From Robiginitalea sediminis (GTDB lineage: Bacteria > Bacteroidota > Bacteroidia > Flavobacteriales > Flavobacteriaceae), in assembly GCF_002198115.1 (NCBI RefSeq), contig NZ_NGNR01000001.1:434001-498000 (forward strand): DNA of 64,000 nucleotides. Direction: 5' to 3'. Numbering within the stretch: position 1 is the stretch's first letter; every line of letters begins with the position of its first letter. The position numbers and the translations under genes were made by a program. Of this stretch, positions 1 to 64,000 are shown piece by piece. The notes beneath the pieces are model-generated. The model was not told where the DNA came from. It saw only the letters and a program-made list of their open reading frames with translations, and ran no database searches.

Positions 1-1512
1 ACTTCGGTCTCAGAGGTACTTTTCGGGCTGGAACATCCCTCTCCAATGGACTGTATTAAGGCTTCAAGGCGTTTGATCCTGGCCCTGAAAGTCGTATATC
101 AAAAAGATTCAGACCGGGAAGGCCTGGAATATCTCCGTCACTTTTTTACGCTGTTTAACCAACTAGAAGGCCTCTGCAGCAAGCATCCGTATATCGGGAG
201 CCTGCAGGCCCTCCAACTGTTATTTGAACAGATCCTCTCGGACCAGCAAGTAGACTTCCAGGGGGAGCCCCTGGACGGGTTGCAGATTATGGGAATGCTC
301 GAAAGCCGGAATCTGGATTTTGAAACCGTTATCCTGACCCATGTAAATGAAGGCATCCTCCCTTCCGGGAAGGCCCATGGATCCTTTATCCCCTTTGAGG
401 TAAAGAAGACCTTTGGCCTGCCTACCTACAAGGAAAAAGATGCCGTGTACACCTATCACTTCTACCGGCTGCTGCAACGCGCCAAAGAGGTCTATATCTG
501 TTATAATACGGAGCCGGATGTACTGGAGGGAGGGGAACCGAGTCGTTTTATTGAACAACTCCGGACCGATCCCGTTTTATCCCGCTATGTTCAGGAAACC
601 ACAGGGGTCCCGGAACTGGCTACTCCCCCAGCTGAACCCCTTCAAATACCTAAAGACCAGGGGCTCATGGCGCGCCTGGCAGAGATGGGTGAGTCCGGGT
701 TTTCCCCAACCTCGCTCTCCCGTTTTATCCTCGACCCCCTGGAATTCTACAAAAGAAACGTCCTTCGGATTTCTGAATCCGAAATCCTGGAAGAGCACCT
801 CGCCGCCAACACCTTCGGAAACGTCCTGCACCAGGCACTGGAGGCGCTTTTCCTGCCCTGGAAGTCGAAAGTCCTGGATGTCCCTGCGGTGGAGGAGATG
901 CTAAGAAAAGCCCCGGGATACCTGGAAGCTGCCCTGTCCGATCAGTTGCTTAAGGGGGCCGCTGCTCAGGGGAAAAACCTGATCGCCCTTAAGGTATTGC
1001 AACAGCAGGCCAACCAATTCCTAAAGCAGGAGCTGCATCTAGTGAAACACCATGAAGTCCGTGTCCTGGATGTTGAGGCAGAACTGAAAAAACCCCTCCT
1101 GATCCCTGCCCTGGGCAAAGAAGTATACCTTAAAGGAACCATAGACCGCATTGAATCTGTGGATGGGGAGGTCCGGATTATCGATTACAAGAGTGGCGCC
1201 GTAAGCCCAGCCGACCTCCGCACCTGCAACATGGAGGAGGTGGTATCGGACCCCAAGCGCTCCAAGGCTTTTCAGCTGTTGTGTTACGCCTGGCTCTACA
1301 GCCGGGACAACCCGGTATTCCCATACAGGGCAGGCATTGTCTCCTTTCGCAACCTGAGTCTGGGAAGGCAGTGGTTTGGGGTGCGGGCAGGCGGTAAAAA
1401 ACCGGATGAAGCCCTGGGGCCCGAGCAGGTCAAGGCCTTTGAAGAGGTACTCCAAAACCTGATTGCCGAAATCTATTCCCCTGAGCTGATACTGGCTACC
1501 CCGGAACCCTGA
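1..1512 (+). CDS. PD-(D/E)XK nuclease family protein (AddB-like), 5' end cut by window
   Basis: The frame is open from base 1, and the first ATG in it is at 46, so the gene almost certainly begins upstream of the window. About 503 residues are visible. Counting from that ATG, residues 78-110 look like a late UvrD-type helicase segment. The C-terminal part carries a RecB-type nuclease signature: His262, Asp367 and the D380-Y-K382 motif after a KGTIDRIE strand. This fits the AddB/RexB-like exonuclease subunit of Bacteroidota, which works in double-strand break processing with a RecB/AddA-type helicase. That partner is not in the window. Function is inferred from the motifs; the family match is good. 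Confidence 0.8.
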   Translation, partial: TSVSEVLFGLEHPSPMDCIKASRRLILALKVVYQKDSDREGLEYLRHFFTLFNQLEGLCSKHPYIGSLQALQLLFEQILSDQQVDFQGEPLDGLQIMGMLESRNLDFETVILTHVNEGILPSGKAHGSFIPFEVKKTFGLPTYKEKDAVYTYHFYRLLQRAKEVYICYNTEPDVLEGGEPSRFIEQLRTDPVLSRYVQETTGVPELATPPAEPLQIPKDQGLMARLAEMGESGFSPTSLSRFILDPLEFYKRNVLRISESEILEEHLAANTFGNVLHQALEALFLPWKSKVLDVPAVEEMLRKAPGYLEAALSDQLLKGAAAQGKNLIALKVLQQQANQFLKQELHLVKHHEVRVLDVEAELKKPLLIPALGKEVYLKGTIDRIESVDGEVRIIDYKSGAVSPADLRTCNMEEVVSDPKRSKAFQLLCYAWLYSRDNPVFPYRAGIVSFRNLSLGRQWFGVRAGGKKPDEALGPEQVKAFEEVLQNLIAEIYSPELILATPEP

Positions 1513-1518
1513 GGCAGG

Positions 1519-2229
1519 TTATTTCCTGTCCGGACGGGTGGGGCGCACTTCGATCTTGCTGGGCAGGGTACGCGGGTGCATTTTCAGTAAATCCCAGACT
1601 AATTCTCCTATATCCTCAGGCTGAATCTTCCATGCATCCTTCTCTCCGGGTTCGTTATTGTTAAAATGGGAAGCCACAGAGCCCGGCATAATGGTGGACA
1701 CTTTGATGTCATAAGGGCGAAGGTCCAGCATGGCCGCCTGGGTGAAGCCAACCACCCCGAACTTGGTTGCATTGTACCCTGCGCCGGAGGCAAAAAAATT
1801 GGTGCCTGCCAGGCTGGCCACTGTGATATAGTACCCCCTCGACTCCTTTAAAGCCGGCAAAGTCGCTTTAAGCGTATGGAATACCCCTGTAAGGTTAGTG
1901 CCGATCATCTCCCCCCATTGCTTTTCCGATAAGGCGTCAACCGGGGCGAAATGCCCCACCCCAGCATTGGCTATAACAACATCGAGCTGCCCCCACCGGT
2001 ACAGAATGGCCTTAACCGCCTCCATTTCATCTTCCAGTTGTGTCACGTCCGAGACCACGCCCATGGCGCGCTCCCGGTCCAGGGAGTCTACAGCGGCCTT
2101 TACCCCCGCTTCATTGCGCCCGCTGATTGCCACCCGCATCCCCCGGTCCAGCAATACACGAGCGATACCATATCCGATGCCCTTGGACCCTCCTGTGATA
2201 TAGGCCACCTTATCCTTCAATGCTTCCAT
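1519..2229 (-). CDS. SDR family NAD(P)-dependent oxidoreductase
   Basis: A 236-residue classical short-chain dehydrogenase/reductase. It shows the Rossmann TGGSKGIG motif (residues 12-19), NAG at 88-90, and the catalytic Ser139, Tyr152 and Lys156 in a YNATK box. The start at 2229 (MEALKDK...) puts the nucleotide-binding strand at the usual distance; the frame stays open upstream to 2289, but those extra residues have no family counterpart. The substrate cannot be told from sequence. The gene converges on the nuclease with 6 bases between stops. Similar proteins are often annotated as 3-ketoacyl-ACP reductase-like or general carbonyl reductases. Confidence 0.9.
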   Translation of the reverse strand: MEALKDKVAYITGGSKGIGYGIARVLLDRGMRVAISGRNEAGVKAAVDSLDRERAMGVVSDVTQLEDEMEAVKAILYRWGQLDVVIANAGVGHFAPVDALSEKQWGEMIGTNLTGVFHTLKATLPALKESRGYYITVASLAGTNFFASGAGYNATKFGVVGFTQAAMLDLRPYDIKVSTIMPGSVASHFNNNEPGEKDAWKIQPEDIGELVWDLLKMHPRTLPSKIEVRPTRPDRK

Positions 2230-2313
2230 AAACTCAAATTGATTCTTAATCCTACAAGATACTACATGGCCGACAGTCCGGAAAAACACCTCACAAAAAT
2301 GCTTCTGTATTTT

Positions 2314-2342
2314 TTGGTATTTGCATAAAATCCGTAAATTTG
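2314..2342 (+). promoter_or_regulatory. Bacteroidota-type promoter of tRNA-Ala
   Basis: A TTG at 2314-2316, an 18-base spacer and a perfect TAAATTTG (-7 consensus TAnnTTTG) at 2335-2342 precede the mature tRNA 5' end by 13 bases. This predicts a transcript start near 2349. Confidence 0.7.
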
Positions 2343-2354
2343 CCGTCTAGTTTC

Positions 2355-2431
<77 letters not shown>

Positions 2432-2470
2432 GATCAAGCGCAATTTTCATTGCGCGAATTAGAAACAAGA

Positions 2471-2508
2471 AAAACCGCCGAGTATCACTCGAGCGGTTTT
2501 TTGTTTTC
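2471..2508 (+). terminator. Intrinsic terminator after tRNA-Ala
   Basis: ACCGCCGAGT pairs with ACTCGAGCGGT (one bulged A) around an ATC loop and is followed by TTTTTTGTTTT. An A-rich stretch on the 5' side would let it also work weakly on the minus strand. Confidence 0.75.
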
Positions 2509-2549
2509 TAAGGCGCCCATGCCTAAAGGCAAGGAAAAGGCAATGAAAA

Positions 2550-2597
2550 TTGCATTTGCAGGACTGGAGTTCACCGGAGCTGCGAAGCGACTCCGGT
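2550..2597 (+). repeat. 48-bp direct repeat, copy 1
   Basis: It begins TTGCATTTGCAGGACTGGAG and matches the copy at 2659-2706 at 45 of 48 positions. Inside lies a perfect 7-bp inverted repeat, ACCGGAG (2573-2579) with CTCCGGT (2591-2597). I cannot assign it to a named repeat family. It sits between the tRNA terminator and the convergent universal stress gene, in a stretch with no convincing gene. Confidence 0.75.
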
Positions 2598-2658
2598 CAC
2601 CGTTTCCGACGTTTTTTTGTTTTGAGCGCCTGAGCTTAAGCGAAGCAATTTCTTCACC

Positions 2659-2706
2659 TTGCATTTGCAGGACTGGAGTTAACCGGAGCTGCAAAGCGAC
2701 TCAGGT
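2659..2706 (+). repeat. 48-bp direct repeat, copy 2
   Basis: This is the second copy of the repeat at 2550-2597, differing at three positions. One difference breaks a base pair of the internal stem (CTCAGGT instead of CTCCGGT), so this copy has a weaker hairpin. The copies are 109 bases apart start to start. Confidence 0.75.
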
Positions 2707-2834
2707 TATATCAATCTCCTTATTCCCTCAGTATTTCCATGCATTACACCATCACTTGAAGTGCCTTATGCCATCCCCCCATGGGGGAAGCTACCCCCCG
2801 AAAGCAAGATAATCCCTTATCCTGCAAAGGGCGA
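2707..2834. other. Non-coding stretch with palindromes downstream of usp
   Basis: No coding region is convincing here. There is a perfect CCCCCATGGGGG palindrome at 2776-2787, with a further C-run at 2794-2799 that could pair with the G-run. Near 2811-2830 a CCCTT/AAGGG inverted repeat is read on the minus strand just after the universal stress protein stop. These may end the usp transcript, although no long T-run follows. Confidence 0.4.
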
Positions 2835-3632
2835 TCAGTACTTCTTCACACTAAGTACAAGCACCGGAATCCGAACCGAAAACTCCGATTTGCGGATGGT
2901 GTTCTTCTCCCAAAGGGTGGAAAAGAAACCCCTCTTACGCCGGAAAACGCAAAGTAAATCCGGTTTATGGGATTGGAAGTGCTCCAACACCCCCAGATAG
3001 GTGCTGGCCTGTTCGGTCATGGTCACCTGAGAGGCCATATCCATAAGGGCTGTATCTATTTTAAGGTCATCATCCGTGTAATTCGGCGTCTTGACCATAA
3101 GCAGGTTAACCTTGGAACCAAACTTACGCTGGATCTGCATCAGGGGGTTAAGGATTCGTTTCCGCTTCAGGATTCCAGACCTGAACGCCGTCAGGATTGA
3201 GGTGTAGGGCTCAAATCGCACCCCCCTGGGGACGATCAGGGTAGGGATATCCGTCCGTTTGATAATCTTTCCGGATGTGTTCCCCAGGTAAAGTTCCTCA
3301 TCGATCTCCACACTCCTGGGGGCCATAATAATGAGGTCTATCCCTAGTTCCTTCTCCAGTTCCTTAAGGCCATCCACAATGTCACCTGTGTAAGTGGCAA
3401 TCTTGATCTCCACCTTCCCCGGGTCTACCCCGGCAATAACCTCCCTGAGGCGCTCCTGGCTGCTCTCGATAAACTTTTCCTTGATATTCTTCAAATCCCC
3501 GGCCCGGGAACCGACGTTAAGGACTTCCATTACATAAATCCCAGCCCCGAAAGCCGATGCAAAATCTACCGCATATTGCAGGGTTTCATGGGCGTGCTCG
3601 GGGTTTCCGACAGGAACAAGTATGTTTTTCAT
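2835..3632 (-). CDS. Universal stress protein, tandem UspA domains
   Basis: 265 residues. The first UspA-like alpha/beta domain covers about residues 1-142: it starts MKNILVPVG, has an IDLIIMAPRS strand, and ends in a GNTSGKIIKRTDIPTLIVPRG segment that resembles the ATP-binding loop. A second, degenerate domain covers about 150-265 and ends in VLVLSVKKY. Two-domain cytosolic Usp proteins of this size are common in Flavobacteriaceae and are linked to stress survival through nucleotide binding. Whether this one binds ATP is uncertain, because the loop departs from the GxxG-9x-G(S/T) form. It diverges from the GNAT gene across 53 bases. Confidence 0.88.
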   Translation of the reverse strand: MKNILVPVGNPEHAHETLQYAVDFASAFGAGIYVMEVLNVGSRAGDLKNIKEKFIESSQERLREVIAGVDPGKVEIKIATYTGDIVDGLKELEKELGIDLIIMAPRSVEIDEELYLGNTSGKIIKRTDIPTLIVPRGVRFEPYTSILTAFRSGILKRKRILNPLMQIQRKFGSKVNLLMVKTPNYTDDDLKIDTALMDMASQVTMTEQASTYLGVLEHFQSHKPDLLCVFRRKRGFFSTLWEKNTIRKSEFSVRIPVLVLSVKKY

Positions 3633-3685
3633 AAGAAGGCTGGTATGGATTATTATCTAAATTTACGCAAAAATGCGCCAGTCCT

Positions 3686-4192
3686 ATGATCCGTGCCGCA
3701 AAGGTAAATGAAATCCCACGCATTCTCGATTTTACGCAGGCATGCGGAGCGGCTATGAGGGCAAGGGGCATCTTCCAGTGGACCCCGGAATACCCTTCCC
3801 GCTATGCCTTTGCCCAGGACATTAAGCGGGGGGAACTATGGGTCTACGAACAGGAGGGGCAGGTTATCGGGACCGTCGTGTTGTCTTCACAAATGGACGA
3901 AGAGTACCAGCACGTCAGGTGGCTTACGGAGAACCGGGCTAACCGTTATATCCACCGGTTAGCGGTAGACCCGGCCTTCCAGGGCAGGGGCATCGCGCAG
4001 GCACTGATGGATTTCGCAGAAACCCGCGCTGCTGCGGAAGGGGCTGTGTCCATCCGCCTGGATACCTTCAGCCGAAATAGCCGCAATCAGCATTTCTACG
4101 AGCAACGGGGGTACACCCGTTTAGGAGCCGTCTATTTTCCACTCCAGAGCCCATACCCCTTTTACTGCTACGAACGAATTGTAACCCCTTAA
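3686..4192 (+). CDS. GNAT family N-acetyltransferase
   Basis: 168 residues with the GNAT fold. Acetyl-CoA-binding motif A is visible as IHRLAVDPAFQGRGIAQAL (residues 89-107, with Q99-G-R-G-I-A as the pyrophosphate loop), preceded by the V/E-rich strand at 51-66. A C-terminal FYEQRGYTRLG strand is typical of the family. The acceptor substrate is unknown. The stop is 3 bases before the GTG start of the MATE gene, so the two are likely cotranscribed. Confidence 0.9.
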   Translation: MIRAAKVNEIPRILDFTQACGAAMRARGIFQWTPEYPSRYAFAQDIKRGELWVYEQEGQVIGTVVLSSQMDEEYQHVRWLTENRANRYIHRLAVDPAFQGRGIAQALMDFAETRAAAEGAVSIRLDTFSRNSRNQHFYEQRGYTRLGAVYFPLQSPYPFYCYERIVTP

Positions 4193-4195
4193 GGC

Positions 4196-5530
4196 GTGAG
4201 TAACCCCCCCAGCACCAAAGCGATTAACCGGTTGGCCATCCCTGCCATTTTTGCGGGAATCGCCGAACCGGTCTTGAGCATCACCGACACGGCCATAGTG
4301 GGCAATATCCCGGAAAACGGCCTGGAATCGCTAGCCGCCGCAGGCATTGTGGGTTCCTTCCTCTCGATGCTGATCTGGATCCTGGGACAAACCCGTTCCG
4401 CCATTTCCGCGATTGTCTCACAGTACCTTGGCGCGGGAAAACGCGAAGACATCAGGAGCCTCCCTGCCCAAGCCATTTACCTGAACATAAGCCTGAGCGT
4501 GCTCATCCTGTTGGCTACACTCCCCTTCAGCAGCCAAATTTTTCAGTGGCTCAATGCCAGCGGGACCATACTGGAATATTGTATTTCCTACTATGGGATC
4601 CGGGTTTGGGGGTTCCCCCTTACCCTGTTCACCTTTGCCGTGATGGGGGTATTCCAGGGGCTGCAAAACACCCTTTGGCCCATGTCCATTGCCCTGACGG
4701 GAACGGTGATCAACATCGTCCTGGATTTTGCATTGGTTTACGGGGTCGATGGGTTCCTGCCAGCCATGTATTTGGAAGGCGCAGCCTGGGCCAGCCTGAT
4801 TGCCCAGGGCTGTATGGCGGTCATGGCTGTTGTCCTGTTGGTGAAAAACACAGATATCCCATTGCGCTTAACCCTGCCCTTCCATCCGGAAATGCGCCGG
4901 TTGGTCGGGATGGTCCTCAACCTGTTTGTCAGGACCCTATCCCTTAATGTTGCCTTGCTTTTTGCTGTACGCGAAGCCACTGCCATGGGGGATCGCTATA
5001 TAGGGGCCCATACCATTGCCGTAAACCTGTGGCTGTTTGCCGCCTTCTTCATCGATGGGTATTCTGCCGCAGGGAAGATCCTCGGGGGGCGGTTCCTGGG
5101 GGCCAGGGACTACGATCAACTCTGGAACCTGGCACGCAAAACGCTGCGCTTTGGGTGGGTAGTCTGCGCCGTCCTCATGGGGGCCGGAGCCCTTTTCTAT
5201 TATTCCATTGGGAGGTTGTTCTCTTCCGACCCTGCGGTACTCGAGGCATTTTACGGGATTTTCTTTGTGGTTATCCTGGGAATGCCCGTCAATGCCATCG
5301 CCTTTATCTACGATGGGCTGTACAAGGGTATGGGGAAGATGCGGTTGTTGCGCAACGTGCTGCTGGCCGCAACCTTTCTGGGGTTCCTCCCCGTGCTTTA
5401 CCTGGGCGTTTATTTGGACTGGAAGCTCTACGGGGTCTGGGCGGCCTTTACGGTGTGGATGGCAATCCGCGGTGGTGCCCTGGTGTGGAACTTCAGGTCC
5501 AGATTTCGCCCCCTCTTGCAAAAGGCATAA
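4196..5530 (+). CDS. MATE family efflux transporter
   Basis: 444 residues with about 12 hydrophobic segments arranged as two six-helix halves, as in the multi-antimicrobial extrusion family. The N-terminal segment (IPAIFAGIAEPVLSITDTAIVG, overlapping the usual helix 1) has the family-typical Pro and Asp (D31 region) used in cation coupling. The start is GTG at 4196, chosen because it lies 3 bases after the GNAT stop and gives the normal family length. Located in the inner membrane, it probably exports organic cations or metabolites using a Na+ or H+ gradient. The substrate is not predictable. Confidence 0.93.
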   Translation: MSNPPSTKAINRLAIPAIFAGIAEPVLSITDTAIVGNIPENGLESLAAAGIVGSFLSMLIWILGQTRSAISAIVSQYLGAGKREDIRSLPAQAIYLNISLSVLILLATLPFSSQIFQWLNASGTILEYCISYYGIRVWGFPLTLFTFAVMGVFQGLQNTLWPMSIALTGTVINIVLDFALVYGVDGFLPAMYLEGAAWASLIAQGCMAVMAVVLLVKNTDIPLRLTLPFHPEMRRLVGMVLNLFVRTLSLNVALLFAVREATAMGDRYIGAHTIAVNLWLFAAFFIDGYSAAGKILGGRFLGARDYDQLWNLARKTLRFGWVVCAVLMGAGALFYYSIGRLFSSDPAVLEAFYGIFFVVILGMPVNAIAFIYDGLYKGMGKMRLLRNVLLAATFLGFLPVLYLGVYLDWKLYGVWAAFTVWMAIRGGALVWNFRSRFRPLLQKA

Positions 5531-5545
5531 CTTTGGAAAAAAAGC

Positions 5546-6319
5546 ATGCCCACCACCCGACCACAAGGCAGTCTCTATACCCGGATTGAAGGCGCCCTGG
5601 CGATCCTTGAATTCGGCCACCCCTCCAGCAATGCGATGAATTCGGACCTGCTGGGCAGGTTGGAACGCGAATTAAAGGCATTGGGCGAAAACCCGGACAT
5701 TGCGGTAATCCTACTCCGTTCGGAAGGGGATCGGGCCTTTTGTGCCGGTGCTTCTTTCGACGAATTGCTGGCCGTGAGCACAGCCCAGCAGAGCCGGGAA
5801 TTCTTCAGTGGGTTTGCCCGGGTGATCCTCGCTATGAAATCCTGCGGAAAACCTATAGTAACCCTGGTACAGGGCAAAGCCGTTGGCGGGGGCGTAGGCC
5901 TTATTGCTGCCTCGGACTATGCCCTGGCTTCCGAAGCTGCCTCGGTGCGCCTCTCCGAGTTGGGGATTGGCATTGCCCCGTTGGTGATTGCCCCTGCCGT
6001 GGAACGCAAAGCCGGGGCAAGTGGCCTGGCCGAATTGGCCCTGGCGCCCCGGGAATGGAAGAGCGCCTATTGGGCCAGGGAAAAAGGGTTGTATGCCCGC
6101 GTTTTTGAATCCCAGAAAGAACTGGTAAAGGAAGGGGAAGCCTTCGCCCTGGAACTGGCCACCTACGCCCCGGAAGCCCTGCACCAACTCAAGGCAGCCC
6201 TTTGGGAAGGAACCCAAGGGTGGGACACCCTTCTTTTCGAAAGGGCAGAACAAACGGGAAAACTGGCTTTGAGCCCTCAAACCCAGGAAAAACTCAAGGC
6301 CTTCAAGTCCAAAAAGTAA
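5546..6319 (+). CDS. Enoyl-CoA hydratase/isomerase family protein
   Basis: 257 residues with the crotonase fold. The first oxyanion-hole segment is DRAFCAGASFDEL (about residues 64-77). The second, with its glycine-rich loop, is GKAVGGGVGLIAASDYALA (about 110-129). The family would hydrate or isomerise acyl-CoA double bonds in fatty-acid or branched amino-acid breakdown. Methylglutaconyl-CoA hydratase-like proteins are similar in length. The catalytic Glu pair of ECH is not obvious, so another crotonase reaction is possible. It follows the MATE stop by 15 bases in the same direction. Confidence 0.88.
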   Translation: MPTTRPQGSLYTRIEGALAILEFGHPSSNAMNSDLLGRLERELKALGENPDIAVILLRSEGDRAFCAGASFDELLAVSTAQQSREFFSGFARVILAMKSCGKPIVTLVQGKAVGGGVGLIAASDYALASEAASVRLSELGIGIAPLVIAPAVERKAGASGLAELALAPREWKSAYWAREKGLYARVFESQKELVKEGEAFALELATYAPEALHQLKAALWEGTQGWDTLLFERAEQTGKLALSPQTQEKLKAFKSKK

Positions 6320-6328
6320 CGCAACCGC

Positions 6329-6973
6329 TTAGTGGGTCTTCAGCCACCCCGTGAGGCTCAACCTGGGGCGTCTGGAGGGCTTTACCTCATGTTCCAGGGT
6401 ATGGCTTTCCAGCAAGACCAACTGCCCGGGAAGCGGGTCTATTTCAATGGCTGTTTCTTCCTGTCCTTCCTGTCGGTAAATGACCAACTGCCCCCCATCC
6501 TCCCGGGTCCAGTCCGGGGGGTTCAGGTAGGTGATGACCGAGAGCCTGCGGCGGTCGTCGTTGCGAAAGACATCCAGATGCCTTTTATAGCATGTCTGAG
6601 GAGGGTAAAGCGCATAGTGGAACTCAGCCCCTGCAATACCCATAAAACACGTGCGGTTCAGGTATGCTGACAACCGGTCAATCTCGGTAAAAAAGGCCTG
6701 TTCCGGTGCTTGCAAATCGCTGCGGTTGAGCCAGTGGATGAAATCCCCCCGAATCCCGGAACGGACCTGCTCATTGAGATGGTTCCCAATGGCGGCCTTC
6801 TTGAACTGGTCCTGCTCATAGCGGGCTGTAAGTAAGCTCCGCAAGGCTTCGGTCAGGGTTTCGGAAAGATATCCCGGCACTACACTATACTGCCGGTCCA
6901 TCAAATCCGAAATGATCTTTTCGAACTGAGCATCGGGCGTAAAGCCCACCTGCTCAAAAAGTTCCTCGGACAT
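6329..6973 (-). CDS. 2-oxoglutarate/Fe(II)-dependent oxygenase (prolyl 4-hydroxylase-like)
   Basis: 214 residues ending in a double-stranded beta-helix dioxygenase domain. The iron ligands His132 and Asp134 (HLDVFRNDDRRRLS) and His195 are visible, and Arg204 would hold 2-oxoglutarate. This layout matches P4Hc-type hydroxylases such as the bacterial proteins that modify ribosomal proteins or elongation factors. The substrate is not known. It is convergent with the crotonase (9 bases) and divergent from queD, so it is probably monocistronic. Confidence 0.87.
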   Translation of the reverse strand: MSEELFEQVGFTPDAQFEKIISDLMDRQYSVVPGYLSETLTEALRSLLTARYEQDQFKKAAIGNHLNEQVRSGIRGDFIHWLNRSDLQAPEQAFFTEIDRLSAYLNRTCFMGIAGAEFHYALYPPQTCYKRHLDVFRNDDRRRLSVITYLNPPDWTREDGGQLVIYRQEGQEETAIEIDPLPGQLVLLESHTLEHEVKPSRRPRLSLTGWLKTH

Positions 6974-7032
6974 GCAATCGTAAAAAAAGCGGCTAAAAGT
7001 AATCCAAAAACCCCTACCTCCGACATAATTTC

Positions 7033-7040
7033 TACTTTTG
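7033..7040 (+). promoter_or_regulatory. -7 box (TACTTTTG) of queD
   Basis: A perfect TAnnTTTG box 17 bases before the queD ATG. No clear TTG element is present at -33, so the box alone supports the call. Confidence 0.5.
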
Positions 7041-7057
7041 CAGGGATAGCATTACCT

Positions 7058-7510
7058 ATGTCCAAAATTCGCATTACCAAAGAATTCACTTTCGAGACCG
7101 GGCATGCCCTTTTCGGGTACGACGGCAAGTGCCGCAATGTGCACGGGCACAGCTACCACCTCTCGGTTACCGTTATCGGGACCCCAATAAGCCAGGAAGG
7201 GCACAAAAAACTGGGAATGGTGGTAGATTTCGGAGACCTGAAGGCCATTGTGAAAGAGGAGATTGTAGACCCCTTCGACCACGCTACGGTTTTCAATGGA
7301 ACGACCCCTCATGTGGCCCTGGCCCGTACCCTGGAAAAGGAAGGGCACAAGGTTATCCTGGCCGATTACCAGCCAACCAGCGAGAATATGGTCATCGATT
7401 TTGCCGAGCGCATTAAAGGGCGCCTGCCGGGCCACATCCAACTCCATTCCATCCGACTCCGGGAAACGGGGACGGCTTACGCCGAGTGGCACGCCAGTGA
7501 CAACCCCTGA
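7058..7510 (+). CDS. queD: 6-carboxytetrahydropterin synthase / 6-pyruvoyl-tetrahydropterin synthase family
   Basis: 150 residues of the T-fold PTPS family. The zinc ligands His16, His29 and His31 are present (TGHALFG and NVHGHSY), as is Cys25 (KCRNVHGHSY), the base of the catalytic set, and Asp74-His75 follow. A PTSENMVIDFAERI segment carries the pterin-anchoring Glu. In bacteria the usual role is conversion of dihydroneopterin triphosphate to 6-carboxytetrahydropterin for queuosine. A true PTPS role in biopterin synthesis cannot be excluded. The stop is 11 bases before lpxH. Confidence 0.9.
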   Translation: MSKIRITKEFTFETGHALFGYDGKCRNVHGHSYHLSVTVIGTPISQEGHKKLGMVVDFGDLKAIVKEEIVDPFDHATVFNGTTPHVALARTLEKEGHKVILADYQPTSENMVIDFAERIKGRLPGHIQLHSIRLRETGTAYAEWHASDNP

Positions 7511-7521
7511 TTCCTGCCCGC

Positions 7522-8289
7522 ATGAACCGAATTGAAATCCCACCAGGCAAAAAAGTCTTCTTCGCCAGCGACAACCACCTGGGGGCGCCGAACCAGACCC
7601 TTAGCCTGCCGCGGGAAAAGAAATTCGTGAAATGGCTGGAAGCCATAGAAAATGAAGCTGCGGCTATTTTTTTATTGGGGGACCTCTTCGATTTCTGGTT
7701 CGAATACAAAACGGTAGTGCCCAAAGGCTTTACCAGGACCCTTGGGGCCCTGGCCCGTCTGGCCGACTCCGGGGTGCCGGTCTATTATTTTGTGGGGAAC
7801 CACGACCTCTGGATGCACGGGTACTTCCAGGAAGAACTGGGGATTCCCGTATACCATAAGCCCCAGGTCTTCGAGCTTGGGGGGAAGACCTTTTTCATTG
7901 GCCATGGCGATGGCCTGGGACCCGGGGACAAGGGTTTTAAGCGGATGAAAAAAGTCTTTACAAACCCTGTGGCCAAGTGGTTTTTCCGATGGCTGCACCC
8001 AGATATCGGCGTCCGCCTGGGGCACTACTTTTCCGTAAAAAACCGGATGATCTCCGGGGACGACGATGTCCGCTTTTTAGGTGAGGAAAATGAATGGCTG
8101 GTACAATACGCGAAAAGAAAGCTGGAGCAACAACATTACGACTATTTCGTATTTGGCCACAGGCACCTGCCCCTGGAAATCCCCTTATCGGATTCCTCCA
8201 CCTACTACAACACGGGGGATTGGATTAGCCATTTTACCTATGGCAGCTTCGACGGGGATACCTTCAGCCTGGATACCCTGAAGCCCTAG
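7522..8289 (+). CDS. lpxH: UDP-2,3-diacylglucosamine diphosphatase
   Basis: 255 residues of the calcineurin-like metallophosphatase family. All metal motifs are visible in order: ASDNHLG (a variant of the DxH motif), GDLFDFW, GNHDLW, GHGDGLG and FGHRHLP. This pattern and length fit LpxH, which removes UMP from UDP-2,3-diacylglucosamine at the inner face of the cytoplasmic membrane in lipid A synthesis. The last four bases overlap the 3' end of the convergent recJ. The Asn in place of the usual Asp-x-His middle residue is common in Bacteroidota members. Confidence 0.88.
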   Translation: MNRIEIPPGKKVFFASDNHLGAPNQTLSLPREKKFVKWLEAIENEAAAIFLLGDLFDFWFEYKTVVPKGFTRTLGALARLADSGVPVYYFVGNHDLWMHGYFQEELGIPVYHKPQVFELGGKTFFIGHGDGLGPGDKGFKRMKKVFTNPVAKWFFRWLHPDIGVRLGHYFSVKNRMISGDDDVRFLGEENEWLVQYAKRKLEQQHYDYFVFGHRHLPLEIPLSDSSTYYNTGDWISHFTYGSFDGDTFSLDTLKP

Positions 8290-9989
8290 TCGTCCGAAAC
8301 CGGGCGGATATCCTTCACCTTCAGCTGGATTTCCTTTCTGCCCTGCCAGTGGTTCTCTTCCAGGGAGAATGCCGCTTCGAAGGCATGGCCCCTTTTGATA
8401 TACTCCAACTGGCTGGCCAGGCCAAAGCCGATTCCCCCGAAAGGCCCGGCGTCATCCTGGGTAACCGCCAGTTTTAAATGTGCCCCGTCAGACCCTACTG
8501 CCCGGGCATATCCGGTGTCATGCAAGGGGCCCGCACTGAAAACGGGGTTGGGGTTCCCCGGGCCAAACGGGGCAAACTGCCTGAGGATTCGCAGGAACTT
8601 GGGGGTGGCCTGCGCCAGGTTCAGCGGCATGTCGATCTGGAGTTGCGGCAACAGGGATTCCGGGGCAATGGTTGCGGCCACCTCTGCTTCGAAACGGGCC
8701 TTAAACTCTTCGTAGCGGGAGGGCTCGAGAGTAAGCCCTGCTGCATAGGTGTGCCCCCCGAATTGCTCCAGGCAATCCGAGCAGGCCTCCAAGGCTGCGT
8801 AGACGTCAAACCCGCGTACCGAACGTGCAGACCCGGCCAGCTTCCCGCCGCTTCGGGTCAGCACCAGGGTGGGCCGGTAATGGGCTTCTATCAGGCGGGA
8901 GGCGACAATTCCGATAACCCCTTTGTGCCAGTGGTCCCGGCAAACTACCGTGGCACTTCTGTCCTGCACGCCTTCCGCCTGGATCAGGGCCAGGGCCTCT
9001 TCCGTGATGGTTTGTTCCATTTCCCTGCGGGAAGCGTTTAAGGTGTCGATAGCAGCTGCCTGCTGCTGCGCTTTCCGCACATCGGTTTCCATAAGTAGGC
9101 ATACGGCATCCTCCCCATGGCGCATACGCCCGGCGGCATTGATTCTGGGGGCGATATGGAAAACGAGGTCCGAGACTTCATAGCGGTGTTTATCGCGGGA
9201 CTGGAGCATGGCGCGGATACCCGGCCTGGGGTGGGAATTGATCACCTCCAATCCGTAATACGCCAGGATCCGGTTTTCCCCGGTAATGGGGACGATATCG
9301 GCCCCAATGGCCGTAGCCACCAGGTCCAGGTACGGCTTCAACCCCTGCAGGTCTCCCCCGGCCCGGCTTTCCAGGGCCTGGATCAGTTTAAATCCTACCC
9401 CGCACCCGCAAAGTTCCTTATAGGGGTACGGGCAGTCTTCACGCTTCGGGTCCAGGACTGCTATGGCATCCGGGAGTTCTGGGCCAGGCCTGTGGTGGTC
9501 GCAGATAATCAGGTCAATGCTTCTGGACGCGGCATAGCGTGCATGGTCCAGGGCCTTTACCCCACAGTCCAGGGCTATGATAAGACCCATTTCGTTGTCT
9601 GCGGCAAAATCGATCCCCGCCTGTGAGAGGCCATAGCCTTCGGTATACCGGTCCGGGATATAGGTGGCCACAGCGCCCCCCCGGGTTTGCAGGTAACTGG
9701 CCATTAAGGCCACGGCCGTGGTCCCATCCACATCGTAATCCCCAAAAACCAGGATGCGCTCCCCCTGGTCCAGGGCGGCTTCCACCCGGGTTACGGCGGC
9801 GTCCATGTCCCGCATCAGGAAGGGGTTGTGCAGGTCCTCCAGGGCGGGCCTGAAAAACAACCGGGCCTGCTCGAAAGAGGAGATGCCGCGCTGCACCAGC
9901 AACCGCGCGACTAAAGGCGGTACTTGTAATGCCGTGGCCAGTTCGGTTACTGCCGATTGCTCAGGTTCTGGCCTGTAAATCCATTGCAT
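8286..9989 (-). CDS. recJ: Single-stranded-DNA-specific exonuclease RecJ
   Basis: 567 residues. The DHH-family motifs are present: FGDYDVDGT (residues 82-90) with metal-binding aspartates, a DCGVKA segment, and ICDHHRPG near residue 165. The DHHA1 domain has GGHTYAAGLTL, and an OB-like C-terminal region follows. The protein is a 5'-3' ssDNA exonuclease of recombination and mismatch or base-excision repair. Length and motif order are normal. It overlaps lpxH by four bases at the convergent ends, so transcription of one must meet the other. Confidence 0.95.
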   Translation of the reverse strand: MQWIYRPEPEQSAVTELATALQVPPLVARLLVQRGISSFEQARLFFRPALEDLHNPFLMRDMDAAVTRVEAALDQGERILVFGDYDVDGTTAVALMASYLQTRGGAVATYIPDRYTEGYGLSQAGIDFAADNEMGLIIALDCGVKALDHARYAASRSIDLIICDHHRPGPELPDAIAVLDPKREDCPYPYKELCGCGVGFKLIQALESRAGGDLQGLKPYLDLVATAIGADIVPITGENRILAYYGLEVINSHPRPGIRAMLQSRDKHRYEVSDLVFHIAPRINAAGRMRHGEDAVCLLMETDVRKAQQQAAAIDTLNASRREMEQTITEEALALIQAEGVQDRSATVVCRDHWHKGVIGIVASRLIEAHYRPTLVLTRSGGKLAGSARSVRGFDVYAALEACSDCLEQFGGHTYAAGLTLEPSRYEEFKARFEAEVAATIAPESLLPQLQIDMPLNLAQATPKFLRILRQFAPFGPGNPNPVFSAGPLHDTGYARAVGSDGAHLKLAVTQDDAGPFGGIGFGLASQLEYIKRGHAFEAAFSLEENHWQGRKEIQLKVKDIRPVSDD

Positions 9990-10037
9990 GGCACAAAGGT
10001 AAGGGTGTAGGCGGAAAGATGGCTGCAGGGGAGGAGG

Positions 10038-10466
10038 TTACTCCTGGTGGAAATAGGTTTCGAACTCCAATTCGGCAAAGTCGCGGAACATGCGGATCAC
10101 CCCGCAGTATTTCTCCACAGAGAGGTTTACGGCCCGCTGCAGTTTGGCTTCGTTCAGGTCAACCCCCGCAAAATGGTAGGCGACCCGCACATGGGTATAG
10201 GTTTGGGGTTGGGATTCGGAAAGGGTTCCGGTTAGTTCCACCCTGAAATCCGATACCTCCAATTTCATTTTTCGGATCATCGAGGCAATATCGAGGGCAG
10301 AACACCCCGCAAGGGAGCTAAGCATCAGGGCCTTTGGCCGGAGTCCGTCCCCTTCGCCCCCATCCTCGGGGCTTGCATCTATCCGGAACGTCTTTCCGGA
10401 GGGGTTGGTGCTTTCAAAAGCCATATTCCCCAGCCAGCGCAGGGAGATCTCATTGGTGGCTGCCAT
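10038..10466 (-). CDS. OsmC family peroxiredoxin-like protein
   Basis: 142 residues with the OsmC/Ohr fold. The redox cysteines are Cys55 (SSLAGCSALDI) and Cys121 (EKYCGVIRMF), spaced as in the family. OsmC-type proteins reduce organic hydroperoxides in the cytoplasm, usually with lipoyl or dihydrolipoamide reductants. This one lies closer to YhfA-like members than to Ohr, judging by the degenerate surroundings, so its physiological peroxide is unknown. It diverges from the CMD gene across 48 bases. Confidence 0.87.
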   Translation of the reverse strand: MAATNEISLRWLGNMAFESTNPSGKTFRIDASPEDGGEGDGLRPKALMLSSLAGCSALDIASMIRKMKLEVSDFRVELTGTLSESQPQTYTHVRVAYHFAGVDLNEAKLQRAVNLSVEKYCGVIRMFRDFAELEFETYFHQE

Positions 10467-10488
10467 AAATTTTGTTTCTTATGCCCGT

Positions 10489-10496
10489 CAAAAGTA
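10489..10496 (-). promoter_or_regulatory. -7 box (TACTTTTG) of the OsmC gene
   Basis: A perfect TAnnTTTG box read on the minus strand, 22 bases before the OsmC ATG, in the short divergent gap to the CMD gene. Confidence 0.5.
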
Positions 10497-10514
10497 CAAT
10501 AAATTCAACCTATT

Positions 10515-11108
10515 ATGGCCCTGGTAGACCCACTAGACCCCAATGCAGACCCTGAAACCGCCCAACTGGCAACCTTCTTTAATGAAACCCTGGGGTTCTG
10601 CCCCAACTCTGTGCTGACCATGCAGCGCAGGCCGGCCATATCGAAGGCCTTTATCAACCTGAACAAAGCTGTAATGGCCAACGAGGGAAGGGTAACCTCA
10701 GCCCTGAAACGTATGATTGCCTGGGTAAGCAGCAACGCAACGGGGTGCCGGTATTGCCAGGCACACGCCATCCGGGCCGCCGAGAGATACGGGGCCGAGG
10801 CAGAACAACTGGATAACATTTGGGAATACAGAACCCACCCGGCGTTCTCAGAAGCCGAAAGGGCAGCCCTGGATTTTTCCCTGGCGGCTTCCCAGGTACC
10901 CAACGCCGTGGATGAGCAGATCAAAGCCCGGCTGTATCAACACTGGGACGAAGGGGAAATTGTGGAAATGCTTGGGGTGATATCCCTTTTCGGGTACCTG
11001 AACCGCTGGAACGACTCCATGGGGACCCACATAGAAGCAGGTGCCGTGGAAAGCGGGGAAAAATACCTCGGCAAATACGGGTGGGAAAAAGGTAAACACA
11101 GCGGCTAA
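10515..11108 (+). CDS. Carboxymuconolactone decarboxylase family, peroxidase-related protein
   Basis: 197 residues, all helical. The AhpD-like active site is GCRYCQAHAIRAAE with Cys78, Cys81 and His84 (CxxCxxH). Proteins of this length and architecture are usually called uncharacterised peroxidase-related enzymes rather than true decarboxylases. They may act in peroxide reduction with the CxxC pair. The divergent OsmC gene next door would fit an oxidative-stress pair, which is an inference from context only. Confidence 0.85.
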   Translation: MALVDPLDPNADPETAQLATFFNETLGFCPNSVLTMQRRPAISKAFINLNKAVMANEGRVTSALKRMIAWVSSNATGCRYCQAHAIRAAERYGAEAEQLDNIWEYRTHPAFSEAERAALDFSLAASQVPNAVDEQIKARLYQHWDEGEIVEMLGVISLFGYLNRWNDSMGTHIEAGAVESGEKYLGKYGWEKGKHSG

Positions 11109-11112
11109 GAGC

Positions 11113-12234
11113 CTATAACAACCATCTCATGGCCTCCAGGGTCAGCATCCCCCAGAACGTCCCGGTAGCCATGCTAAGGATGGCCAGCAGGACGGCATGC
11201 GGCATCCATTCCCGCCTGTAGGCAGCCGTTACTGCCGGGGCTGTGGCAATGCCGCCCACATTAGCCATACTGGCAATGGGAACCCAGGCTACGTGCAGGC
11301 GCAACAGGCGAGCAACTCCCAGCATCACCAGGAAGTGGCTCACCAGCCAGACCGAAAGAAAAACCAGGAACCCAGCTTCAAACCGAAGGGATTCCAGCCG
11401 AAGGCGGAAACCCAAGATAGCCATGACGCAGAGGATGGCCACACCCCCCACGCGGAGGGCAAAGCCCCTGTCCCATCCTTTAACAAAGTGCCCCAAAAGG
11501 AACCCGGCTACGGAGAGGGCCACCACCTGCAGGGCAAACCGGTCCGACAGGACCTGGGCAGCCAGGATAATGCCCGCCGCCATCAGGAAGGTGAGTACCT
11601 GGTTGGCCGAGGCACCTTCCTCCTCTTCTATTTCCGGGGGAGGGGCCGAATCGGAAATCCGCAGCCACCGGTTGAGGACATCACTACGGCGGATCCCCTG
11701 GAACATAAGGATGGTCCACAGGTTCACCAAAAGGGCATCGAGGACCAGGACCGACAAAAAGACCGCTTCCGGGCATCCCGAGAGTTCTTTGAGCACCAGC
11801 TGGCTGGTACTCCCGCCTATCCAGCTGCCGACTACAGGCGGGACCCCCAACCAGTACTCCGGATCTGAAAATAGCCGGGCCTGGGGAGCGAACAGCGCCA
11901 TAGCCCCCAGGACCAAAATGGGAAAAAGGGCAATCCAGGCAGAGCCCGAAAAAAAGAGGGCCACCGGCCGCCATCCTACTACCCTGAGCTTCCCCACCGA
12001 CAGGCTGCCCATTACCATGACGATGGCCAGGGGGATAAAAACCTTCCGGCTCCAATCGTGGATCCCGTCTTGTGAAAAGTCCCAACCCATGAAACCGCAA
12101 AGGACTGCAGGCAGGAGATAGGCAAGCAAAATGGCAGGAATCCAGTTAAATACCCGCCTGAGCCAGGGTTGGGGCAGGCGCTCCAACCACATGACCACCA
12201 GCACGGTAAGCAGGAAAACAACCCAGGGGATCAT
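11113..12234 (-). CDS. DUF819 family membrane protein
   Basis: 373 residues with about eleven hydrophobic segments, a variable acidic loop near residues 200-210 (PPPEIEEEEG) and glycine-rich repeats such as VVGSWIGGSTSQLVLKE. This matches the DUF819 (YjcL-like) integral membrane family, whose transport role is unestablished. The ATG overlaps the stop of the upstream desuccinylase-like gene in an ATGA arrangement, so the two are translationally coupled and may act on the same substrate. Peptide or amino-acid derivative transport is a guess. Confidence 0.85.
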   Translation of the reverse strand: MIPWVVFLLTVLVVMWLERLPQPWLRRVFNWIPAILLAYLLPAVLCGFMGWDFSQDGIHDWSRKVFIPLAIVMVMGSLSVGKLRVVGWRPVALFFSGSAWIALFPILVLGAMALFAPQARLFSDPEYWLGVPPVVGSWIGGSTSQLVLKELSGCPEAVFLSVLVLDALLVNLWTILMFQGIRRSDVLNRWLRISDSAPPPEIEEEEGASANQVLTFLMAAGIILAAQVLSDRFALQVVALSVAGFLLGHFVKGWDRGFALRVGGVAILCVMAILGFRLRLESLRFEAGFLVFLSVWLVSHFLVMLGVARLLRLHVAWVPIASMANVGGIATAPAVTAAYRREWMPHAVLLAILSMATGTFWGMLTLEAMRWLL

Positions 12235-13283
12235 GGTTGGTCGCCCGGGGCTTCAATACCCAGGTGCAGGATGCGCGCGCCGTTTTCCGCCGCAGGGTTC
12301 GTGGAGCGACCAATCACCACCCCGGCCTGGGGGGCAGTATACCGGCGAATCTCCCGGCCGAAGGGGTCGCGTAAGACAGCAATAGGTTCGCCCTGGGTAA
12401 GTCGCTCCCCCAGAGGGGCCAGGACTTCCAGCATCCCACCCTGGTCGGTATAGATCCAATACGAGCGGATGCAAACAATGGGTTGGGGTGCCTCCTCCAA
12501 AACGCCTGGGAGCATATCCAGGATGCGCATCGCCTGCAAGAGGCCTGCCGCACCCCTCCGGATCATGTCCGGCTGAAAGACCTGCGGGTCCCCGAGTTCC
12601 ACAGTAAATCCCGGGATGCCGCGGGCCGCTGCCGCAGCCCGGAAAGTCCCGCCCGTTTGGGTCCCCGCAGATGCCTCCTTACTGTTGAGGACAATATCGG
12701 CGCCAAAGGACACAGCGACCCGGGCCAGCGTGTCATGTGCCAGGTCGGCGCGCAGATACAGGGTGTTTTCCCGCCCGAAACTCGCCGTGTGCAGGTCCGC
12801 CAGATAATCCAGGTGGGGCAGCAAAGCAGTGGTCAGGGTATAGGCCGTTTGCTGGGACCGGTTCCCGTTTCCCTTACCCGGGAAAGCCCTGTTGAGGTCC
12901 GTCCCGTCCGGGTGCTCTCTCTGGTGACGGGCAATACCCCCGGGGTTCATCCCCGGGACCGCGAGTACCGTACCCGAAAGGTTTTTCGGGTCCAGGGTTG
13001 CAGCCAGTTCCTGTATCACCCGGATGCCATTGAGTTCATTCCCATGGGTGGCGGCCACAACCCCCAATACCGGGCCGGGTTTTACTCCACGAACCAGGAT
13101 AACAGGCACGCTTTCGGGCCTGCCCTGGGTGTCCTGCCCAATCCGCAACCAGTAATGGGAAATAGTGCCCGGCAAGGCATGGGCCATGGGAACACTGTCT
13201 ACCAGGGGGGTCGCTTCAGACTGGGGCCGGGCTACCGGTGCCAGGCTCAGGCAGGCCAATAGCAAAAGGAATGGGGTTTTCAT
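12231..13283 (-). CDS. Succinylglutamate desuccinylase/aspartoacylase family zinc hydrolase, secreted
   Basis: The start at 13283 gives a 350-residue protein with a clear signal peptide (MKTPFLLLLACLSLAPVARP). The longer open frame to 13400 would place this signal internally and overlap rsmI, so it is rejected. Zinc-hydrolase motifs are VAATHGNELNG (His and Glu ligands) and DYLADLHTASFG (second His). The C-terminal domain has a beta-rich APLGERLTQGEPIAVLRD segment typical of this family. It would hydrolyse N-acyl amino acids or a similar amide in the periplasm. The gene is coupled to the DUF819 permease. Confidence 0.85.
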   Translation of the reverse strand: MKTPFLLLLACLSLAPVARPQSEATPLVDSVPMAHALPGTISHYWLRIGQDTQGRPESVPVILVRGVKPGPVLGVVAATHGNELNGIRVIQELAATLDPKNLSGTVLAVPGMNPGGIARHQREHPDGTDLNRAFPGKGNGNRSQQTAYTLTTALLPHLDYLADLHTASFGRENTLYLRADLAHDTLARVAVSFGADIVLNSKEASAGTQTGGTFRAAAAARGIPGFTVELGDPQVFQPDMIRRGAAGLLQAMRILDMLPGVLEEAPQPIVCIRSYWIYTDQGGMLEVLAPLGERLTQGEPIAVLRDPFGREIRRYTAPQAGVVIGRSTNPAAENGARILHLGIEAPGDQP

Positions 13284-13356
13284 CTGCGATAGGTTCTGTA
13301 CCCCAGCAAAATACACCAATTTTAAATGTAAAAAACAGGATGGTAAAAACGGGGGG

Positions 13357-14031
13357 CTAGGCCCCTGCCAGGACCACCACCAACTCGCCTTTGGGGGCAC
13401 GCCCTTTAAAGTGTTTTAAGACTTCTTCCAGGCTTCCCCGTATGGTTTCCTCATAGAGTTTGGTGAGTTCCCGGCTCACGGAAACCTGGCGCTCCGGGCC
13501 AAACACTTCGATAAAGTGCTCCAGGGTCTTGAGGAGTTTGTGCGGGGATTCATAGAACACCATGGTCCTGGTTTCCCCTGCCAGTTGATCCAGGCGGGTT
13601 TTCCGGCCTTTTTTGACCGGGAGGAACCCTTCAAAGACAAAACGGTCCGAAGGCAGACCACTGTTGACAAGGGCCGGGATAAGGGCCGTTGCCCCGGGAA
13701 GGCACTCCACGGCCACCCCGCTTTTAAGGCACTCGCGCACCAGCAAAAACCCGGGGTCTGAAATGCCGGGCGTCCCGGCATCGGAGATAAGGGCCAGGGT
13801 GGCCCCCGCAGCCAACTCCCCCACCACCTGGTCTACCACCTTATGTTCGTTGTGCATGTGGAAGGAGCGCATGGGGGTCCCCACCTGGTAGTGCTTGAGC
13901 AGTTTCCCGCTGGTTCGGGTGTCCTCGGCCAGGATTACGTCGGCTTCCCGAAGCACTTCCAGGGCTCGGAGGGTGATGTCCGAAAGGTTTCCGATAGGGG
14001 TGGGTACCAGGTAGAGTTTTCCTCGCTCCAT
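13357..14031 (-). CDS. rsmI: 16S rRNA (cytidine(1402)-2'-O)-methyltransferase
   Basis: 224 residues of the tetrapyrrole-methylase fold. The family start LYLVPTPIGNLSDITLRAL and the AEDTRTSGKLL segment are present (residues 6-45), as are the GTPGISDPG loop and the SAM-binding hydrophobic core. It methylates the 2'-O of C1402 in 16S rRNA in the decoding centre. It is slightly short because the C-terminal extension seen in Escherichia coli is absent, as in other Bacteroidota. The gene sits 66 bases downstream of the next minus-strand gene, beyond a terminator. Confidence 0.95.
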   Translation of the reverse strand: MERGKLYLVPTPIGNLSDITLRALEVLREADVILAEDTRTSGKLLKHYQVGTPMRSFHMHNEHKVVDQVVGELAAGATLALISDAGTPGISDPGFLLVRECLKSGVAVECLPGATALIPALVNSGLPSDRFVFEGFLPVKKGRKTRLDQLAGETRTMVFYESPHKLLKTLEHFIEVFGPERQVSVSRELTKLYEETIRGSLEEVLKHFKGRAPKGELVVVLAGA

Positions 14032-14036
14032 AGGCT

Positions 14037-14073
14037 AAAAAATAAGGCCGATCCCGGTAAGGGAAATCGGCCT
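14037..14073 (-). terminator. Intrinsic terminator of the 14097-14780 gene
   Basis: Read on the minus strand, AGGCCGAT (14066-14073) pairs with ATCGGCCT (14045-14052) and is followed by TTATTTTTTAG. It separates the hypothetical gene from rsmI. Confidence 0.75.
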
Positions 14074-14096
14074 CCTCATTCTTATAAGGTGAAGGC

Positions 14097-14780
14097 TCAG
14101 GAGAAACGGCGCTCAATAAGCTCCATAAACCGCTGCTGATAGGCTTCCTTGCCTTCCCAGTTGTATTTTGGTTTGACCTGCTTTTCGATGTAGGCTACGG
14201 ACTGCTCCAGGGAGTCCATCCCGTTGAGGTCGCCCACCACCTCACCGAAGGCATCTGCCTGCTCATCGAAGAGGTGTTTTACAAATGCCAGGCGGTCGTT
14301 CAGGCCCACGGTGAGCTCCCGGGTCGTAAGGGTGTCGTTTAGCGATTTTGCCGTAGCGCCCTTCACTGCCGGCTCCACCTTGGGGGCCGCAACGTCCCGC
14401 TGGCTCTTGATGAACTCCGTGTTCCCGATAAGCCGGCTCAGCACTTCCTCGAGCTCCTCCCCCCCGGGCATTTCAGAAACCATGTGTTTGATGGTATCGA
14501 TCCCCGGCACGATAATATCCTCTTCGTGGGGGTTCGATTCCGGCACCTGTTTGTTTTCCCTCAGCACAGCGGTGGCCATATGCTCAAATTTGGAGGCCAC
14601 AACACTCTTGGTCACATCCAGTTCCACGTCGTTGAGTTTCTCTTCAATGAACGTCAGCACTGTTAATTTCTCATACAGCAGGCGGGCCCGATGGTGCAAA
14701 TCCGGCAGCTCTGTCAACCCCTTACCGGATAGGATGTCCTGGGACAGCTTAACCAGTTCCTCTTTCAACTTCTGTTTCAT
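14097..14780 (-). CDS. Conserved hypothetical protein, all-helical
   Basis: 227 residues, soluble, rich in Glu, Lys and Leu, with no signal peptide and no membrane segment. I do not recognise a catalytic motif. Helical stretches at about 1-60 and 165-227 are likely, with a linker near 125-140 (VAAPKVEPAVKGATAK). Similar proteins next to tdk or rsmI appear to be conserved in Flavobacteriaceae, but that is from memory and cannot be verified here. It has its own terminator and diverges from tdk. Function unknown. Confidence 0.7.
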   Translation of the reverse strand: MKQKLKEELVKLSQDILSGKGLTELPDLHHRARLLYEKLTVLTFIEEKLNDVELDVTKSVVASKFEHMATAVLRENKQVPESNPHEEDIIVPGIDTIKHMVSEMPGGEELEEVLSRLIGNTEFIKSQRDVAAPKVEPAVKGATAKSLNDTLTTRELTVGLNDRLAFVKHLFDEQADAFGEVVGDLNGMDSLEQSVAYIEKQVKPKYNWEGKEAYQQRFMELIERRFS

Positions 14781-14832
14781 GGCATTTTTGGATGAACCCT
14801 CGGGAGAAGGCTTGGTTTTTTAATACTTTTAC

Positions 14833-14864
14833 AAGGCCGTATACCGATAACGGGAATCGGCCTT
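14833..14864. repeat. Inverted repeat between the hypothetical gene and tdk
   Basis: AAGGCCG (14833-14839) is complementary to CGGCCTT (14858-14864). The element resembles the terminator at 14037-14073 in both arms and part of the loop, so the hypothetical gene is bracketed by related palindromes. No T-run follows on the plus strand. It may be a duplicated terminator or a binding site. Confidence 0.5.
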
Positions 14865-14885
14865 ACTTTCGTCTAAATTTACAAA

Positions 14886-15530
14886 ATGTTTCTCGAAAAC
14901 ACTGTTAACCACGAAGAACAGTTCGGATGGATCGAAGTGATCTGCGGGTCCATGTTTTCGGGAAAAACCGAAGAGCTGATCCGCCGCTTGCGCCGGGCGC
15001 AGTTTGCCCGGCAGAAGGTAGAGATCTTCAAGCCCATGGTAGACACCCGCTACCACGAGGAAATGGTGGTGTCGCACGACGAAAACGAGATTCGCTCCAC
15101 CCCGGTTCCCGCAGCTGCCAATATCCGGCTCCTGGCAGACGACTGCCACGTGGTGGGAATAGACGAGGCCCAGTTTTTCGACGACGAGATCGTAACGGTC
15201 TGCAACGACCTGGCCAACAGGGGTATCCGGGTGGTGGTTGCCGGCCTCGACATGGATTTCAAGGGCAATCCCTTCGGGCCCATGCCTGCCCTGATGGCCA
15301 CAGCCGAGTACGTCACCAAGGTACACGCCATCTGCACACGTACGGGCAACCTGGCCCATTACAGCTTTCGGAAATCCCGGAACGAGCGCCTGGTACTCCT
15401 GGGAGAGACAGACCAATACGAACCCCTCAGCCGGGCAGCTTTCTACAAGGCGCAACTCACGGATAAAATCAGGGACCTGGAGGTAGACGGGGCCGAAATC
15501 ATCCCTCCCAAAAAAGCGAAAGATGCCTGA
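14886..15530 (+). CDS. tdk: Thymidine kinase
   Basis: 214 residues of type II thymidine kinase. The P-loop is [11 protein letters not shown] (residues 22-32), the Walker-B-like segment is [11 protein letters not shown], and the lid region is [16 protein letters not shown]. The enzyme phosphorylates thymidine in the salvage pathway. The four-cysteine zinc site seen in many homologues is reduced: I see only the single Cys of ICTRTG in the lasso region. The 3' end overlaps alr by eight bases, indicating one transcript. Confidence 0.93.
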
Positions 15531-16632
15531 AAGCCGGGGTACGGTACTGGAAATACATCTCGGCGCACTGGCACACAACTACCGGGAACTCCGCGCCCGC
15601 ATCCGTCCGGAAACCCGCTTTCTTGGCGTGGTCAAAGCCTACGGGTACGGGAGCGATGCTGCGGCTATTGCCCGCAAACTGGAAGCCCTGGGGGCCGACT
15701 ACCTGGGGGTGGCCTTTACGGACGAAGGGGTCTATCTCCGGCAACAGGGAATCCGCCTTCCCATCCTGGTACTGCACCCGCAACCCGGGGACCTGGGCAC
15801 CCTGATTCCACACTGCCTGGAGCCCAGCCTCTACAGCCCGCGTATCCTGGAGCGCTTCCTGCAAGTGGCAGCTGCTTCGGGGCAGGAAGACTACCCGGTG
15901 CACCTGAAGTTCAACACCGGCCTGAACCGTTTGGGTTTCAAGGCCGAAGACCTGCCAGCCCTGGCCGAGACCCTGCGCGGGTCCCGTAACCTGATAGTCC
16001 GTTCTGTATTTTCCCACCTGGCCGCCTCGGACGACCCCGGGGAGGCCGACTTTACACGGGGGCAGATTCAGGCGTTCGAAGAGATCGTTTCAGCGGTGCG
16101 GTCGGAAGTGCCGGGGGCCCCGTTCTTCCACCTGCTCAATACCTCGGGGGTGCTGAATTACCCGGAGTCGCAATGGGATATGGTGCGGTGCGGTATTGGC
16201 CTTTACGGCTATTCCAACGACCCGAAAACCGATGCCCGTCTCAGGCCGGTGGCCCGTCTGTTAACCCGTATTTCGCAAATCCACGACGTGGCACCCGGGG
16301 AATGGGTGGGGTACAACAAAGGGTTCCAGGCCGGAGAGGCCCGAAGGACCGCCACCCTGCCGATAGGCCATGCAGACGGTATCGGCCGGATCTATGGCCA
16401 GGGAGCCGGTCAGGTCCTGATAGGTGGAAAAACCGCCCCGATTCTGGGCAATGTCTGTATGGATATGACCATGGTGGATGTTACCGGGATCTCCTGCAGG
16501 GAGGGGGATGAAGTAGAATTCTTCGGGGATGTCCGTTCCGCAGAGGCGTTTGCTGCCGGGGCAGGGACCATCTCCTATGAACTGCTCTCCGGCTTGTCCC
16601 GCAGGGTACCCCGGGAGATTATCCCCGAATAG
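15523..16632 (+). CDS. alr: Alanine racemase
   Basis: 369 residues. The PLP lysine is Lys38 in [11 protein letters not shown]. The second-base region [10 protein letters not shown] and the [10 protein letters not shown] loop are in their normal places, and [10 protein letters not shown] marks the barrel end. It makes D-alanine for peptidoglycan. Many Bacteroidota carry a MurF-Alr fusion; this is the free-standing form. It overlaps tdk by eight bases, so tdk-alr form an operon. Confidence 0.94.
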
Positions 16633-16696
16633 GCATAGACAAGATTCAGGCTTTTTTCCTACATTGGGGGTTAATAACCATTAAACGCTAAAACCA

Positions 16697-17104
16697 ATGC
16701 TTAAAGAATTCAAGAACTTTATCATGACCGGCAATGTTATTGACCTTGCCGTTGCCGTAATCCTGGCCGGCGCTGTTGGCCTTGTGGTGAACGGTTTTGT
16801 CAACGACATCATGATGCCCATCGTGGGCTATTTTGCCGGAGGAATGGATTTTGCCGATATGAAACTTGTCCTTTCCGAGGCTGTGGTAGCTGCAGACGGG
16901 ACTGTGGAAACCCCGGAAAGTGCCGTCCGTTATGGCGCCTGGATCAATTCCCTGATCAACCTTGTCATTGTGGGCTTTGTCCTGTTTATGATTGTCAAGT
17001 CGTACAACAAGGTGCGCAAGAAAGAAGAACCGGCCCCGGAACCGCCCAAGGGCCCTACCCAGGAGGAATTGCTCGCAGAAATCCGCGACCTGCTGAAGAA
17101 GTAA
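16697..17104 (+). CDS. mscL: Large-conductance mechanosensitive channel
   Basis: 135 residues. The N-terminal amphipathic segment MLKEFKNFIMTGNVIDLAVA leads into the first pore helix with its glycine/alanine pattern (VILAGAVGLVVNGFVNDIMMP). A short periplasmic loop follows, then the second helix (about 73-98) and a charged C-terminal helix (PTQEELLAEIRDLLKK). It opens under extreme membrane tension to release osmolytes. A perfect GGTTA-A-TAACC palindrome at 16669-16679 lies just upstream, and a TACATTGG box near 16660 may be its -7 element. Confidence 0.96.
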   Translation: MLKEFKNFIMTGNVIDLAVAVILAGAVGLVVNGFVNDIMMPIVGYFAGGMDFADMKLVLSEAVVAADGTVETPESAVRYGAWINSLINLVIVGFVLFMIVKSYNKVRKKEEPAPEPPKGPTQEELLAEIRDLLKK

Positions 17105-17158
17105 AAATTCGCCCGGCTAGTGGTCCGGGAACCGCTACACCACTACGTTTAACCCTAA

Positions 17159-17192
17159 AACCGTCCTGGCCCAACCAGGGCGGTTCTTTTTT
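17159..17192 (+). terminator. Intrinsic terminator after mscL
   Basis: AACCGTCCTGG pairs with CCAGGGCGGTT (one T-G wobble) across a five-base loop and is followed by CTTTTTT. Confidence 0.85.
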
Positions 17193-17249
17193 AGTGTTTG
17201 TTATAAATATTACAATTTGTTGAATTTATAAGTATTGTTGCCTTTCGGC

Positions 17250-17280
17250 TTGTCCGAAACCCGGGGCGGGCTTACCTTTA
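17250..17280 (+). promoter_or_regulatory. Promoter of asd
   Basis: TTG at 17250-17252, a 20-base spacer and TACCTTTA at 17273-17280 (7 of 8 to TAnnTTTG), 18 bases before the asd ATG. The A/T-rich run before it (17198-17240) may act as an UP-like element. Confidence 0.55.
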
Positions 17281-17298
17281 CCCCCTTAAATTACACCT

Positions 17299-18288
17299 AT
17301 GAAAGTTGCCGTGGTAGGTGCCACCGGGATGGTAGGCGCCGTAATGTTAAGAGTCCTTGAGGAACGCGATTTCCCTATGGACGAGCTATTGTTGGTCGCT
17401 TCCGAACGCTCTGTGGGCAAAACCCTTCCGTTCCGCGGGGAGGAGATTGCAGTGATTGGCCTGGAGGAGGCAGTATCCCGCCGTCCGGACATCGCCATTT
17501 TTTCGGCGGGGGGCGACACCTCCCTGGAATGGGCGCCGAAATTCGCCGCTGTCGGTACCACGGTTATCGATAATTCATCGGCCTGGCGGATGGACCCTGA
17601 CAAAAAGCTCGTGGTCCCGGAGATTAACGCCCACACCCTGGGCAGGGACGACAAAATCATCGCCAACCCCAATTGCTCTACCATCCAGCTGGTGATGGTC
17701 CTGGCACCCCTGCACCGGAAATACCAGATGAAGCGGGTAGTGGTCTCCACCTATCAATCCGTTTCAGGCACAGGGGTTAAGGCGGTCCGGCAACTGGACA
17801 ATGAAATTGCCGGGGTAGAAGGCGAGCGTGCCTACCCCCACCCCATTAACCGCAATGCCCTGCCCCATTGCGACGTATTCCTGGAAAACGGCTACACCAA
17901 GGAGGAAATGAAACTGGCCCGTGAGCCCCAGAAAATCCTGGACGACCGCACCTTTTCGGTTACCGCAACCGCGGTGCGCATCCCCACTTCAGGGGGGCAC
18001 TCGGAATCGGTCAATATCGAATTCCACAACGATTTCGACCTGGCAGAAGTCCGGGACATCCTGGCAGGGACACCGGGGGTTGTCCTGCAGGACAACCCTT
18101 CGGAAAACCTGTACCCCATGCCGGTAACGGCCCATGACCGGGACGAGGTCTTTGTAGGGCGTATCCGCCGGGACGAAACGCAACGCAATTCCCTGAACCT
18201 GTGGATCGTGGCAGATAACCTCCGCAAGGGAGCGGCCACCAACGCCATCCAGATCGCGGAATACCTGCTGGCCCAGAACCTGGTCTGA
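17299..18288 (+). CDS. asd: Aspartate-semialdehyde dehydrogenase
   Basis: 329 residues. The NADP-binding loop GATGMVG (residues 7-13) and the catalytic Cys126 in NPNCSTIQLV are present. The SGTGVKAV and RIPTSGGHSE segments (the latter with the active-site His) follow in order. The enzyme reduces aspartyl phosphate to aspartate semialdehyde for lysine, threonine, methionine and diaminopimelate synthesis. The gene is flanked by a terminator on each side, so it looks monocistronic. Confidence 0.97.
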   Translation: MKVAVVGATGMVGAVMLRVLEERDFPMDELLLVASERSVGKTLPFRGEEIAVIGLEEAVSRRPDIAIFSAGGDTSLEWAPKFAAVGTTVIDNSSAWRMDPDKKLVVPEINAHTLGRDDKIIANPNCSTIQLVMVLAPLHRKYQMKRVVVSTYQSVSGTGVKAVRQLDNEIAGVEGERAYPHPINRNALPHCDVFLENGYTKEEMKLAREPQKILDDRTFSVTATAVRIPTSGGHSESVNIEFHNDFDLAEVRDILAGTPGVVLQDNPSENLYPMPVTAHDRDEVFVGRIRRDETQRNSLNLWIVADNLRKGAATNAIQIAEYLLAQNLV

Positions 18289-18310
18289 GTTTCCCAATCC
18301 AATCCATGAG

Positions 18311-18339
18311 CAGCCGCCGGACATCCGGCGGCTGTTTTT
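18311..18339 (+). terminator. Intrinsic terminator after asd
   Basis: CAGCCGCCGG (18311-18320) pairs perfectly with CCGGCGGCTG (18325-18334) over an ACAT loop, followed by TTTTTG. Confidence 0.9.
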
Positions 18340-18372
18340 GTCGTATTTTTGACGGACTAAAATGTCCGAATC

Positions 18373-20529
18373 ATGAAGCGCCTTTTTCTTCTGGCCGGCC
18401 CGGCACTGATCCTGTCGGCCTGTATGAATCAAAATTCCCAACCCATGGATATTGCCTACCCCGAAACGGCTAAAGTAGATACTGCAGACACCTATTTCGG
18501 TCAGGAGGTTCCCGACCCCTACCGCTGGCTCGAAGACGACCGCAGCCCGGAAACCGAGGCCTGGGTACGCAGCCAGAACGCCGTTACCTTTGGGTTTCTG
18601 GACCGAATCCCCTACCGGGAGGACCTTCGCAAAAGGCTGGAAACCCTTTGGAATTACGAAAAGTTGGGCACCCCGTTTAAAGAGGGTGGTTACACATATT
18701 TCTATAAAAACGACGGGCTGCAGAACCAGTATGTGCTCTATCGGAAAGCCTCTGAGGACAGCCCGGAGGAGGTATTCCTGGACCCGAACACCTTTTCGGA
18801 GGATGGCACGACGTCCCTGGCGGGCCTGAGCTTCACCAAAGACGGGAGCATGGTGGCCTATTCCATTTCCGAAGGGGGGAGCGACTGGCGTAAGATTATT
18901 GTGATGGATGCCGGGAGCCGCGAAATTGTGGAAGACACCCTGGTAGATGTAAAATTCAGCGGCATTTCCTGGAAAGGAAACGAAGGCTTCTATTACTCCA
19001 GCTACGACAAACCCAAAGGCAGCGAACTCTCTGCCAAAACCGACCAGCATAAGGTGTATTTCCACCGCTTGGGGCTGCCCCAGGCCCAGGACCAGTTGGT
19101 CTATGGCGGAACGGAATCGGAAAAGCACCGTTATGTAGGGGCCCGGGTTACCGAAGACCAGCAGTACCTGGTCCTGTCTGCCTCCAACACCACCTCGGGC
19201 AACAAACTCCTGCTGATGGACCTCAATGCCCCGGAAAAAGGCTTTGTCCCCATTGTAGACCATGAGGAATCCGACAGTTATATCATAGACAATGTGGGAT
19301 CCAAACTCTACATCGTCACCAACATGGATGCCCCGAACCAAAAAATCGTAACGGCTGATGCCTCACAACCGGAGCCTGAGCACTGGGTGGACTTTATCCC
19401 GGAAACCGAGCACGTGCTGAGCCCGGGCACCGGGGGCGGATACTTTTTTGCCGAATACATGGTAGATGCCATCTCCAAGGTCTTGCAGTACGATTACGAC
19501 GGCAACCTGGTCCGCGAGGTACCCCTGCCGGGCGTGGGCAGTGCTAACGGCTTCGGGGGCAAGAAAGAAGAGAAGGAATTTTACTTCTATTTCACGAACT
19601 ACAGCACCCCAGGCTCCTCCTATAAATACAACGTGGAAACCGGGCAGTACGAGCTGTACTGGAAACCGGAGATCGATTTCGATGCGGAAGCCTATGTCTC
19701 CGAACAGGTCTTCTATACCTCTAAAGACGGGACCCGCATCCCCATGATCATCACCTATAAAAAAGGGGTAGAGCGCAATGGCAAAAACCCCACCATCCTT
19801 TACGGGTACGGGGGCTTTAACGTGAGTCTCACCCCGAGTTTCAGCACCTCCAACGCCGTGTGGCTGGAGCAGGGCGGCATCTATGCCGTCCCGAATATCC
19901 GGGGCGGGGGCGAATACGGGAAGAAATGGCACGACGCCGGCACCCAGATGCAAAAACAAAACGTCTTCGACGATTTCATCGCTGCAGCAGAATACCTGAT
20001 TGAACAGGGGTACACCTCTTCCGAGTACCTGGCCATCCGCGGCGGATCCAACGGCGGGCTGCTGGTGGGCGCGGTAATGACGCAGCGGCCGGACCTGATG
20101 CGGGTAGCCCTGCCGGCTGTAGGGGTCCTGGATATGCTGCGCTACCACACCTTTACTGCTGGGGCCGGATGGTCCTACGACTACGGCACCTCTGAAGACA
20201 GCCCGGAAATGTTCGAATACCTGAAGGGGTATTCCCCCCTGCACAATCTGAAGGAAGGGACGGCCTACCCCGCCACCCTGGTGACCACTGCGGACCATGA
20301 CGACCGCGTCGTACCGGCCCACAGTTTTAAGTTTGCCGCCACCCTGCAGGAAAAACACGGTGGAGACAGCCCGGTGCTGATCCGAATTGAAACCAATGCG
20401 GGCCACGGGGCGGGAACCCCAATTAGCAAGACCATTGAACAGTATGCGGATCTCTTTGGGTTCACTTTTTACAATATGGGATTCGAACAACTCCCGAACC
20501 CGGCAGCGCTGAAGGAATTTAAAGACTGA
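18373..20529 (+). CDS. Prolyl oligopeptidase family protease (S9A), lipoprotein
   Basis: 718 residues. The N-terminal lipobox LILSAC (Cys17) predicts a lipid anchor, so the enzyme sits in the periplasm or outer membrane. A seven-bladed propeller covers about residues 85-455, and the alpha/beta-hydrolase domain follows. The triad is Ser559 (GGSNGG), Asp643 in the DHDDR motif, and His678 (NAGHGAG). It would cleave short proline-containing peptides. A perfect TATTTTTG box at 18343-18350 may drive it. Length and motif spacing match porcine and bacterial POP closely. Confidence 0.95.
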
Positions 20530-20570
20530 TCCCCCCAAATCCGTTTCAGCAGAGACCGATTTTATATCCT

Positions 20571-21551
20571 ATGCTACAGGTAGACCAGGTTTCATTCGGT
20601 TACGACAATGCCCCGGTCCTGGAGGACATACAGTTCCATCTGGAGGCAGGGGAGCACCTGGCCGTGATGGGCGAAAGCGGATGCGGGAAAAGTACGCTTC
20701 TGAAACTCATCCATGGGGAACTCCCATTTGAACAGGGCAGCATCCGCTGGAAAGACCACGCCATCCTGGGGCCCGCCTTCAACCTGCTCCCCGGGGCCCC
20801 TTTTATGAAGTACCTGGCGCAGGATTTCGACCTGATGCCCTTTCTGAGTGTCTCAGAGAACATCCGAAAACACCTCAGCCTGAATGAGCCGGAGGCATCA
20901 GACCGGCGTGCGGAAGAACTTCTGGAGGTCATGGACCTGGCTCCTTACCGGGACCGGCAGGTCCGGTTCCTGAGCGGGGGCGAACAACAACGGGTAGCCC
21001 TGGCCCGGGTCCTGGCACAGAAACCGGAGCTGCTTTTGCTGGACGAGCCCTTCAGCCACATGGACCACTTCCGTAAAAACCAGATGCGGCAAGACCTCTT
21101 TGGCTGGCTCCGGAAGGAAGGCATTAGTTGCATTTGCGCCTCCCACGATTACAATGATGTGCTGCCCTTTGCCGACCGGATCATGGTCCTCAAGGCCGGG
21201 AAGATACTGGACCTGAGGCCTGCCCAGGAGATGTTCCAGCAGCCGGCAAGGCACTATACTGCTTCCCTGTTGGGCGATGCCAACCTCATCCCGGTACAGG
21301 TACTGAAATCCTACGCGACTACCACCCATCGGATCGTGGTCTATGCCCACGAACTCAAGGTCTCTGAAAAATCCGGATTTGGAGCAGAAGTCCTCCAGTC
21401 CTATTTCCTGGGCACGCATTTTCGGATCCAGGGGCGGTTAGAGGATGGTGGCAGTGACGTCTATTTCTACCATAGCGCCCCCCTGAAGGCCGGTAAGAAG
21501 GTGTTCCTGAACGTATCCCTGGAAACCATCAACAAGCGCCTGCCAATCTGA
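20571..21551 (+). CDS. ABC transporter ATP-binding protein
   Basis: 326 residues. Walker A is GESGCGKST (34-42), the signature is LSGGEQQRVALARVL (about 136-150), and Walker B is ELLLLDEPF, followed by the H-loop CASHDY. The extra C-terminal 100 residues resemble the TOBE-like regulatory tail of Fe/sulfate/molybdate-type importers. No permease or binding protein lies beside it, so the partner must be elsewhere or the protein has a non-transport role. It is separated from the peptidase by 41 bases in the same direction. Confidence 0.85.
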   Translation: MLQVDQVSFGYDNAPVLEDIQFHLEAGEHLAVMGESGCGKSTLLKLIHGELPFEQGSIRWKDHAILGPAFNLLPGAPFMKYLAQDFDLMPFLSVSENIRKHLSLNEPEASDRRAEELLEVMDLAPYRDRQVRFLSGGEQQRVALARVLAQKPELLLLDEPFSHMDHFRKNQMRQDLFGWLRKEGISCICASHDYNDVLPFADRIMVLKAGKILDLRPAQEMFQQPARHYTASLLGDANLIPVQVLKSYATTTHRIVVYAHELKVSEKSGFGAEVLQSYFLGTHFRIQGRLEDGGSDVYFYHSAPLKAGKKVFLNVSLETINKRLPI

Positions 21552-21555
21552 CCTG

Positions 21556-22881
21556 CTACCCCAGCAGGAGCGAACAGAGCCAAACGCCGGTAGCAGCCGT
21601 AAGCCCAATGAGCATGGTGCCGCTGCCAAAAAGCCGGTACCCCGTTTTCACATCCATCCCGCTCATTTGGGTCACCACCCAGAAAAAACTGTCGTTTGCA
21701 TGGGAAAATACCGAAGACCCGGCACCTAGGGCTACTACAGCCAGGGCCTTTCCGGTATCGGTATCCAGGCCCAGGGCGGGCATCAGGGGCAGCAGGATGG
21801 AAGCAGCTGTGATCAGGGCCACTGTAGAGGATCCCTGGGCGGTTTTCAGCGCGGCAGCCAACAGGAAGGGGAGCCAGATTCCCAGTTCGTACTGTGCCAG
21901 GCTCTGGCCCAGGGTCTCGGCAATGCCCGAGCGTTGCAAGACCGTGCCGAAAATACCGCCGGCACCGGTTATGAGGAGGATGGAAGCCGCACTCATAATG
22001 GCCTTCCCGACCCAGCCTCCTGAGGAGAGCATTTCCGAAGACAAACGGGCCGGAAGCAACAAGGAGAGCATCATCCCGATGAGCAGGGCAATTACCGGCT
22101 CCCCGAGAAAATCGACCAGTGCGATTATCCCTGTAATCTCGGTATCCCGGACCAGGGCAGATTTCAATACGATCAGCAGGATAGGGACCACAATGGGCAG
22201 GACGGATTTCAAAAACCCCGGAGGGCGGTGTGCCGGATGGGATGAAGGTACTTCAGCAGCCTCCTTTCCTGCATCCAGGGGGGTGCGCTGGGCGTACCTG
22301 CTGGCAAACAAAACCCCTGCTATCAGGGCGAGGAGGCTTATCGGGAAAGCGTAGAGGATTACCAGGCCCAGGTCTGCCCCCAGGATGCCGGCAGCCGCTA
22401 TGGGCCCGGGGGTGGGCGGAACCAGGGTGTGGGAAACCATAAGGCCCAGGCCCAGGGCAATAGCTGCCCCTGCCAAACTGATGCCTGCCTTGCGGCTCAG
22501 ACTTTTGGCAAGGGGATCGAGCAACATAAACCCGCTGTCGCAGAACACGGGGATGGAGACCACATACCCCAGGACTCCCATGGCCAGAGGGATGCGACGG
22601 CTTCCAATCCAGCGCAGCACCGTGGAGGCCAGGGTCCGTGCCCCACCACTGTGCTCCAGGAAGGCCCCTATGATCACCCCAAGGACAATTATGAGCCCGA
22701 TTTTACCCAGGGTACCTCCAAACCCCTCATTTACAGCCAGGATAAGCGCCCGGGGCTCCATCCCCGATAGGATCCCATAGCAAAGGGAAACCCCCAACAG
22801 GGCAAGGAAAGGGTGCAACCGGAGTTTGGTGGTCAGGACGATGATTACGACAACGGCCAGGAGGAGGTACAGGAGTTCCAT
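21556..22881 (-). CDS. GntP family permease (gluconate/H+ symporter type)
   Basis: 441 residues, about twelve hydrophobic segments, with no signal peptide. The family-typical start (LLYLLLAVVVIIVLTTKLRLHPFLALLG, residues 3 onward) and the motifs VPPTPGPIAAAGILGAD and SHANDSFFWVVTQMSGM are clear. GntP proteins import gluconate or related sugar acids such as fructuronate with protons. The substrate is not fixed by sequence. It converges on the ABC gene with four bases between stops. The next minus-strand gene, a DAO-type oxidase, ends 64 bases upstream. Confidence 0.92.
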   Translation of the reverse strand: MELLYLLLAVVVIIVLTTKLRLHPFLALLGVSLCYGILSGMEPRALILAVNEGFGGTLGKIGLIIVLGVIIGAFLEHSGGARTLASTVLRWIGSRRIPLAMGVLGYVVSIPVFCDSGFMLLDPLAKSLSRKAGISLAGAAIALGLGLMVSHTLVPPTPGPIAAAGILGADLGLVILYAFPISLLALIAGVLFASRYAQRTPLDAGKEAAEVPSSHPAHRPPGFLKSVLPIVVPILLIVLKSALVRDTEITGIIALVDFLGEPVIALLIGMMLSLLLPARLSSEMLSSGGWVGKAIMSAASILLITGAGGIFGTVLQRSGIAETLGQSLAQYELGIWLPFLLAAALKTAQGSSTVALITAASILLPLMPALGLDTDTGKALAVVALGAGSSVFSHANDSFFWVVTQMSGMDVKTGYRLFGSGTMLIGLTAATGVWLCSLLLG

Positions 22882-22945
22882 AGGGGTCGGGGTTGAGTCA
22901 GTAGTGCCCCTGTAATATCCGGAATTTGACGGGTTATGCCAAACC

Positions 22946-24070
22946 TCAGGCCTCTTCCAGGGCCAGTGCGGCGAGTTGTGTGCCCACTTCGCTGCCTATG
23001 GCAACCCCCATGCCCCCAAGCCGGACGCCGCAGCTTACACGGGCCGAGAGCCTACTGATGATGGGGCGCTTCTGGGGCCCCACCCCCATGATGCCGCTCC
23101 AGCGGCGCTCCACAATGGGGTTCTGGTCCGGGAGGATTACGGTTTCGAGGAGTTCCTCCAGGCGCTGCTGGATCAGCGTCGTCTGCCCGAAATTGGTGGT
23201 GGTTTCCCCTTCCTTGTCCAGGTTCCGCCCCCCGCCAAAGAGGACGCGATCTCCTACATTGCGGAAGTAATAATACCCCGCATCCAGGTGGAAACACCCG
23301 CGAATTTTCAGGTTGGGCATGGGGCGGGTAATCAGGACCTGTGCCCGAGCAGGCTTCAGTTCGAGGGAGGCCATTTCCCCTGCAAAGCCATTGGTGGCCA
23401 ACAGGAGCTGGCGGGTCTGGAAGGAAAACCCGGGGGTTTGCACCTGTACCGCGTTCCCGGCATCCTCAAAAGCCAAAACCTCCAGGCCGCTCAGAACCTC
23501 TACTCCTTCTCGTCTGAGGAGGGACAGGAGGGCCTTCATGGTCTTCCCGGTATCGATCTGGCCCTCGTGGGGCTGGAGCACGAGCTGCGGCATGATCCCG
23601 GCCATACCAAAGGAATTGGGCCGGGTTTCGAAGGCATCTGCCCCGAAAACGGGCTTTAGCAGGGTATTAATCCGGGACATCTGGTCCAGGGCGGCTTCCT
23701 GCTGGGCCTTCCCGCCCTCTGGAAATACTTCATAGCCCCCCAGCTGCTGATACCCCAGGGCCGCATCCCCAAGTCGTTCCCGCAACAGGCGGATACCCCG
23801 GTAGCGCTGGGCCACAAGGGTAGCTACTTCGTCTTCGGAATGGGATTGGAGGTCCTCCAGAATCTCGGTAAGGCTGCCGAAACAGGCAAATCCGGCATTT
23901 TTGGTGCTCGCACCCTGGGGCAGGACCCCCCGCTCCAGGACCAGGACGCGGGCGCCGGGATCCTTCCTTTTGAGCTCCAGGGCACAAGAGAGGCCCGTTA
24001 TCCCGCTGCCCACCACACAGTAGTCGACATCGGAAAACCAGGATGCGTATTCCCAGTGGCTGAGCTCCAT
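22946..24070 (-). CDS. FAD-dependent oxidoreductase (DAO / glycine-oxidase-like)
   Basis: 374 residues. The FAD-binding GxGxxG motif is DYCVVGSGITGLSCALELKR (residues 16-35), followed by the acidic end of the second strand (VLVLERG). A DAO-type substrate domain follows. The C-terminal RRWSGIMGVGPQKRPII and GVRLGGMGVAIG segments complete the FAD site. It likely oxidises an amine or amino acid. It lies 17 bases after accC in the same direction, so it may be transcribed with the fatty-acid genes, which would be unexpected metabolically. Confidence 0.85.
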   Translation of the reverse strand: MELSHWEYASWFSDVDYCVVGSGITGLSCALELKRKDPGARVLVLERGVLPQGASTKNAGFACFGSLTEILEDLQSHSEDEVATLVAQRYRGIRLLRERLGDAALGYQQLGGYEVFPEGGKAQQEAALDQMSRINTLLKPVFGADAFETRPNSFGMAGIMPQLVLQPHEGQIDTGKTMKALLSLLRREGVEVLSGLEVLAFEDAGNAVQVQTPGFSFQTRQLLLATNGFAGEMASLELKPARAQVLITRPMPNLKIRGCFHLDAGYYYFRNVGDRVLFGGGRNLDKEGETTTNFGQTTLIQQRLEELLETVILPDQNPIVERRWSGIMGVGPQKRPIISRLSARVSCGVRLGGMGVAIGSEVGTQLAALALEEA

Positions 24071-24087
24071 AAAGGGTGAAATACAGG

Positions 24088-25440
24088 CTAGGCTTCGGCC
24101 TCGGGCTTCAGCTCAAAGTCCTCCATAAACTTGGTGGTATAGTTCCCCGCGAGATAGTCCGGGTGCTCCATGAGCTGCCGGTGGAAGGGGATGGTGGTCT
24201 TGATCCCCTCAATAACGAACTCGTCCAGGGCCCGCTTCATCTTGTTGATGGCCTCCTCCCGGGTCTGGGCCGTAGTGATGAGCTTGGCAATCATGGAGTC
24301 GTAGTTGGGGGGGATCACATATCCGCTGTAGACATGCGTATCGAGCCGCACCCCATGACCCCCTGGTGTATGCAGGGTGGTGATCCTTCCCGGGGAGGGA
24401 CGGAAATCGTTATACGGGTCCTCGGCGTTAATACGGCACTCGATGGAATGCAGGTTAGGCGTATAGTTCTTCCCGGAAATAGGGACGCCTCCGGCTACAA
24501 GGATTTGTTCGCGGATCAGGTCGTAGTCTATCACCTGTTCGGTAATCGGGTGTTCTACCTGTATCCGGGTGTTCATCTCCATAAAGTAGAAATTCCGGTG
24601 CTTGTCCACCAGGAATTCCACAGTCCCTGCACCCTCGTACTTGATGTACTCCGCCGCCTTTACCGCAGCCTTGCCCATTTCATCCCGGAGCTTGTCCGTC
24701 ATAAAGGGGGAAGGCGTTTCCTCGGTGAGTTTCTGGTGGCGTCGCTGGATGGAACAATCGCGCTCGGAAAGGTGACAAGCCTTCCCGAACTGGTCTCCGA
24801 TAACCTGGATTTCGATATGGCGGGGTTCCTCGATAAGCTTTTCCATATACATCCCCCCGTTGCCAAAAGCGGCCTCGGCTTCCTTGACCGCACTCTCGAA
24901 ATTCCTGGCCAGATCTTCCTCTTTCCAGATGGCGCGCATACCCTTTCCGCCACCTCCCGCAGTTGCCTTAATCATGACCGGGTACCCCATTTTCTTGGCC
25001 ACTTTCCGGGCGTGGTCCAGGTCTTTGAGCAGGCCATCGGAGCCGGGGATGGTGGGAACGCCTGCTTCCTTCATGGTAGCTTTGGCCGTGGCCTTGTCCC
25101 CCATACGCTCAATCTGGTCGCCAGTAGCCCCGATGAACTTGATGTCGTGTTCGGCACAGATCCTGGAGAACTTCGCGTTCTCGGAGAGAAAACCGTACCC
25201 CGGGTGGATGGCATCCGCATTGGTGATTTCCGCGGCAGCGATAATGTTGGGGATCTTCAGGTAGGATTGGTTGCTGGGCGCCGGTCCGATACATACGGCT
25301 TCGTCTGCAAAACGCACGTGCAGGCTTTCCTCGTCTGCCTTGGAGTAAACGGCAACGGTCTTGATGCCCATCTCCTTACAGGTCCTAATGATGCGCAAAG
25401 CGATTTCGCCCCGGTTGGCGATCAGTATTTTCTTGAACAT
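24088..25440 (-). CDS. accC: Acetyl-CoA carboxylase, biotin carboxylase subunit
   Basis: 450 residues of the ATP-grasp biotin carboxylase. The start [19 protein letters not shown], the glycine-rich GGGGKGMR loop, the [11 protein letters not shown] motif and the C-terminal region are all intact. It carboxylates the biotin on AccB with bicarbonate and ATP in the first step of fatty-acid synthesis. It follows accB by 65 bases. That gap holds a short GGGAC-CC-GTCCC hairpin, and the two genes read as one operon with fabH. Confidence 0.97.
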
Positions 25441-25505
25441 GATGCGTGTCTTGGCTGTTGTGATACAATCTATTCCCGAAGGGACGGGTCCCGCAGGCGC
25501 GAAGC

Positions 25506-25994
25506 CTAGGACGGGTCGATCAGGAAAAGGGGCTGGTCGAATTCCACCGGTGAAGAGTCCTCTACCAGGACTTTTACCACCTTGCCGGAAACTTCGGATT
25601 CGATGTCGTTAAAGAGCTTCATGGCCTCTATAACACAAAGTACGTCTCCCTTGGCGATGGTGTCCCCAACTTCCACGAAAGAAGGTTTGTCCGGGGCGGG
25701 CTTGCGGTAGAAGGTCCCGATAATGGGAGACTTGATGGTGATGTACTTGGAATCTTCCTCCTCTTTTTTGGGAGCAGCCGCTTCCGGGGCCGGGGCGGCA
25801 GGCGCCTGGGGCATGGGTGCGGCGGCAGGCATCCCCTGCGCCACGGGAACGTGCTGGACGATGGTGGTCTCGCCTTCCCTGCCTGTACCTCCCGTGCGGA
25901 TAGTGATCTTGAGGTCCTCCGTTTCCAGCTTCACTTCGCTGGCTCCGGACTTGGCCACGAATTTGATCAGGCTCTGAATTTCTTTAATATCCAT
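25506..25994 (-). CDS. accB: Acetyl-CoA carboxylase, biotin carboxyl carrier protein
   Basis: 162 residues. The biotinylated lysine is Lys126 in [14 protein letters not shown]. An Ala/Pro-rich flexible linker runs from about residue 55 to 80, as usual for BCCP, and the [24 protein letters not shown] region gives the barrel strands. It carries the carboxyl group between AccC and the carboxyltransferase. It lies 28 bases after fabH. Confidence 0.96.
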
Positions 25995-26022
25995 GGGTCT
26001 CGCTTTAGTTTGATGTTGTCAG

Positions 26023-27018
26023 TTAAGAATCATAGGCCCAGGTGAGGTAAATGGCTCCCCAGGTAAACCCACCGCCAAATGCGGCAAAAACAAGTTTATC
26101 TCCTTTCTTGAGTTGTTTCTCATAATCGTGGAGGAGCAGTGGCAAGGTAGCCGAAGTGGTATTGCCGTACTGCTCAATATTCATCATTACTTTGGAATGT
26201 TCCAGCCCCATACGGTTTGCTGTGGCGTCGATAATCCGCTTGTTGGCCTGGTGGGGGACCAGCCAGTTCACATCGTCGTGGTCCAGGTTATTGCGCTCCA
26301 TGATCTTGGCGGCCACATCGGCCATGTTGCTCACGGCAAACTTGAAAACGGATTTCCCGTCCTGGTACACGAAGTGCTTCTTATCCCGTACCGTTTCCTC
26401 GGAAGCGGGCAGGATGCTGCCCCCGGCTTCAATTTTCAGGAATTCGCGGCCTTTTCCGTCGGAGCGCAGGTACTCGTCCTGCAGGCCATACCCCTCCTCG
26501 GAGGGCTCAAAAAGCACGGCGCCGGCACCGTCCCCGAAAATAATACAGGTGGTCCGGTCTTTATAGTCGATTATGGAAGACATCTTGTCTGCCCCAATGA
26601 GCAATACCTTTTTGTACCGGCCGGATTCGATATACCGGGCGGCCGAAGACATGCCATAGAGGAAGTTGGAACAGGCCGCCTGCATGTCGTAGGCAAAGGC
26701 ATTGACCGCACCAATCTCGGCAGCCACATAGACGGCGGTTGAAGCAACCGGCATGTCAGGAGTGGCCGTTCCCACCAAAACCAGGTCGATTTCCGCGGGG
26801 TCCAGGTTGCGCTTGCGCAGCAGGTCTTCCGCCGCCTTGATAGCGAGGTAGGAGGTCCCCTTCCCCTCGTCTTTAAGGATGCGGCGCTCCTTGATGCCGG
26901 TGCGCGTGGTTATCCATTCGTCCGTGGTATCTACCATGGTTTCCAGAATGGAATTGGTCAGTTTGTAGTCCGGAACATATGCCCCTACAGCGGTAATCGC
27001 TGCCGTAATACTACTCAT
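26023..27018 (-). CDS. fabH: Beta-ketoacyl-[acyl-carrier-protein] synthase III
   Basis: 331 residues. The catalytic triad is Cys116 (MQAACSNFLYG), His256 (VPHQANKRII) and Asn286 (QYGNTTSAT). It condenses a short acyl-CoA with malonyl-ACP to start fatty-acid elongation, and in this phylum it prefers branched primers. It heads the fabH-accB-accC run. A terminator lies between it and rpmF, and a TAATTTTC box near 27075 (minus strand) is a possible own promoter. Confidence 0.96.
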   Translation of the reverse strand: MSSITAAITAVGAYVPDYKLTNSILETMVDTTDEWITTRTGIKERRILKDEGKGTSYLAIKAAEDLLRKRNLDPAEIDLVLVGTATPDMPVASTAVYVAAEIGAVNAFAYDMQAACSNFLYGMSSAARYIESGRYKKVLLIGADKMSSIIDYKDRTTCIIFGDGAGAVLFEPSEEGYGLQDEYLRSDGKGREFLKIEAGGSILPASEETVRDKKHFVYQDGKSVFKFAVSNMADVAAKIMERNNLDHDDVNWLVPHQANKRIIDATANRMGLEHSKVMMNIEQYGNTTSATLPLLLHDYEKQLKKGDKLVFAAFGGGFTWGAIYLTWAYDS

Positions 27019-27131
27019 TACGTCGTTCGTTTTGGTGCAGAAACCTGCAAAAAGGCCTCAAAATTGGTGAAAATTAAGGATTATTTGGCACATTCTTCCC
27101 AAAAATCCCAGGCCTGCTGGAAACAGGCCAT

Positions 27132-27162
27132 AAAAAAACTCCCACAACAGCGGCGGGAGTTT
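27132..27162 (-). terminator. Intrinsic terminator after rpmF
   Basis: On the minus strand AAACTCCC pairs with GGGAGTTT over an eleven-base loop, and the T-run TTTTTTT follows. It ends the yceD-rpmF transcript before fabH. Confidence 0.85.
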
Positions 27163-27180
27163 GGTTCGGTGTGCGTCGGG

Positions 27181-27378
27181 TTAGACCGCGGCCTCTCCGG
27201 TCTTGTCGACCAGGACCTGGCCCCTGTAGTACAGTTTCCCCTCGTGCCAATGCGCCCTGTGGAACAGGTGCACTTCCCCGGTTGCGGGATCCTTGGCAAG
27301 CGTGGGGGCAGCAGCCTTATAATGCGTGCGCCGCTTGTCCCTGCGCGTCTTGGAGGTTTTGCGTTTAGGATGTGCCAT
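27181..27378 (-). CDS. rpmF: 50S ribosomal protein L32
   Basis: 65 residues, starting [20 protein letters not shown], with the basic N-terminal half typical of L32. The C-terminal half lacks the CxxC zinc pairs found in the C-plus form, so this is the zinc-independent (C-minus) type. It is a small subunit of the 50S particle near the peptidyl transferase region. It lies three bases after the DUF177 gene, the usual yceD-rpmF pairing. Confidence 0.97.
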
Positions 27379-27381
27379 GCT

Positions 27382-27918
27382 CTATTGTTTTTTGTCCGTT
27401 AGTAAATTTCGTAAGGCGTCCCATCGGGGATCCGTTGTGTCCGTTTCTGATTCTCCGGCTTTGGGCTGCAGCTGTTGGAGCCGCTCGAGGACATCGCTTT
27501 TCAGCGATCCGTCGGCTACCCCGGGGTGGATGCGCCTAGAAGGGACGGCCAGCACCAGCATCTCATAGATATACTGGGCAATGTTCAGCTGGTGTTCCCC
27601 GTGGGGGAGTACCAGTACCTCGTCGTTCTCATCGTTATAGGCTTCCCCAAACTTCACGACAAGGTCCAAAGAACCGGCTACCGGCTGGTCGAAAGGCTCG
27701 TTGGTGAGGTCGCAGGCTACATTTACAGTGCCCTTTGCGCTCATTTCGAGCTCCAGCATGGTGTTCATCTTATCCAGGACAACGGCCACTTCAAGGTTGG
27801 CCCCGTTGAATTCCTCATACCCGAAAACCTCAAAGAACGCAGCATCAATATGATATTCAAACTGATGCTTCCCCAGCTTCAAACCTGAAAAAGGAATATC
27901 AAAATCCTTAATCTTCAT
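27382..27918 (-). CDS. DUF177 / YceD family protein
   Basis: 178 residues with the YceD fold. The conserved VACDLTNEPFDQPV segment (about residues 67-80) is the family's ACxLTxE signature region. YceD is linked to 23S rRNA or ribosome assembly in bacteria and plants, and is nearly always next to rpmF, as here. Its direct role is not settled. It is transcribed from the strong promoter at 27945-27974. Confidence 0.88.
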   Translation of the reverse strand: MKIKDFDIPFSGLKLGKHQFEYHIDAAFFEVFGYEEFNGANLEVAVVLDKMNTMLELEMSAKGTVNVACDLTNEPFDQPVAGSLDLVVKFGEAYNDENDEVLVLPHGEHQLNIAQYIYEMLVLAVPSRRIHPGVADGSLKSDVLERLQQLQPKAGESETDTTDPRWDALRNLLTDKKQ

Positions 27919-27944
27919 CCTTCAATCCTTTCGCTTAGGGCCCG

Positions 27945-27974
27945 CAAAGATACCTTTTTTTTGCTAAACCCCAA
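27945..27974 (-). promoter_or_regulatory. Consensus promoter of yceD-rpmF
   Basis: Read on the minus strand, TTG (27974-27972), a 19-base spacer and a perfect TATCTTTG (27952-27945), 27 bases before the yceD ATG. It is the best constitutive Bacteroidota promoter in the window and fits a ribosomal gene. Confidence 0.8.
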
Positions 27975-27986
27975 TAATTCAGAAAA

Positions 27987-29063
27987 CTATTTCTCCCTAT
28001 TCTTACCCTTTCCCCCGCGCTTGAGTCGCTGCTTCTGCAGCGGGTTGCTCGAGAGCTCCTCGAACTCGCTGCGGTGGCTGAAGATCTCCAGGGCGGTAAA
28101 AACCGCTTCGGTAAAGGAAGAGGGGTCTGCTACTCCCTTGCCGGCAATGTCGTAGGCCGTTCCGTGGTCCGGGGAGGTGCGCACCCGGGAAAGCCCGGCT
28201 GTAAAATTCACGCCCTTCCCGAAGGCCAGGGTCTTAAAGGGGATGAGGCCCTGGTCGTGGTACCCCGCCAGGACAGCATCGAAATTCCGGTAGTTGTCCG
28301 AGGCAAAGAAGGTGTCTGCCGCATAAGGCCCGAATACCAGGTGGCCTTCGGCCGCGAGTTTGGCCAGGGCTGGCTTCAGGACCTCTTCGTCTTCCCGGCC
28401 TATGACGCCCTCGTCCCCGCTGTGCGGATTTATCCCAAGTACGGCGATACGAGGCTTGCGCACCCCAAAATCCCGCACAAGGGAGTCCTCCATGGCTTTG
28501 AGCTTGGATGCAATCCGCTTCTGGGTGATAAGCCCGGGGGCATCCTTCACGGGCACATGGTCGGTCAGAAGGCCTACCCTGAGGTCTTCGCAAACCATAA
28601 ACATCAGGCTCTCCCCGCCCAGTTCCTGAGCCAGGTAATCCGTATGCCCGGGAAAGGTGAAATCCTTGCTCTGTACATTTTTCTTGTTGATGGGGGCCGT
28701 TACCAGCACGTCGATATCGCCGTCTTTCAAAGACCGGACAGCGGCTTTAAGGGATTTAATGGCATAGGCGCCTCCCTGCTCGGTGGCCTTCCCTACTTCG
28801 ATAAGCGGGTGGTCCTTCCATATATTCACCACATTCACCTTCCCGGGGATGGCAGCCGAGGCCTCCTGGACCCCCTGGAACTTGAAGCTGATACCCAGCT
28901 GCTGCATGAAGTGGGAAAGGGTCTTGCCCGAAGCGAAGATCACCGGGGTGCAGAAGTCCAGCATCCGGCTGTCTTCGAAGGTTTTCAGGATAATTTCACA
29001 CCCAATCCCCCCCAGGTCTCCTATGGAAATGCCCAGTTTGGGCTTATGGTTTTCTTCCTGCAT
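27987..29063 (-). CDS. pdxA: 4-hydroxythreonine-4-phosphate dehydrogenase
   Basis: 358 residues. The metal and substrate motifs LVTAPINKKNVQS, FPGHTDYLAQELGG (metal-binding His) and AGYHDQGLIPFK are intact and in order. PdxA oxidises 4-phosphohydroxy-L-threonine with NAD on the DXP-dependent route to pyridoxal phosphate. It diverges from ribE over 57 bases. The C-terminal tail is basic (QKQRLKRGGKGKNREK). Confidence 0.95.
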   Translation of the reverse strand: MQEENHKPKLGISIGDLGGIGCEIILKTFEDSRMLDFCTPVIFASGKTLSHFMQQLGISFKFQGVQEASAAIPGKVNVVNIWKDHPLIEVGKATEQGGAYAIKSLKAAVRSLKDGDIDVLVTAPINKKNVQSKDFTFPGHTDYLAQELGGESLMFMVCEDLRVGLLTDHVPVKDAPGLITQKRIASKLKAMEDSLVRDFGVRKPRIAVLGINPHSGDEGVIGREDEEVLKPALAKLAAEGHLVFGPYAADTFFASDNYRNFDAVLAGYHDQGLIPFKTLAFGKGVNFTAGLSRVRTSPDHGTAYDIAGKGVADPSSFTEAVFTALEIFSHRSEFEELSSNPLQKQRLKRGGKGKNREK

Positions 29064-29120
29064 GAATACGTACCTTTGTAGGGCTTAATTCGGCATAAAA
29101 GTACTTAAATTCACTATACC

Positions 29121-29720
29121 ATGTTTACCGGCATAATCGAATCGATGGGAGAGGTGGTGCGCCTGGACCGGGAAGGCACCAACCTGCACATCCGGGTAAA
29201 ATCCGCCCTGGCAAACGAACTGAAAATAGACCAGAGCCTGGCACACAACGGGGTTTGTTTAACCGTGGTGGGCATCGAGGGGGACACCTACACCGTAACG
29301 GCTGTGGCCGAAACCCTCAAACGCTCCAATCTCGGAACACTCACCATGGGCAGCAAGGTAAACCTGGAACGGGCCATGGTCATGGGCGCTCGGCTCGATG
29401 GGCACCTGGTTCAGGGGCATGTGGACCAAACCGCGACCTGTGTGCAAATCGATGAAGAAAACGGCAGCTGGGCCTTCCATTTCGAATACGATGCTGCGGG
29501 AGGGAACCGCACCATCCCGAAAGGCTCCATTACCGTAGACGGGGTAAGCCTGACGGTGGTAGACTCCCAAACCGGGCGCTTTAGTGTGGCCATCATCCCA
29601 TACACCTACGAGCACACCCGCTTCGGGCACTACCAGGTTGGGGACCCGGTAAACCTGGAATTCGATATGATCGGGAAATACGTGGCTGCCCTGGTGGCGC
29701 CCCACCTACCTACACCTTGA
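29121..29720 (+). CDS. ribE: Riboflavin synthase subunit alpha
   Basis: 199 residues made of two lumazine-binding barrels. The MFTGIIESMG start (residues 1-10), the first barrel's ANGVCLTV-like segment (AHNGVCLTVVG) and the second barrel's SITVDGVSLTVVD are present. It dismutates two 6,7-dimethyl-8-ribityllumazines into riboflavin. A TACCTTTG box lies at 29071-29078. No FMN riboswitch fits in the 57-base gap. The last eleven bases overlap the convergent acyltransferase-like gene. Confidence 0.96.
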   Translation: MFTGIIESMGEVVRLDREGTNLHIRVKSALANELKIDQSLAHNGVCLTVVGIEGDTYTVTAVAETLKRSNLGTLTMGSKVNLERAMVMGARLDGHLVQGHVDQTATCVQIDEENGSWAFHFEYDAAGGNRTIPKGSITVDGVSLTVVDSQTGRFSVAIIPYTYEHTRFGHYQVGDPVNLEFDMIGKYVAALVAPHLPTP

Positions 29721-30798
29721 TAAAAATGCCTTTGCGGTACATCCACCAGCCTACCAGCAGGTAAAAGCCCATCACCGAGAGGGCGTATAGCAGGGAGGAA
29801 AGCTCCAGTGCCATAAAGTCATGGACATAAAGGGTGTTGAACAGCCACCCGTGGATGCTTTGGCCCTCCCCTACCTGGATCTGGTAAAACAGGCTGGTGA
29901 CAAAACTGGAGAGGAAATATACCGTGATGGCGTTGGACCCGGCGTACCGGAAAATGCTGCCAAAAGATATTCCTTTTACGTCGGTAATGTAGTAGATCAG
30001 GCCCAGGACAAGGTTGGCCCAACCGGCAGTTACCAGCACAAAACTGCTGGTCCAAAGCGCCTTGTTAATGGGGAATACAAAATCCCAAAGGGTGCCCAGC
30101 ACCAGGAGCCCAACCCCCATGAGCAGCATCTTGCGCAGCTTATCCTTGGTTTCCGACACCAGCAGCATCCCCGTGAATATGCCCAGGATGGAAGTGACGA
30201 TGGAAGGCAGGGTGCTCAATAGCCCTTCCGGGTCGTAATCGTCCTTGTACATATGGGTGCCGAAGACATTCAAATCTATGTAGTTGGCCCAGTTATTGGC
30301 TGCCCGCTCGAAGGTCGGGGCCTGCCCGTCCAGTGGGATAAAGCCCATCCAGACCCAGTACCCGAGCAGGAGGGTAATGGCAATGCCCAGCAGGGTTTTC
30401 CAGTTGGTGTGGAGATACAGCAGGGCAGCGATTCCGAAAACCACCCCGATGCGCTGCAGGACCCCGGGGAACCGGATTTCGCTGAATGGCTCAAAAAACG
30501 GCCACTTCACGGTAAAGGCTCCCAGGAAAATCCCCAGGCCGATGAGCTTGAGCACGCGGACCCCGATTTTCTTGTACGTGGAGGCATCGGGCTGTTTGTT
30601 TCGATAGGCAAAAACAATGGATGTCCCTACGATAAACAGGAAAAAAGGGAACACTAGGTCCGTGGGGGTGTATCCGTGCCATTCCGCATGGAGGAAGGGC
30701 GCGTATACAGCCCGCCAGGTGCCGGGGGTGTTCACCAGAATCATCAGGGCAATGGTAAGACCCCGGAAGATGTCGACGGATAGGATGCGTTGTTTCAT
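29710..30798 (-). CDS. Acyltransferase-like membrane protein (DUF5009 / NagX type)
   Basis: 362 residues with about ten hydrophobic segments. The start RILSVDIFRGLTIALMILVNTPG (from residue 4) is the signature of the heparan-alpha-glucosaminide N-acetyltransferase-like family, with a YTPTDLVFPFFLFIVGTSI segment following. In other bacteria the family (NagX) sits in N-acetylglucosamine-use loci and is thought to act on amino sugars. The SSS transporter four bases upstream supports a shared sugar-related substrate, by inference. Confidence 0.85.
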   Translation of the reverse strand: MKQRILSVDIFRGLTIALMILVNTPGTWRAVYAPFLHAEWHGYTPTDLVFPFFLFIVGTSIVFAYRNKQPDASTYKKIGVRVLKLIGLGIFLGAFTVKWPFFEPFSEIRFPGVLQRIGVVFGIAALLYLHTNWKTLLGIAITLLLGYWVWMGFIPLDGQAPTFERAANNWANYIDLNVFGTHMYKDDYDPEGLLSTLPSIVTSILGIFTGMLLVSETKDKLRKMLLMGVGLLVLGTLWDFVFPINKALWTSSFVLVTAGWANLVLGLIYYITDVKGISFGSIFRYAGSNAITVYFLSSFVTSLFYQIQVGEGQSIHGWLFNTLYVHDFMALELSSLLYALSVMGFYLLVGWWMYRKGIFIKV

Positions 30799-30802
30799 AT
30801 GG

Positions 30803-32635
30803 TTATAGTATGTCTCCTTTGATTTCGTTCCAAACCCTTTTCAGCAGGATACCCGCAATAACAACGGCTACGGTAAGCCCCGTGGCCAGGCCATAGTTGC
30901 CGTAGATCCAGTTGCCGGTGGCAAACATGGCGCCGTAGACCAGCACACAGCCGATGAGCATGGCCAGGACCCCGTAGGGCACCGTCCATTTGGCGTCGGG
31001 CTCATCGAGTTCCACCTGGTCCTCCCGGGCTTCCTCCACAATCTTGCGCCAACCCGGGCCGCCGGGGCGGGTTTTCTTGTAAAACCGCCTGAGGGTTCCA
31101 GTGGTTTCCGGGGGCGTCACAAACGTAACGACCACCCAGACCACGGTGGTTATCAGGACCACCATGGGAAAGCGGCTCCAGCCGGGCAACACCCCTTCTA
31201 TGGCCTGCCCTGCCGTATCTGTACCCCCAAACAATTGGGTCCCGACATCGGTCAGGTTAAAGAGCAGGGAGACAATCCCGGAAACGAACATGGCGGAAAT
31301 CTCGCTCCAGGCATTGATCCGCCACCAGAACCAGCGAAGGATAAAGATAAGGCCCGTCCCCGCCCCGAACATGAGAATTATATCGAAGAGTTGCAGGGCG
31401 TTTTGCAGCACCAGGGCCAGCAAGGCGCTGAAGATCATCAGGACTACGGTTGTTATCCGCCCTACGGCAACGAGCTCCTTTTCGGAAGCCTCCTTCCGGA
31501 TCTGCTGCTTGTAAAAGTCGTTTACCACATAGGAAGACCCCCAGTTCAGATGAGTGGATATGGTAGACATATAGGCCGCACCCAGGGATGCGAGCACAAT
31601 ACCCAGCAAGCCGCTGGGCAGTTTGGTTAGCATGGCGGAATAGGCCAGGTCGTTCCCAAGCTTGCTGGCTTCCACGTTGGGGAACGCCTCGTGGATGCTG
31701 GCCACGTCCGGGTAGATGACCAGGGAGGCCAGGGCCACCAGGATCCAGGGCCAGGGTCTCAGGGCGTAGTGCATGATATTGAAGAAGAAGGTCGCCCCTA
31801 TGGCATGGCTTTCATTTTTGGCCGCCAGCATCCGCTGGGCAATATACCCCCCGCCCCCGGGTTCCCCCCCCGGGTACCAGGCACTCCACCATTGGACAGC
31901 CAGGGGAATAATCAGCAACCCTATCAGCGCTTCGGTATCGCTAAAGTCCGGTAATATGGAGAGTTTTCCCTTTACATTGGCATGGCTGATTAGCTCGCGG
32001 ACCCCCCCTACCTCCGGGAGGTTTACCAGATATATGGCCGCCCCCACCGCGCCGGCAATGGCTACGAAAAACAGGACGAAGTCCGTATAGACTACCCCGC
32101 GAAACCCGCCCACGGCGCTGAATATCACGGTGATCACCCCACCGATAAGAACGGTTTCCACCGGTGAGAGCCCCAACATGACCTGCCCGATTTTGATGGC
32201 CGCCAGGGTTACGGCAGACATGGCCATAATGTTAAAGACGATTCCGAGGTATACAGACCTGAACCCGCGCAGGAAATGGGCGGGCTTCCCCCCGTACCGC
32301 AGGTCGTAAAATTCCATATCGGTGGCCACGTCGGAGCGCCTCCAGAGTTTGGCATAGACAAATACCGTGAGCAGGCCGGTAAGCAGAAAGGCCCACCAGA
32401 CCCAGTTCCCGGCTACCCCGTTGCTGCGGACGATATCGGTGACCAGGTTTGGGGTGTCTGTGGAAAAGGTAGTAGCCACCATGGAAAACCCCAACAGCCA
32501 CCACGGCATGCTCCGGCCCGAGAGGAAGTACTCGGTGGTATTCTTGCCGGATTGGCGGGAGACCATGATCCCGATGAGTAATACAATGCTGAAAAACCCT
32601 ATAATCAGGGCGTAGTCGAGGGTACTGAGTTCCAT
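30803..32635 (-). CDS. Sodium:solute symporter (SSS family)
   Basis: 610 residues with about fourteen hydrophobic segments. The family start (LDYALIIGFFSIVLLIG, residues 6-22) and the FLSGRSMPWWLLGFSMVATTFS stretch, which holds the sodium-site helix, are clear. The long C-terminal tail has a cytoplasmic segment (about 520-560). It imports a sugar, amino acid or organic acid with sodium. Coupling to the NagX-like gene suggests a sugar, but that is not shown by the sequence. Confidence 0.92.
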   Translation of the reverse strand: MELSTLDYALIIGFFSIVLLIGIMVSRQSGKNTTEYFLSGRSMPWWLLGFSMVATTFSTDTPNLVTDIVRSNGVAGNWVWWAFLLTGLLTVFVYAKLWRRSDVATDMEFYDLRYGGKPAHFLRGFRSVYLGIVFNIMAMSAVTLAAIKIGQVMLGLSPVETVLIGGVITVIFSAVGGFRGVVYTDFVLFFVAIAGAVGAAIYLVNLPEVGGVRELISHANVKGKLSILPDFSDTEALIGLLIIPLAVQWWSAWYPGGEPGGGGYIAQRMLAAKNESHAIGATFFFNIMHYALRPWPWILVALASLVIYPDVASIHEAFPNVEASKLGNDLAYSAMLTKLPSGLLGIVLASLGAAYMSTISTHLNWGSSYVVNDFYKQQIRKEASEKELVAVGRITTVVLMIFSALLALVLQNALQLFDIILMFGAGTGLIFILRWFWWRINAWSEISAMFVSGIVSLLFNLTDVGTQLFGGTDTAGQAIEGVLPGWSRFPMVVLITTVVWVVVTFVTPPETTGTLRRFYKKTRPGGPGWRKIVEEAREDQVELDEPDAKWTVPYGVLAMLIGCVLVYGAMFATGNWIYGNYGLATGLTVAVVIAGILLKRVWNEIKGDIL

Positions 32636-32692
32636 GGTTTGGTTGGCTTAGGCACTAAAGATAATTTATTTTAAGATACCTTTGGAACGCCT

Positions 32693-33451
32693 ATGCCCGC
32701 TGCCCTTTCCTTTGCCGAACTCTCCCTGACCGCCTGGTTGCTCGCGCTGGGGGCGGCTTTTATTCAAGGGCTATCCAAGTCCGGGATCAAAGGTACTGCC
32801 GTCCTCTCCGTAACCCTTATGGCCCTTGCCCTCGGGGCCCGTCAATCTACGGGGTTGCTGGTCCCCCTTCTGGTTTTCGGGGACATCTTCGCCGTAGTGT
32901 ATTACCACCGCCACGCCCAGTGGAGGTATATCTGGAAGTTCCTGCCCTGGATGATCCTGGGGATCCTCATCGGGGTCTGGACGGGCAAGGACCTGCCCGA
33001 ATCCGTTTTCAAGTGGGCTATGGCGGGGATTATCCTTATCAGCGTGGCCATGATGGCCTGGTGGGACCTGCGCAAAAGCCAGCGGGTACCGGGGCACTGG
33101 GCCTTCGCCGGGTTTGTGGGGACACTTGCGGGGTTTACCACCATGGTGGGCAATCTCGCGGGCGCCTTCTCCAATATTTATTTCCTGGCCATGCGACTGC
33201 CCAAAAACGCCTTTATCGGGACCGCGGCATGGCTTTTCCTGATCATCAACGTCTTTAAGCTCCCGTTCCATATTTTCGTTTGGGAAACCATCGATTTGGA
33301 GGTGCTCCACATCAACCTCTACCTCCTTCCGGCACTGCTGCTGGGGTTGCTCACAGGCATCTGGCTGGTGCGCTGCATCCGCGAACAGTTCTTCAGGCGC
33401 CTTATCCTGGTGCTTACGGCACTGGGAGCGGTCCTTATGTTGCTGCGCTAG
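32693..33451 (+). CDS. TSUP family sulfite/sulfur-compound exporter (TauE/SafE)
   Basis: 252 residues with about seven hydrophobic segments in two halves, the TauE/SafE pattern. The N-terminal segment has GAAFIQGLSKSGIKGTAVLSV (residues 20-40), close to the conserved GxxxGxxxG loop. The second half carries GTLAGFTTMVGNLAGA. The family exports sulfite or thiosulfate, or imports sulfonates and taurine. Beside the oxidation genes, sulfite efflux is a reasonable reading. A TACCTTTG box at 32677-32684 lies only 9 bases before the ATG. The 3' end overlaps the convergent gene by four bases. Confidence 0.85.
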   Translation: MPAALSFAELSLTAWLLALGAAFIQGLSKSGIKGTAVLSVTLMALALGARQSTGLLVPLLVFGDIFAVVYYHRHAQWRYIWKFLPWMILGILIGVWTGKDLPESVFKWAMAGIILISVAMMAWWDLRKSQRVPGHWAFAGFVGTLAGFTTMVGNLAGAFSNIYFLAMRLPKNAFIGTAAWLFLIINVFKLPFHIFVWETIDLEVLHINLYLLPALLLGLLTGIWLVRCIREQFFRRLILVLTALGAVLMLLR

Positions 33452-34305
33452 GGCAGCAGTACCAGGGTAGCCAGTACCGGAAAATGGTCCGAAGGATAGC
33501 CTTTTTCCCGGGTTTCGCTCAGGGTGGCGAACCGGGAAACGCTGAGCCGGTCCCCACTGATAAAGATATAGTCGATCCTCCGGGTGGCCGGGGAAGTACA
33601 GTCGAACCCGTTAAAGGTCCCCGCCGGCCCATAAGCCGCTGCCCCTGCAGCCATAAAGGCGTCTGTCATAGACCCGGACAGGATTTGGATGGGCTCCGTC
33701 TCCGGCTCTAGGTTCAGGTCTCCGGTAAGGATGACCGGGAACCCCTCCCTATTTATCTCTTTGATTTTTGATCGGATCAGCTGTACGCTTTCCCGCCGGG
33801 CCTCCTGGCCGATATGGTCAAAATGGGTGTTGAACATAAGGAAACGACGCCCGGACGCCCGGTGCCGGAAGAAGCCGTAGGTGCAGATGCGGTTCAGAGC
33901 TGCATCCCACCCGCGGGAAGGGATCTCCGGGGTTTGTGAAAGCCAGAACGTCCCCTCCGAGAGTAGTTCCAGCCGATCGGTCCTGTAAAAAATTGCCGAG
34001 TATTCCCCCTCGTTCTCGCCGGCATCACGACCCTTGCCAAAGTAGGCATACTGCGGTAGCCCGCTGGCGATATCCGCCAGCTGGTGGGCCAGCCCCTCCT
34101 GGGTCCCTACCAAGTCCGGGGCATGATAGGCGATCTGGGAAACCAGGTGGGCCTTTCGGTTCCCCCAGGCATTTTCCCCGTCTGCGGGGTTGTCGAACCG
34201 GATGTTGTAAGACATCACCTGCAGCTCCTGGGATACGGCTATAAATGGCAGCACCAGTAATACCAGGGCAGCGGTCCTGTAACGCCATATGTTCTTCATG
34301 GTCAT
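33448..34305 (-). CDS. Endonuclease/exonuclease/phosphatase family protein, exported
   Basis: 285 residues from the start at 34305. That start overlaps the previous stop as ATGA and is followed by a signal peptide (RTAALVLLVLPFIAVSQ). The motifs are SYNIRFDNPAD, GTQEG, TGDLNLEPET, RRIDYIF and SDHFPVL, the full Mg2+-phosphodiesterase set of the DNase I-like fold. The substrate could be nucleic acid, a phospholipid or an inositol phosphate. The gene continues the run started by the upstream esterase. Confidence 0.87.
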   Translation of the reverse strand: MTMKNIWRYRTAALVLLVLPFIAVSQELQVMSYNIRFDNPADGENAWGNRKAHLVSQIAYHAPDLVGTQEGLAHQLADIASGLPQYAYFGKGRDAGENEGEYSAIFYRTDRLELLSEGTFWLSQTPEIPSRGWDAALNRICTYGFFRHRASGRRFLMFNTHFDHIGQEARRESVQLIRSKIKEINREGFPVILTGDLNLEPETEPIQILSGSMTDAFMAAGAAAYGPAGTFNGFDCTSPATRRIDYIFISGDRLSVSRFATLSETREKGYPSDHFPVLATLVLLP

Positions 34306-35099
34306 TTCGCGTCTTGTTTCCGATGTGAAAAAAGCCAGGGCAAAAGCTCCGGCTCGGCCAGGGCATAGTCCCAACTGTTGTGGTTGACCTGGTGGTAGAG
34401 GGTGAACCCTGGGCGGGCGCCGGCCTCAAAAAGGGCATTTACCATCTCCAGGGAATGGTCCGGGGCCACCACCTGGTCCACAGCCCCGTGGAAGACCCAG
34501 AGGGGGACCTTCCGGGCATAGCCGGAAACAGTCTCGGGAACCCCGGCCCCGCAAATAGGTATGGCGGCGGCAAACAAATCCGGCTTGCGGTGAAGCAGTT
34601 CGAAGGTGCCCATCCCCCCCATGGACAACCCCATCACGTAGATCCGCTGAGGGTCCACATAGGGAGACTCCCCGTAGGACTCCAGCAGGTTAATGACCAG
34701 GTCCAGGGACCGGGTCGGGCCCTTATCATATTGGAAGTCGAGACCTATAGGGTAGGAAGACCGGTCTATGGCCACCTGCGCCCAATAGTCGCCTTCCGCA
34801 CATTGGGGGAAAAGCACGATGGCCGGATAGGCCCGGCGCCAAAGCGGCTGCATAAACAGCCCGCTGCCATACACCAGCTGGCGCTCGTTGTCTGAGCCGC
34901 GTTCCCCTCCTCCGTGGAGGAAGAGGACCAGGGGGTACTTTTGGGCAGGGTCAAAGCCTTCAGGCAACAATTTCCGGTACCTCAGGGTATCTGTGCCCAC
35001 TACGTGGGTTTCCCTGCTGTAGGGGGAGGCGGGCTGGGCCATGGCCATGGCCATTCCCCCCAGCACCATGGTAAAACAAAGCCAGGCATTCCGTTTCAT
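34302..35099 (-). CDS. Secreted alpha/beta-hydrolase (esterase / peptidase-like)
   Basis: 265 residues from the ATG at 35099; the upstream TTG at 35105 is a poorer start. The signal peptide is MKRNAWLCFTMVLGGMAMA. The hydrolase motifs are FLHGGGERG (oxyanion), GLSMGG (nucleophile Ser), HGAVDQVV (Asp) and NHNSWDYA (His). It resembles the phospholipase/carboxylesterase and prolyl-oligopeptidase-like esterases of Bacteroidota. It is coupled by ATGA to the endonuclease-like gene. A hairpin (CTGGC/GCCAG) at about 35129-35153 lies between it and the PmpB-like gene. Confidence 0.85.
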   Translation of the reverse strand: MKRNAWLCFTMVLGGMAMAMAQPASPYSRETHVVGTDTLRYRKLLPEGFDPAQKYPLVLFLHGGGERGSDNERQLVYGSGLFMQPLWRRAYPAIVLFPQCAEGDYWAQVAIDRSSYPIGLDFQYDKGPTRSLDLVINLLESYGESPYVDPQRIYVMGLSMGGMGTFELLHRKPDLFAAAIPICGAGVPETVSGYARKVPLWVFHGAVDQVVAPDHSLEMVNALFEAGARPGFTLYHQVNHNSWDYALAEPELLPWLFSHRKQDAK

Positions 35100-35177
35100 G
35101 TACAAAGGGTTAGGGTTAACCCCTACAAGATAGGGAATGCCTGGCTCGCTGCCAGACGGTAAAGCCCATTTTTCGCC

Positions 35178-35591
35178 TTAGTGCGGCAGTTTATCCCGGA
35201 GCAGGCCGTAGACAAAGGTGCCCAGGATGGCGGCAACAATCACCACCAGGATGGAAACATATCCCGCCCCCACCAGGGTAAACATCGGGCCGGGACAGGC
35301 CCCAGCCAGACCCCATCCCAGCCCAAAGAGCAGGCCGCCAATGGCATACCTGGGAATACTTTTATCCTTGGGTTCAAAGACAATGGGTTCTCCGTAAAAG
35401 GATTTGATCTTAAACCGTTTGATGGCCGCCACAATAATCACCCCAAGCCCTACTGCGGTCCCGATGATGCCATACATGTGGAAGGCGTCAAATTTGAACA
35501 TTTCGTAAATCCGGAACCAGGAAGCGGCTTCCGATTTGAACATGGTGATCCCGAAAAGGATCCCTATCAGCAAATAACTAAGACTGCGCAT
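35178..35591 (-). CDS. YeeE/YedE family sulfur-compound transporter half (DUF6691, PmpB-like)
   Basis: 137 residues with four hydrophobic segments. The key segment is GLAGACPGPMF with Cys99, one of the cysteines that lines the thiosulfate path in YeeE/TsuA. The start at 35591 overlaps the previous stop by one base (TAATG); the longer frame to 35675 is inside the neighbour. Two short proteins here replace the single two-domain YeeE. By homology they take up thiosulfate or persulfide-like sulfur for the oxidation genes. Confidence 0.88.
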   Translation of the reverse strand: MRSLSYLLIGILFGITMFKSEAASWFRIYEMFKFDAFHMYGIIGTAVGLGVIIVAAIKRFKIKSFYGEPIVFEPKDKSIPRYAIGGLLFGLGWGLAGACPGPMFTLVGAGYVSILVVIVAAILGTFVYGLLRDKLPH

Positions 35592-36151
35592 TAGGAGAAG
35601 ATTAGGGGGAATAACAAATAAATCATGATCATACCGCCGGCAAAAAACCCGATAACGGCAACCAGGGACGGCCATTGCAGGTTACTGAGGCCGGAGATGG
35701 CGTGTCCGGACGTGCATCCCCCGGCATAGCGGGCTCCGAAGCCCACCAAAAAGCCCCCAAGGGCAATCAGGCCAATACTTTTCCAGTTGGTCAGGCTCTC
35801 GGTTGCGTACAATTCCGTGGGCAGGTATGCCGCCCCGGCACTTTCAAACCCCAGGCCCTGCAGTTCCTGCACGGTGTTTGGGTTTATATGTACCGCTGCG
35901 TCTGCAGTAAGGAAGGTTGAAGCGAGAAACCCCCCGATGATGGCGCCGGCCACCACAATGAGGTTCCATTTCTGGCTCTTCCAGTCGAACTTAAAGAATT
36001 CCGATTGCTTGTCTGCCCCGCAGATGGTGCAAAGGGTCCTGAGGTTGGAAGACATTCCGAAGTTCTTGCCTACCAGCAACAACAGCAGCATGACAAAGGC
36101 AATGGCCGCGCCGGAAACATACCACGGCCAGGGTTCATAAATCCATTCCAT
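35591..36151 (-). CDS. YeeE/YedE family sulfur-compound transporter half (PmpA-like)
   Basis: 186 residues. The transporter Cys146 lies in GARYAGGCTSGHAISG, the GGCTSGH motif of YeeE/YedE. The N-terminal part adds a CTIC pair (Cys41, Cys44) not needed for the transporter fold, which might bind a metal. It pairs with the next gene to form one transporter. It follows sqr by 78 bases, with a large palindrome between, and probably shares its operator. Confidence 0.88.
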   Translation of the reverse strand: MEWIYEPWPWYVSGAAIAFVMLLLLLVGKNFGMSSNLRTLCTICGADKQSEFFKFDWKSQKWNLIVVAGAIIGGFLASTFLTADAAVHINPNTVQELQGLGFESAGAAYLPTELYATESLTNWKSIGLIALGGFLVGFGARYAGGCTSGHAISGLSNLQWPSLVAVIGFFAGGMIMIYLLFPLIFS

Positions 36152-36182
36152 TTCGATGGGATTAAATTGGGTTGATTATAAA

Positions 36183-36204
36183 GGCGGGGGGAGCTCCCCC
36201 CGCC
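36183..36204. repeat. 22-bp perfect palindrome between sqr and the YeeE pair
   Basis: The 22 bases read identically on both strands (each arm is GGCGGGGGGAG). In the sqr-pmpAB transcript this would form an 11-bp GC hairpin followed by TTTATAAT, with no long T-run. It may be an attenuator or an mRNA-stability element that lowers expression of the downstream transporter relative to sqr. Confidence 0.7.
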
Positions 36205-36229
36205 CGGTTGGTTTTATCCGTGCCCTTGC

Positions 36230-37477
36230 TCAGACATCCTTGCCTTTCAGCATCTTGTTCCAATACAGGTAGGGCAGTCCGTATTTCTTGAGCATCCACA
36301 ACCTCCAGAGTTCCTTGGAAGAATCCGAGATCATCATCATCTTCAGCTTGGGGTCCGGGGTGAAAGTGTTGTCGTAATCGAATTCGGCCAGGACCATTTT
36401 CCCGTAATCGGTAACAAGCGGGCAGGAAGAGTACCCGTTATAGGCCTTGGTGCCCAGGATATTGCGGGAGCGAAGGAGCTGGATATTATCCACGACCACG
36501 GGAACCTGCTTACGGATGGCCGCACCGGTTTTGGCAGTGGGCAACCCGGCTACATCGCCCAGGCTGAAAACGTTCGGGTATTTGGTATGCTGCAGGGTGT
36601 GTTTATCCACATCCACCCATTTGGATTCGTTTACCAGGGGGGAGTTACGGACACAGTCCGGGGCCACGGAAGGAGGGGCTGTGTGCAGGAAATCGTAGTG
36701 GATCCCCGTGAGGTTCCCATCGGTTTCGGTCTTGATGTCTTTGTGGTTGTGCTCATGCATGTGGTCGGCGAACTCATACCACGCAATGCGGTTGGGCCCG
36801 TCTATCTTGACCAGTTTATACCCGAACCGCAGGTTGATGTCCTTGCGGTCTACCACATCCAGGAGGGTTTTTTTAATTTCAGGCACCCCGAAAATAACTG
36901 TGCCGGGCGTGGCAAACACCACTTCGGTTTTATCGCGTACCCCGGATTTGCGGAAATAGCTTTCGGCCAGGTACATGATTTTCTGAGGGGCTCCTCCGCA
37001 TTTGATCGGGGTGGTGGGCTGGGTGAAAAGGGCAGTCCCCCCTTTGAAGTTCTTCAACAGGTTCCAGGTATGAACCGGGTCGGTGTAATTGCTGCAAACC
37101 ACATCTTTGTCCAAAACGGCCCCGAGGCCGGGTACCAGGCTCATATCGTAGACCAGGCCCGGGGCCACCACGAGATAATCGTAGGTGAGGTCCCCGCTGG
37201 AAGCGGTGCTTACGGTATTTTTCTCCGGATCGAACCCGGTGGCGGCATCCTTGATCCAGGTAGCGCCCTTGGGCATTACAGAGGCCATCGGGCGGGCGGT
37301 TTTATCGAAGTTGAATGTGCCGGCGCCCACCAGGGTCCAGGCCGGTTGGTAATAATGGGTGTCTGCAGGCTCTACAATGCCCACTTTCATCTTTTTATCC
37401 GCATTCAGAAGGTTCGCGGCGGTCATGATGCCACCTGTTCCCCCTCCGATAATTAAAACTTCATAATGAGTATCCAT
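36230..37477 (-). CDS. sqr: Sulfide:quinone oxidoreductase (mitochondrial-type FAD flavoprotein)
   Basis: 415 residues. FAD is held by YEVLIIGGGTGGIM (residues 5-18). The redox cysteines of the type II enzyme are present: Cys160 in PIKCGGAPQKIMYLAE and Cys352 in SSCPLVTDYGKMVLAEFDY, with additional Cys128 and Cys275. The strongly SQOR-like segments around both cysteines are the main evidence. It oxidises sulfide to sulfane sulfur on a thiol acceptor and passes electrons to quinone at the inner membrane. It starts the minus operon with the two transporter halves and is controlled by the operator at 37529-37546. Confidence 0.92.
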   Translation of the reverse strand: MDTHYEVLIIGGGTGGIMTAANLLNADKKMKVGIVEPADTHYYQPAWTLVGAGTFNFDKTARPMASVMPKGATWIKDAATGFDPEKNTVSTASSGDLTYDYLVVAPGLVYDMSLVPGLGAVLDKDVVCSNYTDPVHTWNLLKNFKGGTALFTQPTTPIKCGGAPQKIMYLAESYFRKSGVRDKTEVVFATPGTVIFGVPEIKKTLLDVVDRKDINLRFGYKLVKIDGPNRIAWYEFADHMHEHNHKDIKTETDGNLTGIHYDFLHTAPPSVAPDCVRNSPLVNESKWVDVDKHTLQHTKYPNVFSLGDVAGLPTAKTGAAIRKQVPVVVDNIQLLRSRNILGTKAYNGYSSCPLVTDYGKMVLAEFDYDNTFTPDPKLKMMMISDSSKELWRLWMLKKYGLPYLYWNKMLKGKDV

Positions 37478-37500
37478 CGTTAGGTGTTTTTAGAACTCCA

Positions 37501-37546
37501 CTAAATTACACAACCTGAAACCAATACTTTGTAACAATGGTTACAA
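37501..37546 (-). promoter_or_regulatory. Crp/Fnr-type operator and -7 box of sqr
   Basis: Read on the minus strand: TTGTAACCATTGTTACAA (37546-37529), 20 bases, then TAATTTAG (37508-37501), one mismatch from TAnnTTTG. The ATG is 23 bases further. Both outer arms are perfect. Confidence 0.8.
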
Positions 37547-37587
37547 TGGCACCGATGTCAATAAAATTAGGGGGTTGCACCTTTTTC

Positions 37588-37631
37588 GCTGCGGATGGGG
37601 CCAGAGGGGTTTCCCTTTCCCCGGGCGCAGC
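37588..37631. repeat. Inverted repeat between the sqr and sulfite-oxidase promoters
   Basis: GCTGCG (37588-37593) is complementary to CGCAGC (37626-37631). Inside are GGGG/CCCC arms and an AGGGG-TT-TCCCT core. Both predicted start sites lie outside it, so it is not in either leader. It may bend DNA or bind another protein. Confidence 0.4.
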
Positions 37632-37643
37632 AAATATTCCGGT

Positions 37644-37689
37644 TTGTAACATTGGTTACAAATTCAATTGCTGAAAAGCACTATGTTTA
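37644..37689 (+). promoter_or_regulatory. Crp/Fnr-type operator and -7 box of the sulfite-oxidase operon
   Basis: TTGTAACATTGGTTACAA at 37644-37661, exactly 20 bases, then TATGTTTA at 37682-37689 (7 of 8 to TAnnTTTG). The ATG is at 37720. The operator is the most perfect of the six, extending to a 20-bp palindrome with the flanking T and A. Confidence 0.82.
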
Positions 37690-37719
37690 AAACCTTCTAC
37701 CACGTATAACCTTTAAGGA

Positions 37720-38940
37720 ATGGAAAGACGCAAATTCGTTCAGAGATCCGGGCTGGGTGCGCTCAGCGCCCTACTGGGCGCCGAGATTGTCTTCGGCAAC
37801 CGCCTCCCGGAAGGCCTGCCCCTGCTGGGGTTGCAGGACCCGGACCCCTTTAAGATGTTCGGCAAAGACCCCCAAATGGTGGTCCTGAACGACAAACCCT
37901 GGAACATGGAGGCCCTGGCACACCTGCTGGATGACCCCATTACGCCCAACCGGTTTATGTTTATCAGGAACAACGGAAAAATCCCGGAATCCATAGACGT
38001 GGCCAACTGGACCCTCACCTTCGACGGGGAAGCGGTTCGGAGCCCGAAGACCTATACCCTGAATGATCTCAAATCCCGATTTCCACAACACACCTACCAG
38101 CTCACCCTGGAGTGTGGGGGGAACGGGCGGAGCGAATTTGACCCGCCTGCCAAGGGCAACCAATGGACGGTAGGGGCTGTTTCCTGCGCCGAGTGGACCG
38201 GGGTGCGCCTGAGCGACGTCCTGAAGGATGTGGGCATCACCGCCAACGCGGTGTATATTGGCTACCATGCGGCGGACACCCACCTCAGCGGCGACCCCAC
38301 CAAGGAACCCATCTCCCGGGGCATTCCCATAGACAAGGCCATGCAGGAGGAAACCCTCCTCGCCTTTAAAATGAACGGGGAGGACATCCCGCTGGCCCAC
38401 GGGCACCCGTTGCGCCTGGTGGTCGGCGGCTGGCCTGCCTCCACCTCTGGGAAATGGCTCACCGGGATCAGCGTGCGGGACCGGGTCCACGACGGTGAAA
38501 AAATGACCGGGTCTTCCTATCGCGTCCCCTGCGAAACGGTTGCTCCCGGAGAAAAAGTTGCCGATGAGGATATGTGCATCATAGAATCCATGCCCGTTAA
38601 ATCCTTGATTACCTCTCCCAAAACAGGGGCAACCCTGCCCCTGGGCCGCAGCCTGTCCTTCCGGGGGCATGCCTGGGCCGGGGACCTGCAAGTGTCGCGG
38701 GTGGATTATTCCATAGACTTTGGCAGCACCTGGAAGTCCTGCAATCTGGAGCAACCGGCAAACCGCCTGGCCTGGCAACATTTTTCAGGCACCGCTTCCT
38801 TCCCCAAGAAAGGCTACTACGAACTGTGGGTGCGGGCCACCGATAGCAACGGCAAGGCACAACCCATGGTACTCCCGGGTTGGAACCCCAAAGGGTACCT
38901 GAACAACGCCTGCCACCGAATCGCCCTAAAAATCACCTGA
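37720..38940 (+). CDS. Molybdenum-dependent sulfite oxidase/dehydrogenase (SorA-like)
   Basis: 406 residues. An N-terminal RRKFVQRSGLG motif predicts Tat export with its cofactor. The molybdenum thiolate ligand is Cys132 in LTLECGGNGRSEF, followed by the SUOX-type segment GHPLRLVVGGWPASTSGKWLTGI. The C-terminal immunoglobulin-like dimer domain covers about 290-400 (WAGDLQVSRVDYSIDFG). It oxidises sulfite to sulfate in the periplasm and passes electrons to a cytochrome c. That partner is the next gene, whose start overlaps this stop as TGATG. Confidence 0.9.
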   Translation: MERRKFVQRSGLGALSALLGAEIVFGNRLPEGLPLLGLQDPDPFKMFGKDPQMVVLNDKPWNMEALAHLLDDPITPNRFMFIRNNGKIPESIDVANWTLTFDGEAVRSPKTYTLNDLKSRFPQHTYQLTLECGGNGRSEFDPPAKGNQWTVGAVSCAEWTGVRLSDVLKDVGITANAVYIGYHAADTHLSGDPTKEPISRGIPIDKAMQEETLLAFKMNGEDIPLAHGHPLRLVVGGWPASTSGKWLTGISVRDRVHDGEKMTGSSYRVPCETVAPGEKVADEDMCIIESMPVKSLITSPKTGATLPLGRSLSFRGHAWAGDLQVSRVDYSIDFGSTWKSCNLEQPANRLAWQHFSGTASFPKKGYYELWVRATDSNGKAQPMVLPGWNPKGYLNNACHRIALKIT

Positions 38941-39422
38941 TGGAGCCCGAACACGATTTTCATAAAAGCGCCCGGGCAGTATCGGGCTTGCTGGCCATGA
39001 TCTTCGGGTTTTTCCTGGTCATTGCAGCCGTGTTGCTGTATGTCATGATAGACCCCGGCATGACGGCCTTCCGTTCCGAACCGGAACTGGCACAACAGCA
39101 AGCCGCCCCGCCTGCGGAGGACGATTTTGACAAGGTGGAGGACGGGATTCACGTCCGCACGGGCTTTGTGGCGGAAGAAGGCTATATGACTGTGGTAAAC
39201 AACTGCACCAACTGCCACTCGGCCCTGCTGGTGACCCAGAACCGCATGTCCCGGGAGAGCTGGGAAGCCACCATCCGGTGGATGCAACAGACCCAGAACC
39301 TCTGGGACCTGGGCAAGAACGAAGAAATTATCCTGAACTACCTGGCCACCTACTACGCCCCGGAAAAGAAAGGGCGGAGGCAAAACCTTCAAGATATAGA
39401 ATGGTATGTTCTGGAGAATTAG
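38940..39422 (+). CDS. Membrane-anchored monoheme cytochrome c (SorB-like)
   Basis: 160 residues starting at the TGATG overlap with the sulfite oxidase, which fixes the start at 38940 rather than the longer frame. One hydrophobic anchor covers about residues 14-38. The heme-c motif is Cys89-Thr-Asn-Cys92-His93, with Met103 or Met115 as a possible sixth ligand. It should accept electrons from the sulfite oxidase and deliver them toward the respiratory chain. It overlaps the rhodanese gene by 17 bases. The SorB name is by analogy with other SorAB pairs. Confidence 0.85.
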   Translation: MEPEHDFHKSARAVSGLLAMIFGFFLVIAAVLLYVMIDPGMTAFRSEPELAQQQAAPPAEDDFDKVEDGIHVRTGFVAEEGYMTVVNNCTNCHSALLVTQNRMSRESWEATIRWMQQTQNLWDLGKNEEIILNYLATYYAPEKKGRRQNLQDIEWYVLEN

Positions 39423-40368
39423 CATAGGGCTGCTCGCCGCGTTCACTTTGGCCTGCAAAGGTCCTTCAGGACCGGAACCGGGTACAGAGCCACAGGCCGT
39501 TTCCGGGCCTGAGGCCTACGCCGTGCCCGAAGCCCTCGTGGAGGCCAGCCAACTGCAATCCCTTCTGGGAAAGGAACATATAGTGGTGGTCGACTTCCGC
39601 AAACGGGAGGACTTCGACAAGGGGCACATCCCCGGAGCCATCCCTATGTGGCGCTCCGATATCGAAGCGGCCGAAAGCCCAATCCCGGGCATGATGGCAT
39701 CCGCCCCTGAAATGGAGGCCCTCTTTTCCCGCCTGGGCATCCACCCGGCAGACACCCTCCTGGTTTACGACGACCAGGCCTGCTGTGACGCGGCCCGGCT
39801 CTGGTGGGTCCTTCAGGTCTATGGCCACGGCAAAGTCAGGCTGCTTAACGGAGGCCTGCATGCCTGGCAGGAGGCAGGCGGGGCACTGACGGCGGACTAT
39901 CCGCCGCGGCCCGCTTCCCAATTCCGGTTTGAAGGGTCCGGGAACCCCGGGTTACGAATCGGCAAGGAAGAACTGCACCAGAACCTGGGAACCCCAGGGT
40001 TTATCGTCATCGATTCCCGCTCGGCGGAAGAGTACAGCGGGCTCCGGCAGAAAGCAGGGGCCGCGGCAGCCGGACGGATCCCTACCAGCACCAACAGGGA
40101 CTGGGCCGGGGCCACGAATTACCATGGAGACAAAAAATTCAGGAGCACCAGGGAGCTCAAAGCCCGGTTTGCCTTTGCCGGCCACCCGGACTCTGCAAGG
40201 GTGGTGGCGTACTGCCATTCCGGGGTGCGTTCGGCTCACACCAGTTTTGTGCTGACGCAACTTCTGGGGTACCCAAGCGTCCGGAATTATGACGGTTCCT
40301 GGTTGGAGTGGAGCGCTACGGAAGGCGCCCCGATTGAAATAGATAGTGTGACAAAAATGTTTAAGTAG
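39406..40368 (+). CDS. Two-domain rhodanese (thiosulfate/3-mercaptopyruvate sulfurtransferase), lipoprotein
   Basis: 320 residues. A lipobox LAAFTLAC (Cys17) predicts a lipid-anchored, exported protein. The first rhodanese-fold domain (about 45-165) lacks the catalytic Cys. The second (about 185-305) has Cys270 in VAYCHSGVRSAH, a six-residue thiosulfate-type loop. It moves sulfane sulfur between thiosulfate or persulfides and thiol acceptors, here in the periplasm beside the sulfite oxidase. The start overlaps the cytochrome gene by 17 bases. Confidence 0.87.
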   Translation: MFWRISIGLLAAFTLACKGPSGPEPGTEPQAVSGPEAYAVPEALVEASQLQSLLGKEHIVVVDFRKREDFDKGHIPGAIPMWRSDIEAAESPIPGMMASAPEMEALFSRLGIHPADTLLVYDDQACCDAARLWWVLQVYGHGKVRLLNGGLHAWQEAGGALTADYPPRPASQFRFEGSGNPGLRIGKEELHQNLGTPGFIVIDSRSAEEYSGLRQKAGAAAAGRIPTSTNRDWAGATNYHGDKKFRSTRELKARFAFAGHPDSARVVAYCHSGVRSAHTSFVLTQLLGYPSVRNYDGSWLEWSATEGAPIEIDSVTKMFK

Positions 40369-40370
40369 TT

Positions 40371-41249
40371 ATGGAAAAGTATTTGGAAGCCTTTGGCAAC
40401 GCATTTATGGGGACCCTGAACTGGACCTGGAAGTCCATCCTTTTTGAGGTGCCCTGGTATACGAATTACTTCTGGGGTCTGGTGCTTATTTCCCTGGTGG
40501 TTTGGGGGTTGGAAATCCTCTTCCCCTGGCGTAAGAACCAGTCTATCTTCCGGAGGGATTTCTGGCTGGATGCCTTTTACATGTTCTTCAATTTCTTCCT
40601 CTTCGCCATCGTGATCAGCGGGGTTTACCGGATGCTGCAACTCGCCTTCGGGGAACTCGGCATTACGGCAAAAAGCCTGGCCATAGTGGACATCGCTGCC
40701 TGGCCTGCCTGGCTGCAGCTGCTCGCATTCTTCATTGTGCTGGACTTTGTACAGTGGTTTACCCATATCCTCCTGCACAAATGGCCGGTGCTGTGGCAGT
40801 TCCACAAGGTGCACCACAGCGTTAAGGAGATGGGCTTTGCGGCGCACCTGCGCTACCACTGGATGGAGAATGTGCTGTACAAACCCCTGAAGACGTTTGG
40901 GGTGATGATCCTGGGCGGGTTCGAGCCGGAACAGGCGTATATCGTGCACTTTGCCGCCATCGCCATCGGCCACCTGAACCATTCCAACATCAAGCTGACC
41001 TATGGCCCGCTGAAATACCTGCTGAACAATCCGGTGATGCACCTCTACCACCATGCATACCACCTGCCCAAAGGCAGTTACGGGGTCAATTTCGGGATTA
41101 GCCTGAGTATCTGGGACTACATCTTCGGTAAAAATTACATCCCGGAAGACAGCGGGACCATCCCACTTGGTTTCCCTGGCGACGAGGACTTCCCCCAGGA
41201 CTTCCTTCACCAGAATATCTACGGTTTTTCCAAGCCCAAGGATGGATAG
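40371..41249 (+). CDS. Sterol desaturase/fatty acid hydroxylase family membrane protein
   Basis: 292 residues with four to five hydrophobic segments. The three di-iron histidine clusters are H132-xxx-H136 (THILLH), H145-xx-HH149 (HKVHH) and a later HHAYH near residue 225. The family inserts oxygen or double bonds into lipids. It is the last gene of the sulfite-oxidase operon, two bases after the rhodanese. Its role in sulfur oxidation is unclear: it may remodel membrane lipid or quinone-related isoprenoids. It converges on the next gene with three bases between stops. Confidence 0.85.
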   Translation: MEKYLEAFGNAFMGTLNWTWKSILFEVPWYTNYFWGLVLISLVVWGLEILFPWRKNQSIFRRDFWLDAFYMFFNFFLFAIVISGVYRMLQLAFGELGITAKSLAIVDIAAWPAWLQLLAFFIVLDFVQWFTHILLHKWPVLWQFHKVHHSVKEMGFAAHLRYHWMENVLYKPLKTFGVMILGGFEPEQAYIVHFAAIAIGHLNHSNIKLTYGPLKYLLNNPVMHLYHHAYHLPKGSYGVNFGISLSIWDYIFGKNYIPEDSGTIPLGFPGDEDFPQDFLHQNIYGFSKPKDG

Positions 41250-41252
41250 GGC

Positions 41253-41756
41253 TCAATAGACCTTTTCCCCGGCCTGTAACCAGACAGACCAGGCGGCGCT
41301 GTAGGCGTGGGTCCGGGTTGTAGGCCCGGAAGCATCCCGTACCGGGTTGCCCTGGTTTACCCATTCAAAAATCCCCCCGTAGAGGTTGTACACGCGGGAA
41401 TAACCCTCCTGTTCCAGGCGTCGGGCAATACGCTCGCTGCGGTACCCTACCGAACAGTAGACCACTATGGGCTGGTCTTTCGGGATGCCCTCCAAACGGG
41501 TAAGGTCAAAGGATTTGTAGCCCACCCACCGGGCTTCGGGAATATGGCTCACCTGGAATTCCTCCCATTCCCGGGCATCCAGGTAATACGCTCCCTGAAG
41601 CTGCCTTGCGGCCGGAACATCGGTTTCCGGGACCATATGTGAGAGGAGGGTGTCCAGAAGGGTGCCGAAGAGCGGGTTGCCCACCTCCTGGGCCTGTGCG
41701 GCGGTAGCCCCGAAGAGGCCCAAGGCCGCCAGGACCGATTTGATCTTGTTCTTCAT
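41253..41756 (-). CDS. Exported single-domain rhodanese
   Basis: 167 residues from the ATG at 41756. The longer frame upstream reads into the racemase and lacks a signal; this start gives the signal peptide VLAALGLFGATAAQAQ. The active Cys101 lies in VVYCSVGYRSERIA, a sulfurtransferase loop. It is the third gene of the DUF3365-racemase-rhodanese run, four bases after the racemase. As a periplasmic rhodanese it could supply or remove sulfane sulfur outside the cell. Confidence 0.87.
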   Translation of the reverse strand: MKNKIKSVLAALGLFGATAAQAQEVGNPLFGTLLDTLLSHMVPETDVPAARQLQGAYYLDAREWEEFQVSHIPEARWVGYKSFDLTRLEGIPKDQPIVVYCSVGYRSERIARRLEQEGYSRVYNLYGGIFEWVNQGNPVRDASGPTTRTHAYSAAWSVWLQAGEKVY

Positions 41757-41760
41757 AACG

Positions 41761-42447
41761 CTAGTCCCTTTCCAGGATAAAATCGACAGCCATTTCGGCA
41801 TGCAGGTCTGTGGTAGCCAAAAGAGGGACATCCACATCCTCTTCCCGAATAAGCAGGGGCAGTTCCGTGCATCCCAGGATAATCCCATCGGCCCCCCGGT
41901 CCCGCAGCAGGCCAATCTGGGCTTTGTAAAACTGCCTGGCCTCCTCGGTAAACTTCCCGTGCGTCAGTTCCCGGGAGATAAAGTAATGGGATTTGGGGAT
42001 GGAAGGCTCCTCCGGGATAAGGGTTTCAATCCCGAATTCAGTCTGGAGCCGGCCGGGGATAAAATCGCCGGTCATCGTTGGCTTGTTCCCCAACAGCCCC
42101 AGGGTTTTGAGCCCCCTGGAAGCCGCCGCACGCCCGGTTGCATCCGCAATGTGCAGGATGGGGATCCCGATGCGGGGCTGGACGTGCTGGTATACCATAT
42201 GGGGGGTGTTGGCACAGATGACAATCCCCTGGGCCCCATGCTGTTCCAACAGCCGCGCCACCTCGAGGTATTTGGCGCGGATTCGGTCCCCGTCCTGGGA
42301 TCGCATGACCTCTATGTTAATACTGTGCAGGACCAGTTCCGGGTTGCCCTGGGTCCCGATATGGCGGGCCACCCCTTCGTTTATCATCCGGTAATAGGCC
42401 TCCGTGGCATGCCAGGAAGTGCCCCCGATCATTCCGAGAACTCGCAT
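41761..42447 (-). CDS. Aspartate/glutamate racemase family protein
   Basis: 228 residues from the start at 42447 (MRVLGMIGGTSW), chosen because the family begins there. Both catalytic cysteines are visible: Cys78 in VICANTPHM and Cys193 in ILGCTELPLLI. The fold is the two-domain PLP-independent racemase, and an aspartate or hydantoin-like substrate is possible. Its presence between a heme protein and a rhodanese is odd. It may be a passenger gene or process a D-amino acid thiol derivative. Tight spacing (11 and 4 bases) supports one transcript. Confidence 0.87.
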   Translation of the reverse strand: MRVLGMIGGTSWHATEAYYRMINEGVARHIGTQGNPELVLHSINIEVMRSQDGDRIRAKYLEVARLLEQHGAQGIVICANTPHMVYQHVQPRIGIPILHIADATGRAAASRGLKTLGLLGNKPTMTGDFIPGRLQTEFGIETLIPEEPSIPKSHYFISRELTHGKFTEEARQFYKAQIGLLRDRGADGIILGCTELPLLIREEDVDVPLLATTDLHAEMAVDFILERD

Positions 42448-42458
42448 ACGCTTACTGA

Positions 42459-43037
42459 TTATTGGTCCGAAGGTACCGAAACCTTCCACAACCCGCGCAG
42501 TTGGCCGGGCTGGTACCCGACGGCCTCATCGGCCGGATAGCGGTCTGCTAAAATGCGCAATACCCCTTCCGGGATATCGGCCCCGGGCGTCCCGTGGCAT
42601 TTCATGCAAAGGTCTGCGGTCTGGATGGGGAAGTAGTAATGGGTCTGGCTCCCTTCGGTAATTTCCAGGAGGGTTTCCATATCGGCCCCTTCCTGGCGCA
42701 ATTGCGCCATAAGGGCAATCTCGGCCTCGCTGGCTATATTTTCAGGGTTCCGGGCCCTGTCGGTGACCCGGCGGATGGCCACGCCGTGCTTTTGGGCAAC
42801 ACTGTCGGTGATGGGTAGTGCGCGAACCTTACAAAAGTCTATGGCTCCTTCCGGGCCCGATGCTGCTATTATTTGCTGCAGCGTGGACCCCAGGGCTACC
42901 TGGGTCTCCATGGCCATTTTGCCGGCATCTTCACGCCCTATCGCCGTTTCGGCTTCCGGAGCGGGTTCGGGTTTGGGGGTCTCCTTACACTGGGCCAGGA
43001 CAAGTGCCAGGGCCAAGAGAAATACGGTCTTTTTCAT
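42459..43037 (-). CDS. DUF3365 c-type heme protein, lipoprotein
   Basis: 192 residues. A lipobox ALVLAQC (Cys17) follows a short hydrophobic stretch. A Tll0287-like DUF3365 domain covers about 45-190, with a heme-c motif Cys144-Met-Lys-Cys147-His148 in DLCMKCHGTPG. Such domains are sensors or electron carriers of unknown detail. It is exported, so it could sense sulfide or carry electrons in the periplasm. It heads the racemase-rhodanese run. Its promoter lies about 170 bases upstream of the ATG, with a terminator between. Confidence 0.85.
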   Translation of the reverse strand: MKKTVFLLALALVLAQCKETPKPEPAPEAETAIGREDAGKMAMETQVALGSTLQQIIAASGPEGAIDFCKVRALPITDSVAQKHGVAIRRVTDRARNPENIASEAEIALMAQLRQEGADMETLLEITEGSQTHYYFPIQTADLCMKCHGTPGADIPEGVLRILADRYPADEAVGYQPGQLRGLWKVSVPSDQ

Positions 43038-43093
43038 TCCAGGTGGTTTTACAGGGACAACCCGTTTAAAGCGTGGGCATCCAAGGGGGTGAT

Positions 43094-43122
43094 AAAAAGA
43101 AAGCGGCCCGTATTGGGGCCGC
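43094..43122 (-). terminator. Intrinsic terminator inside the DUF3365 leader
   Basis: On the minus strand GCGGCCC (43122-43116) pairs with GGGCCGC (43109-43103) over six bases, followed by TTTCTTTTTATC. It stands between the operator-driven promoter and the DUF3365 gene and is about 57 bases upstream of the ATG. It could also end the transcript of the upstream MBL-rhodanese gene. Confidence 0.75.
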
Positions 43123-43145
43123 TCTCCTCACTAAAAACAATCAAC

Positions 43146-43181
43146 TCAACCATTTCCTCCGGGCAGGCCCGGGATTTTCAT
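43146..43181 (-). CDS. Possible 11-residue leader peptide
   Basis: An ATG-to-TGA frame encoding MKIPGLPGGNG within the structured leader. The ATG sits inside the P3 stem (43171-43184). A purine stretch (GAAGGG) lies just before it, although Bacteroidota rarely depend on Shine-Dalgarno pairing. It might be a regulatory peptide or only chance. Confidence 0.25.
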   Translation of the reverse strand: MKIPGLPGGNG

Positions 43182-43205
43182 CCCTTCGTCAGTGGGCTCC
43201 CCCGG
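43159..43205 (-). ncRNA. Candidate structured leader RNA upstream of DUF3365
   Basis: Read on the minus strand, three nested helices are possible. P1 is CCGGG (43205-43201) with CCCGG (43163-43159). P2 is GCCC (43197-43194) with GGGC (43170-43167). P3 is GGGAT (43184-43180) with ATCCC (43175-43171), closed by a GAAA tetraloop. P2 and P3 would stack on the 3' side, with a nine-base ACTGACGAA bulge between P2 and P3 on the 5' side. It begins close to the predicted transcript start, and the terminator at 43094-43122 follows. I do not recognise it as a known riboswitch class. Confidence 0.4.
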
Positions 43206-43215
43206 ATGATATACT

Positions 43216-43261
43216 CAAAAATAGAACGCCTGTAGCCGCCAGTCAGTAACCGATGTTACAA
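43216..43261 (-). promoter_or_regulatory. Crp/Fnr-type operator and -7 box of the DUF3365 leader
   Basis: Minus strand: TTGTAACATCGGTTACTG (43261-43244), 20 bases, then a perfect TATTTTTG (43223-43216). The right arm is weaker than the left outside the GTTAC core. The start site would be near 43210. Confidence 0.8.
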
Positions 43262-43294
43262 AGCCTTCTTTTTTGCGATTTTTAACATTTCCGC

Positions 43295-44710
43295 CTACAG
43301 GGTAGACGGGCAAACGTAATCCGTTACGGGAAGGCCAGCTTCCTTGATGGCGTCGAAACCTCCCAGGATATTCACCAGGTTGTGGATCCCGCGACTCTTC
43401 AGAATAGAAGCGGCAATCACAGACCGGTAGCCTCCGGCGCAATGCAGGTAAAAGACCTCTTCGGCCGGAAACTCCGCCAGGTGGTTGTTGAGGAAATCCA
43501 GGGGGGTGTTCTCGGCGTCTACCAAATGTTCGGAAAGGTATTCGCTCTCTTTTCGCACATCAAACACCTTCAGCTCTTCTTCTTCCTCGGCCATACGATC
43601 CTTCAGGCGGTCAGCTGAAACCGAGCTGACGGTATCGTACTCCAGGGACCCCAATTTCCAGGCGTCAAAACCGCCCTCCAGATACCCCAGCGTATTGTCG
43701 AAGCCCACCCGGGAAAGGCGGATCACAGCCTCTTCTTCCCGCCCCTGAGGGGCTACCAGCAGGATGGGTTGTTCGGTATCGGCCACCAGGGCCCCTACCC
43801 AGGGGGCAAAACTGCCATCCAGGCCAATAAAGATGGAACGGGGGATATGGCCTTTTACAAAGTCTTCCTCATTGCGCACATCCAGGATGAGCGCACCGGC
43901 CTCGTTGGCAGCTGCCTCAAAGGCCCGTGGGCTCAGGGGGCGTGTGCCGCGCTCCAGGACGGCATCCACGTGCTCATACCCCTCCTTGTTCATTTTTACG
44001 TTTAGCGGGAAGTATTTGGGCGGAGGCAACAGCCCTTCGGTAACCTCAGCGATAAACTCCTCCCGGGTCATGTCTGCCCGCAGGGCGTAATTGGTTTCCT
44101 TCTGGTGTCCCAGGGTGTCCACCGTTTCCTTCATCATATTCTTACCGCAGGCAGATCCGGCTCCGTGGGCCGGGTAAACCACCACCTCGTCTGAGAGGGG
44201 CATGATCTTGTTCCTGAGGCTGTCGTACAGGGTGGAGGCCAGTTGCTCCTGGGTCATGTCCGCTGCCTTCTGGGCCAGGTCCGGGCGGCCTACATCGCCG
44301 AGAAACAGGGTGTCCCCGCTAAAGATAGCGTGGTCCTTACCATTCTTGTCCCGAAGCAGGTAGGTGGTGCTTTCCATGGTGTGCCCGGGGGTGTGAAGGG
44401 CCACAATAGTCAGGTCTCCCAGGGGGAATTCCTGCCCGTCGGTGGCGATTATGGCATCGAACTTGGGGTTGGCCAGGGGGCCATAGACAATGGGCGCCCC
44501 GGTTTTGTCCGAAAGGGTCAGGTGGCCGCTCACGAAATCGGCGTGGAAGTGGGTTTCAAAGATGTATTTAATCTTTGCCCCATCCTGGCGTGCCCGTTTA
44601 ATATAGGGCCCAACCTCCCGTAAGGGGTCAATAATGGCGGCTTCTCCCTTACTCTCTATGTAATAGGCTCCCTGTGCCAGGCAGCCGGTATAAATCTGCT
44701 CAATAGTCAT
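43295..44710 (-). CDS. CstB-like persulfide dioxygenase-rhodanese fusion, copy 1
   Basis: 471 residues in three parts. The N-terminal metallo-beta-lactamase domain (about 1-235) has THFHADFVSGH (His54, His56, Asp58, His63), His110 (HTPGH), Asp133 (SGDTLF) and His182 (PAHGAGS), the mononuclear iron ligands and second-shell residues of ETHE1/CstB-type persulfide dioxygenases. The first rhodanese-like domain (about 260-360) has APQGREEE instead of a catalytic Cys. The last has Cys424 in LHCAGGYRS. This matches the layout of Staphylococcus aureus CstB. It would turn thiol persulfides into sulfite or thiosulfate. Confidence 0.9.
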   Translation of the reverse strand: MTIEQIYTGCLAQGAYYIESKGEAAIIDPLREVGPYIKRARQDGAKIKYIFETHFHADFVSGHLTLSDKTGAPIVYGPLANPKFDAIIATDGQEFPLGDLTIVALHTPGHTMESTTYLLRDKNGKDHAIFSGDTLFLGDVGRPDLAQKAADMTQEQLASTLYDSLRNKIMPLSDEVVVYPAHGAGSACGKNMMKETVDTLGHQKETNYALRADMTREEFIAEVTEGLLPPPKYFPLNVKMNKEGYEHVDAVLERGTRPLSPRAFEAAANEAGALILDVRNEEDFVKGHIPRSIFIGLDGSFAPWVGALVADTEQPILLVAPQGREEEAVIRLSRVGFDNTLGYLEGGFDAWKLGSLEYDTVSSVSADRLKDRMAEEEEELKVFDVRKESEYLSEHLVDAENTPLDFLNNHLAEFPAEEVFYLHCAGGYRSVIAASILKSRGIHNLVNILGGFDAIKEAGLPVTDYVCPSTL

Positions 44711-44726
44711 AGTTGCATCTTTTGGT

Positions 44727-44772
44727 CAAAAATACCGCCGGGACGCAGCCCCCACAGTAACTCCGGTTACAC
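44727..44772 (-). promoter_or_regulatory. Crp/Fnr-type operator and -7 box of CstB-like copy 1
   Basis: Minus strand: GTGTAACCGGAGTTACTG (44772-44755), 20 bases, then a perfect TATTTTTG (44734-44727), 16 bases before the ATG. It lies just past the terminator of copy 2, so the two copies are separate transcription units. Confidence 0.8.
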
Positions 44773-44776
44773 AACC

Positions 44777-44807
44777 AAAAAACCCCGGCCGTTAACGGCC
44801 GGGGTTT
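44777..44807 (-). terminator. Intrinsic terminator of CstB-like copy 2
   Basis: Minus strand: a perfect inverted repeat spanning 44807-44780 (arms AACCCCGGCCGTT and AACGGCCGGGGTT) followed by TTTT. It is the strongest hairpin in the region. Confidence 0.9.
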
Positions 44808-44826
44808 CAAAGCGTTGGTCACTGCC

Positions 44827-46245
44827 CTATAACAGGGTAGTGGGGCATACGTAGTCGGATTTCTCAAGACCCGATTCCTTGATCTCGTCGAAACCGCCAA
44901 TGACATCCACAAAGTTGTCCCACCCCCTTTGCTTCAGGATGGAGGCGGCAATCATACTCCGGTACCCGCCCTGGCAATGCAGGACAAAGGGTTTGTCTTT
45001 CGGAAATTCCGCCAGATGCTGGTTGATTTCATTGAGGGGGATGTTTGCCGCGTCGATGAGGTGTTCCGAATCGAATTCGCTTTTCTTGCGCACATCAATT
45101 ACAAGAGGAGCCTTTCCGTCCTTCACCTGCTTCTCGAGTTCCGCCACGGTAATCCGTCCGGTCTGTTCCACATCCTTACCGGACTTCGCCCAGTTCTCAA
45201 AACCACCCCGGAGGTATCCCAGGGTATTGTCGTACCCAACGCGGGAGAGGCGCGTTACCGCTTCCTCTTCTTTGCCGGCGTCGGTAATGAGCAGGATAGG
45301 ATGTTGTACATCGGGGATCATTTCCCCCACCCACTGGGCAAAATTACCCTCAAGGCCAATATTGATGCTATTGGGGACAAACCCTTTGGCGAATTCCTCT
45401 GCATCCCGGGTGTCCAGGACCAGGGCCCCGCTCTCCTCAGCTGCGGCTTCGAAAGCTGCAGGGTCCAGCGGCTGGGTGCCCCGTTCCATAATTTCATCCA
45501 GGGATTCGTACCCTTTGATGTTCATCAGGACATTCTGGGGGAAGTACCCGGGAGGCGTGGTAAGCCCGGTCAGGAGTTCCTTTATGAATTCTTCCTTGGT
45601 CATATCGGCCCTCAGCGCGTAATTCACTTTCTTCTGGTTGCCCAGGGTGTCGGTGGTTTCCTTGCTCATCATTTTGCCACAGGCAGAGCCTGCCCCGTGG
45701 TTCGGGTATACGATAAGGTCGTCGGAAAGCGGCATGATCTTATTGCGAAGGGAATCGAAGAGGTGGCCGGCGAGCTTCTCCTCGGTAAGGTCGGAGACCA
45801 CGTGCTGGGCCAGGTCCGGGCGGCCCACATCCCCAATGAAGAGGGTGTCGCCGGTAATGATCCCGTGTTCCTTCCCTTTGTCGTCAATAAGCAGATAGGT
45901 GGTGCTTTCCATGGTATGGCCGGGGGTATGGATCACCTTTACCTTGTAATCGCCCACCTGGAAGACCTGCCCATCTTCTGCGACCAAGGCCTCGTACCCC
46001 GGTTTGGCAATGGGTCCGAATACAATCTCGGCACCCGTCTTCTTGCGAAGGTCCAGGTGGCCGCTCACGAAATCGGCGTGGAAGTGGGTTTCAAAAACGT
46101 ACTTGATTTCGGCATTATCGATCTGGGCCCGATCGATATAGGGCTGCACTTCGCGCAGCGGGTCGAATACGGCAGCCTCCCCCTTACTTTCAATATAGTA
46201 AGCGGCGTGTGCCAGGCATCCGGTATAGATTTGTTCTACTTTCAT
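44827..46245 (-). CDS. CstB-like persulfide dioxygenase-rhodanese fusion, copy 2
   Basis: 472 residues, co-linear with copy 1 (43295-44710) and sharing the same motifs at the same positions: THFHADFVSGH at 53-63, the HTPGH, TGDTLF and NHGAGS segments, an inactive middle rhodanese (DAGKEEE), and Cys424 in LHCQGGYRS. Both copies end in a YVCP(S/T)TL tail with a further Cys. The persistence of two full-length copies, each with its own operator, suggests different substrates or expression rather than decay. It is monocistronic, with a strong terminator. Confidence 0.9.
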   Translation of the reverse strand: MKVEQIYTGCLAHAAYYIESKGEAAVFDPLREVQPYIDRAQIDNAEIKYVFETHFHADFVSGHLDLRKKTGAEIVFGPIAKPGYEALVAEDGQVFQVGDYKVKVIHTPGHTMESTTYLLIDDKGKEHGIITGDTLFIGDVGRPDLAQHVVSDLTEEKLAGHLFDSLRNKIMPLSDDLIVYPNHGAGSACGKMMSKETTDTLGNQKKVNYALRADMTKEEFIKELLTGLTTPPGYFPQNVLMNIKGYESLDEIMERGTQPLDPAAFEAAAEESGALVLDTRDAEEFAKGFVPNSINIGLEGNFAQWVGEMIPDVQHPILLITDAGKEEEAVTRLSRVGYDNTLGYLRGGFENWAKSGKDVEQTGRITVAELEKQVKDGKAPLVIDVRKKSEFDSEHLIDAANIPLNEINQHLAEFPKDKPFVLHCQGGYRSMIAASILKQRGWDNFVDVIGGFDEIKESGLEKSDYVCPTTLL

Positions 46246-46267
46246 AAGGTTAGATTTTATGTTGCCT

Positions 46268-46313
46268 CTAAAATAACAGGTAGTTTCCGGGCCTTCAGTA
46301 ACTTAGGTTACAC
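46268..46313 (-). promoter_or_regulatory. Crp/Fnr-type operator and -7 box of CstB-like copy 2
   Basis: Minus strand: GTGTAACCTAAGTTACTG (46313-46296), 20 bases, then TATTTTAG (46275-46268), one mismatch from consensus. The ATG is 22 bases further. The right arm lies inside the stop codon region of the SulP gene (its TAA is at 46310-46308), so operator and coding sequence overlap. Confidence 0.8.
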
Positions 46314-48038
46314 TAAGCCCCGGGCTGTCTGGGTGGAGATCCGGTGCTCCACATCGGACTTTTTGGAGTCGGCCACGCAATGCTCATAGGCTTCGTAGGT
46401 GCGGACAAACAGGTTGTCTGCCCCTATCTCGTCTATCAGCCCGCTGCTGTGGATGATGTCTCGGGTAGGGCCAATGGCTCCTGCTACCAGGAAACGGATC
46501 CCTTCGGTGCGGAGTTCCTTGACCAGGGCCTTGAGCATAAACACGGCAGAACTGTCTATATAGTTGATGGCCTCCGCGTTTAATACGACGTAGCGCAGCC
46601 CTGTACCCTTTTTGGCCATCTCCCTGCGCAGCTGGGTCCGGAAATAGTCCTTATTGCCAAAAAAGAGCTGGCCGTCGAAGCGCAGGATCACAAATTCCGG
46701 GAATTCCTCGATGTCCTCCCCAAAGCGGTTTACATTCTTGAAATAGTCGGTGCCCCGGATACGCCCCAATACCGCAATGTGCGGTTTGGAAATCCGGTAT
46801 ACCAGCAACAGAAGGGAAAAAAGGACGCCCAGCAGAATGCCTTCCTTGATGCCCACCCCAAGGGTCAACAGGAAGGTGGCCACCAAAAGGACAAATTCGT
46901 CCTTACGGTTCTTCCAGAGCTGGCGCGGATACTCCAGGTCTATCAGGCCAAAGACGGCCACCATGATAATGGAAGCCAGGACGGCATTGGGCAGGTAGTA
47001 GAACGCCGGGGTTAGGAAGAGCAGGGTTAACCCCACTACCAGGCTGCTGAAAACAGCGGCCATCCCGGTACGGGCCCCGGCCTGGTCGTTAACGGCAGTG
47101 CGGGAAAAGCCCCCTGTGGTAGGGTAGCTCTGGAAAAGGGACCCCACAATATTCGACATCCCGAGGGCGATGAGTTCCTGGTTGGCATCCACCCGGTTTT
47201 CCCCCCGTTTTTCCTCCACGGCCTTAGCCACTGAGATGGCTTCCATAAAGGCAATTAATGCCAGGGCAATGGCTATGGGGAAGAGTTCGGAAATGCGGTC
47301 CGGGTTTACTTCGGGAATCCGGAAGGAGGGCAAGCCGCCCGGGACCTCCCCCACAATCCTGACGCCGAGCTCCTGCCAGCCAAAAACAGAAACCGCCACG
47401 GTGCCCAAAACCACAGCAACCAGGGCTGCAGGCACCTTAGGGGCCACTTTCTTCAATCCTTTGATGAGCACAATCCCCACGATACCTATCCCCAGGGTAA
47501 GCAGGTGGGTATCGCCCAGGGTAGCTGCTGCGTTAACCAGCAATTCCTGGATTCTGTTGCTGCCGGCAATGTCGGTGCCCAGCAGGTGTTTGAGCTGGCT
47601 CAGGCCGATGATTATGGCCGCGGCCGAGGTAAATCCACTGATCACCGGACGCGAAAGGAAGTTCACCAGGAAACCCATCCGCAAAAGTCCGAAGGCCAGC
47701 TGTATGCCTCCCATAAACAGGGCCAGGAAGACGGCCATGGCAATGTATTCCTCTATCCCGGAAAGTGCGAGGGCGCCCAGGCCAGAAGCCACCAGGAGGG
47801 AATCCATGGCCACCGGGCCCACGGCCAGCTGGCGGGAGGTCCCGGTTAGGGCGTAGATGATCTGGGGGACCAGGGCGGCATAGAGCCCGAATACGGGCGG
47901 CAAACCGGCAATCATGGCATAGGCCATCCCCTGGGGGATAAGCATGATCCCCACGGTTAGCCCAGCGCCGAGATCGCCCCCGAGGTACGCCTTCTTATAA
48001 GAGGGAAGCCATTCCAGGATGGGGAGGTAGCGTTTCAC
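46308..48038 (-). CDS. SulP family anion transporter with STAS domain, copy 1
   Basis: 576 residues. The SLC26/SulP N-terminal signature is visible as LTVGIMLIPQGMAYAMIAGLPPVFGLYAA (residues 27 onward), with about twelve hydrophobic segments to residue 420. A C-terminal STAS domain covers about 445-560 (INYIDSSAVFMLKALVKEL). It transports sulfate, bicarbonate or similar anions. In this operon sulfate or thiosulfate is the natural guess. The start overlaps the Crp/Fnr stop as ATGA. No terminator is seen before the copy-2 dioxygenase promoter. Confidence 0.92.
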   Translation of the reverse strand: MKRYLPILEWLPSYKKAYLGGDLGAGLTVGIMLIPQGMAYAMIAGLPPVFGLYAALVPQIIYALTGTSRQLAVGPVAMDSLLVASGLGALALSGIEEYIAMAVFLALFMGGIQLAFGLLRMGFLVNFLSRPVISGFTSAAAIIIGLSQLKHLLGTDIAGSNRIQELLVNAAATLGDTHLLTLGIGIVGIVLIKGLKKVAPKVPAALVAVVLGTVAVSVFGWQELGVRIVGEVPGGLPSFRIPEVNPDRISELFPIAIALALIAFMEAISVAKAVEEKRGENRVDANQELIALGMSNIVGSLFQSYPTTGGFSRTAVNDQAGARTGMAAVFSSLVVGLTLLFLTPAFYYLPNAVLASIIMVAVFGLIDLEYPRQLWKNRKDEFVLLVATFLLTLGVGIKEGILLGVLFSLLLLVYRISKPHIAVLGRIRGTDYFKNVNRFGEDIEEFPEFVILRFDGQLFFGNKDYFRTQLRREMAKKGTGLRYVVLNAEAINYIDSSAVFMLKALVKELRTEGIRFLVAGAIGPTRDIIHSSGLIDEIGADNLFVRTYEAYEHCVADSKKSDVEHRISTQTARGLV

Positions 48039-48667
48039 AGGTCCAGGATTTGGATGTAGTTGCGGTGCAGCTCAATCTTGCCCATCTGCTCCAGTTTCTT
48101 GAGCAGTCGGGAAATCACCACCCGCGAGCTGTGCAGGTCATAGGCGATTTCCTGGTGGGTGTTGCGGATAGTGTTGTCCTCATTGACCCGGGCCTTGTCC
48201 TTAAGGTACTTGACCAGCCGCTCGTCCATATTCATAAAGGCAATGCTGTCTATGGTTTGGAGCATTTCGTTCAGACGGTTGTTGTAGCTCTCAAAAACAA
48301 AGTTGCGCCAACTCCGGTACTTGGCCGTCCACTCCTCCATTTTGCGGATCGGGATCATGATCAGGCGGGCGTCAGTTTCGGCAATGGCGCGGATTTCACT
48401 GCGGCTCTGCCCCATACAGCAGCTCATGGTCATGGAACAGGTGTCTCCCTGTTCCAGGTAGTACAGCAACAGCTCATCCCCTTCCGAGTCCTCCCGGAGA
48501 ATCTTGATCACTCCGGAGATCAGCAGGGGCATGCCCTTAATATACTCTCCGATCTCCATGAGCTTGTGTCCGGCCGGCACTTCCCTGAATGTCCCAACCT
48601 GGGCAATTTCGGCCAGCAGGCCTTCTTCGAATTGGTTTCCGTAGCTTTCCCTGAGTTCCTGAATCAT
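48035..48667 (-). CDS. Crp/Fnr family transcriptional regulator
   Basis: 210 residues. A cyclic-nucleotide-binding-like beta roll covers about 10-115, a long dimer helix about 125-145, and a winged helix-turn-helix about 165-205 (THQEIAYDLHSSRVVISRLLKKLEQMG, longer than quoted families' core). Three cysteines cluster at 77, 83 and 84 (TCSMTMSCCMG), where the effector site would be. An Fnr-type N-terminal iron-sulfur cysteine set is absent. It is the only regulator in the sulfur island and the best candidate to bind the six shared operators, one of which lies upstream of its own operon. Confidence 0.92.
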   Translation of the reverse strand: MIQELRESYGNQFEEGLLAEIAQVGTFREVPAGHKLMEIGEYIKGMPLLISGVIKILREDSEGDELLLYYLEQGDTCSMTMSCCMGQSRSEIRAIAETDARLIMIPIRKMEEWTAKYRSWRNFVFESYNNRLNEMLQTIDSIAFMNMDERLVKYLKDKARVNEDNTIRNTHQEIAYDLHSSRVVISRLLKKLEQMGKIELHRNYIQILDL

Positions 48668-48672
48668 AGCGA

Positions 48673-49062
48673 CTATTTGACTTGGTTGGCGATCTCCCGG
48701 TCGTATTTGAAAAAGAAGTTGGCCCAGATGGACTTTGAAACGGCCCCGATCCAGGGCATCAGGAGGACGAGCACCCCTACAATAGACCCGAAAATGGCCC
48801 CTACCCCAAGGTCTAACCCAAAGATAAGGATAAGCATATAGACCGCGACGCCCACGGCAACCCCAACGGCATAGGAGACGTACATGGATCCGTAGTAGAA
48901 ACTGGGCTCAATGCGGTACTTCAGGGCACACTTCGGGCAGGTCTCCCGCACCTTGTTCATCTGGCCCAGGTCATAGGGGTGGCTTTCCAGGAATGCCCCC
49001 TGGTGACACCTGGGGCATTTCAAAAACAGGATACTGTAGAGTTTGCTGCCTTTGCCAATCAT
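48673..49062 (-). CDS. DUF983 family zinc-ribbon membrane protein
   Basis: 129 residues. A zinc ribbon made of Cys16-Cys19 (CPRC) and Cys42-Cys45 (CPKC) precedes two hydrophobic segments (about 55-77 and 80-102). DUF983 proteins are conserved in many bacteria and lack a fixed function, although some lie near cytochrome oxidase assembly genes. Here it leads the regulator-SulP operon and carries its operator. The 5-base gap to the regulator implies co-translation. Confidence 0.87.
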   Translation of the reverse strand: MIGKGSKLYSILFLKCPRCHQGAFLESHPYDLGQMNKVRETCPKCALKYRIEPSFYYGSMYVSYAVGVAVGVAVYMLILIFGLDLGVGAIFGSIVGVLVLLMPWIGAVSKSIWANFFFKYDREIANQVK

Positions 49063-49081
49063 TCTGTTGTGAATTTACGCC

Positions 49082-49127
49082 CAAAGATACCGAATCGGGA
49101 CGGCGACCTTTGTGACTTTTGTTACAA
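49082..49127 (-). promoter_or_regulatory. Crp/Fnr-type operator and -7 box of the DUF983-regulator-SulP operon
   Basis: Minus strand: TTGTAACAAAAGTCACAA (49127-49110), 20 bases, then a perfect TATCTTTG (49089-49082), 19 bases before the ATG. Only the core GTCAC departs from the others. It suggests that the regulator acts on its own operon. Confidence 0.8.
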
Positions 49128-49195
49128 TCCGCCTCCGGGGTCCTCCCGGCGCGGGATTTTGGTATCTTTAAACCTCTGACCAGCACTTGTAACCC

Positions 49196-52100
49196 ATGAT
49201 CGAACACACCCGACTTCCCAAGCCATTAACCACTGTAGCTGCGCTACTCCTTTTTTTCCTTTCCCTCTCCGGGGCCCTCGCCCAGGGATTCGAAGGGTAT
49301 TACCGTTACCCGGACATCCACGGCAACCAGATTGTCTTTACCGCTGAGGGCGATCTGTGGCTGGTTCCCGTTTCCGGGGGGCTGGCGCGCCGGCTCACCA
49401 GCCATGCCGAAGAGGAAACCCATGCGGCTTTTTCGCCCGACGGGAAAACCCTGGCTTTCTCCGCGAGCTATGAAGGCCCTACCGAGGTATACACCATGCC
49501 CGTTTCCGGCGGGTTGCCGGTCCGGTGGACCTTCGAGAGCGACCCTTCCCTGGTTAGCGCCTGGGACCCCAGCGGCCACCTGGTCTACCAGACGCGGGCC
49601 TATTCCGGGGTGCCGGACCTGCAACTGGTCTCGCTGAACCCGTCCGACAAAACCAAAACCCGTATCCCACTGAGCCAGGCCAGCGAAGCTTCCTTCGACG
49701 ACTCCGGGGAAACGGTTTATTTCGTGCGGCCGGCCTACCACCGGAATGTAACCAAGCGCTATAAAGGGGGTACCGCAAGGCAAATCTGGAAATACACCCG
49801 CGGGGAGGCGGAGGCTATCCGCGTCACAAGCGGCTACACGGGCGAAAGCCACCACCCCATGTGGTACCAGGGGCGCGTCTATTTCATCACGGACCGGGAC
49901 GGCACCATGAATCTGTGGTCTTCCGACCCGGACGGGAACGACCTGCAACAACACACCCGCCACAGGTATTTCGATATCCGCTACGCACGCCAGCAGGGCG
50001 GGCGCATCGTGTACCAAAGGGGGGCGGACATTATGCTGTATGACATCGGGGCCGGTTCCGACCGGAAGGTGGAGATCCGCCTGTCTTCCGACCTGGATCA
50101 GCTGCGTGAAAAATGGGAGGAAAACCCGGCCCGGTACATTACCCATGCCAGTCCCGGCCCCGAAGGGAAGAATATGGTTGTTACAGCTAGGGGCCGCGTT
50201 TTTGTGGTCCCGGCAGAGAAAGGCAGGCAGGTGGCCTTTACGGGAAAAAGCGGGGTCCGCTACCGCGATGCCGTCCTGTCGCACGACGGGAAAAGCGTAT
50301 ACGCCCTCTCGGATGAAAGCGGGGAATTCGAATTTGTTGCCCTGCCCGCGACCGGGATAGGCCCCGAGAAGTCCCTCACCTCAGACGGGGAAATCCTCCG
50401 CTTTGGCGGGGTCCCATCCCCGGACGGGAAAAAGCTGGCCTATACGGACCTGCGCCAGCACCTGTACATTCTGGACCTGGCAACCGGAAACAGCACCCGG
50501 GTTTCCCAAATAGACGAGTATGTGGGGGGTATGGCGTGGTCCCCGGACAGCCAGTGGCTGGCCTTCCACGAGGCAGCCCGGAACCAGATGGTGCGCATTG
50601 CCATCTGCCGCGCCAATGGCAGCGACCTGACCTACCTGACCACAGACCGGGCCAACAGTATGAGCCCCCAGTGGAGCCGGGACGGGGCCTTCCTGTACTT
50701 CCTCTCAGACCGGAGCTTTACCTCCCTGGTGCGTTCTCCCTGGGGAAGCCGGCAACCGGAACCCTACTTCGACCGGAAATTTAAAATCTACCACATCGGG
50801 CTTAAGAAAGGAGCGCGTTCGCCCTTCCGCCCTGCAGACGAACTGGCGGCCGAGACGGCCGGAAAGAAAGGGGATGCCAAAGCCGCCGTATCGGTTGTCG
50901 TCGAGAGGGATGGCATTGCCAGGAGACTGGAAGAAGTGCCCGTACCGGCAGGGAACTACAGCAACCTGGCCCTGAATGAAGACTACCTCTACGTGGAGCG
51001 GGAAGATACCGGTTTGGATTCCAAAACCGAACTGGTGGCCCTGAAACTGGATGGGAAGGACCCGGAATTCAAGACTGTGGCCAAGGACATCCGCAGCTTT
51101 GAGCTGACCGCCAACGGGAAAAAGATCCTGCTGCGCAAAGGGAATTCCTTTTATATGGTGGAGGCCGGGGGCTCCGAGGTGAAGGACCTTTCGGATAGCC
51201 AGATATCGCTCAAGGACTGGAAATTCCCCATCGATCCTGCCGCGGAATGGAAACAGATGTTCACCGATGCCTGGCGGATGGAACGGGATTATTTTTACGA
51301 CCCGGGCATGCACGGGGTGGATTGGGATGCCATGCACGACAAATACCTCCCCCTGGTTTCCCGGGTCACCACCCGGCAGGAACTCTCGGATTTGATCGGA
51401 CGGTTTGTGGGCGAACTCTCCGCCCTGCACACCAGCGTGCGCGGGGGCGATATGCGCGAGGACGATGCCGATATTGATGTGGCCTGCCTGGGCGGGGTTT
51501 TTGAGCGGGACGCTTCCGCCGGCGGGTACCGGATCTCCAAAATATACCGGGCCGACCCGGACTACCCCCACGAGCGCTCGCCCCTGGACGACCCCTACCT
51601 GGAGGTTCGGGAAGGGGATGTCATAACCCATGTGAACGGGATAGCTGCCCTTTCGGCCACCGACCTGGGGGCGCTCATACGCAACCAGGAAGGCAGGCAG
51701 GTGCGCCTCGGCCTTGCGGGCAGTACGGGGAGCCGCGATATCATCGTAACCCCCATAGGAAGCGACTACAACCTCCGCTACCGCGACTGGGAATACGGCA
51801 ACCGGATGAAGGTGGAAAACGCCTCGGGAGGGGATATCGGCTACCTGCACCTGAGGGCCATGGGGGGCAACGACCTCAGCGATTTCTACCGGGAGTTCTA
51901 CCCCGTATTCGACCGCAAGGGCCTTATTGTGGATGTGCGGTACAATTTCGGGGGGAATATCGACAGCTTTATCCTGGAAAAGCTCATGCGTAAAACCTGG
52001 ATGTACTGGGCTACCCGAAACGGGCAACCCAGCTGGAACATGCAGTACGCCTTCCGCGGGCATATGGTGGTCCTGGTGAACGAAAACACCTATTCGGACG

Positions 52101-52465
52101 GGGAAGCCTTTGCCGACGGCTTCCGGAAACTGGGCCTGGGGGTGACCATCGGCATGCGCACCTGGGGGGGCGAAATCTGGCTGAGCAGCGTGAACCGCCT
52201 CAGCGATAATGGCCTGGCCCGGGCTCCCATGATGGGGGTTTACGGGGACAACGGGGAGTGGCTTATAGAAGGGCACGGTTTTGAACCGGACATCGAGGTA
52301 GACAACCTGCCCCACGCCACCTTCAATGGCGCTGACGCCCAACTGGACCGGGCTCTCGAAGTCCTCAAGGAAGAGATCCGGAAGGACCCCAGGGAGGTGC
52401 CCCCACCGCCGCCCTTCCCGGATAAATCCTTTGGGGGGAATGCCCGGGACACCACTCAGGACTAA
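49196..52465 (+). CDS. Tricorn-like S41 family peptidase, exported
   Basis: 1089 residues. A signal peptide (TVAALLLFFLSLSGALAQ) leads a beta-propeller with many WD40/PD40-type repeats (AFSPDGKTLAFSAS, PSPDGKKLAYTD, MAWSPDSQWLAFHE) up to about residue 660. A PDZ-like domain (about 760-850) precedes the S41 protease domain. The nucleophile is Ser967 in NENTYSDGEAFADG. The layout is that of Archaea/Bacteroidota tricorn proteases, which trim peptides. A TATCTTTA box at 49163-49170 lies 25 bases before the ATG. A strong terminator follows. Confidence 0.93.
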   Translation: MIEHTRLPKPLTTVAALLLFFLSLSGALAQGFEGYYRYPDIHGNQIVFTAEGDLWLVPVSGGLARRLTSHAEEETHAAFSPDGKTLAFSASYEGPTEVYTMPVSGGLPVRWTFESDPSLVSAWDPSGHLVYQTRAYSGVPDLQLVSLNPSDKTKTRIPLSQASEASFDDSGETVYFVRPAYHRNVTKRYKGGTARQIWKYTRGEAEAIRVTSGYTGESHHPMWYQGRVYFITDRDGTMNLWSSDPDGNDLQQHTRHRYFDIRYARQQGGRIVYQRGADIMLYDIGAGSDRKVEIRLSSDLDQLREKWEENPARYITHASPGPEGKNMVVTARGRVFVVPAEKGRQVAFTGKSGVRYRDAVLSHDGKSVYALSDESGEFEFVALPATGIGPEKSLTSDGEILRFGGVPSPDGKKLAYTDLRQHLYILDLATGNSTRVSQIDEYVGGMAWSPDSQWLAFHEAARNQMVRIAICRANGSDLTYLTTDRANSMSPQWSRDGAFLYFLSDRSFTSLVRSPWGSRQPEPYFDRKFKIYHIGLKKGARSPFRPADELAAETAGKKGDAKAAVSVVVERDGIARRLEEVPVPAGNYSNLALNEDYLYVEREDTGLDSKTELVALKLDGKDPEFKTVAKDIRSFELTANGKKILLRKGNSFYMVEAGGSEVKDLSDSQISLKDWKFPIDPAAEWKQMFTDAWRMERDYFYDPGMHGVDWDAMHDKYLPLVSRVTTRQELSDLIGRFVGELSALHTSVRGGDMREDDADIDVACLGGVFERDASAGGYRISKIYRADPDYPHERSPLDDPYLEVREGDVITHVNGIAALSATDLGALIRNQEGRQVRLGLAGSTGSRDIIVTPIGSDYNLRYRDWEYGNRMKVENASGGDIGYLHLRAMGGNDLSDFYREFYPVFDRKGLIVDVRYNFGGNIDSFILEKLMRKTWMYWATRNGQPSWNMQYAFRGHMVVLVNENTYSDGEAFADGFRKLGLGVTIGMRTWGGEIWLSSVNRLSDNGLARAPMMGVYGDNGEWLIEGHGFEPDIEVDNLPHATFNGADAQLDRALEVLKEEIRKDPREVPPPPPFPDKSFGGNARDTTQD

Positions 52466-52472
52466 CAAAACG

Positions 52473-52506
52473 GCGGGCAGGAAAACTCCCTGCCCGCTTG
52501 TTTTTT
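52473..52506 (+). terminator. Intrinsic terminator after the tricorn-like gene
   Basis: GCGGGCAGG (52473-52481) pairs perfectly with CCTGCCCGC (52489-52497), followed by TTGTTTTTTG. Confidence 0.88.
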
Positions 52507-52607
52507 GTGTGCTCTCCTGCGGTTTCCCCGCGCACAGAATCCTTAAAATTTTGTTAATTCCGCCGGAATTTGCGATATTAACGGGAACAACCAAACCCAA
52601 ACCGGTT

Positions 52608-52769
52608 ATGAATCCCGAAATGAAGCTTTATCTCGGCAGGCTCTCCGCAGCTCTTTTCGCCATTTTCGGTTCCACCCTGGCCATTCTCGCGTATGAATTG
52701 TACATTAAGGACATCATCCAGGAGGCCGCCAGAAACCTGGTGGTGGCCATGGGCGCCGCATTGCCCTGA
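52608..52769 (+). CDS. Small single-span membrane protein, 53 residues
   Basis: Start at the ATG at 52608, preceded by an A-rich gap without a clear ribosome site. The peptide is MNPEMKLYLGRLSAALFAIF... with one hydrophobic stretch (about residues 9-28) and a C-terminal AARNLVVAMGAALP. No motif is recognised. It lies between the tricorn terminator and the lytic transglycosylase, so it may have its own promoter near 52556 (TTTTG and later A/T). Moderate evidence of being real: good length, a clean hydrophobic profile and no competing frame. Confidence 0.55.
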   Translation: MNPEMKLYLGRLSAALFAIFGSTLAILAYELYIKDIIQEAARNLVVAMGAALP

Positions 52770-52820
52770 GGCAGTGTAGGACCTGGTTCCGCAGGAACCC
52801 AAAACCCTTATCCGATAGCC

Positions 52821-54251
52821 GTGATTCCCCGCAATTTCCTGTGTTTTATCCTGGCCTGTTCCCTTTGGGCCTCGGGTTGCCGCCATTCAGGTCCTGTTCC
52901 TCTGGAAGAGCCCCTGCAAGGGCAGGTACGCGACCTGGAAACCATCCGGAAATCGGGTAAACTCCGGGCGCTGATCGCCTACAGTGCCACCAGCTATTTC
53001 CTGTACAAGGGCCAGACCATGGGGTACGAATACGAGATGCTCACCCGCCTGGCGGACCATTTGGACCTGGAGCTGGAACTCCAAATTGCAGACAACCTGG
53101 ACGAGATGCTCGATATCCTGGAAAAAGGCGAGGTGGACCTCGTGGCACACGGCATGGCCATTACGGCCAAACGCCAGGAGCGGGTTGCCTTTACCGATTA
53201 CCTGTACCTCACCAAGCAAATGCTGGTTCAGCGCAAACCGGACAACTGGCGTTCCCTCACCCTGGACCAGATCCGCGCCCGCCTGGTCCAGGACCCCGTG
53301 GAACTCATTGGCGACACCGTTAGTGTCAGGAGGAATTCTTCCTACCTGGCACGCCTGGAAAACCTGTCCCGGGAAATAGGGGGGGCGATCTATATCGACA
53401 CCCTAAGGGGCCGTTATTCCACCGATGAAATCATCAAGATGGTAGTAGACCAAAAAATCAAATACACCCTGGCAGACCGCAACCTGGCCCGAATCAACGC
53501 TTCCCATTATCCCATTTTAGACGTATCGGTGCCTGTGAGCTTCTCCCAGCGCATCGGGTGGGCCGTTTCCCGTCAGGCACCGGCCCTTCGCAGCGCCATT
53601 AACGACTGGATTGCCTGGGAAAAGAAACGGGACGACTATTATGTCATCTACAACAAATACTTCCGGAACCGCAGGAGTTTTTCCCGGCGGGTGAAAAGCC
53701 CGTTCTACAGCCTCAACAAGGGGCAGATAAGCCCCTACGATGCCGAGATCAAAGCGGAGGCCCGGGAATTGGGCTGGGACTGGAAACTCCTTGCTTCCGT
53801 AGTGTATCAGGAATCCCGGTTTAACCCGGAAGCCACGTCCTGGACCGGGGCCCTGGGGCTCATGCAGCTCATGCCGGAAACCGCGGAGGAACTCGGGATC
53901 TCAGATAGGGCAGACGCCCTCCAAAGCCTGAACGGTGGCACCCGCTACCTCAGGCAGCTTTACAGCCGGTTCGGGGAAGTACAGGATTCCCTCCAACGCA
54001 TCAAGTTTACCCTGGCGGCCTACAACTGTGGCTACAACCACGTGGAAGACGCCCGCAACCTCGCTGCGGCAAAGGGTCTGGACCGCAATACCTGGGACCA
54101 GAACGTAGACAGCATGCTGCTGGCATTAAAATCCCCTGAGAACTACCAGAAAGAAATGGTCCGACACGGCTATGTGAGGGGTGAAGAGCCCTACCGGTAC
54201 GTCCGCCAGATCTTCGAGCGGTACGAACACTACAATTCCCTGGCCCGGTAG
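52821..54251 (+). CDS. mltF: Membrane-bound lytic murein transglycosylase F-like lipoprotein
   Basis: 476 residues from the GTG at 52821. A lipobox SLWASGC (Cys20) anchors it in the outer membrane. The N-terminal part (about 35-265) is a bacterial solute-binding type 3 domain. The C-terminal part (about 305-450) is an SLT lysozyme-like domain with the catalytic Glu331 in VYQESRFNPEA and the GALGLMQLMPETAEELG segment. It cleaves peptidoglycan glycan strands to anhydro-muropeptides in turnover. The two-domain MltF layout is complete. Confidence 0.94.
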   Translation: MIPRNFLCFILACSLWASGCRHSGPVPLEEPLQGQVRDLETIRKSGKLRALIAYSATSYFLYKGQTMGYEYEMLTRLADHLDLELELQIADNLDEMLDILEKGEVDLVAHGMAITAKRQERVAFTDYLYLTKQMLVQRKPDNWRSLTLDQIRARLVQDPVELIGDTVSVRRNSSYLARLENLSREIGGAIYIDTLRGRYSTDEIIKMVVDQKIKYTLADRNLARINASHYPILDVSVPVSFSQRIGWAVSRQAPALRSAINDWIAWEKKRDDYYVIYNKYFRNRRSFSRRVKSPFYSLNKGQISPYDAEIKAEARELGWDWKLLASVVYQESRFNPEATSWTGALGLMQLMPETAEELGISDRADALQSLNGGTRYLRQLYSRFGEVQDSLQRIKFTLAAYNCGYNHVEDARNLAAAKGLDRNTWDQNVDSMLLALKSPENYQKEMVRHGYVRGEEPYRYVRQIFERYEHYNSLAR

Positions 54252-54254
54252 CCC

Positions 54255-55061
54255 CTACTCCCCGCAGCGGACGGGGGTGGGTTCCCCGGCAATCGCACTG
54301 TCGAAGTCGGCATCGGTATGCACCAGGGCAAACCGGTCTATGGCATGGCCCGTAGACCGCGCCGAAACTTCCATAGTATAAGTGCCCGGGGTATCGAAAC
54401 GCACATAAATCAGGTGCGGGTCGTGATCTGAGGTATACGCCTGCCATTTAAACCCGAGGTCGCTCCCGCTGCGGTAGATCTTAAACCACCCCTCGGCACT
54501 GCTGCCGTTGGGGTTAGGGCTTTTCCCGCTCCCCTTCGGATAGACCACCCCTGTATTGCGTTCCCCGTAAAACTCCGCTGCATCGGGGAACCGCAGCCAG
54601 GTATCATTGTGCTCCGTCCCATTGTTGCCAAGGGTTACGGCAGAACGCCAGCTGAACACGTAGGTGCCGGTCCGGCGGATATCCAGCTTGAACGCGATAA
54701 GGCCCTGCCCGGGAGCATTCAGGTACTGATTGCCCGTCCAGACCAGGTACCCCTCGCCCAGGGCATCGGGCTGAGCCGCCCCTTTTTGCCAGGCATCTGT
54801 AAAGACCCCGTTTTCCATTTCGGCCAGGATCACGCCCTCCTCTTCTTCAAATACAAAGGAAGATGGGGAACACGTATCGGTGCCGGTATCGGGGGCTTCC
54901 CCTTCCGGGTCCGGGGCGGGCTCTTCCGTATCCTCCGGGGAAGTATCCGGGGTGTTAGCAGTAACAGGGTCCGGGTTGGACTCATCCAAGGGCTCCGGGG
55001 AGCAGGCCAGGGCAAGGCCCATTGCAAGTGCCACAAAAGGCATGTAGGTTCTTTTGTTCAT
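54255..55061 (-). CDS. Exported lipoprotein with a beta-rich carbohydrate-binding-like domain
   Basis: 268 residues from the ATG at 55061; the longer frame upstream has no counterpart. A lipobox LALAC (Cys20) is followed by a Pro/Asp/Glu-rich linker to about residue 60. The rest (about 70-268) is beta-rich, with aromatic residues and a final Cys267-type tail (VRCGE). The pattern of the GEGYLVWTGNQYLNAPG and GTYVFSWRSAVTL strands resembles CBM6/35-like or jelly-roll domains, but I cannot confirm a family. Function unknown; surface polysaccharide binding is a guess. Confidence 0.7.
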   Translation of the reverse strand: MNKRTYMPFVALAMGLALACSPEPLDESNPDPVTANTPDTSPEDTEEPAPDPEGEAPDTGTDTCSPSSFVFEEEEGVILAEMENGVFTDAWQKGAAQPDALGEGYLVWTGNQYLNAPGQGLIAFKLDIRRTGTYVFSWRSAVTLGNNGTEHNDTWLRFPDAAEFYGERNTGVVYPKGSGKSPNPNGSSAEGWFKIYRSGSDLGFKWQAYTSDHDPHLIYVRFDTPGTYTMEVSARSTGHAIDRFALVHTDADFDSAIAGEPTPVRCGE

Positions 55062-55238
55062 GATCCAATTTTTTTTGGTGATCCGCGTAAATGCCGCGCA
55101 GGGCGTCCGGGGTTTGGGGCTGCCCGGATCTGCCCTTATAGTCAAGTACGAAACATCTTCGGGTTGCGGACTATAGCAATACCTCTTTTTCGATAAACGG
55201 AAAAAGGGTATCTTTTCGTGCCTTTCTGGCCTACACAT

Positions 55239-56870
55239 GTGAAACGACATAAACGACACCTTTTTTGGATTCTCCCGACCGTACTGGTCCTGGTGGGTTG
55301 GCTGGGGGTGAACCCCTTGTGCGAATCCGCCCTGGAAGATTACCTTCGGGAAAAAGTGCGTTCCCAAAACGCCTCCGGGGGAATGTCCCTCTCCTATGAG
55401 GACCTGGACCTGGATGTCTTTTCCCAGAAATTCACCTTACACAACCTAAGCGCAAGTCCTGTTTCGGATACCGCTGCCCATGCCTTCCGGAACCTGAAGG
55501 TTAACCGCGCAACCATCCACGGAATAGGGTTATCCAATTTCCTTTGGAACAAAGCCATTGAGGTGCACCAGATCCGCCTGGATTCCGTGCAGATTACCCT
55601 GAAGAAAATGCCCCGGGTTACCCGCCATGACCAACATACTCCCCCTGCAAGCCACCCCATGCTCCCGGACTCCCTCCAGCTCCCGGGCCTTACCGGCGTT
55701 TCCCTGGGGGCTTTTGAAATGGAATCCTTCGGCTTGTTGGTGCTTGGCCCGGAGGCCTTGGACACTGTGGCCTATTTTCGGGGGGATCAGGTGCGGCTCG
55801 AAGGTGTCGGGCTTCGGCAGGCGGTTAAAGACAACCCAACCTTTATCCCGGATATTTCGAATATGGCCTTCGAGATGGGCAGGCAACAGTATGTGGTGTC
55901 AGACGGGCTTTATGCAGTAGGCTTCGACCAGCTGCGATACGATGCCGCGGCGCGCAACCTGCAAATAAACCAGTTTTCCTACGCCCCGGCCGTGGGCCCG
56001 GACACCCTGGCAAGCGCTTACCGCTATAGCTACGAACGGTATACGGTTGGCTTTAACCGGATGGAAATGCGGGAGGTGCGGCTGCTGCCGCTTTTTACCC
56101 AGGGCAGTCTGCACATCAACACCATTGCCCTGGACAGTTTAAAGGCCGAGATTTTCAGGGATAAATCCCTGCCCTACGATACCGGAAAACACGCAAACCT
56201 ACCCGTACAGGCCCTGGAGAAGCTGCGTTTTCCCGTACAGGTAGACAGCCTGCTGCTTACCAATGCCTACCTGCGTTATGCCGAGAGCCTTCCCGATACC
56301 GAACAGCAGGTTTCTGTGGATTTCCAGGACTTTCAGGGAGAGTTCCTCAATATCCACACTGCAGAGCTGGCCGCGGAAAATCCCGACCCCCTGAGGCTAT
56401 CCCTTAATACAAATCTTTTGGGAGCCATCCCCGTATCCCTTCGGGTAGACCTGCCCTACGGCTCCACCGCCGTGCACCTTTCCGGGAGTACGCGGGGAAG
56501 CTCCAGGCTCGCAAACCTCAACCCAACTGTTTACCCCGCCATGAATATGCGGTTTACAGGGGGCACCCTCAATGGTATGGAATTCCGGGCCAGTGGCAAT
56601 ACCCACCATCTCCATGGCGAGCTCACCATGTTATACACGGATTTGGATGTGACCTTCCTAAACCAGGACCACGAGACCAAAAAAACGCTGTCCTGGGCCG
56701 TAAACGCCCTGGTCAAACACTCCAACCCCAACCGGCGGGGCAGAACCGTGGTGGGCACCATGGAAACCGAACGGGTCCCATATAAAGGCCTGGGCAACTT
56801 TATCTGGAAGGCCATTCAATCCGGGGTGGTCAATTCCCTGAACCCGGTTGGGAAGCACCATCGGGAGTAA
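55239..56870 (+). CDS. AsmA/DUF748-like envelope protein
   Basis: About 543 residues from a GTG at 55239 (VKRHKRHLFWILP). The GTG at 55218 is in frame too, but a TATCTTTT box ends at 55216, which puts the predicted start site after it, so the later start is preferred. One N-terminal membrane segment (LFWILPTVLVLVGWLG) leads a long repetitive beta region with ALDSLKAEIF and SLDTLAS-like hydrophobic strands, as in AsmA/YhdP family lipid-transport or envelope-assembly proteins. Its exact role is unknown. Confidence 0.7.
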   Translation: MKRHKRHLFWILPTVLVLVGWLGVNPLCESALEDYLREKVRSQNASGGMSLSYEDLDLDVFSQKFTLHNLSASPVSDTAAHAFRNLKVNRATIHGIGLSNFLWNKAIEVHQIRLDSVQITLKKMPRVTRHDQHTPPASHPMLPDSLQLPGLTGVSLGAFEMESFGLLVLGPEALDTVAYFRGDQVRLEGVGLRQAVKDNPTFIPDISNMAFEMGRQQYVVSDGLYAVGFDQLRYDAAARNLQINQFSYAPAVGPDTLASAYRYSYERYTVGFNRMEMREVRLLPLFTQGSLHINTIALDSLKAEIFRDKSLPYDTGKHANLPVQALEKLRFPVQVDSLLLTNAYLRYAESLPDTEQQVSVDFQDFQGEFLNIHTAELAAENPDPLRLSLNTNLLGAIPVSLRVDLPYGSTAVHLSGSTRGSSRLANLNPTVYPAMNMRFTGGTLNGMEFRASGNTHHLHGELTMLYTDLDVTFLNQDHETKKTLSWAVNALVKHSNPNRRGRTVVGTMETERVPYKGLGNFIWKAIQSGVVNSLNPVGKHHRE

Positions 56871-56922
56871 GTGGGCCCGGCTCCCGGAGGGTGATTTAAA
56901 CCCCCCTTCCCACTAAAAACCG

Positions 56923-56983
56923 TACTTTTGCGCCCTTTAACCCGGGAGGTTGGCAGGCTTGGCCTGTATCTCCTAAGCGCAAA
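56923..56983 (+). promoter_or_regulatory. -7 box and hairpin-rich leader of SulP copy 2
   Basis: A perfect TACTTTTG box at 56923-56930. Downstream, CAGGC (56954-56958) pairs with GCCTG (56962-56966) inside a GGAG/CTCC (56945-56948/56970-56973) stem. TTTGCGC (56927-56933) and GCGCAAA (56977-56983) form an outer arm, but the first part overlaps the -7 box and would not be transcribed. The inner hairpin ends 19 bases before the TTG start codon. Confidence 0.4.
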
Positions 56984-56992
56984 CCCATTTCC

Positions 56993-58489
56993 TTGAAGCA
57001 GATTTTCCGCCTCTTCGACTTTAAACAGGCCGTCGATTATAAAACCGAAATCCTGTCCGGGCTTACCGTGGCCATTGCCCTGGTGCCGGAAGCCGTGGCC
57101 TTTGCCCTTATTGCCGGGCTGGCGCCCCTGGTGGGTCTCTATGCGGCCTTTACCATGGGCCTGGTCACCTCCCTGCTGGGCGGGCGTCCGGGTATGATTT
57201 CCGGGGCTACCGGCGCGGTGGCCGTCGTGATTGTTTCCCTGGCCCAATCCCATGGGGTGGAGTACGTCTTCGGGGCGGTGGTCCTGGCAGGCCTGCTCCA
57301 AATCCTGGCCGGGCTCCTGCGCCTGGGGAAGCTGATGCGCCTGGTTCCCCTGCCGGTGGTATATGGGTTTGTGAACGGGTTGGCGATTATTATCTTCCTC
57401 TCCCAGCTGGACCAGTTTAAGGATGCCTCCGGGGCATGGCTTACAGGAGTCCCGCTCTACATGCTGCTGGGTCTTGTACTGCTCACCATGGGGATCATCT
57501 GGGGCCTCCCCCGCCTGACCAAGGCCTTCCCGGCCTCCCTGGCTGCCATTATCGCGATCTTCCTGCTGGTAACGGCCCTGGGGCTCGACACCAAGACCGT
57601 AGGGGACATCGCCTCCATCAACGGGGGGTTCCCGCCCTTCCATATCCCGGATTTTCCCTTCACCTGGGAAACCCTGGGGATCATCTTTCCCTATTCGGCC
57701 ATCGTGGCCGGGGTGGGACTTATCGAGAGCCTCCTAACCCTGGAGCTGATAGACGAAATTACCGAAAGCCGCGGGCGCACCAACAAGGAGGCCGTGGCCC
57801 AGGGTATTGCCAACGTCACCTCCGGGTTGTTCTCCGGCATGGGCGGGTGCGCCATGATCGGGCAATCCCTGATCAACATCTCCAACGGGGCGCGGGCGAG
57901 GCTTTCCGGGATTGTGGCCTCCGTGGCCCTGCTCGGGTTTATCATGTTCGGGTCTTCCTTGATCGAACAGCTCCCCATGGCGGCCCTCACCGGCCTGATG
58001 ATAATGGTTTCCATAGGGACCTTCGAATGGGTAAGCGTCCGGATTTTCAACAAGTACCCCCTGTCGGACATTATCGTCATGCTGCTGGTGATGGGCGTTA
58101 CCGTCCTGCTGCACAACCTGGCCCTGGCCGTGCTCATCGGGGTGGTCATTGCAGCCCTGGTCTTTGCCTGGGACAACGCCAGGCGCATCCGCGCCCGCAA
58201 GCGCACAGACGAGAACGGTGTGAAACACTATGAGATTTACGGGCCCCTGTTCTTCGGTTCCATCAAGACCTTCCACGAAAAATTCGATGTAGCCGGGGAC
58301 CCCGAGGAGGTCATCATCGACTTCCGGGAAAGCCGCATTGCCGATATGTCGGCCATAGAAGCGGTAAACCGCCTTACGGAGCGCTATCACAAGGTCAACA
58401 AGAAGGTATACCTGACCAACCTTTCCAGCGGCAGCCATAAACTCCTACTGAAGGCAGACAAGGTCATCAATGTGAATGTGCGGGAATAG
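56993..58489 (+). CDS. SulP family anion transporter with C-terminal STAS, copy 2
   Basis: 498 residues from a TTG start at 56993; no ATG upstream gives a family-typical N-terminus. The SulP signature LTVAIALVPEAVAFALIAGLAPLVGLYAAF (residues 22 onward) and about twelve hydrophobic segments are present. A shortened STAS domain follows (FGSIKTFHEKFDV... VIIDFRESRIADMSAIEAVNRL). It is more distant from copy 1 (46308-48038) than a recent duplicate would be. Substrate could be bicarbonate or sulfate; it is not linked to the sulfur operators. Confidence 0.9.
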   Translation: MKQIFRLFDFKQAVDYKTEILSGLTVAIALVPEAVAFALIAGLAPLVGLYAAFTMGLVTSLLGGRPGMISGATGAVAVVIVSLAQSHGVEYVFGAVVLAGLLQILAGLLRLGKLMRLVPLPVVYGFVNGLAIIIFLSQLDQFKDASGAWLTGVPLYMLLGLVLLTMGIIWGLPRLTKAFPASLAAIIAIFLLVTALGLDTKTVGDIASINGGFPPFHIPDFPFTWETLGIIFPYSAIVAGVGLIESLLTLELIDEITESRGRTNKEAVAQGIANVTSGLFSGMGGCAMIGQSLINISNGARARLSGIVASVALLGFIMFGSSLIEQLPMAALTGLMIMVSIGTFEWVSVRIFNKYPLSDIIVMLLVMGVTVLLHNLALAVLIGVVIAALVFAWDNARRIRARKRTDENGVKHYEIYGPLFFGSIKTFHEKFDVAGDPEEVIIDFRESRIADMSAIEAVNRLTERYHKVNKKVYLTNLSSGSHKLLLKADKVINVNVRE

Positions 58490-58582
58490 CACCTTGCACT
58501 GGTAAATGCCTTCCCGGGAGTCCTCCCATTCCCTTTTCTGGAGTATTTTATCTATTTTGGAAGTCCAACCATCATCTTCAAA

Positions 58583-61048
58583 ATGAATTCCAGAGGGGCA
58601 AAACCGGGCTTTGCAGCCCTACTTTCGTTTTTATTCCTGCTCATTTCCGGTACCGGCAGATGCCTGGCGCAGCAGGATTCTACTGCCGTAGCGGCCGACA
58701 CCCTGGCCTTGCCAGGCGGAATCCCGCTAAATGAGGTGCTTATTGCCTCCGGGGAAGCCCGGGTGCGGGCCATACAGATGGCATCCGCCCTGCTGTCCCT
58801 TGATCTGATCGAACGGGAAAACCGCCGGAACGATTCCATTATGGCGATCATCGACAGTGCCTTTGCGCTTACCGAAGGCGTGGATTACCGGCGGAAAGCC
58901 AAGCGCTTTTTGACCAACGAACGGAATTACTGGCATAGTGCCAGCACCCATATCAAGAACCGGAAGAAAGAGCTTTCAGGCCTAATCAGCGGGCTGCAGG
59001 AAAAGCACGGCAGGCTGGAGTCCGAAATCCGGGACTGGCGGCGCACCCAGGTCCTCAGGGATTCCTCCGATGCCTTTGCCCATATCTCCGAAACCATAGA
59101 CGGCACCCTCGGGCTGCTGGACAGTACCGCGAGTGAAATCATGGTCCGCACCGGGAAGTTAGCCGAACCCCTGAACCAGACCATCATCCGGGACGCCAAA
59201 ATAGACCTGCTCCTGGACCGTATCCAGCAGGCCCTGCTGGAAAAGACCTCCCTGATCTACACCCGGAACGCCCCCTCGCTATTCGAAATCCCGTTTCAGG
59301 AAGCATTCGGCAAAGGTATTGTGGGCCAGGTCTCGAAGAATATCGGGGCCGAATGGCGCGCCCTGTCCTTCTATTTTTCGCAGCGCAAACCCACTTATAT
59401 CGCCTACCTGATCTTTATTGCCGGGGTCATGGCGCTGTTTTTCTGGATGCGGGCGCAACTCAAACACATCCGGCATGCTTCGCCCAGCTACTACCAGGCC
59501 AAAGTCCGGACCATCCTCGGAAGGCCCCTGGCCGCCGGTGCCCTTTTTGCCGTATTCTTCTCGGTCGCCTTTTTCACAGACCGGCCGCCCCTGCTGTTGG
59601 ATATCACCATCCTGCTGATGCTCCTCCCCTTGCTGGACCTGGCGTTCCACCTTTCGGACCGGAAGGCACACAATCACCTCTGGGCATTTGCCGGGTTTAT
59701 CTTCCTGCTGATCGGGATACGGATTATCCCGGCAGAGTCTGTACTGTTTCGCTTTGTGCTGCTGGGGCTGGGCCTTTTGGAAATTGCGTTTCTGTTTCGC
59801 CTCTACAAACGCCCGGAGATTACGGTCCTGCCCAACCGGACTCTTACTCGTTTTGTGCGGTTTCTGGTGGTCCTTCACCTGATCCTGGTTTCCGTGGGCA
59901 TCCTGGCAAACGTCTTCGGTTTTCTCAGTTTTGCACAGGTCGCCATGGAGTCCTTTATCACCAATGCCCTCACGGGCCTGGTGTTGTACATCTGCGCCGT
60001 TATCCTGATTGGGGGGGTACAACACCTCATTTCGAGCGATTACATGGAACGCTTTAATACCGTGCGGGAAAACGAGGAATACCTCAAGGAAATAACCACC
60101 CGCATCGCGATAGTTGGGGTGACGGTTTTCTGGCTGGACGCCATCCTGCGGATATTTTATATCAAAAATGTCGTATACGATGCTATTGGAAGCCTGTTCA
60201 CAAGGGAACTGGGCGTGGGTTCCATGTCCTTTACCCTGGGCAAGGTGGTCCTCTTTATTTTTATCATCTGGTTTTCCATTGTCCTTTCCCGCGTGGTGAA
60301 AATTATCCTCCGGGAAGACCTGCTGGAACGCCTCGACCTGAAAAAGGGCATTCCGAGGATGATTACGGCCATCACCCAGTTTTCCCTGATCACCCTGGGC
60401 CTGCTGATGGCTGTCCGCTCCATCGGGATGCCGCTGGACCAGCTCACCATTATCTTCAGCGCCTTCAGCGTGGGGATTGGTTTCGGGTTGCAGAACATCT
60501 TCAACAACCTGGTTTCCGGGGTCATCCTCCTTTTCGAACGGGAAGTGCAGATTGGGGACGTTATAGAAGTGGGCAACCTGACCGGGAAGGTCACTTCAAT
60601 GGGGATCCGCTCGAGTCACATCAAAACCTTCGACGGGGCCGAAGTAATTGTCCCCAACGGACAGCTGATATCCAAGGAAGTCGTAGACTGGACCCTCTCG
60701 GATAAGTCCAGGCGCATCGAAATTATTTCGGGGGTGGCCTACGGCTCCGATGTACACCTGGTCAAAAAGCTGCTCCGGGAGGTCATCGACAAACACCCGG
60801 ACATCAAACCAGACCCGGAACCCCTGGTATTGTTCAACGCCATGGCAGACAGCGCCCTGGAATTCCGGTTGCTGTTCTGGACCGCCAATTTCGAGGAGTG
60901 GATGCGGATCCGCAGCGAAATTATTTTCGCCGTGCACGACACCCTGGTGGCCCATAACATCTCCATCCCCTTCCCGCAGCGCGACCTGCATATCAAAAGT
61001 GTGGATCCCGCTTTTTGGGATAGAGTGGGTAGTGAGAGCCCGAAGTAG
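58583..61048 (+). CDS. Large mechanosensitive ion channel (MscS family)
   Basis: 821 residues. A signal peptide-like start and a long periplasmic coiled region (about 30-260) lead roughly ten hydrophobic segments (about 270-620). The MscS core follows: SAFSVGIGFGLQNIFNNLVSGVILLFER with the glycine/alanine pore helix, and DVIEVGNLTGKVTSMGIRSSHIKTFDG with the beta domain. The length is like MscK/YbdG-type channels. It relieves osmotic down-shock tension. The first ATG was kept because the signal peptide fits it. Confidence 0.92.
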   Translation: MNSRGAKPGFAALLSFLFLLISGTGRCLAQQDSTAVAADTLALPGGIPLNEVLIASGEARVRAIQMASALLSLDLIERENRRNDSIMAIIDSAFALTEGVDYRRKAKRFLTNERNYWHSASTHIKNRKKELSGLISGLQEKHGRLESEIRDWRRTQVLRDSSDAFAHISETIDGTLGLLDSTASEIMVRTGKLAEPLNQTIIRDAKIDLLLDRIQQALLEKTSLIYTRNAPSLFEIPFQEAFGKGIVGQVSKNIGAEWRALSFYFSQRKPTYIAYLIFIAGVMALFFWMRAQLKHIRHASPSYYQAKVRTILGRPLAAGALFAVFFSVAFFTDRPPLLLDITILLMLLPLLDLAFHLSDRKAHNHLWAFAGFIFLLIGIRIIPAESVLFRFVLLGLGLLEIAFLFRLYKRPEITVLPNRTLTRFVRFLVVLHLILVSVGILANVFGFLSFAQVAMESFITNALTGLVLYICAVILIGGVQHLISSDYMERFNTVRENEEYLKEITTRIAIVGVTVFWLDAILRIFYIKNVVYDAIGSLFTRELGVGSMSFTLGKVVLFIFIIWFSIVLSRVVKIILREDLLERLDLKKGIPRMITAITQFSLITLGLLMAVRSIGMPLDQLTIIFSAFSVGIGFGLQNIFNNLVSGVILLFEREVQIGDVIEVGNLTGKVTSMGIRSSHIKTFDGAEVIVPNGQLISKEVVDWTLSDKSRRIEIISGVAYGSDVHLVKKLLREVIDKHPDIKPDPEPLVLFNAMADSALEFRLLFWTANFEEWMRIRSEIIFAVHDTLVAHNISIPFPQRDLHIKSVDPAFWDRVGSESPK

Positions 61049-61178
61049 GGCTCATTAAGCGCGTTCAGAATTGATTCCATACCCCAGGGCCCTCCGGTTT
61101 TAATGGCAGAAATTCCCCTCCCGAAAAGGCCTAATGGGGTGAATGGCCAGCCATCGCCTTGCTTAATTTAGGTATAGA

Positions 61179-62810
61179 ATGTACTTTAAGCTTATGGCTC
61201 TCCGCGGTGGTATTTGCTTGTTGCTTTTCTGTATTCAATCGGTTTGCCTTCAGGGCCAGGCCGGGGAATTTGTGCAGGGTTCGGTTGTCGATCTCAACAC
61301 CCAAGAGCCGGTGGCGTTTGCAACGGTACGGCTAAAAGACCGGGCATTGGGGGTAATCACCAACCCGGATGGGGGTTTCAGGATTCCGCTGCGCTTCCGG
61401 GAATTGGAAGAGATCCTCATTATTTCTTGCCTGGGCTACCAAAACAGGGAAGTCCGCTTTTCCGATCTTACCTCTGCCGGACCAAATCGGGTAACACTGA
61501 CTCCCCAGCCCCTGTTGTTGGAAGAAGCTGTGGTTTTGGGTAAAAGAAAAAGACCTCCTTCGCCCCGCAGGATTGTTAAGCGGGCCATTGAGAAAATCCC
61601 GGAGAACTATCCGGTTGAGCCGTTTGCCTATGTAGGATATTACCGGGATTACCAACAAAAAGGCCGGGAATATGTCAACCTCAACGAAGCCCTGTTAAGG
61701 GTAACGGATATGGGCTTCGGAACGAACGATTTCGAAGGCACACAGGTTCAACTTTACGATTACAGGGAAAATACCCAATTCAGGCGGGACACATTGGCTG
61801 AAAAGCCTTATAACTATGCGTCAAGGGACAAGATTATCCAAAATGCATACCTGTATGGCTATGGGGGCAATGAATGGAATATCCTGCGCATTCACGATGC
61901 CATCCGCAATTACCGCATCAACACCTTTTCGTTTGTGAACAGGTTCGAGAAAGACCTGCTTCCAAATCATAGCGTCTCGAGGAAAAACGACGCGCTAGTC
62001 AATGGTAAGCGCATGTTTGTCATTAGCCTGGAGAAAAGCCGGCCCACAATTGACCCGTACCCCATGTCCAAGAACAAGATTGATCACAAATTCCGTGCAG
62101 AGGGCAGTCTGTATATTTCACAGGACTCCTACGCCATTCATAAACTGGTGTACAAGGTGTTTGACGAAACAGGGGGGAAATCCTCCCGGGAACCAAAAGA
62201 ATCCGCAGCGGATTTACTCTATGAGGTTGCCATCGAATATAATGAAGAGGGAGGCAGAATGTACCCCAACTACATTTCTTTCCACAACGTATTCACCCTG
62301 CGGAGGGCGCCTTTTTACGTCAAGGATATAACCCTGGATTTTGAGAATAAATGCTTCATTGCGGAATTCAGCAATGACCCAGTCCTTCTGGTGGATAAAA
62401 CCGTCAGCAATTTTGTGGTAAAGTTTAAGCGGAAACGGTTAAAGCTCGATCAGGTCGTGCGAATAAAGGACCGGTATCACCTGTTCCCCGATCCGGACGA
62501 CTTTGTCCAAATGGCCCATGAATTGACCACCAGCTACGATGAAAGCGCATACTTTTCCCCTGATGTCCTGGAGTTTAACTTTTCCGGAATCTACGACCGC
62601 AAAGGCAATGAACTTCATCAGTACAAAAGCGAGCAATTCCACCAGTATCGGGAATTCTTTACGCAAAGAATTAGCCCGGAGGCCCATACACCTGTTGATC
62701 CGGATCAGGTCATGAATAAAAATGCCCCTATCTCCAGGAACCAACCGCTGGTTATGCCGTCAGATTTTCAGGATTATTGGATGAACACGCCCCTGAAAAT
62801 CATGGAATGA
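61179..62810 (+). CDS. Carboxypeptidase-regulatory-like domain protein, exported
   Basis: 543 residues. A signal peptide (residues 1-28, GGICLLLFCIQSVCLQGQA) is followed by a CarboxypepD_reg-like domain (about 30-120; FVQGSVVDLNTQEPVAFATVRL). The remaining 420 residues are a Bacteroidota-specific region with many aromatic and basic residues and no clear enzyme motif. The architecture resembles proteins linked with surface or TonB-associated processes, but lacks a TonB barrel here. Function not known. No gene is coupled to it. Confidence 0.85.
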   Translation: MYFKLMALRGGICLLLFCIQSVCLQGQAGEFVQGSVVDLNTQEPVAFATVRLKDRALGVITNPDGGFRIPLRFRELEEILIISCLGYQNREVRFSDLTSAGPNRVTLTPQPLLLEEAVVLGKRKRPPSPRRIVKRAIEKIPENYPVEPFAYVGYYRDYQQKGREYVNLNEALLRVTDMGFGTNDFEGTQVQLYDYRENTQFRRDTLAEKPYNYASRDKIIQNAYLYGYGGNEWNILRIHDAIRNYRINTFSFVNRFEKDLLPNHSVSRKNDALVNGKRMFVISLEKSRPTIDPYPMSKNKIDHKFRAEGSLYISQDSYAIHKLVYKVFDETGGKSSREPKESAADLLYEVAIEYNEEGGRMYPNYISFHNVFTLRRAPFYVKDITLDFENKCFIAEFSNDPVLLVDKTVSNFVVKFKRKRLKLDQVVRIKDRYHLFPDPDDFVQMAHELTTSYDESAYFSPDVLEFNFSGIYDRKGNELHQYKSEQFHQYREFFTQRISPEAHTPVDPDQVMNKNAPISRNQPLVMPSDFQDYWMNTPLKIME

Positions 62811-62873
62811 CAGCTTTCTTTATCCATTCTGGCGGGTTTTCCTAAGCCAGGTCCTTTCCCAGAGCTATACTCT

Positions 62874-63167
62874 TTACGCCTCGAACGAAATCCGATCCCG
62901 TATGGTCCCGTCGGCCCGGTGGATAATGACATCGGCCTTGTGCCTTCGGGCTATCTGTCTGGCTTTCCGGATGGCGGTGTCCTGGCGCCGGTGCCTGGAG
63001 GTAATGCGCGTATTGCCTTCCCGCCGCACAGCCCAGCCTTCCTCATGGGGCACCACATGCTGGTGCCAGGTGCGCCCTTGTTTTTCCTTCCGGACACTTT
63101 TGAAAAAGACCTCGACCAGCTCTGTTAAAATGTCGATCCAGGAACGGGAAGTATTGCCGCTGCTCAC
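62874..63167 (-). CDS. DUF2188 domain protein
   Basis: 97 residues, highly basic. The C-terminal 50 residues match DUF2188: HHVVPHEEGWAVRREGN-like start (here HVVPHEEGWAVRREGN), then TRITSRHRRQDTAIRKARQIA and a final ADVIIHRADGTIRDR strand. The N-terminal 45 residues are a less certain extension, so an internal start is possible. Such proteins are small, of unknown role, often stress-linked. It stands alone between two larger genes. Confidence 0.8.
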   Translation of the reverse strand: MSSGNTSRSWIDILTELVEVFFKSVRKEKQGRTWHQHVVPHEEGWAVRREGNTRITSRHRRQDTAIRKARQIARRHKADVIIHRADGTIRDRISFEA

Positions 63168-63250
63168 AATGGTGGTTTTAGGTTATTTCCCAAGATACGG
63201 TTTTCAGAAGGGAGCACGGGCAGGGCGTGGCCTGGCCCCCGGATCGCTGC

Positions 63251-64000
63251 CTACTCTACCGAGATGGTCCCCAGGTGAGTGGGGATGATGACCTGCGTTT
63301 GAGGGGAAATCCGGGCTACATCTTCTTTGAAGGGAAGCAGTTTGAGGGTCACGGCATCCTGCTGAGAAAAGCGGTAAGGCAGGCGAAAATTGTCCCAATG
63401 GGTCGGGATGACCACCCTGGGGTAATTCGTAACCTTCAGCAGGCGCTCGTTGTAATTGTAGAGCCCCAGCTGGGATTGGTTTACCCCCGCCAGGAGGATG
63501 TCCGGCCGCAGGCCTTCCAATTCCCGTTCCACAAAGTTCATGGACCCCATGGTCAGGACTTCGTGTCCGGAAAACCGGACCAGGAACATCAGGGAGCCGC
63601 CCTCGATAAACTCCGAAACCCTGAGGGGGGCTTCGGGCACCTCCGTATAGGTCCTGGAGTCCAGGTAGTGCTTATTGTTCAGGGCCGAGTGGATGGAGGG
63701 GATGACCCTAACGGAAAATTGCTCAAATTGATAATCCTCCCCGCCCCGGACGGGATACAACTGTTCGTCCGGGATGCCGTAGGCCCTAAGGATGTTGCAG
63801 GCGGTCTCGGTCCCGATGACAGGGGCCCCGGTTTTTCGGGCGATGTAGGGGACATCGGCCAAATGGTCGAAATGGGCGTGGTGTACGAAGATGAAATCGA
63901 CCTCGGTAACCAGACTGTCGATCAGGAGAGTGTCGGACACAAAGTAATCGGAACGACTCACCACAGGCCGGGTATCCTCAGGGCTGGTGCCGGGGCCACC
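63251..64000 (-). CDS. MBL-fold metallo-hydrolase, 5' end cut by window
   Basis: The frame is open to the window edge; the first start-like codon inside is a GTG at 63964, but the residues before it (...GGPGTSPEDTRPV) continue in frame without a stop, so the gene surely begins outside. The visible 249 residues hold the metal motif VHHAHFDHLADV and further His/Asp at PTHWDNF and PTHLGTIS. It resembles UlaG-like or lipoprotein-type metallo-hydrolases. Substrate unknown. Confidence 0.78.
   Translation of the reverse strand, partial: GGPGTSPEDTRPVVSRSDYFVSDTLLIDSLVTEVDFIFVHHAHFDHLADVPYIARKTGAPVIGTETACNILRAYGIPDEQLYPVRGGEDYQFEQFSVRVIPSIHSALNNKHYLDSRTYTEVPEAPLRVSEFIEGGSLMFLVRFSGHEVLTMGSMNFVERELEGLRPDILLAGVNQSQLGLYNYNERLLKVTNYPRVVIPTHWDNFRLPYRFSQQDAVTLKLLPFKEDVARISPQTQVIIPTHLGTISVE

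Follow-up and report, generated by a model that had tools for sequence, protein, structure and literature searches.

Genes and Regulatory Features of the Locus

The window, that is, the whole 64,000-nt stretch of the Robiginitalea sediminis genome analyzed here, carries a cluster of sulfur genes, which is listed together with its regulatory features in Table 1. Operator 5 and the 3′ terminus of the SulP reading frame share six bases.

Table 1. Genes, operators and predicted transcript of the cluster (coordinates within the window).
Feature	Coordinates	Strand	Remarks
SQR-like flavoprotein (sulfide:quinone reductase)	36230–37477	−	NCBIfam type III SQR model, score under cut-off
Operator 1	37529–37546	−	Before SQR-like gene; box TAATTTAG at 37501–37508, one base off
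Operator 2	37644–37661	+	Before sulfite-dehydrogenase-like operon; box TATGTTTA at 37682–37689, one base off
Sulfite-dehydrogenase-like molybdoprotein, SorB-like cytochrome (weak), rhodanese protein	37720–40368	+	
Tll0287-like (DUF3365) protein	42459–43037	−	
Predicted terminated transcript (small RNA or attenuated leader)	43094–43211	−	Start set 5 nt past the box by rule
Operator 3	43244–43261	−	Before leader/small RNA of about 120 nt and Tll0287-like gene; box TATTTTTG at 43216–43223, perfect
CstB-like protein	43295–44710	−	Metallo-beta-lactamase fold, two rhodanese stretches
Operator 4	44755–44772	−	Before CstB-like gene 43295–44710; box TATTTTTG at 44727–44734, perfect
CstB-like protein	44827–46245	−	Metallo-beta-lactamase fold, two rhodanese stretches
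Operator 5	46296–46313	−	Before CstB-like gene 44827–46245; box TATTTTAG at 46268–46275, one base off
SulP-family anion permease	46308–48038	−	STAS domain
Crp/Fnr-type regulator	48035–48667	−	210 aa; C77-x5-C83-C84; recognition helix SRVVISR
DUF983 protein	48673–49062	−	First gene downstream of operator 6
Operator 6	49110–49127	−	GTCAC in one arm; before DUF983-regulator-SulP genes; box TATCTTTG at 49082–49089, perfect

A previous sequence-only reading had proposed six GTAAC-N4-GTTAC-type operators in this cluster, each followed by a TAnnTTTG-like box after a constant interval. All six were found where it had placed them, the spacer between the 18-bp site and the box is exactly 20 nt in every case, and the 10-base core is exact in five, as had been claimed. 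Its full 18-mer, TTGTAACNNNNGTTACAA, proved less constant, being exact in only two of the six (0, 0, 2, 3, 3, and 1 mismatches). The three boxes described as perfect are so, and the remaining three deviate by one base each, which brings the boxes that are perfect or one base off to six rather than the four originally counted. Allowing up to three mismatches, the 18-mer has eight matches in the window, six of them the operators, whereas 100 shuffles averaged 1.23 matches and never exceeded 4.

Scans of the complete 3.3-Mb genome, with the reversed motif as control, place the signal in clustering and spacing, not in enrichment of the core. The exact core occurs at seven places, five of them within the sulfur cluster; its reversed version occurs at 12, and genome-wide there is thus no excess of the core by itself. 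With up to one mismatch, the composite of operator, fixed 20-nt spacing and box is present at eight places in the genome, six of which are the window sites; at up to three mismatches, the whole genome yields 27 matches versus 24 for the control, i.e., background, and therefore only close matches are informative. A separate sigma-70-type scan gave 6 hits, where 6.8 were expected.

Operator 3 appears to have a terminated transcript behind it, either a small RNA or a leader. Complementarity searches for targets of this putative RNA returned three places, including the RNA itself, versus three for the reversed control, and no target is proposed. Looked for beyond the genus with up to one mismatch allowed, a 22-nt stretch at the putative small RNA was present in one of 299 family genomes, namely the window's own. 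A peptide encoded at this stretch was rejected, since the preceding ATG is absent in a relative (G008). Rfam searches of positions 36000–50000 returned three matches only, all far under gathering scores.

Promoter Geometry and Its Conservation in Flavobacteriaceae

In the available portion of a study on a related flavobacterium, the TAnnTTTG box lies at −12 to −5 (PMC9723704). This places the operator centre at −41.5, the class II position, in agreement with the centre near −41.5 suggested earlier from the sequence. The operator is thus predicted to span −50 to −33, over the −33 region. The predicted geometry shows both class II features (the centre lies at −41.5, and a −33 element is absent), and the interval between operator and box is devoid of information, with at most 0.32 bit per position across 243 sites and no conserved element.

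Dozens of related species show the same predicted layout. Among 231 exact cores in 80 orthologous loci, 208 have a box (up to one mismatch) at 20 nt, whereas any other spacing between 12 and 28 nt accounts for one to nine; for perfect boxes, spacer 20 accounts for 115 and every other spacer from 5 to 35 for none or one. An exact core is missing from the examined flanks of six of the 80 loci, and three lack an operator-box pair. Control palindromes gave at most one perfect box at any spacer, with two exceptions seen at up to one mismatch: GTTAC-N4-GTAAC (four at 20 nt and two at 11 nt) and GTGAC-N4-GTCAC (14 at 20 nt). At this tolerance, both palindromes take in sites that differ from the operator by one base.

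A genome scan of 40 relatives, which allowed 17 spacings and included a reversed control, returned 61 composite matches versus five for the control; 51 have the exact spacing, seven are one base off, and three have other spacings. A perfect composite site occurs in 26 of the 33 relatives with a regulator match and in none of the seven without one; the other seven relatives with a match have no perfect site.

This rigidity bears on the direction of control. The known sulfide regulators named in the accessible part of one review are mostly repressors (PMC9774590), and an operator spanning −50 to −33 could be occupied by a repressor of the SqrR, CstR, or BigR kind, lying over the −33 region and released by sulfide or persulfide. 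However, repression does not need a spacing fixed to the base, and no separate −33 element is left for activator-free function, which makes such a repressor quite improbable. We infer that the regulator binds these sites, that transcription starts just past the boxes, that control is by activation rather than repression, and that the signal is a persulfide.

The Regulator and Its Cysteine Loop

The regulator matches Pfam PF00027 and PF13545 above cut-off, a cNMP-binding-type domain and a Crp-type helix-turn-helix that assign it to the Crp/Fnr superfamily, and its fold matches include CRP, FNR, and NtcA. Both a Crp/Fnr regulator encoded within the cluster and a class II activator geometry, as first put forward, are well supported. 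CRP Glu72 contacts cAMP; in the window protein this feature is absent, with Met79 at the aligned place, and the C77-x5-C83-C84 loop occupies the site where CRP binds cAMP. In the structure model, this loop is disordered (pLDDT below 50 at residues 79–89).

Cys77, Cys83, and Cys84 are invariant in 41 close orthologues. In another set of 38 rows, C77 is present in all, C83 in 30, and C84 in 28. At CRP position 181, the window protein has Val, as do 32 of these rows, and the other six have Glu. Four of the 32 Val-181 rows (L101, L104, L110, and L113) have neither C83 nor C84; in L101, the SulP/CstB genes nevertheless still have a perfect site in front of them.

Regulon Content and Probable Signal

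Site-preceded genes encode SQR, CstB-like proteins, TauE, SulP, sulfite dehydrogenase, the regulator itself, thioredoxin, peroxiredoxin, cydA, and efflux components. Across the 80 orthologous loci, 209 of 243 sites precede one of 17 reference genes with sulfur, thiol-redox, efflux or cluster functions, and 23 of 31 sites sampled away from the cluster precede one of the same 17. The earlier view that the sites lie mainly at sulfur genes holds for the close matches in this genome (six of eight in the cluster); relatives broaden it with thioredoxin, peroxiredoxin, cydA, and efflux genes.

This content fits sulfide and persulfide detoxification, as expected of a persulfide-responsive regulator. 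The same regulon and geometry could instead answer a general thiol oxidant, disulfide stress, NO, or oxygen status, a reading that draws on the thioredoxin, peroxiredoxin, cydA, and efflux targets, on the presence of C77 in sister regulators as well, and on the absence of C83/C84 in a few relatives. Against it, the commonest targets in the orthologous loci are dioxygenase-rhodanese, rhodanese, TauE, and SQR genes, although the choice of these loci was centred on the regulator. A general signal is unlikely but retains appreciable weight.

Sister Paralogues and GTGAC Sites

Five of the six members of the Glu-181 sister clade adjoin a GTGAC-N4-GTCAC (four) or GTGAC/GTTAC (one) site, and the sixth (L244) has no such site within its 3-kb locus. 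The sister regulator's neighbor in R. sediminis encodes a small membrane protein. A strict code, in which Val or Glu at 181 dictates GTAAC or GTGAC sites, is weakened on several counts. GTGAC composites occur in five relatives (G010, G018, G020, G022, and G023) that have no listed sister-clade protein; therefore, the site types are not cleanly divided between the two proteins. Furthermore, the Glu-181 protein of G037 has GTGAC/GTTAC and GTAAC/GTTAC sites nearby, the Glu label requires two changes on the tree, and L244 is without a site.

These paralogues also raise the question of whether one of them, and not the cluster protein, mainly binds the sites in vivo. They adjoin sites of the same 20-nt geometry, the C10 region of the R. 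sediminis genome holds both GTAAC and GTGAC sites, and the five relatives just mentioned point the same way. In contrast, the Glu-181 members directly adjoin GTGAC-type sites in five of six cases, and the Val-181 protein is encoded inside the GTAAC cluster, its own gene following a GTAAC site in 17 orthologous loci. On balance, binding mainly by a paralogue appears improbable.

A Proposed Activator Regulon Against Reactive Sulfur

Taken together, the sequences strongly support the regulon and its promoter geometry: they show the sites, the spacing and its conservation, the genes behind the sites, and the cysteines. The most likely interpretation is an activator regulon that counters reactive sulfur throughout the Flavobacteriaceae; one dedicated activator protein is probably responsible and probably senses reactive sulfur. 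The operators are likely to be class II sites of the Crp/Fnr activator encoded in the cluster. In the proposed mechanism, a regulator dimer would bind ATGTAAC-N4-GTTACTG-like DNA centred at −41.5, replacing the −33 element, and aid sigma-A polymerase at the TAnnTTTG box. It would turn on sulfide oxidation by SQR, CstB-like persulfide handling, sulfite oxidation, SulP anion transport, and its own operon. At other places in the genome, its targets would be a thioredoxin-like gene, thioredoxin, peroxiredoxin, and an efflux operon. Among inducers, a reactive sulfur species such as persulfide or polysulfide is the most likely, with Cys77 as the sensing residue and Cys83 and Cys84 assisting.

A more extensive proposal is offered tentatively, with somewhat less than even confidence. 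The regulator may belong to a CRP-superfamily branch of which the searched literature gives no description, in which persulfide-sensing cysteines sit in the old cAMP pocket and a single rigid class II arrangement serves to activate a Flavobacteriaceae-wide reactive-sulfur regulon. Paralogues with Glu for Val at one position of the recognition helix would form a branch that tends toward GTGAC rather than GTAAC operators, and the Robiginitalea regulon would include its own small RNA. A literature search revealed neither a sulfur-responsive Crp/Fnr regulator nor any for Bacteroidota (the slash spelling may have evaded part of it), and a search with Crp and Fnr as separate words again returned no sulfur-responsive regulator.

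If correct, this would provide a candidate activator, its operator, and a predicted regulon for a large marine family living with sulfide, along with a promoter rule whose strictness would allow targets and start sites to be predicted in its members. With their different site preferences, the Val/Glu paralogues would offer a natural experiment on the DNA specificity of Crp/Fnr proteins.

Comparison with Known Systems

The operator resembles that of HcpR, as had been noticed at the outset: it matches the HcpR2 consensus GTAACnnnnGTTAC given in the available text of PMC1274295, and both regulators share the Crp/Fnr fold family. HcpR is described there and in the available part of PMC12750200 as an NO-responsive, heme-binding Crp/Fnr protein; HcpR2 serves hcp and has Pro at CRP position 181, with Ser or Gln in named exceptions (PMC1274295). 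Here, the targets concern sulfide oxidation and thiol redox, position 181 is Val, and the genome has no Prismane match for hcp (5 of 14 control genomes were positive). HcpR membership was rejected on the two tested features, the missing hcp gene and Val in place of Pro. No HcpR-named chain appears among the 60 PDB sequences listed for the regulator's profile at E ≤ 1, from a PDB copy that may lack the HcpR structure. An NO-responsive HcpR-type activator is highly improbable.

The nearest solved relative, by sequence (E 8e-21) and fold among the matches listed, is PDB 3DV8, a Crp/Fnr protein of Eubacterium rectale. It shares 27% identity with the regulator and has cysteines aligned with C77 and C83, and the search outputs give it no function.

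E. coli CRP and FNR are class II activators at dimer sites centred at −41.5. The window regulator resembles them in the predicted centre of its sites and in the Arg residues at 180 and 185 of the helix-turn-helix; it differs in the cysteine loop found in place of Glu72, in Val at 181, and in the Bacteroidota TAnnTTTG promoter.

CstR, SqrR/BigR, and FisR are persulfide or sulfide sensors of the CsoR, ArsR, and sigma-54 activator families, respectively, and the available portion of the review describing them names no Crp/Fnr sensor (PMC9774590). Like the proposed system, they use cysteines to control sqr, persulfide dioxygenase, and rhodanese genes, but they belong to protein families other than Crp/Fnr. 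A Crp-type persulfide sensor would add a new fold to the known sulfur sensors.

Operators and promoter boxes in the window

The genome containing the window comprises 3.3 Mb on 15 contigs. All six palindromes proposed by the sequence-only reading were recovered at their coordinates, and its claim of an invariant spacing also held: read on each gene's strand, exactly 20 nt separate the operator from the TAnnTTTG-like box in every case. Three of the six boxes are perfect and three are one base off. According to a Flavobacterium psychrophilum transcriptome study, this box lies at -12 to -5 (PMC9723704); with that placement, the palindrome would span -50 to -33, with its centre at -41.5. Gene names were assigned from Pfam and NCBIfam, the SQR and SorA matches being strong yet under the NCBIfam cut-offs.

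Composite sites (operator, spacing and box) and associated features in the R. sediminis genome; window coordinates unless a contig (C) or fetched locus (L) is named
Feature	Position (strand)	Spacer	Box or remark
Operator, SQR-like gene	37529-37546	20 nt	TAATTTAG
Operator, sulfite-dehydrogenase-like operon	37644-37661	20 nt	TATGTTTA
Operator, leader of Tll0287-like gene	43244-43261	20 nt	TATTTTTG
Operators, two CstB-like genes	44755-44772, 46296-46313	20 nt	TATTTTTG and TATTTTAG
Operator, DUF983-regulator-SulP	49110-49127	20 nt	TATCTTTG
Composite ahead of OEP/HlyD/AcrB operon	C10:58523		at most one mismatch
Composite ahead of thioredoxin-like protein	C8:183799-183842		at most one mismatch
Composite, thioredoxin	C1:829092		two mismatches
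Composite, peroxiredoxin	C10:54993		two mismatches
GTGAC-N4-GTCAC	C10:58347		two mismatches; then a 127-aa frame without known family, TonB receptor gene beyond
Three operator-like sites between TonB receptor side and OEP/HlyD/AcrB efflux operon	L116:13000-13600 (C10)		sites GTGACnnnnGTCAC, GTAACnnnnGTCAC, GTAACnnnnGTTAC
Second Crp/Fnr protein	L117:8983-9651 (C9)		35% identical; Glu at CRP position 181
GTGAC-N4-GTCAC	directly past L117 regulator	20 nt	TACATTTA; then small membrane protein
Predicted transcript of about 120 nt	43094-43211 (-)		
Strong terminator-like hairpin	44779-44808 (-)		just ahead of the fourth operator, between the two CstB-like genes
YeeE/YedE-type sulfur transporter	35178-36151 (-)		two overlapping half-length frames; split also in relatives
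Two frames (111, 296 aa) without Pfam family	41307-42540 (+)		position kept in genus relatives, 34-48% identity

The exact core GTAAC-N4-GTTAC occurs at seven places genome-wide, five of them in the cluster, against 12 for the reversed control. Allowing at most one mismatch, the composite is found at eight places genome-wide, namely the six window sites and one each on contigs C10 and C8; the C8 site read on the opposite strand is also a two-mismatch composite. Over the whole genome, the count at three mismatches (27 vs 24 in the reversed control) is background.

Conservation of the spacing among relatives

The regulator has a match in 33 of 40 relatives (own genome counted). When these 40 genomes were scanned for the composite at 17 permitted spacings, 61 matches were returned, against five for the reversed control; by our count, 51 show exactly the 20-nt layout, seven are one base off and three fall elsewhere. 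Composites occur in 26 of the 33 genomes with a regulator match and in none of the seven without one, a co-occurrence confounded by descent because six of these seven represent other families.

Scanning named genomes with a 13-row alignment yielded at least 80 loci. Among the 80 listed, perfect boxes number 115 at a spacer of 20 nt, and over the range of 5 to 35 no other spacer has more than one. A box with no more than one mismatch stands 20 nt from 208 of 231 exact cores, the other spacings between 12 and 28 having one to nine each. The exact core was not found within the flanks examined in six of these loci; an operator-box pair is present in 77 when one core mismatch is allowed. In their 243 sites, which were selected partly on the box itself, the information content stays at or below 0.32 bit throughout the stretch that separates operator from box. 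The sequence of the upstream arm is ATGTAAC, and after GTTAC the downstream arm favours T (62%) and G (61%) over the palindromic A and T; this asymmetry may be the remnant of a -33 element beneath the operator's edge. In examples among the 243 sites, the first start codon often lies 14-30 nt past the box, sometimes farther.

Predicted targets

Targets were counted as the best match of the first frame behind the 243 sites in the 80 listed loci, which were chosen around the regulator. CstB1 (38), CstB2 (16) or a like dioxygenase (2) follows 56 sites. Further first frames are TauE (35), DUF983 (17), the regulator (17), rhodanese (15), SQR (14), peroxiredoxin (13), a fatty-acid-hydroxylase-fold protein (10), SulP (8) and a Tll0287-like protein (7), with SorA (5), CydA (5), OEP (5), YeeE (1) and thioredoxin (1) being rarer. 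An unmatched frame lies behind 24 sites, in nine cases a small membrane protein beginning MKKNMG or MEKNMG, and 10 sites have no frame.

Outside the regulator's neighbourhood, 27 regions taken in relatives contain 31 sites, 23 of which precede named targets: thioredoxin (five sites in four genomes, plus a different thioredoxin in genome G023), OEP (6), peroxiredoxin (3), cydA (2, with a 21-nt spacer in each) and DsrE (2); rhodanese, TauE, a lactamase-fold/rhodanese protein and YeeE (19 nt) follow one site apiece. Of the remaining eight, three lack a frame, one precedes an HMA-domain protein and four precede unassigned frames, one of them library-scanned. In the own genome, further targets are a thioredoxin-like gene, thioredoxin, peroxiredoxin and OEP. 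The cydA operator spacer is 21 nt in loci L271 (G007) and L285 (G010) and 20 nt in five named loci. With the order taken from the protein families, sulfur would pass from SQR to persulfide dioxygenase-rhodanese, sulfite dehydrogenase and finally anion transport.

A predicted leader or small RNA

The operator at 43244 is not directly ahead of a gene and should drive the predicted transcript, which ends in a 14-bp hairpin and U-rich tail about 55 nt ahead of the Tll0287-like start. The 22 nt immediately 5' of the hairpin are identical in seven of ten genus genomes, the upstream part being variable; it is missing from the fetched stretches of G002, G003 and G005 and, with one mismatch tolerated, from all 299 sampled family genomes except the window's own. 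In folding, the window copy and that of G007 beat all 200 shuffles and that of G004 all but one; for the G008 piece, cut short of its hairpin end, 62 of 200 shuffles fold as well. The transcript resembles an attenuated leader or a small RNA under the regulator's control.

The regulator and known Crp/Fnr systems

P0001, the regulator encoded at 48035-48667 (-), combines a cNMP-binding-type domain with a Crp-type helix-turn-helix. Its nearest solved relatives are 3DV8, NtcA and CRP by sequence, and 3DV8 and CRP by fold. In CRP, Glu72 contacts cAMP; in P0001, C77-x5-C83-C84 falls in this segment and Met79 is aligned with Glu72. The three cysteines are invariant across 41 close orthologues, and in 38 aligned rows C77 is present in all, C83 in 30 and C84 in 28. 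Four rows with Val at CRP position 181 lack the C83/C84 pair, among them L101, which retains a perfect site. The AlphaFold model (mean pLDDT 82.8) does not fix the geometry of the cysteine loop because residues 79-89 are unreliable. Given the target set and the cysteines, the most economical reading of the signal is sulfane sulfur sensed by this loop; an oxidant, NO or oxygen is a possible alternative signal. Searches of open-access PMC text, with passages of PMC1274295, PMC6955866, PMC12750200, PMC9723704 and PMC9774590, gave no description of a Crp/Fnr sulfur regulator.

CRP positions 180 and 181 have been tied to the bases read (PMC1274295). Proteins with Glu at 181 form a supported clade of six in the tree, the own-genome paralogue L117 included. 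Five of the six genes are directly followed by a site with the 20-nt spacing: four have GTGAC-N4-GTCAC and one has GTGAC/GTTAC. Four of the five boxes are perfect and the own genome's is one base off. The sixth, L244, has no such site within its 3 kb. GTGAC composites gave 10 matches in nine genomes, nine of them at 20 nt, against one for the reversed control. A strict Val/Glu site code was considered and is weakened by three observations: the sister-clade protein is listed in only four of these nine genomes, sites of two kinds, GTGAC/GTTAC and GTAAC/GTTAC, lie near a Glu-181 protein of G037, and the Glu label requires two changes on the tree. HcpR2 carries Pro at position 181 and has the site GTAACnnnnGTTAC (PMC1274295), whereas P0001 has Val at this position.
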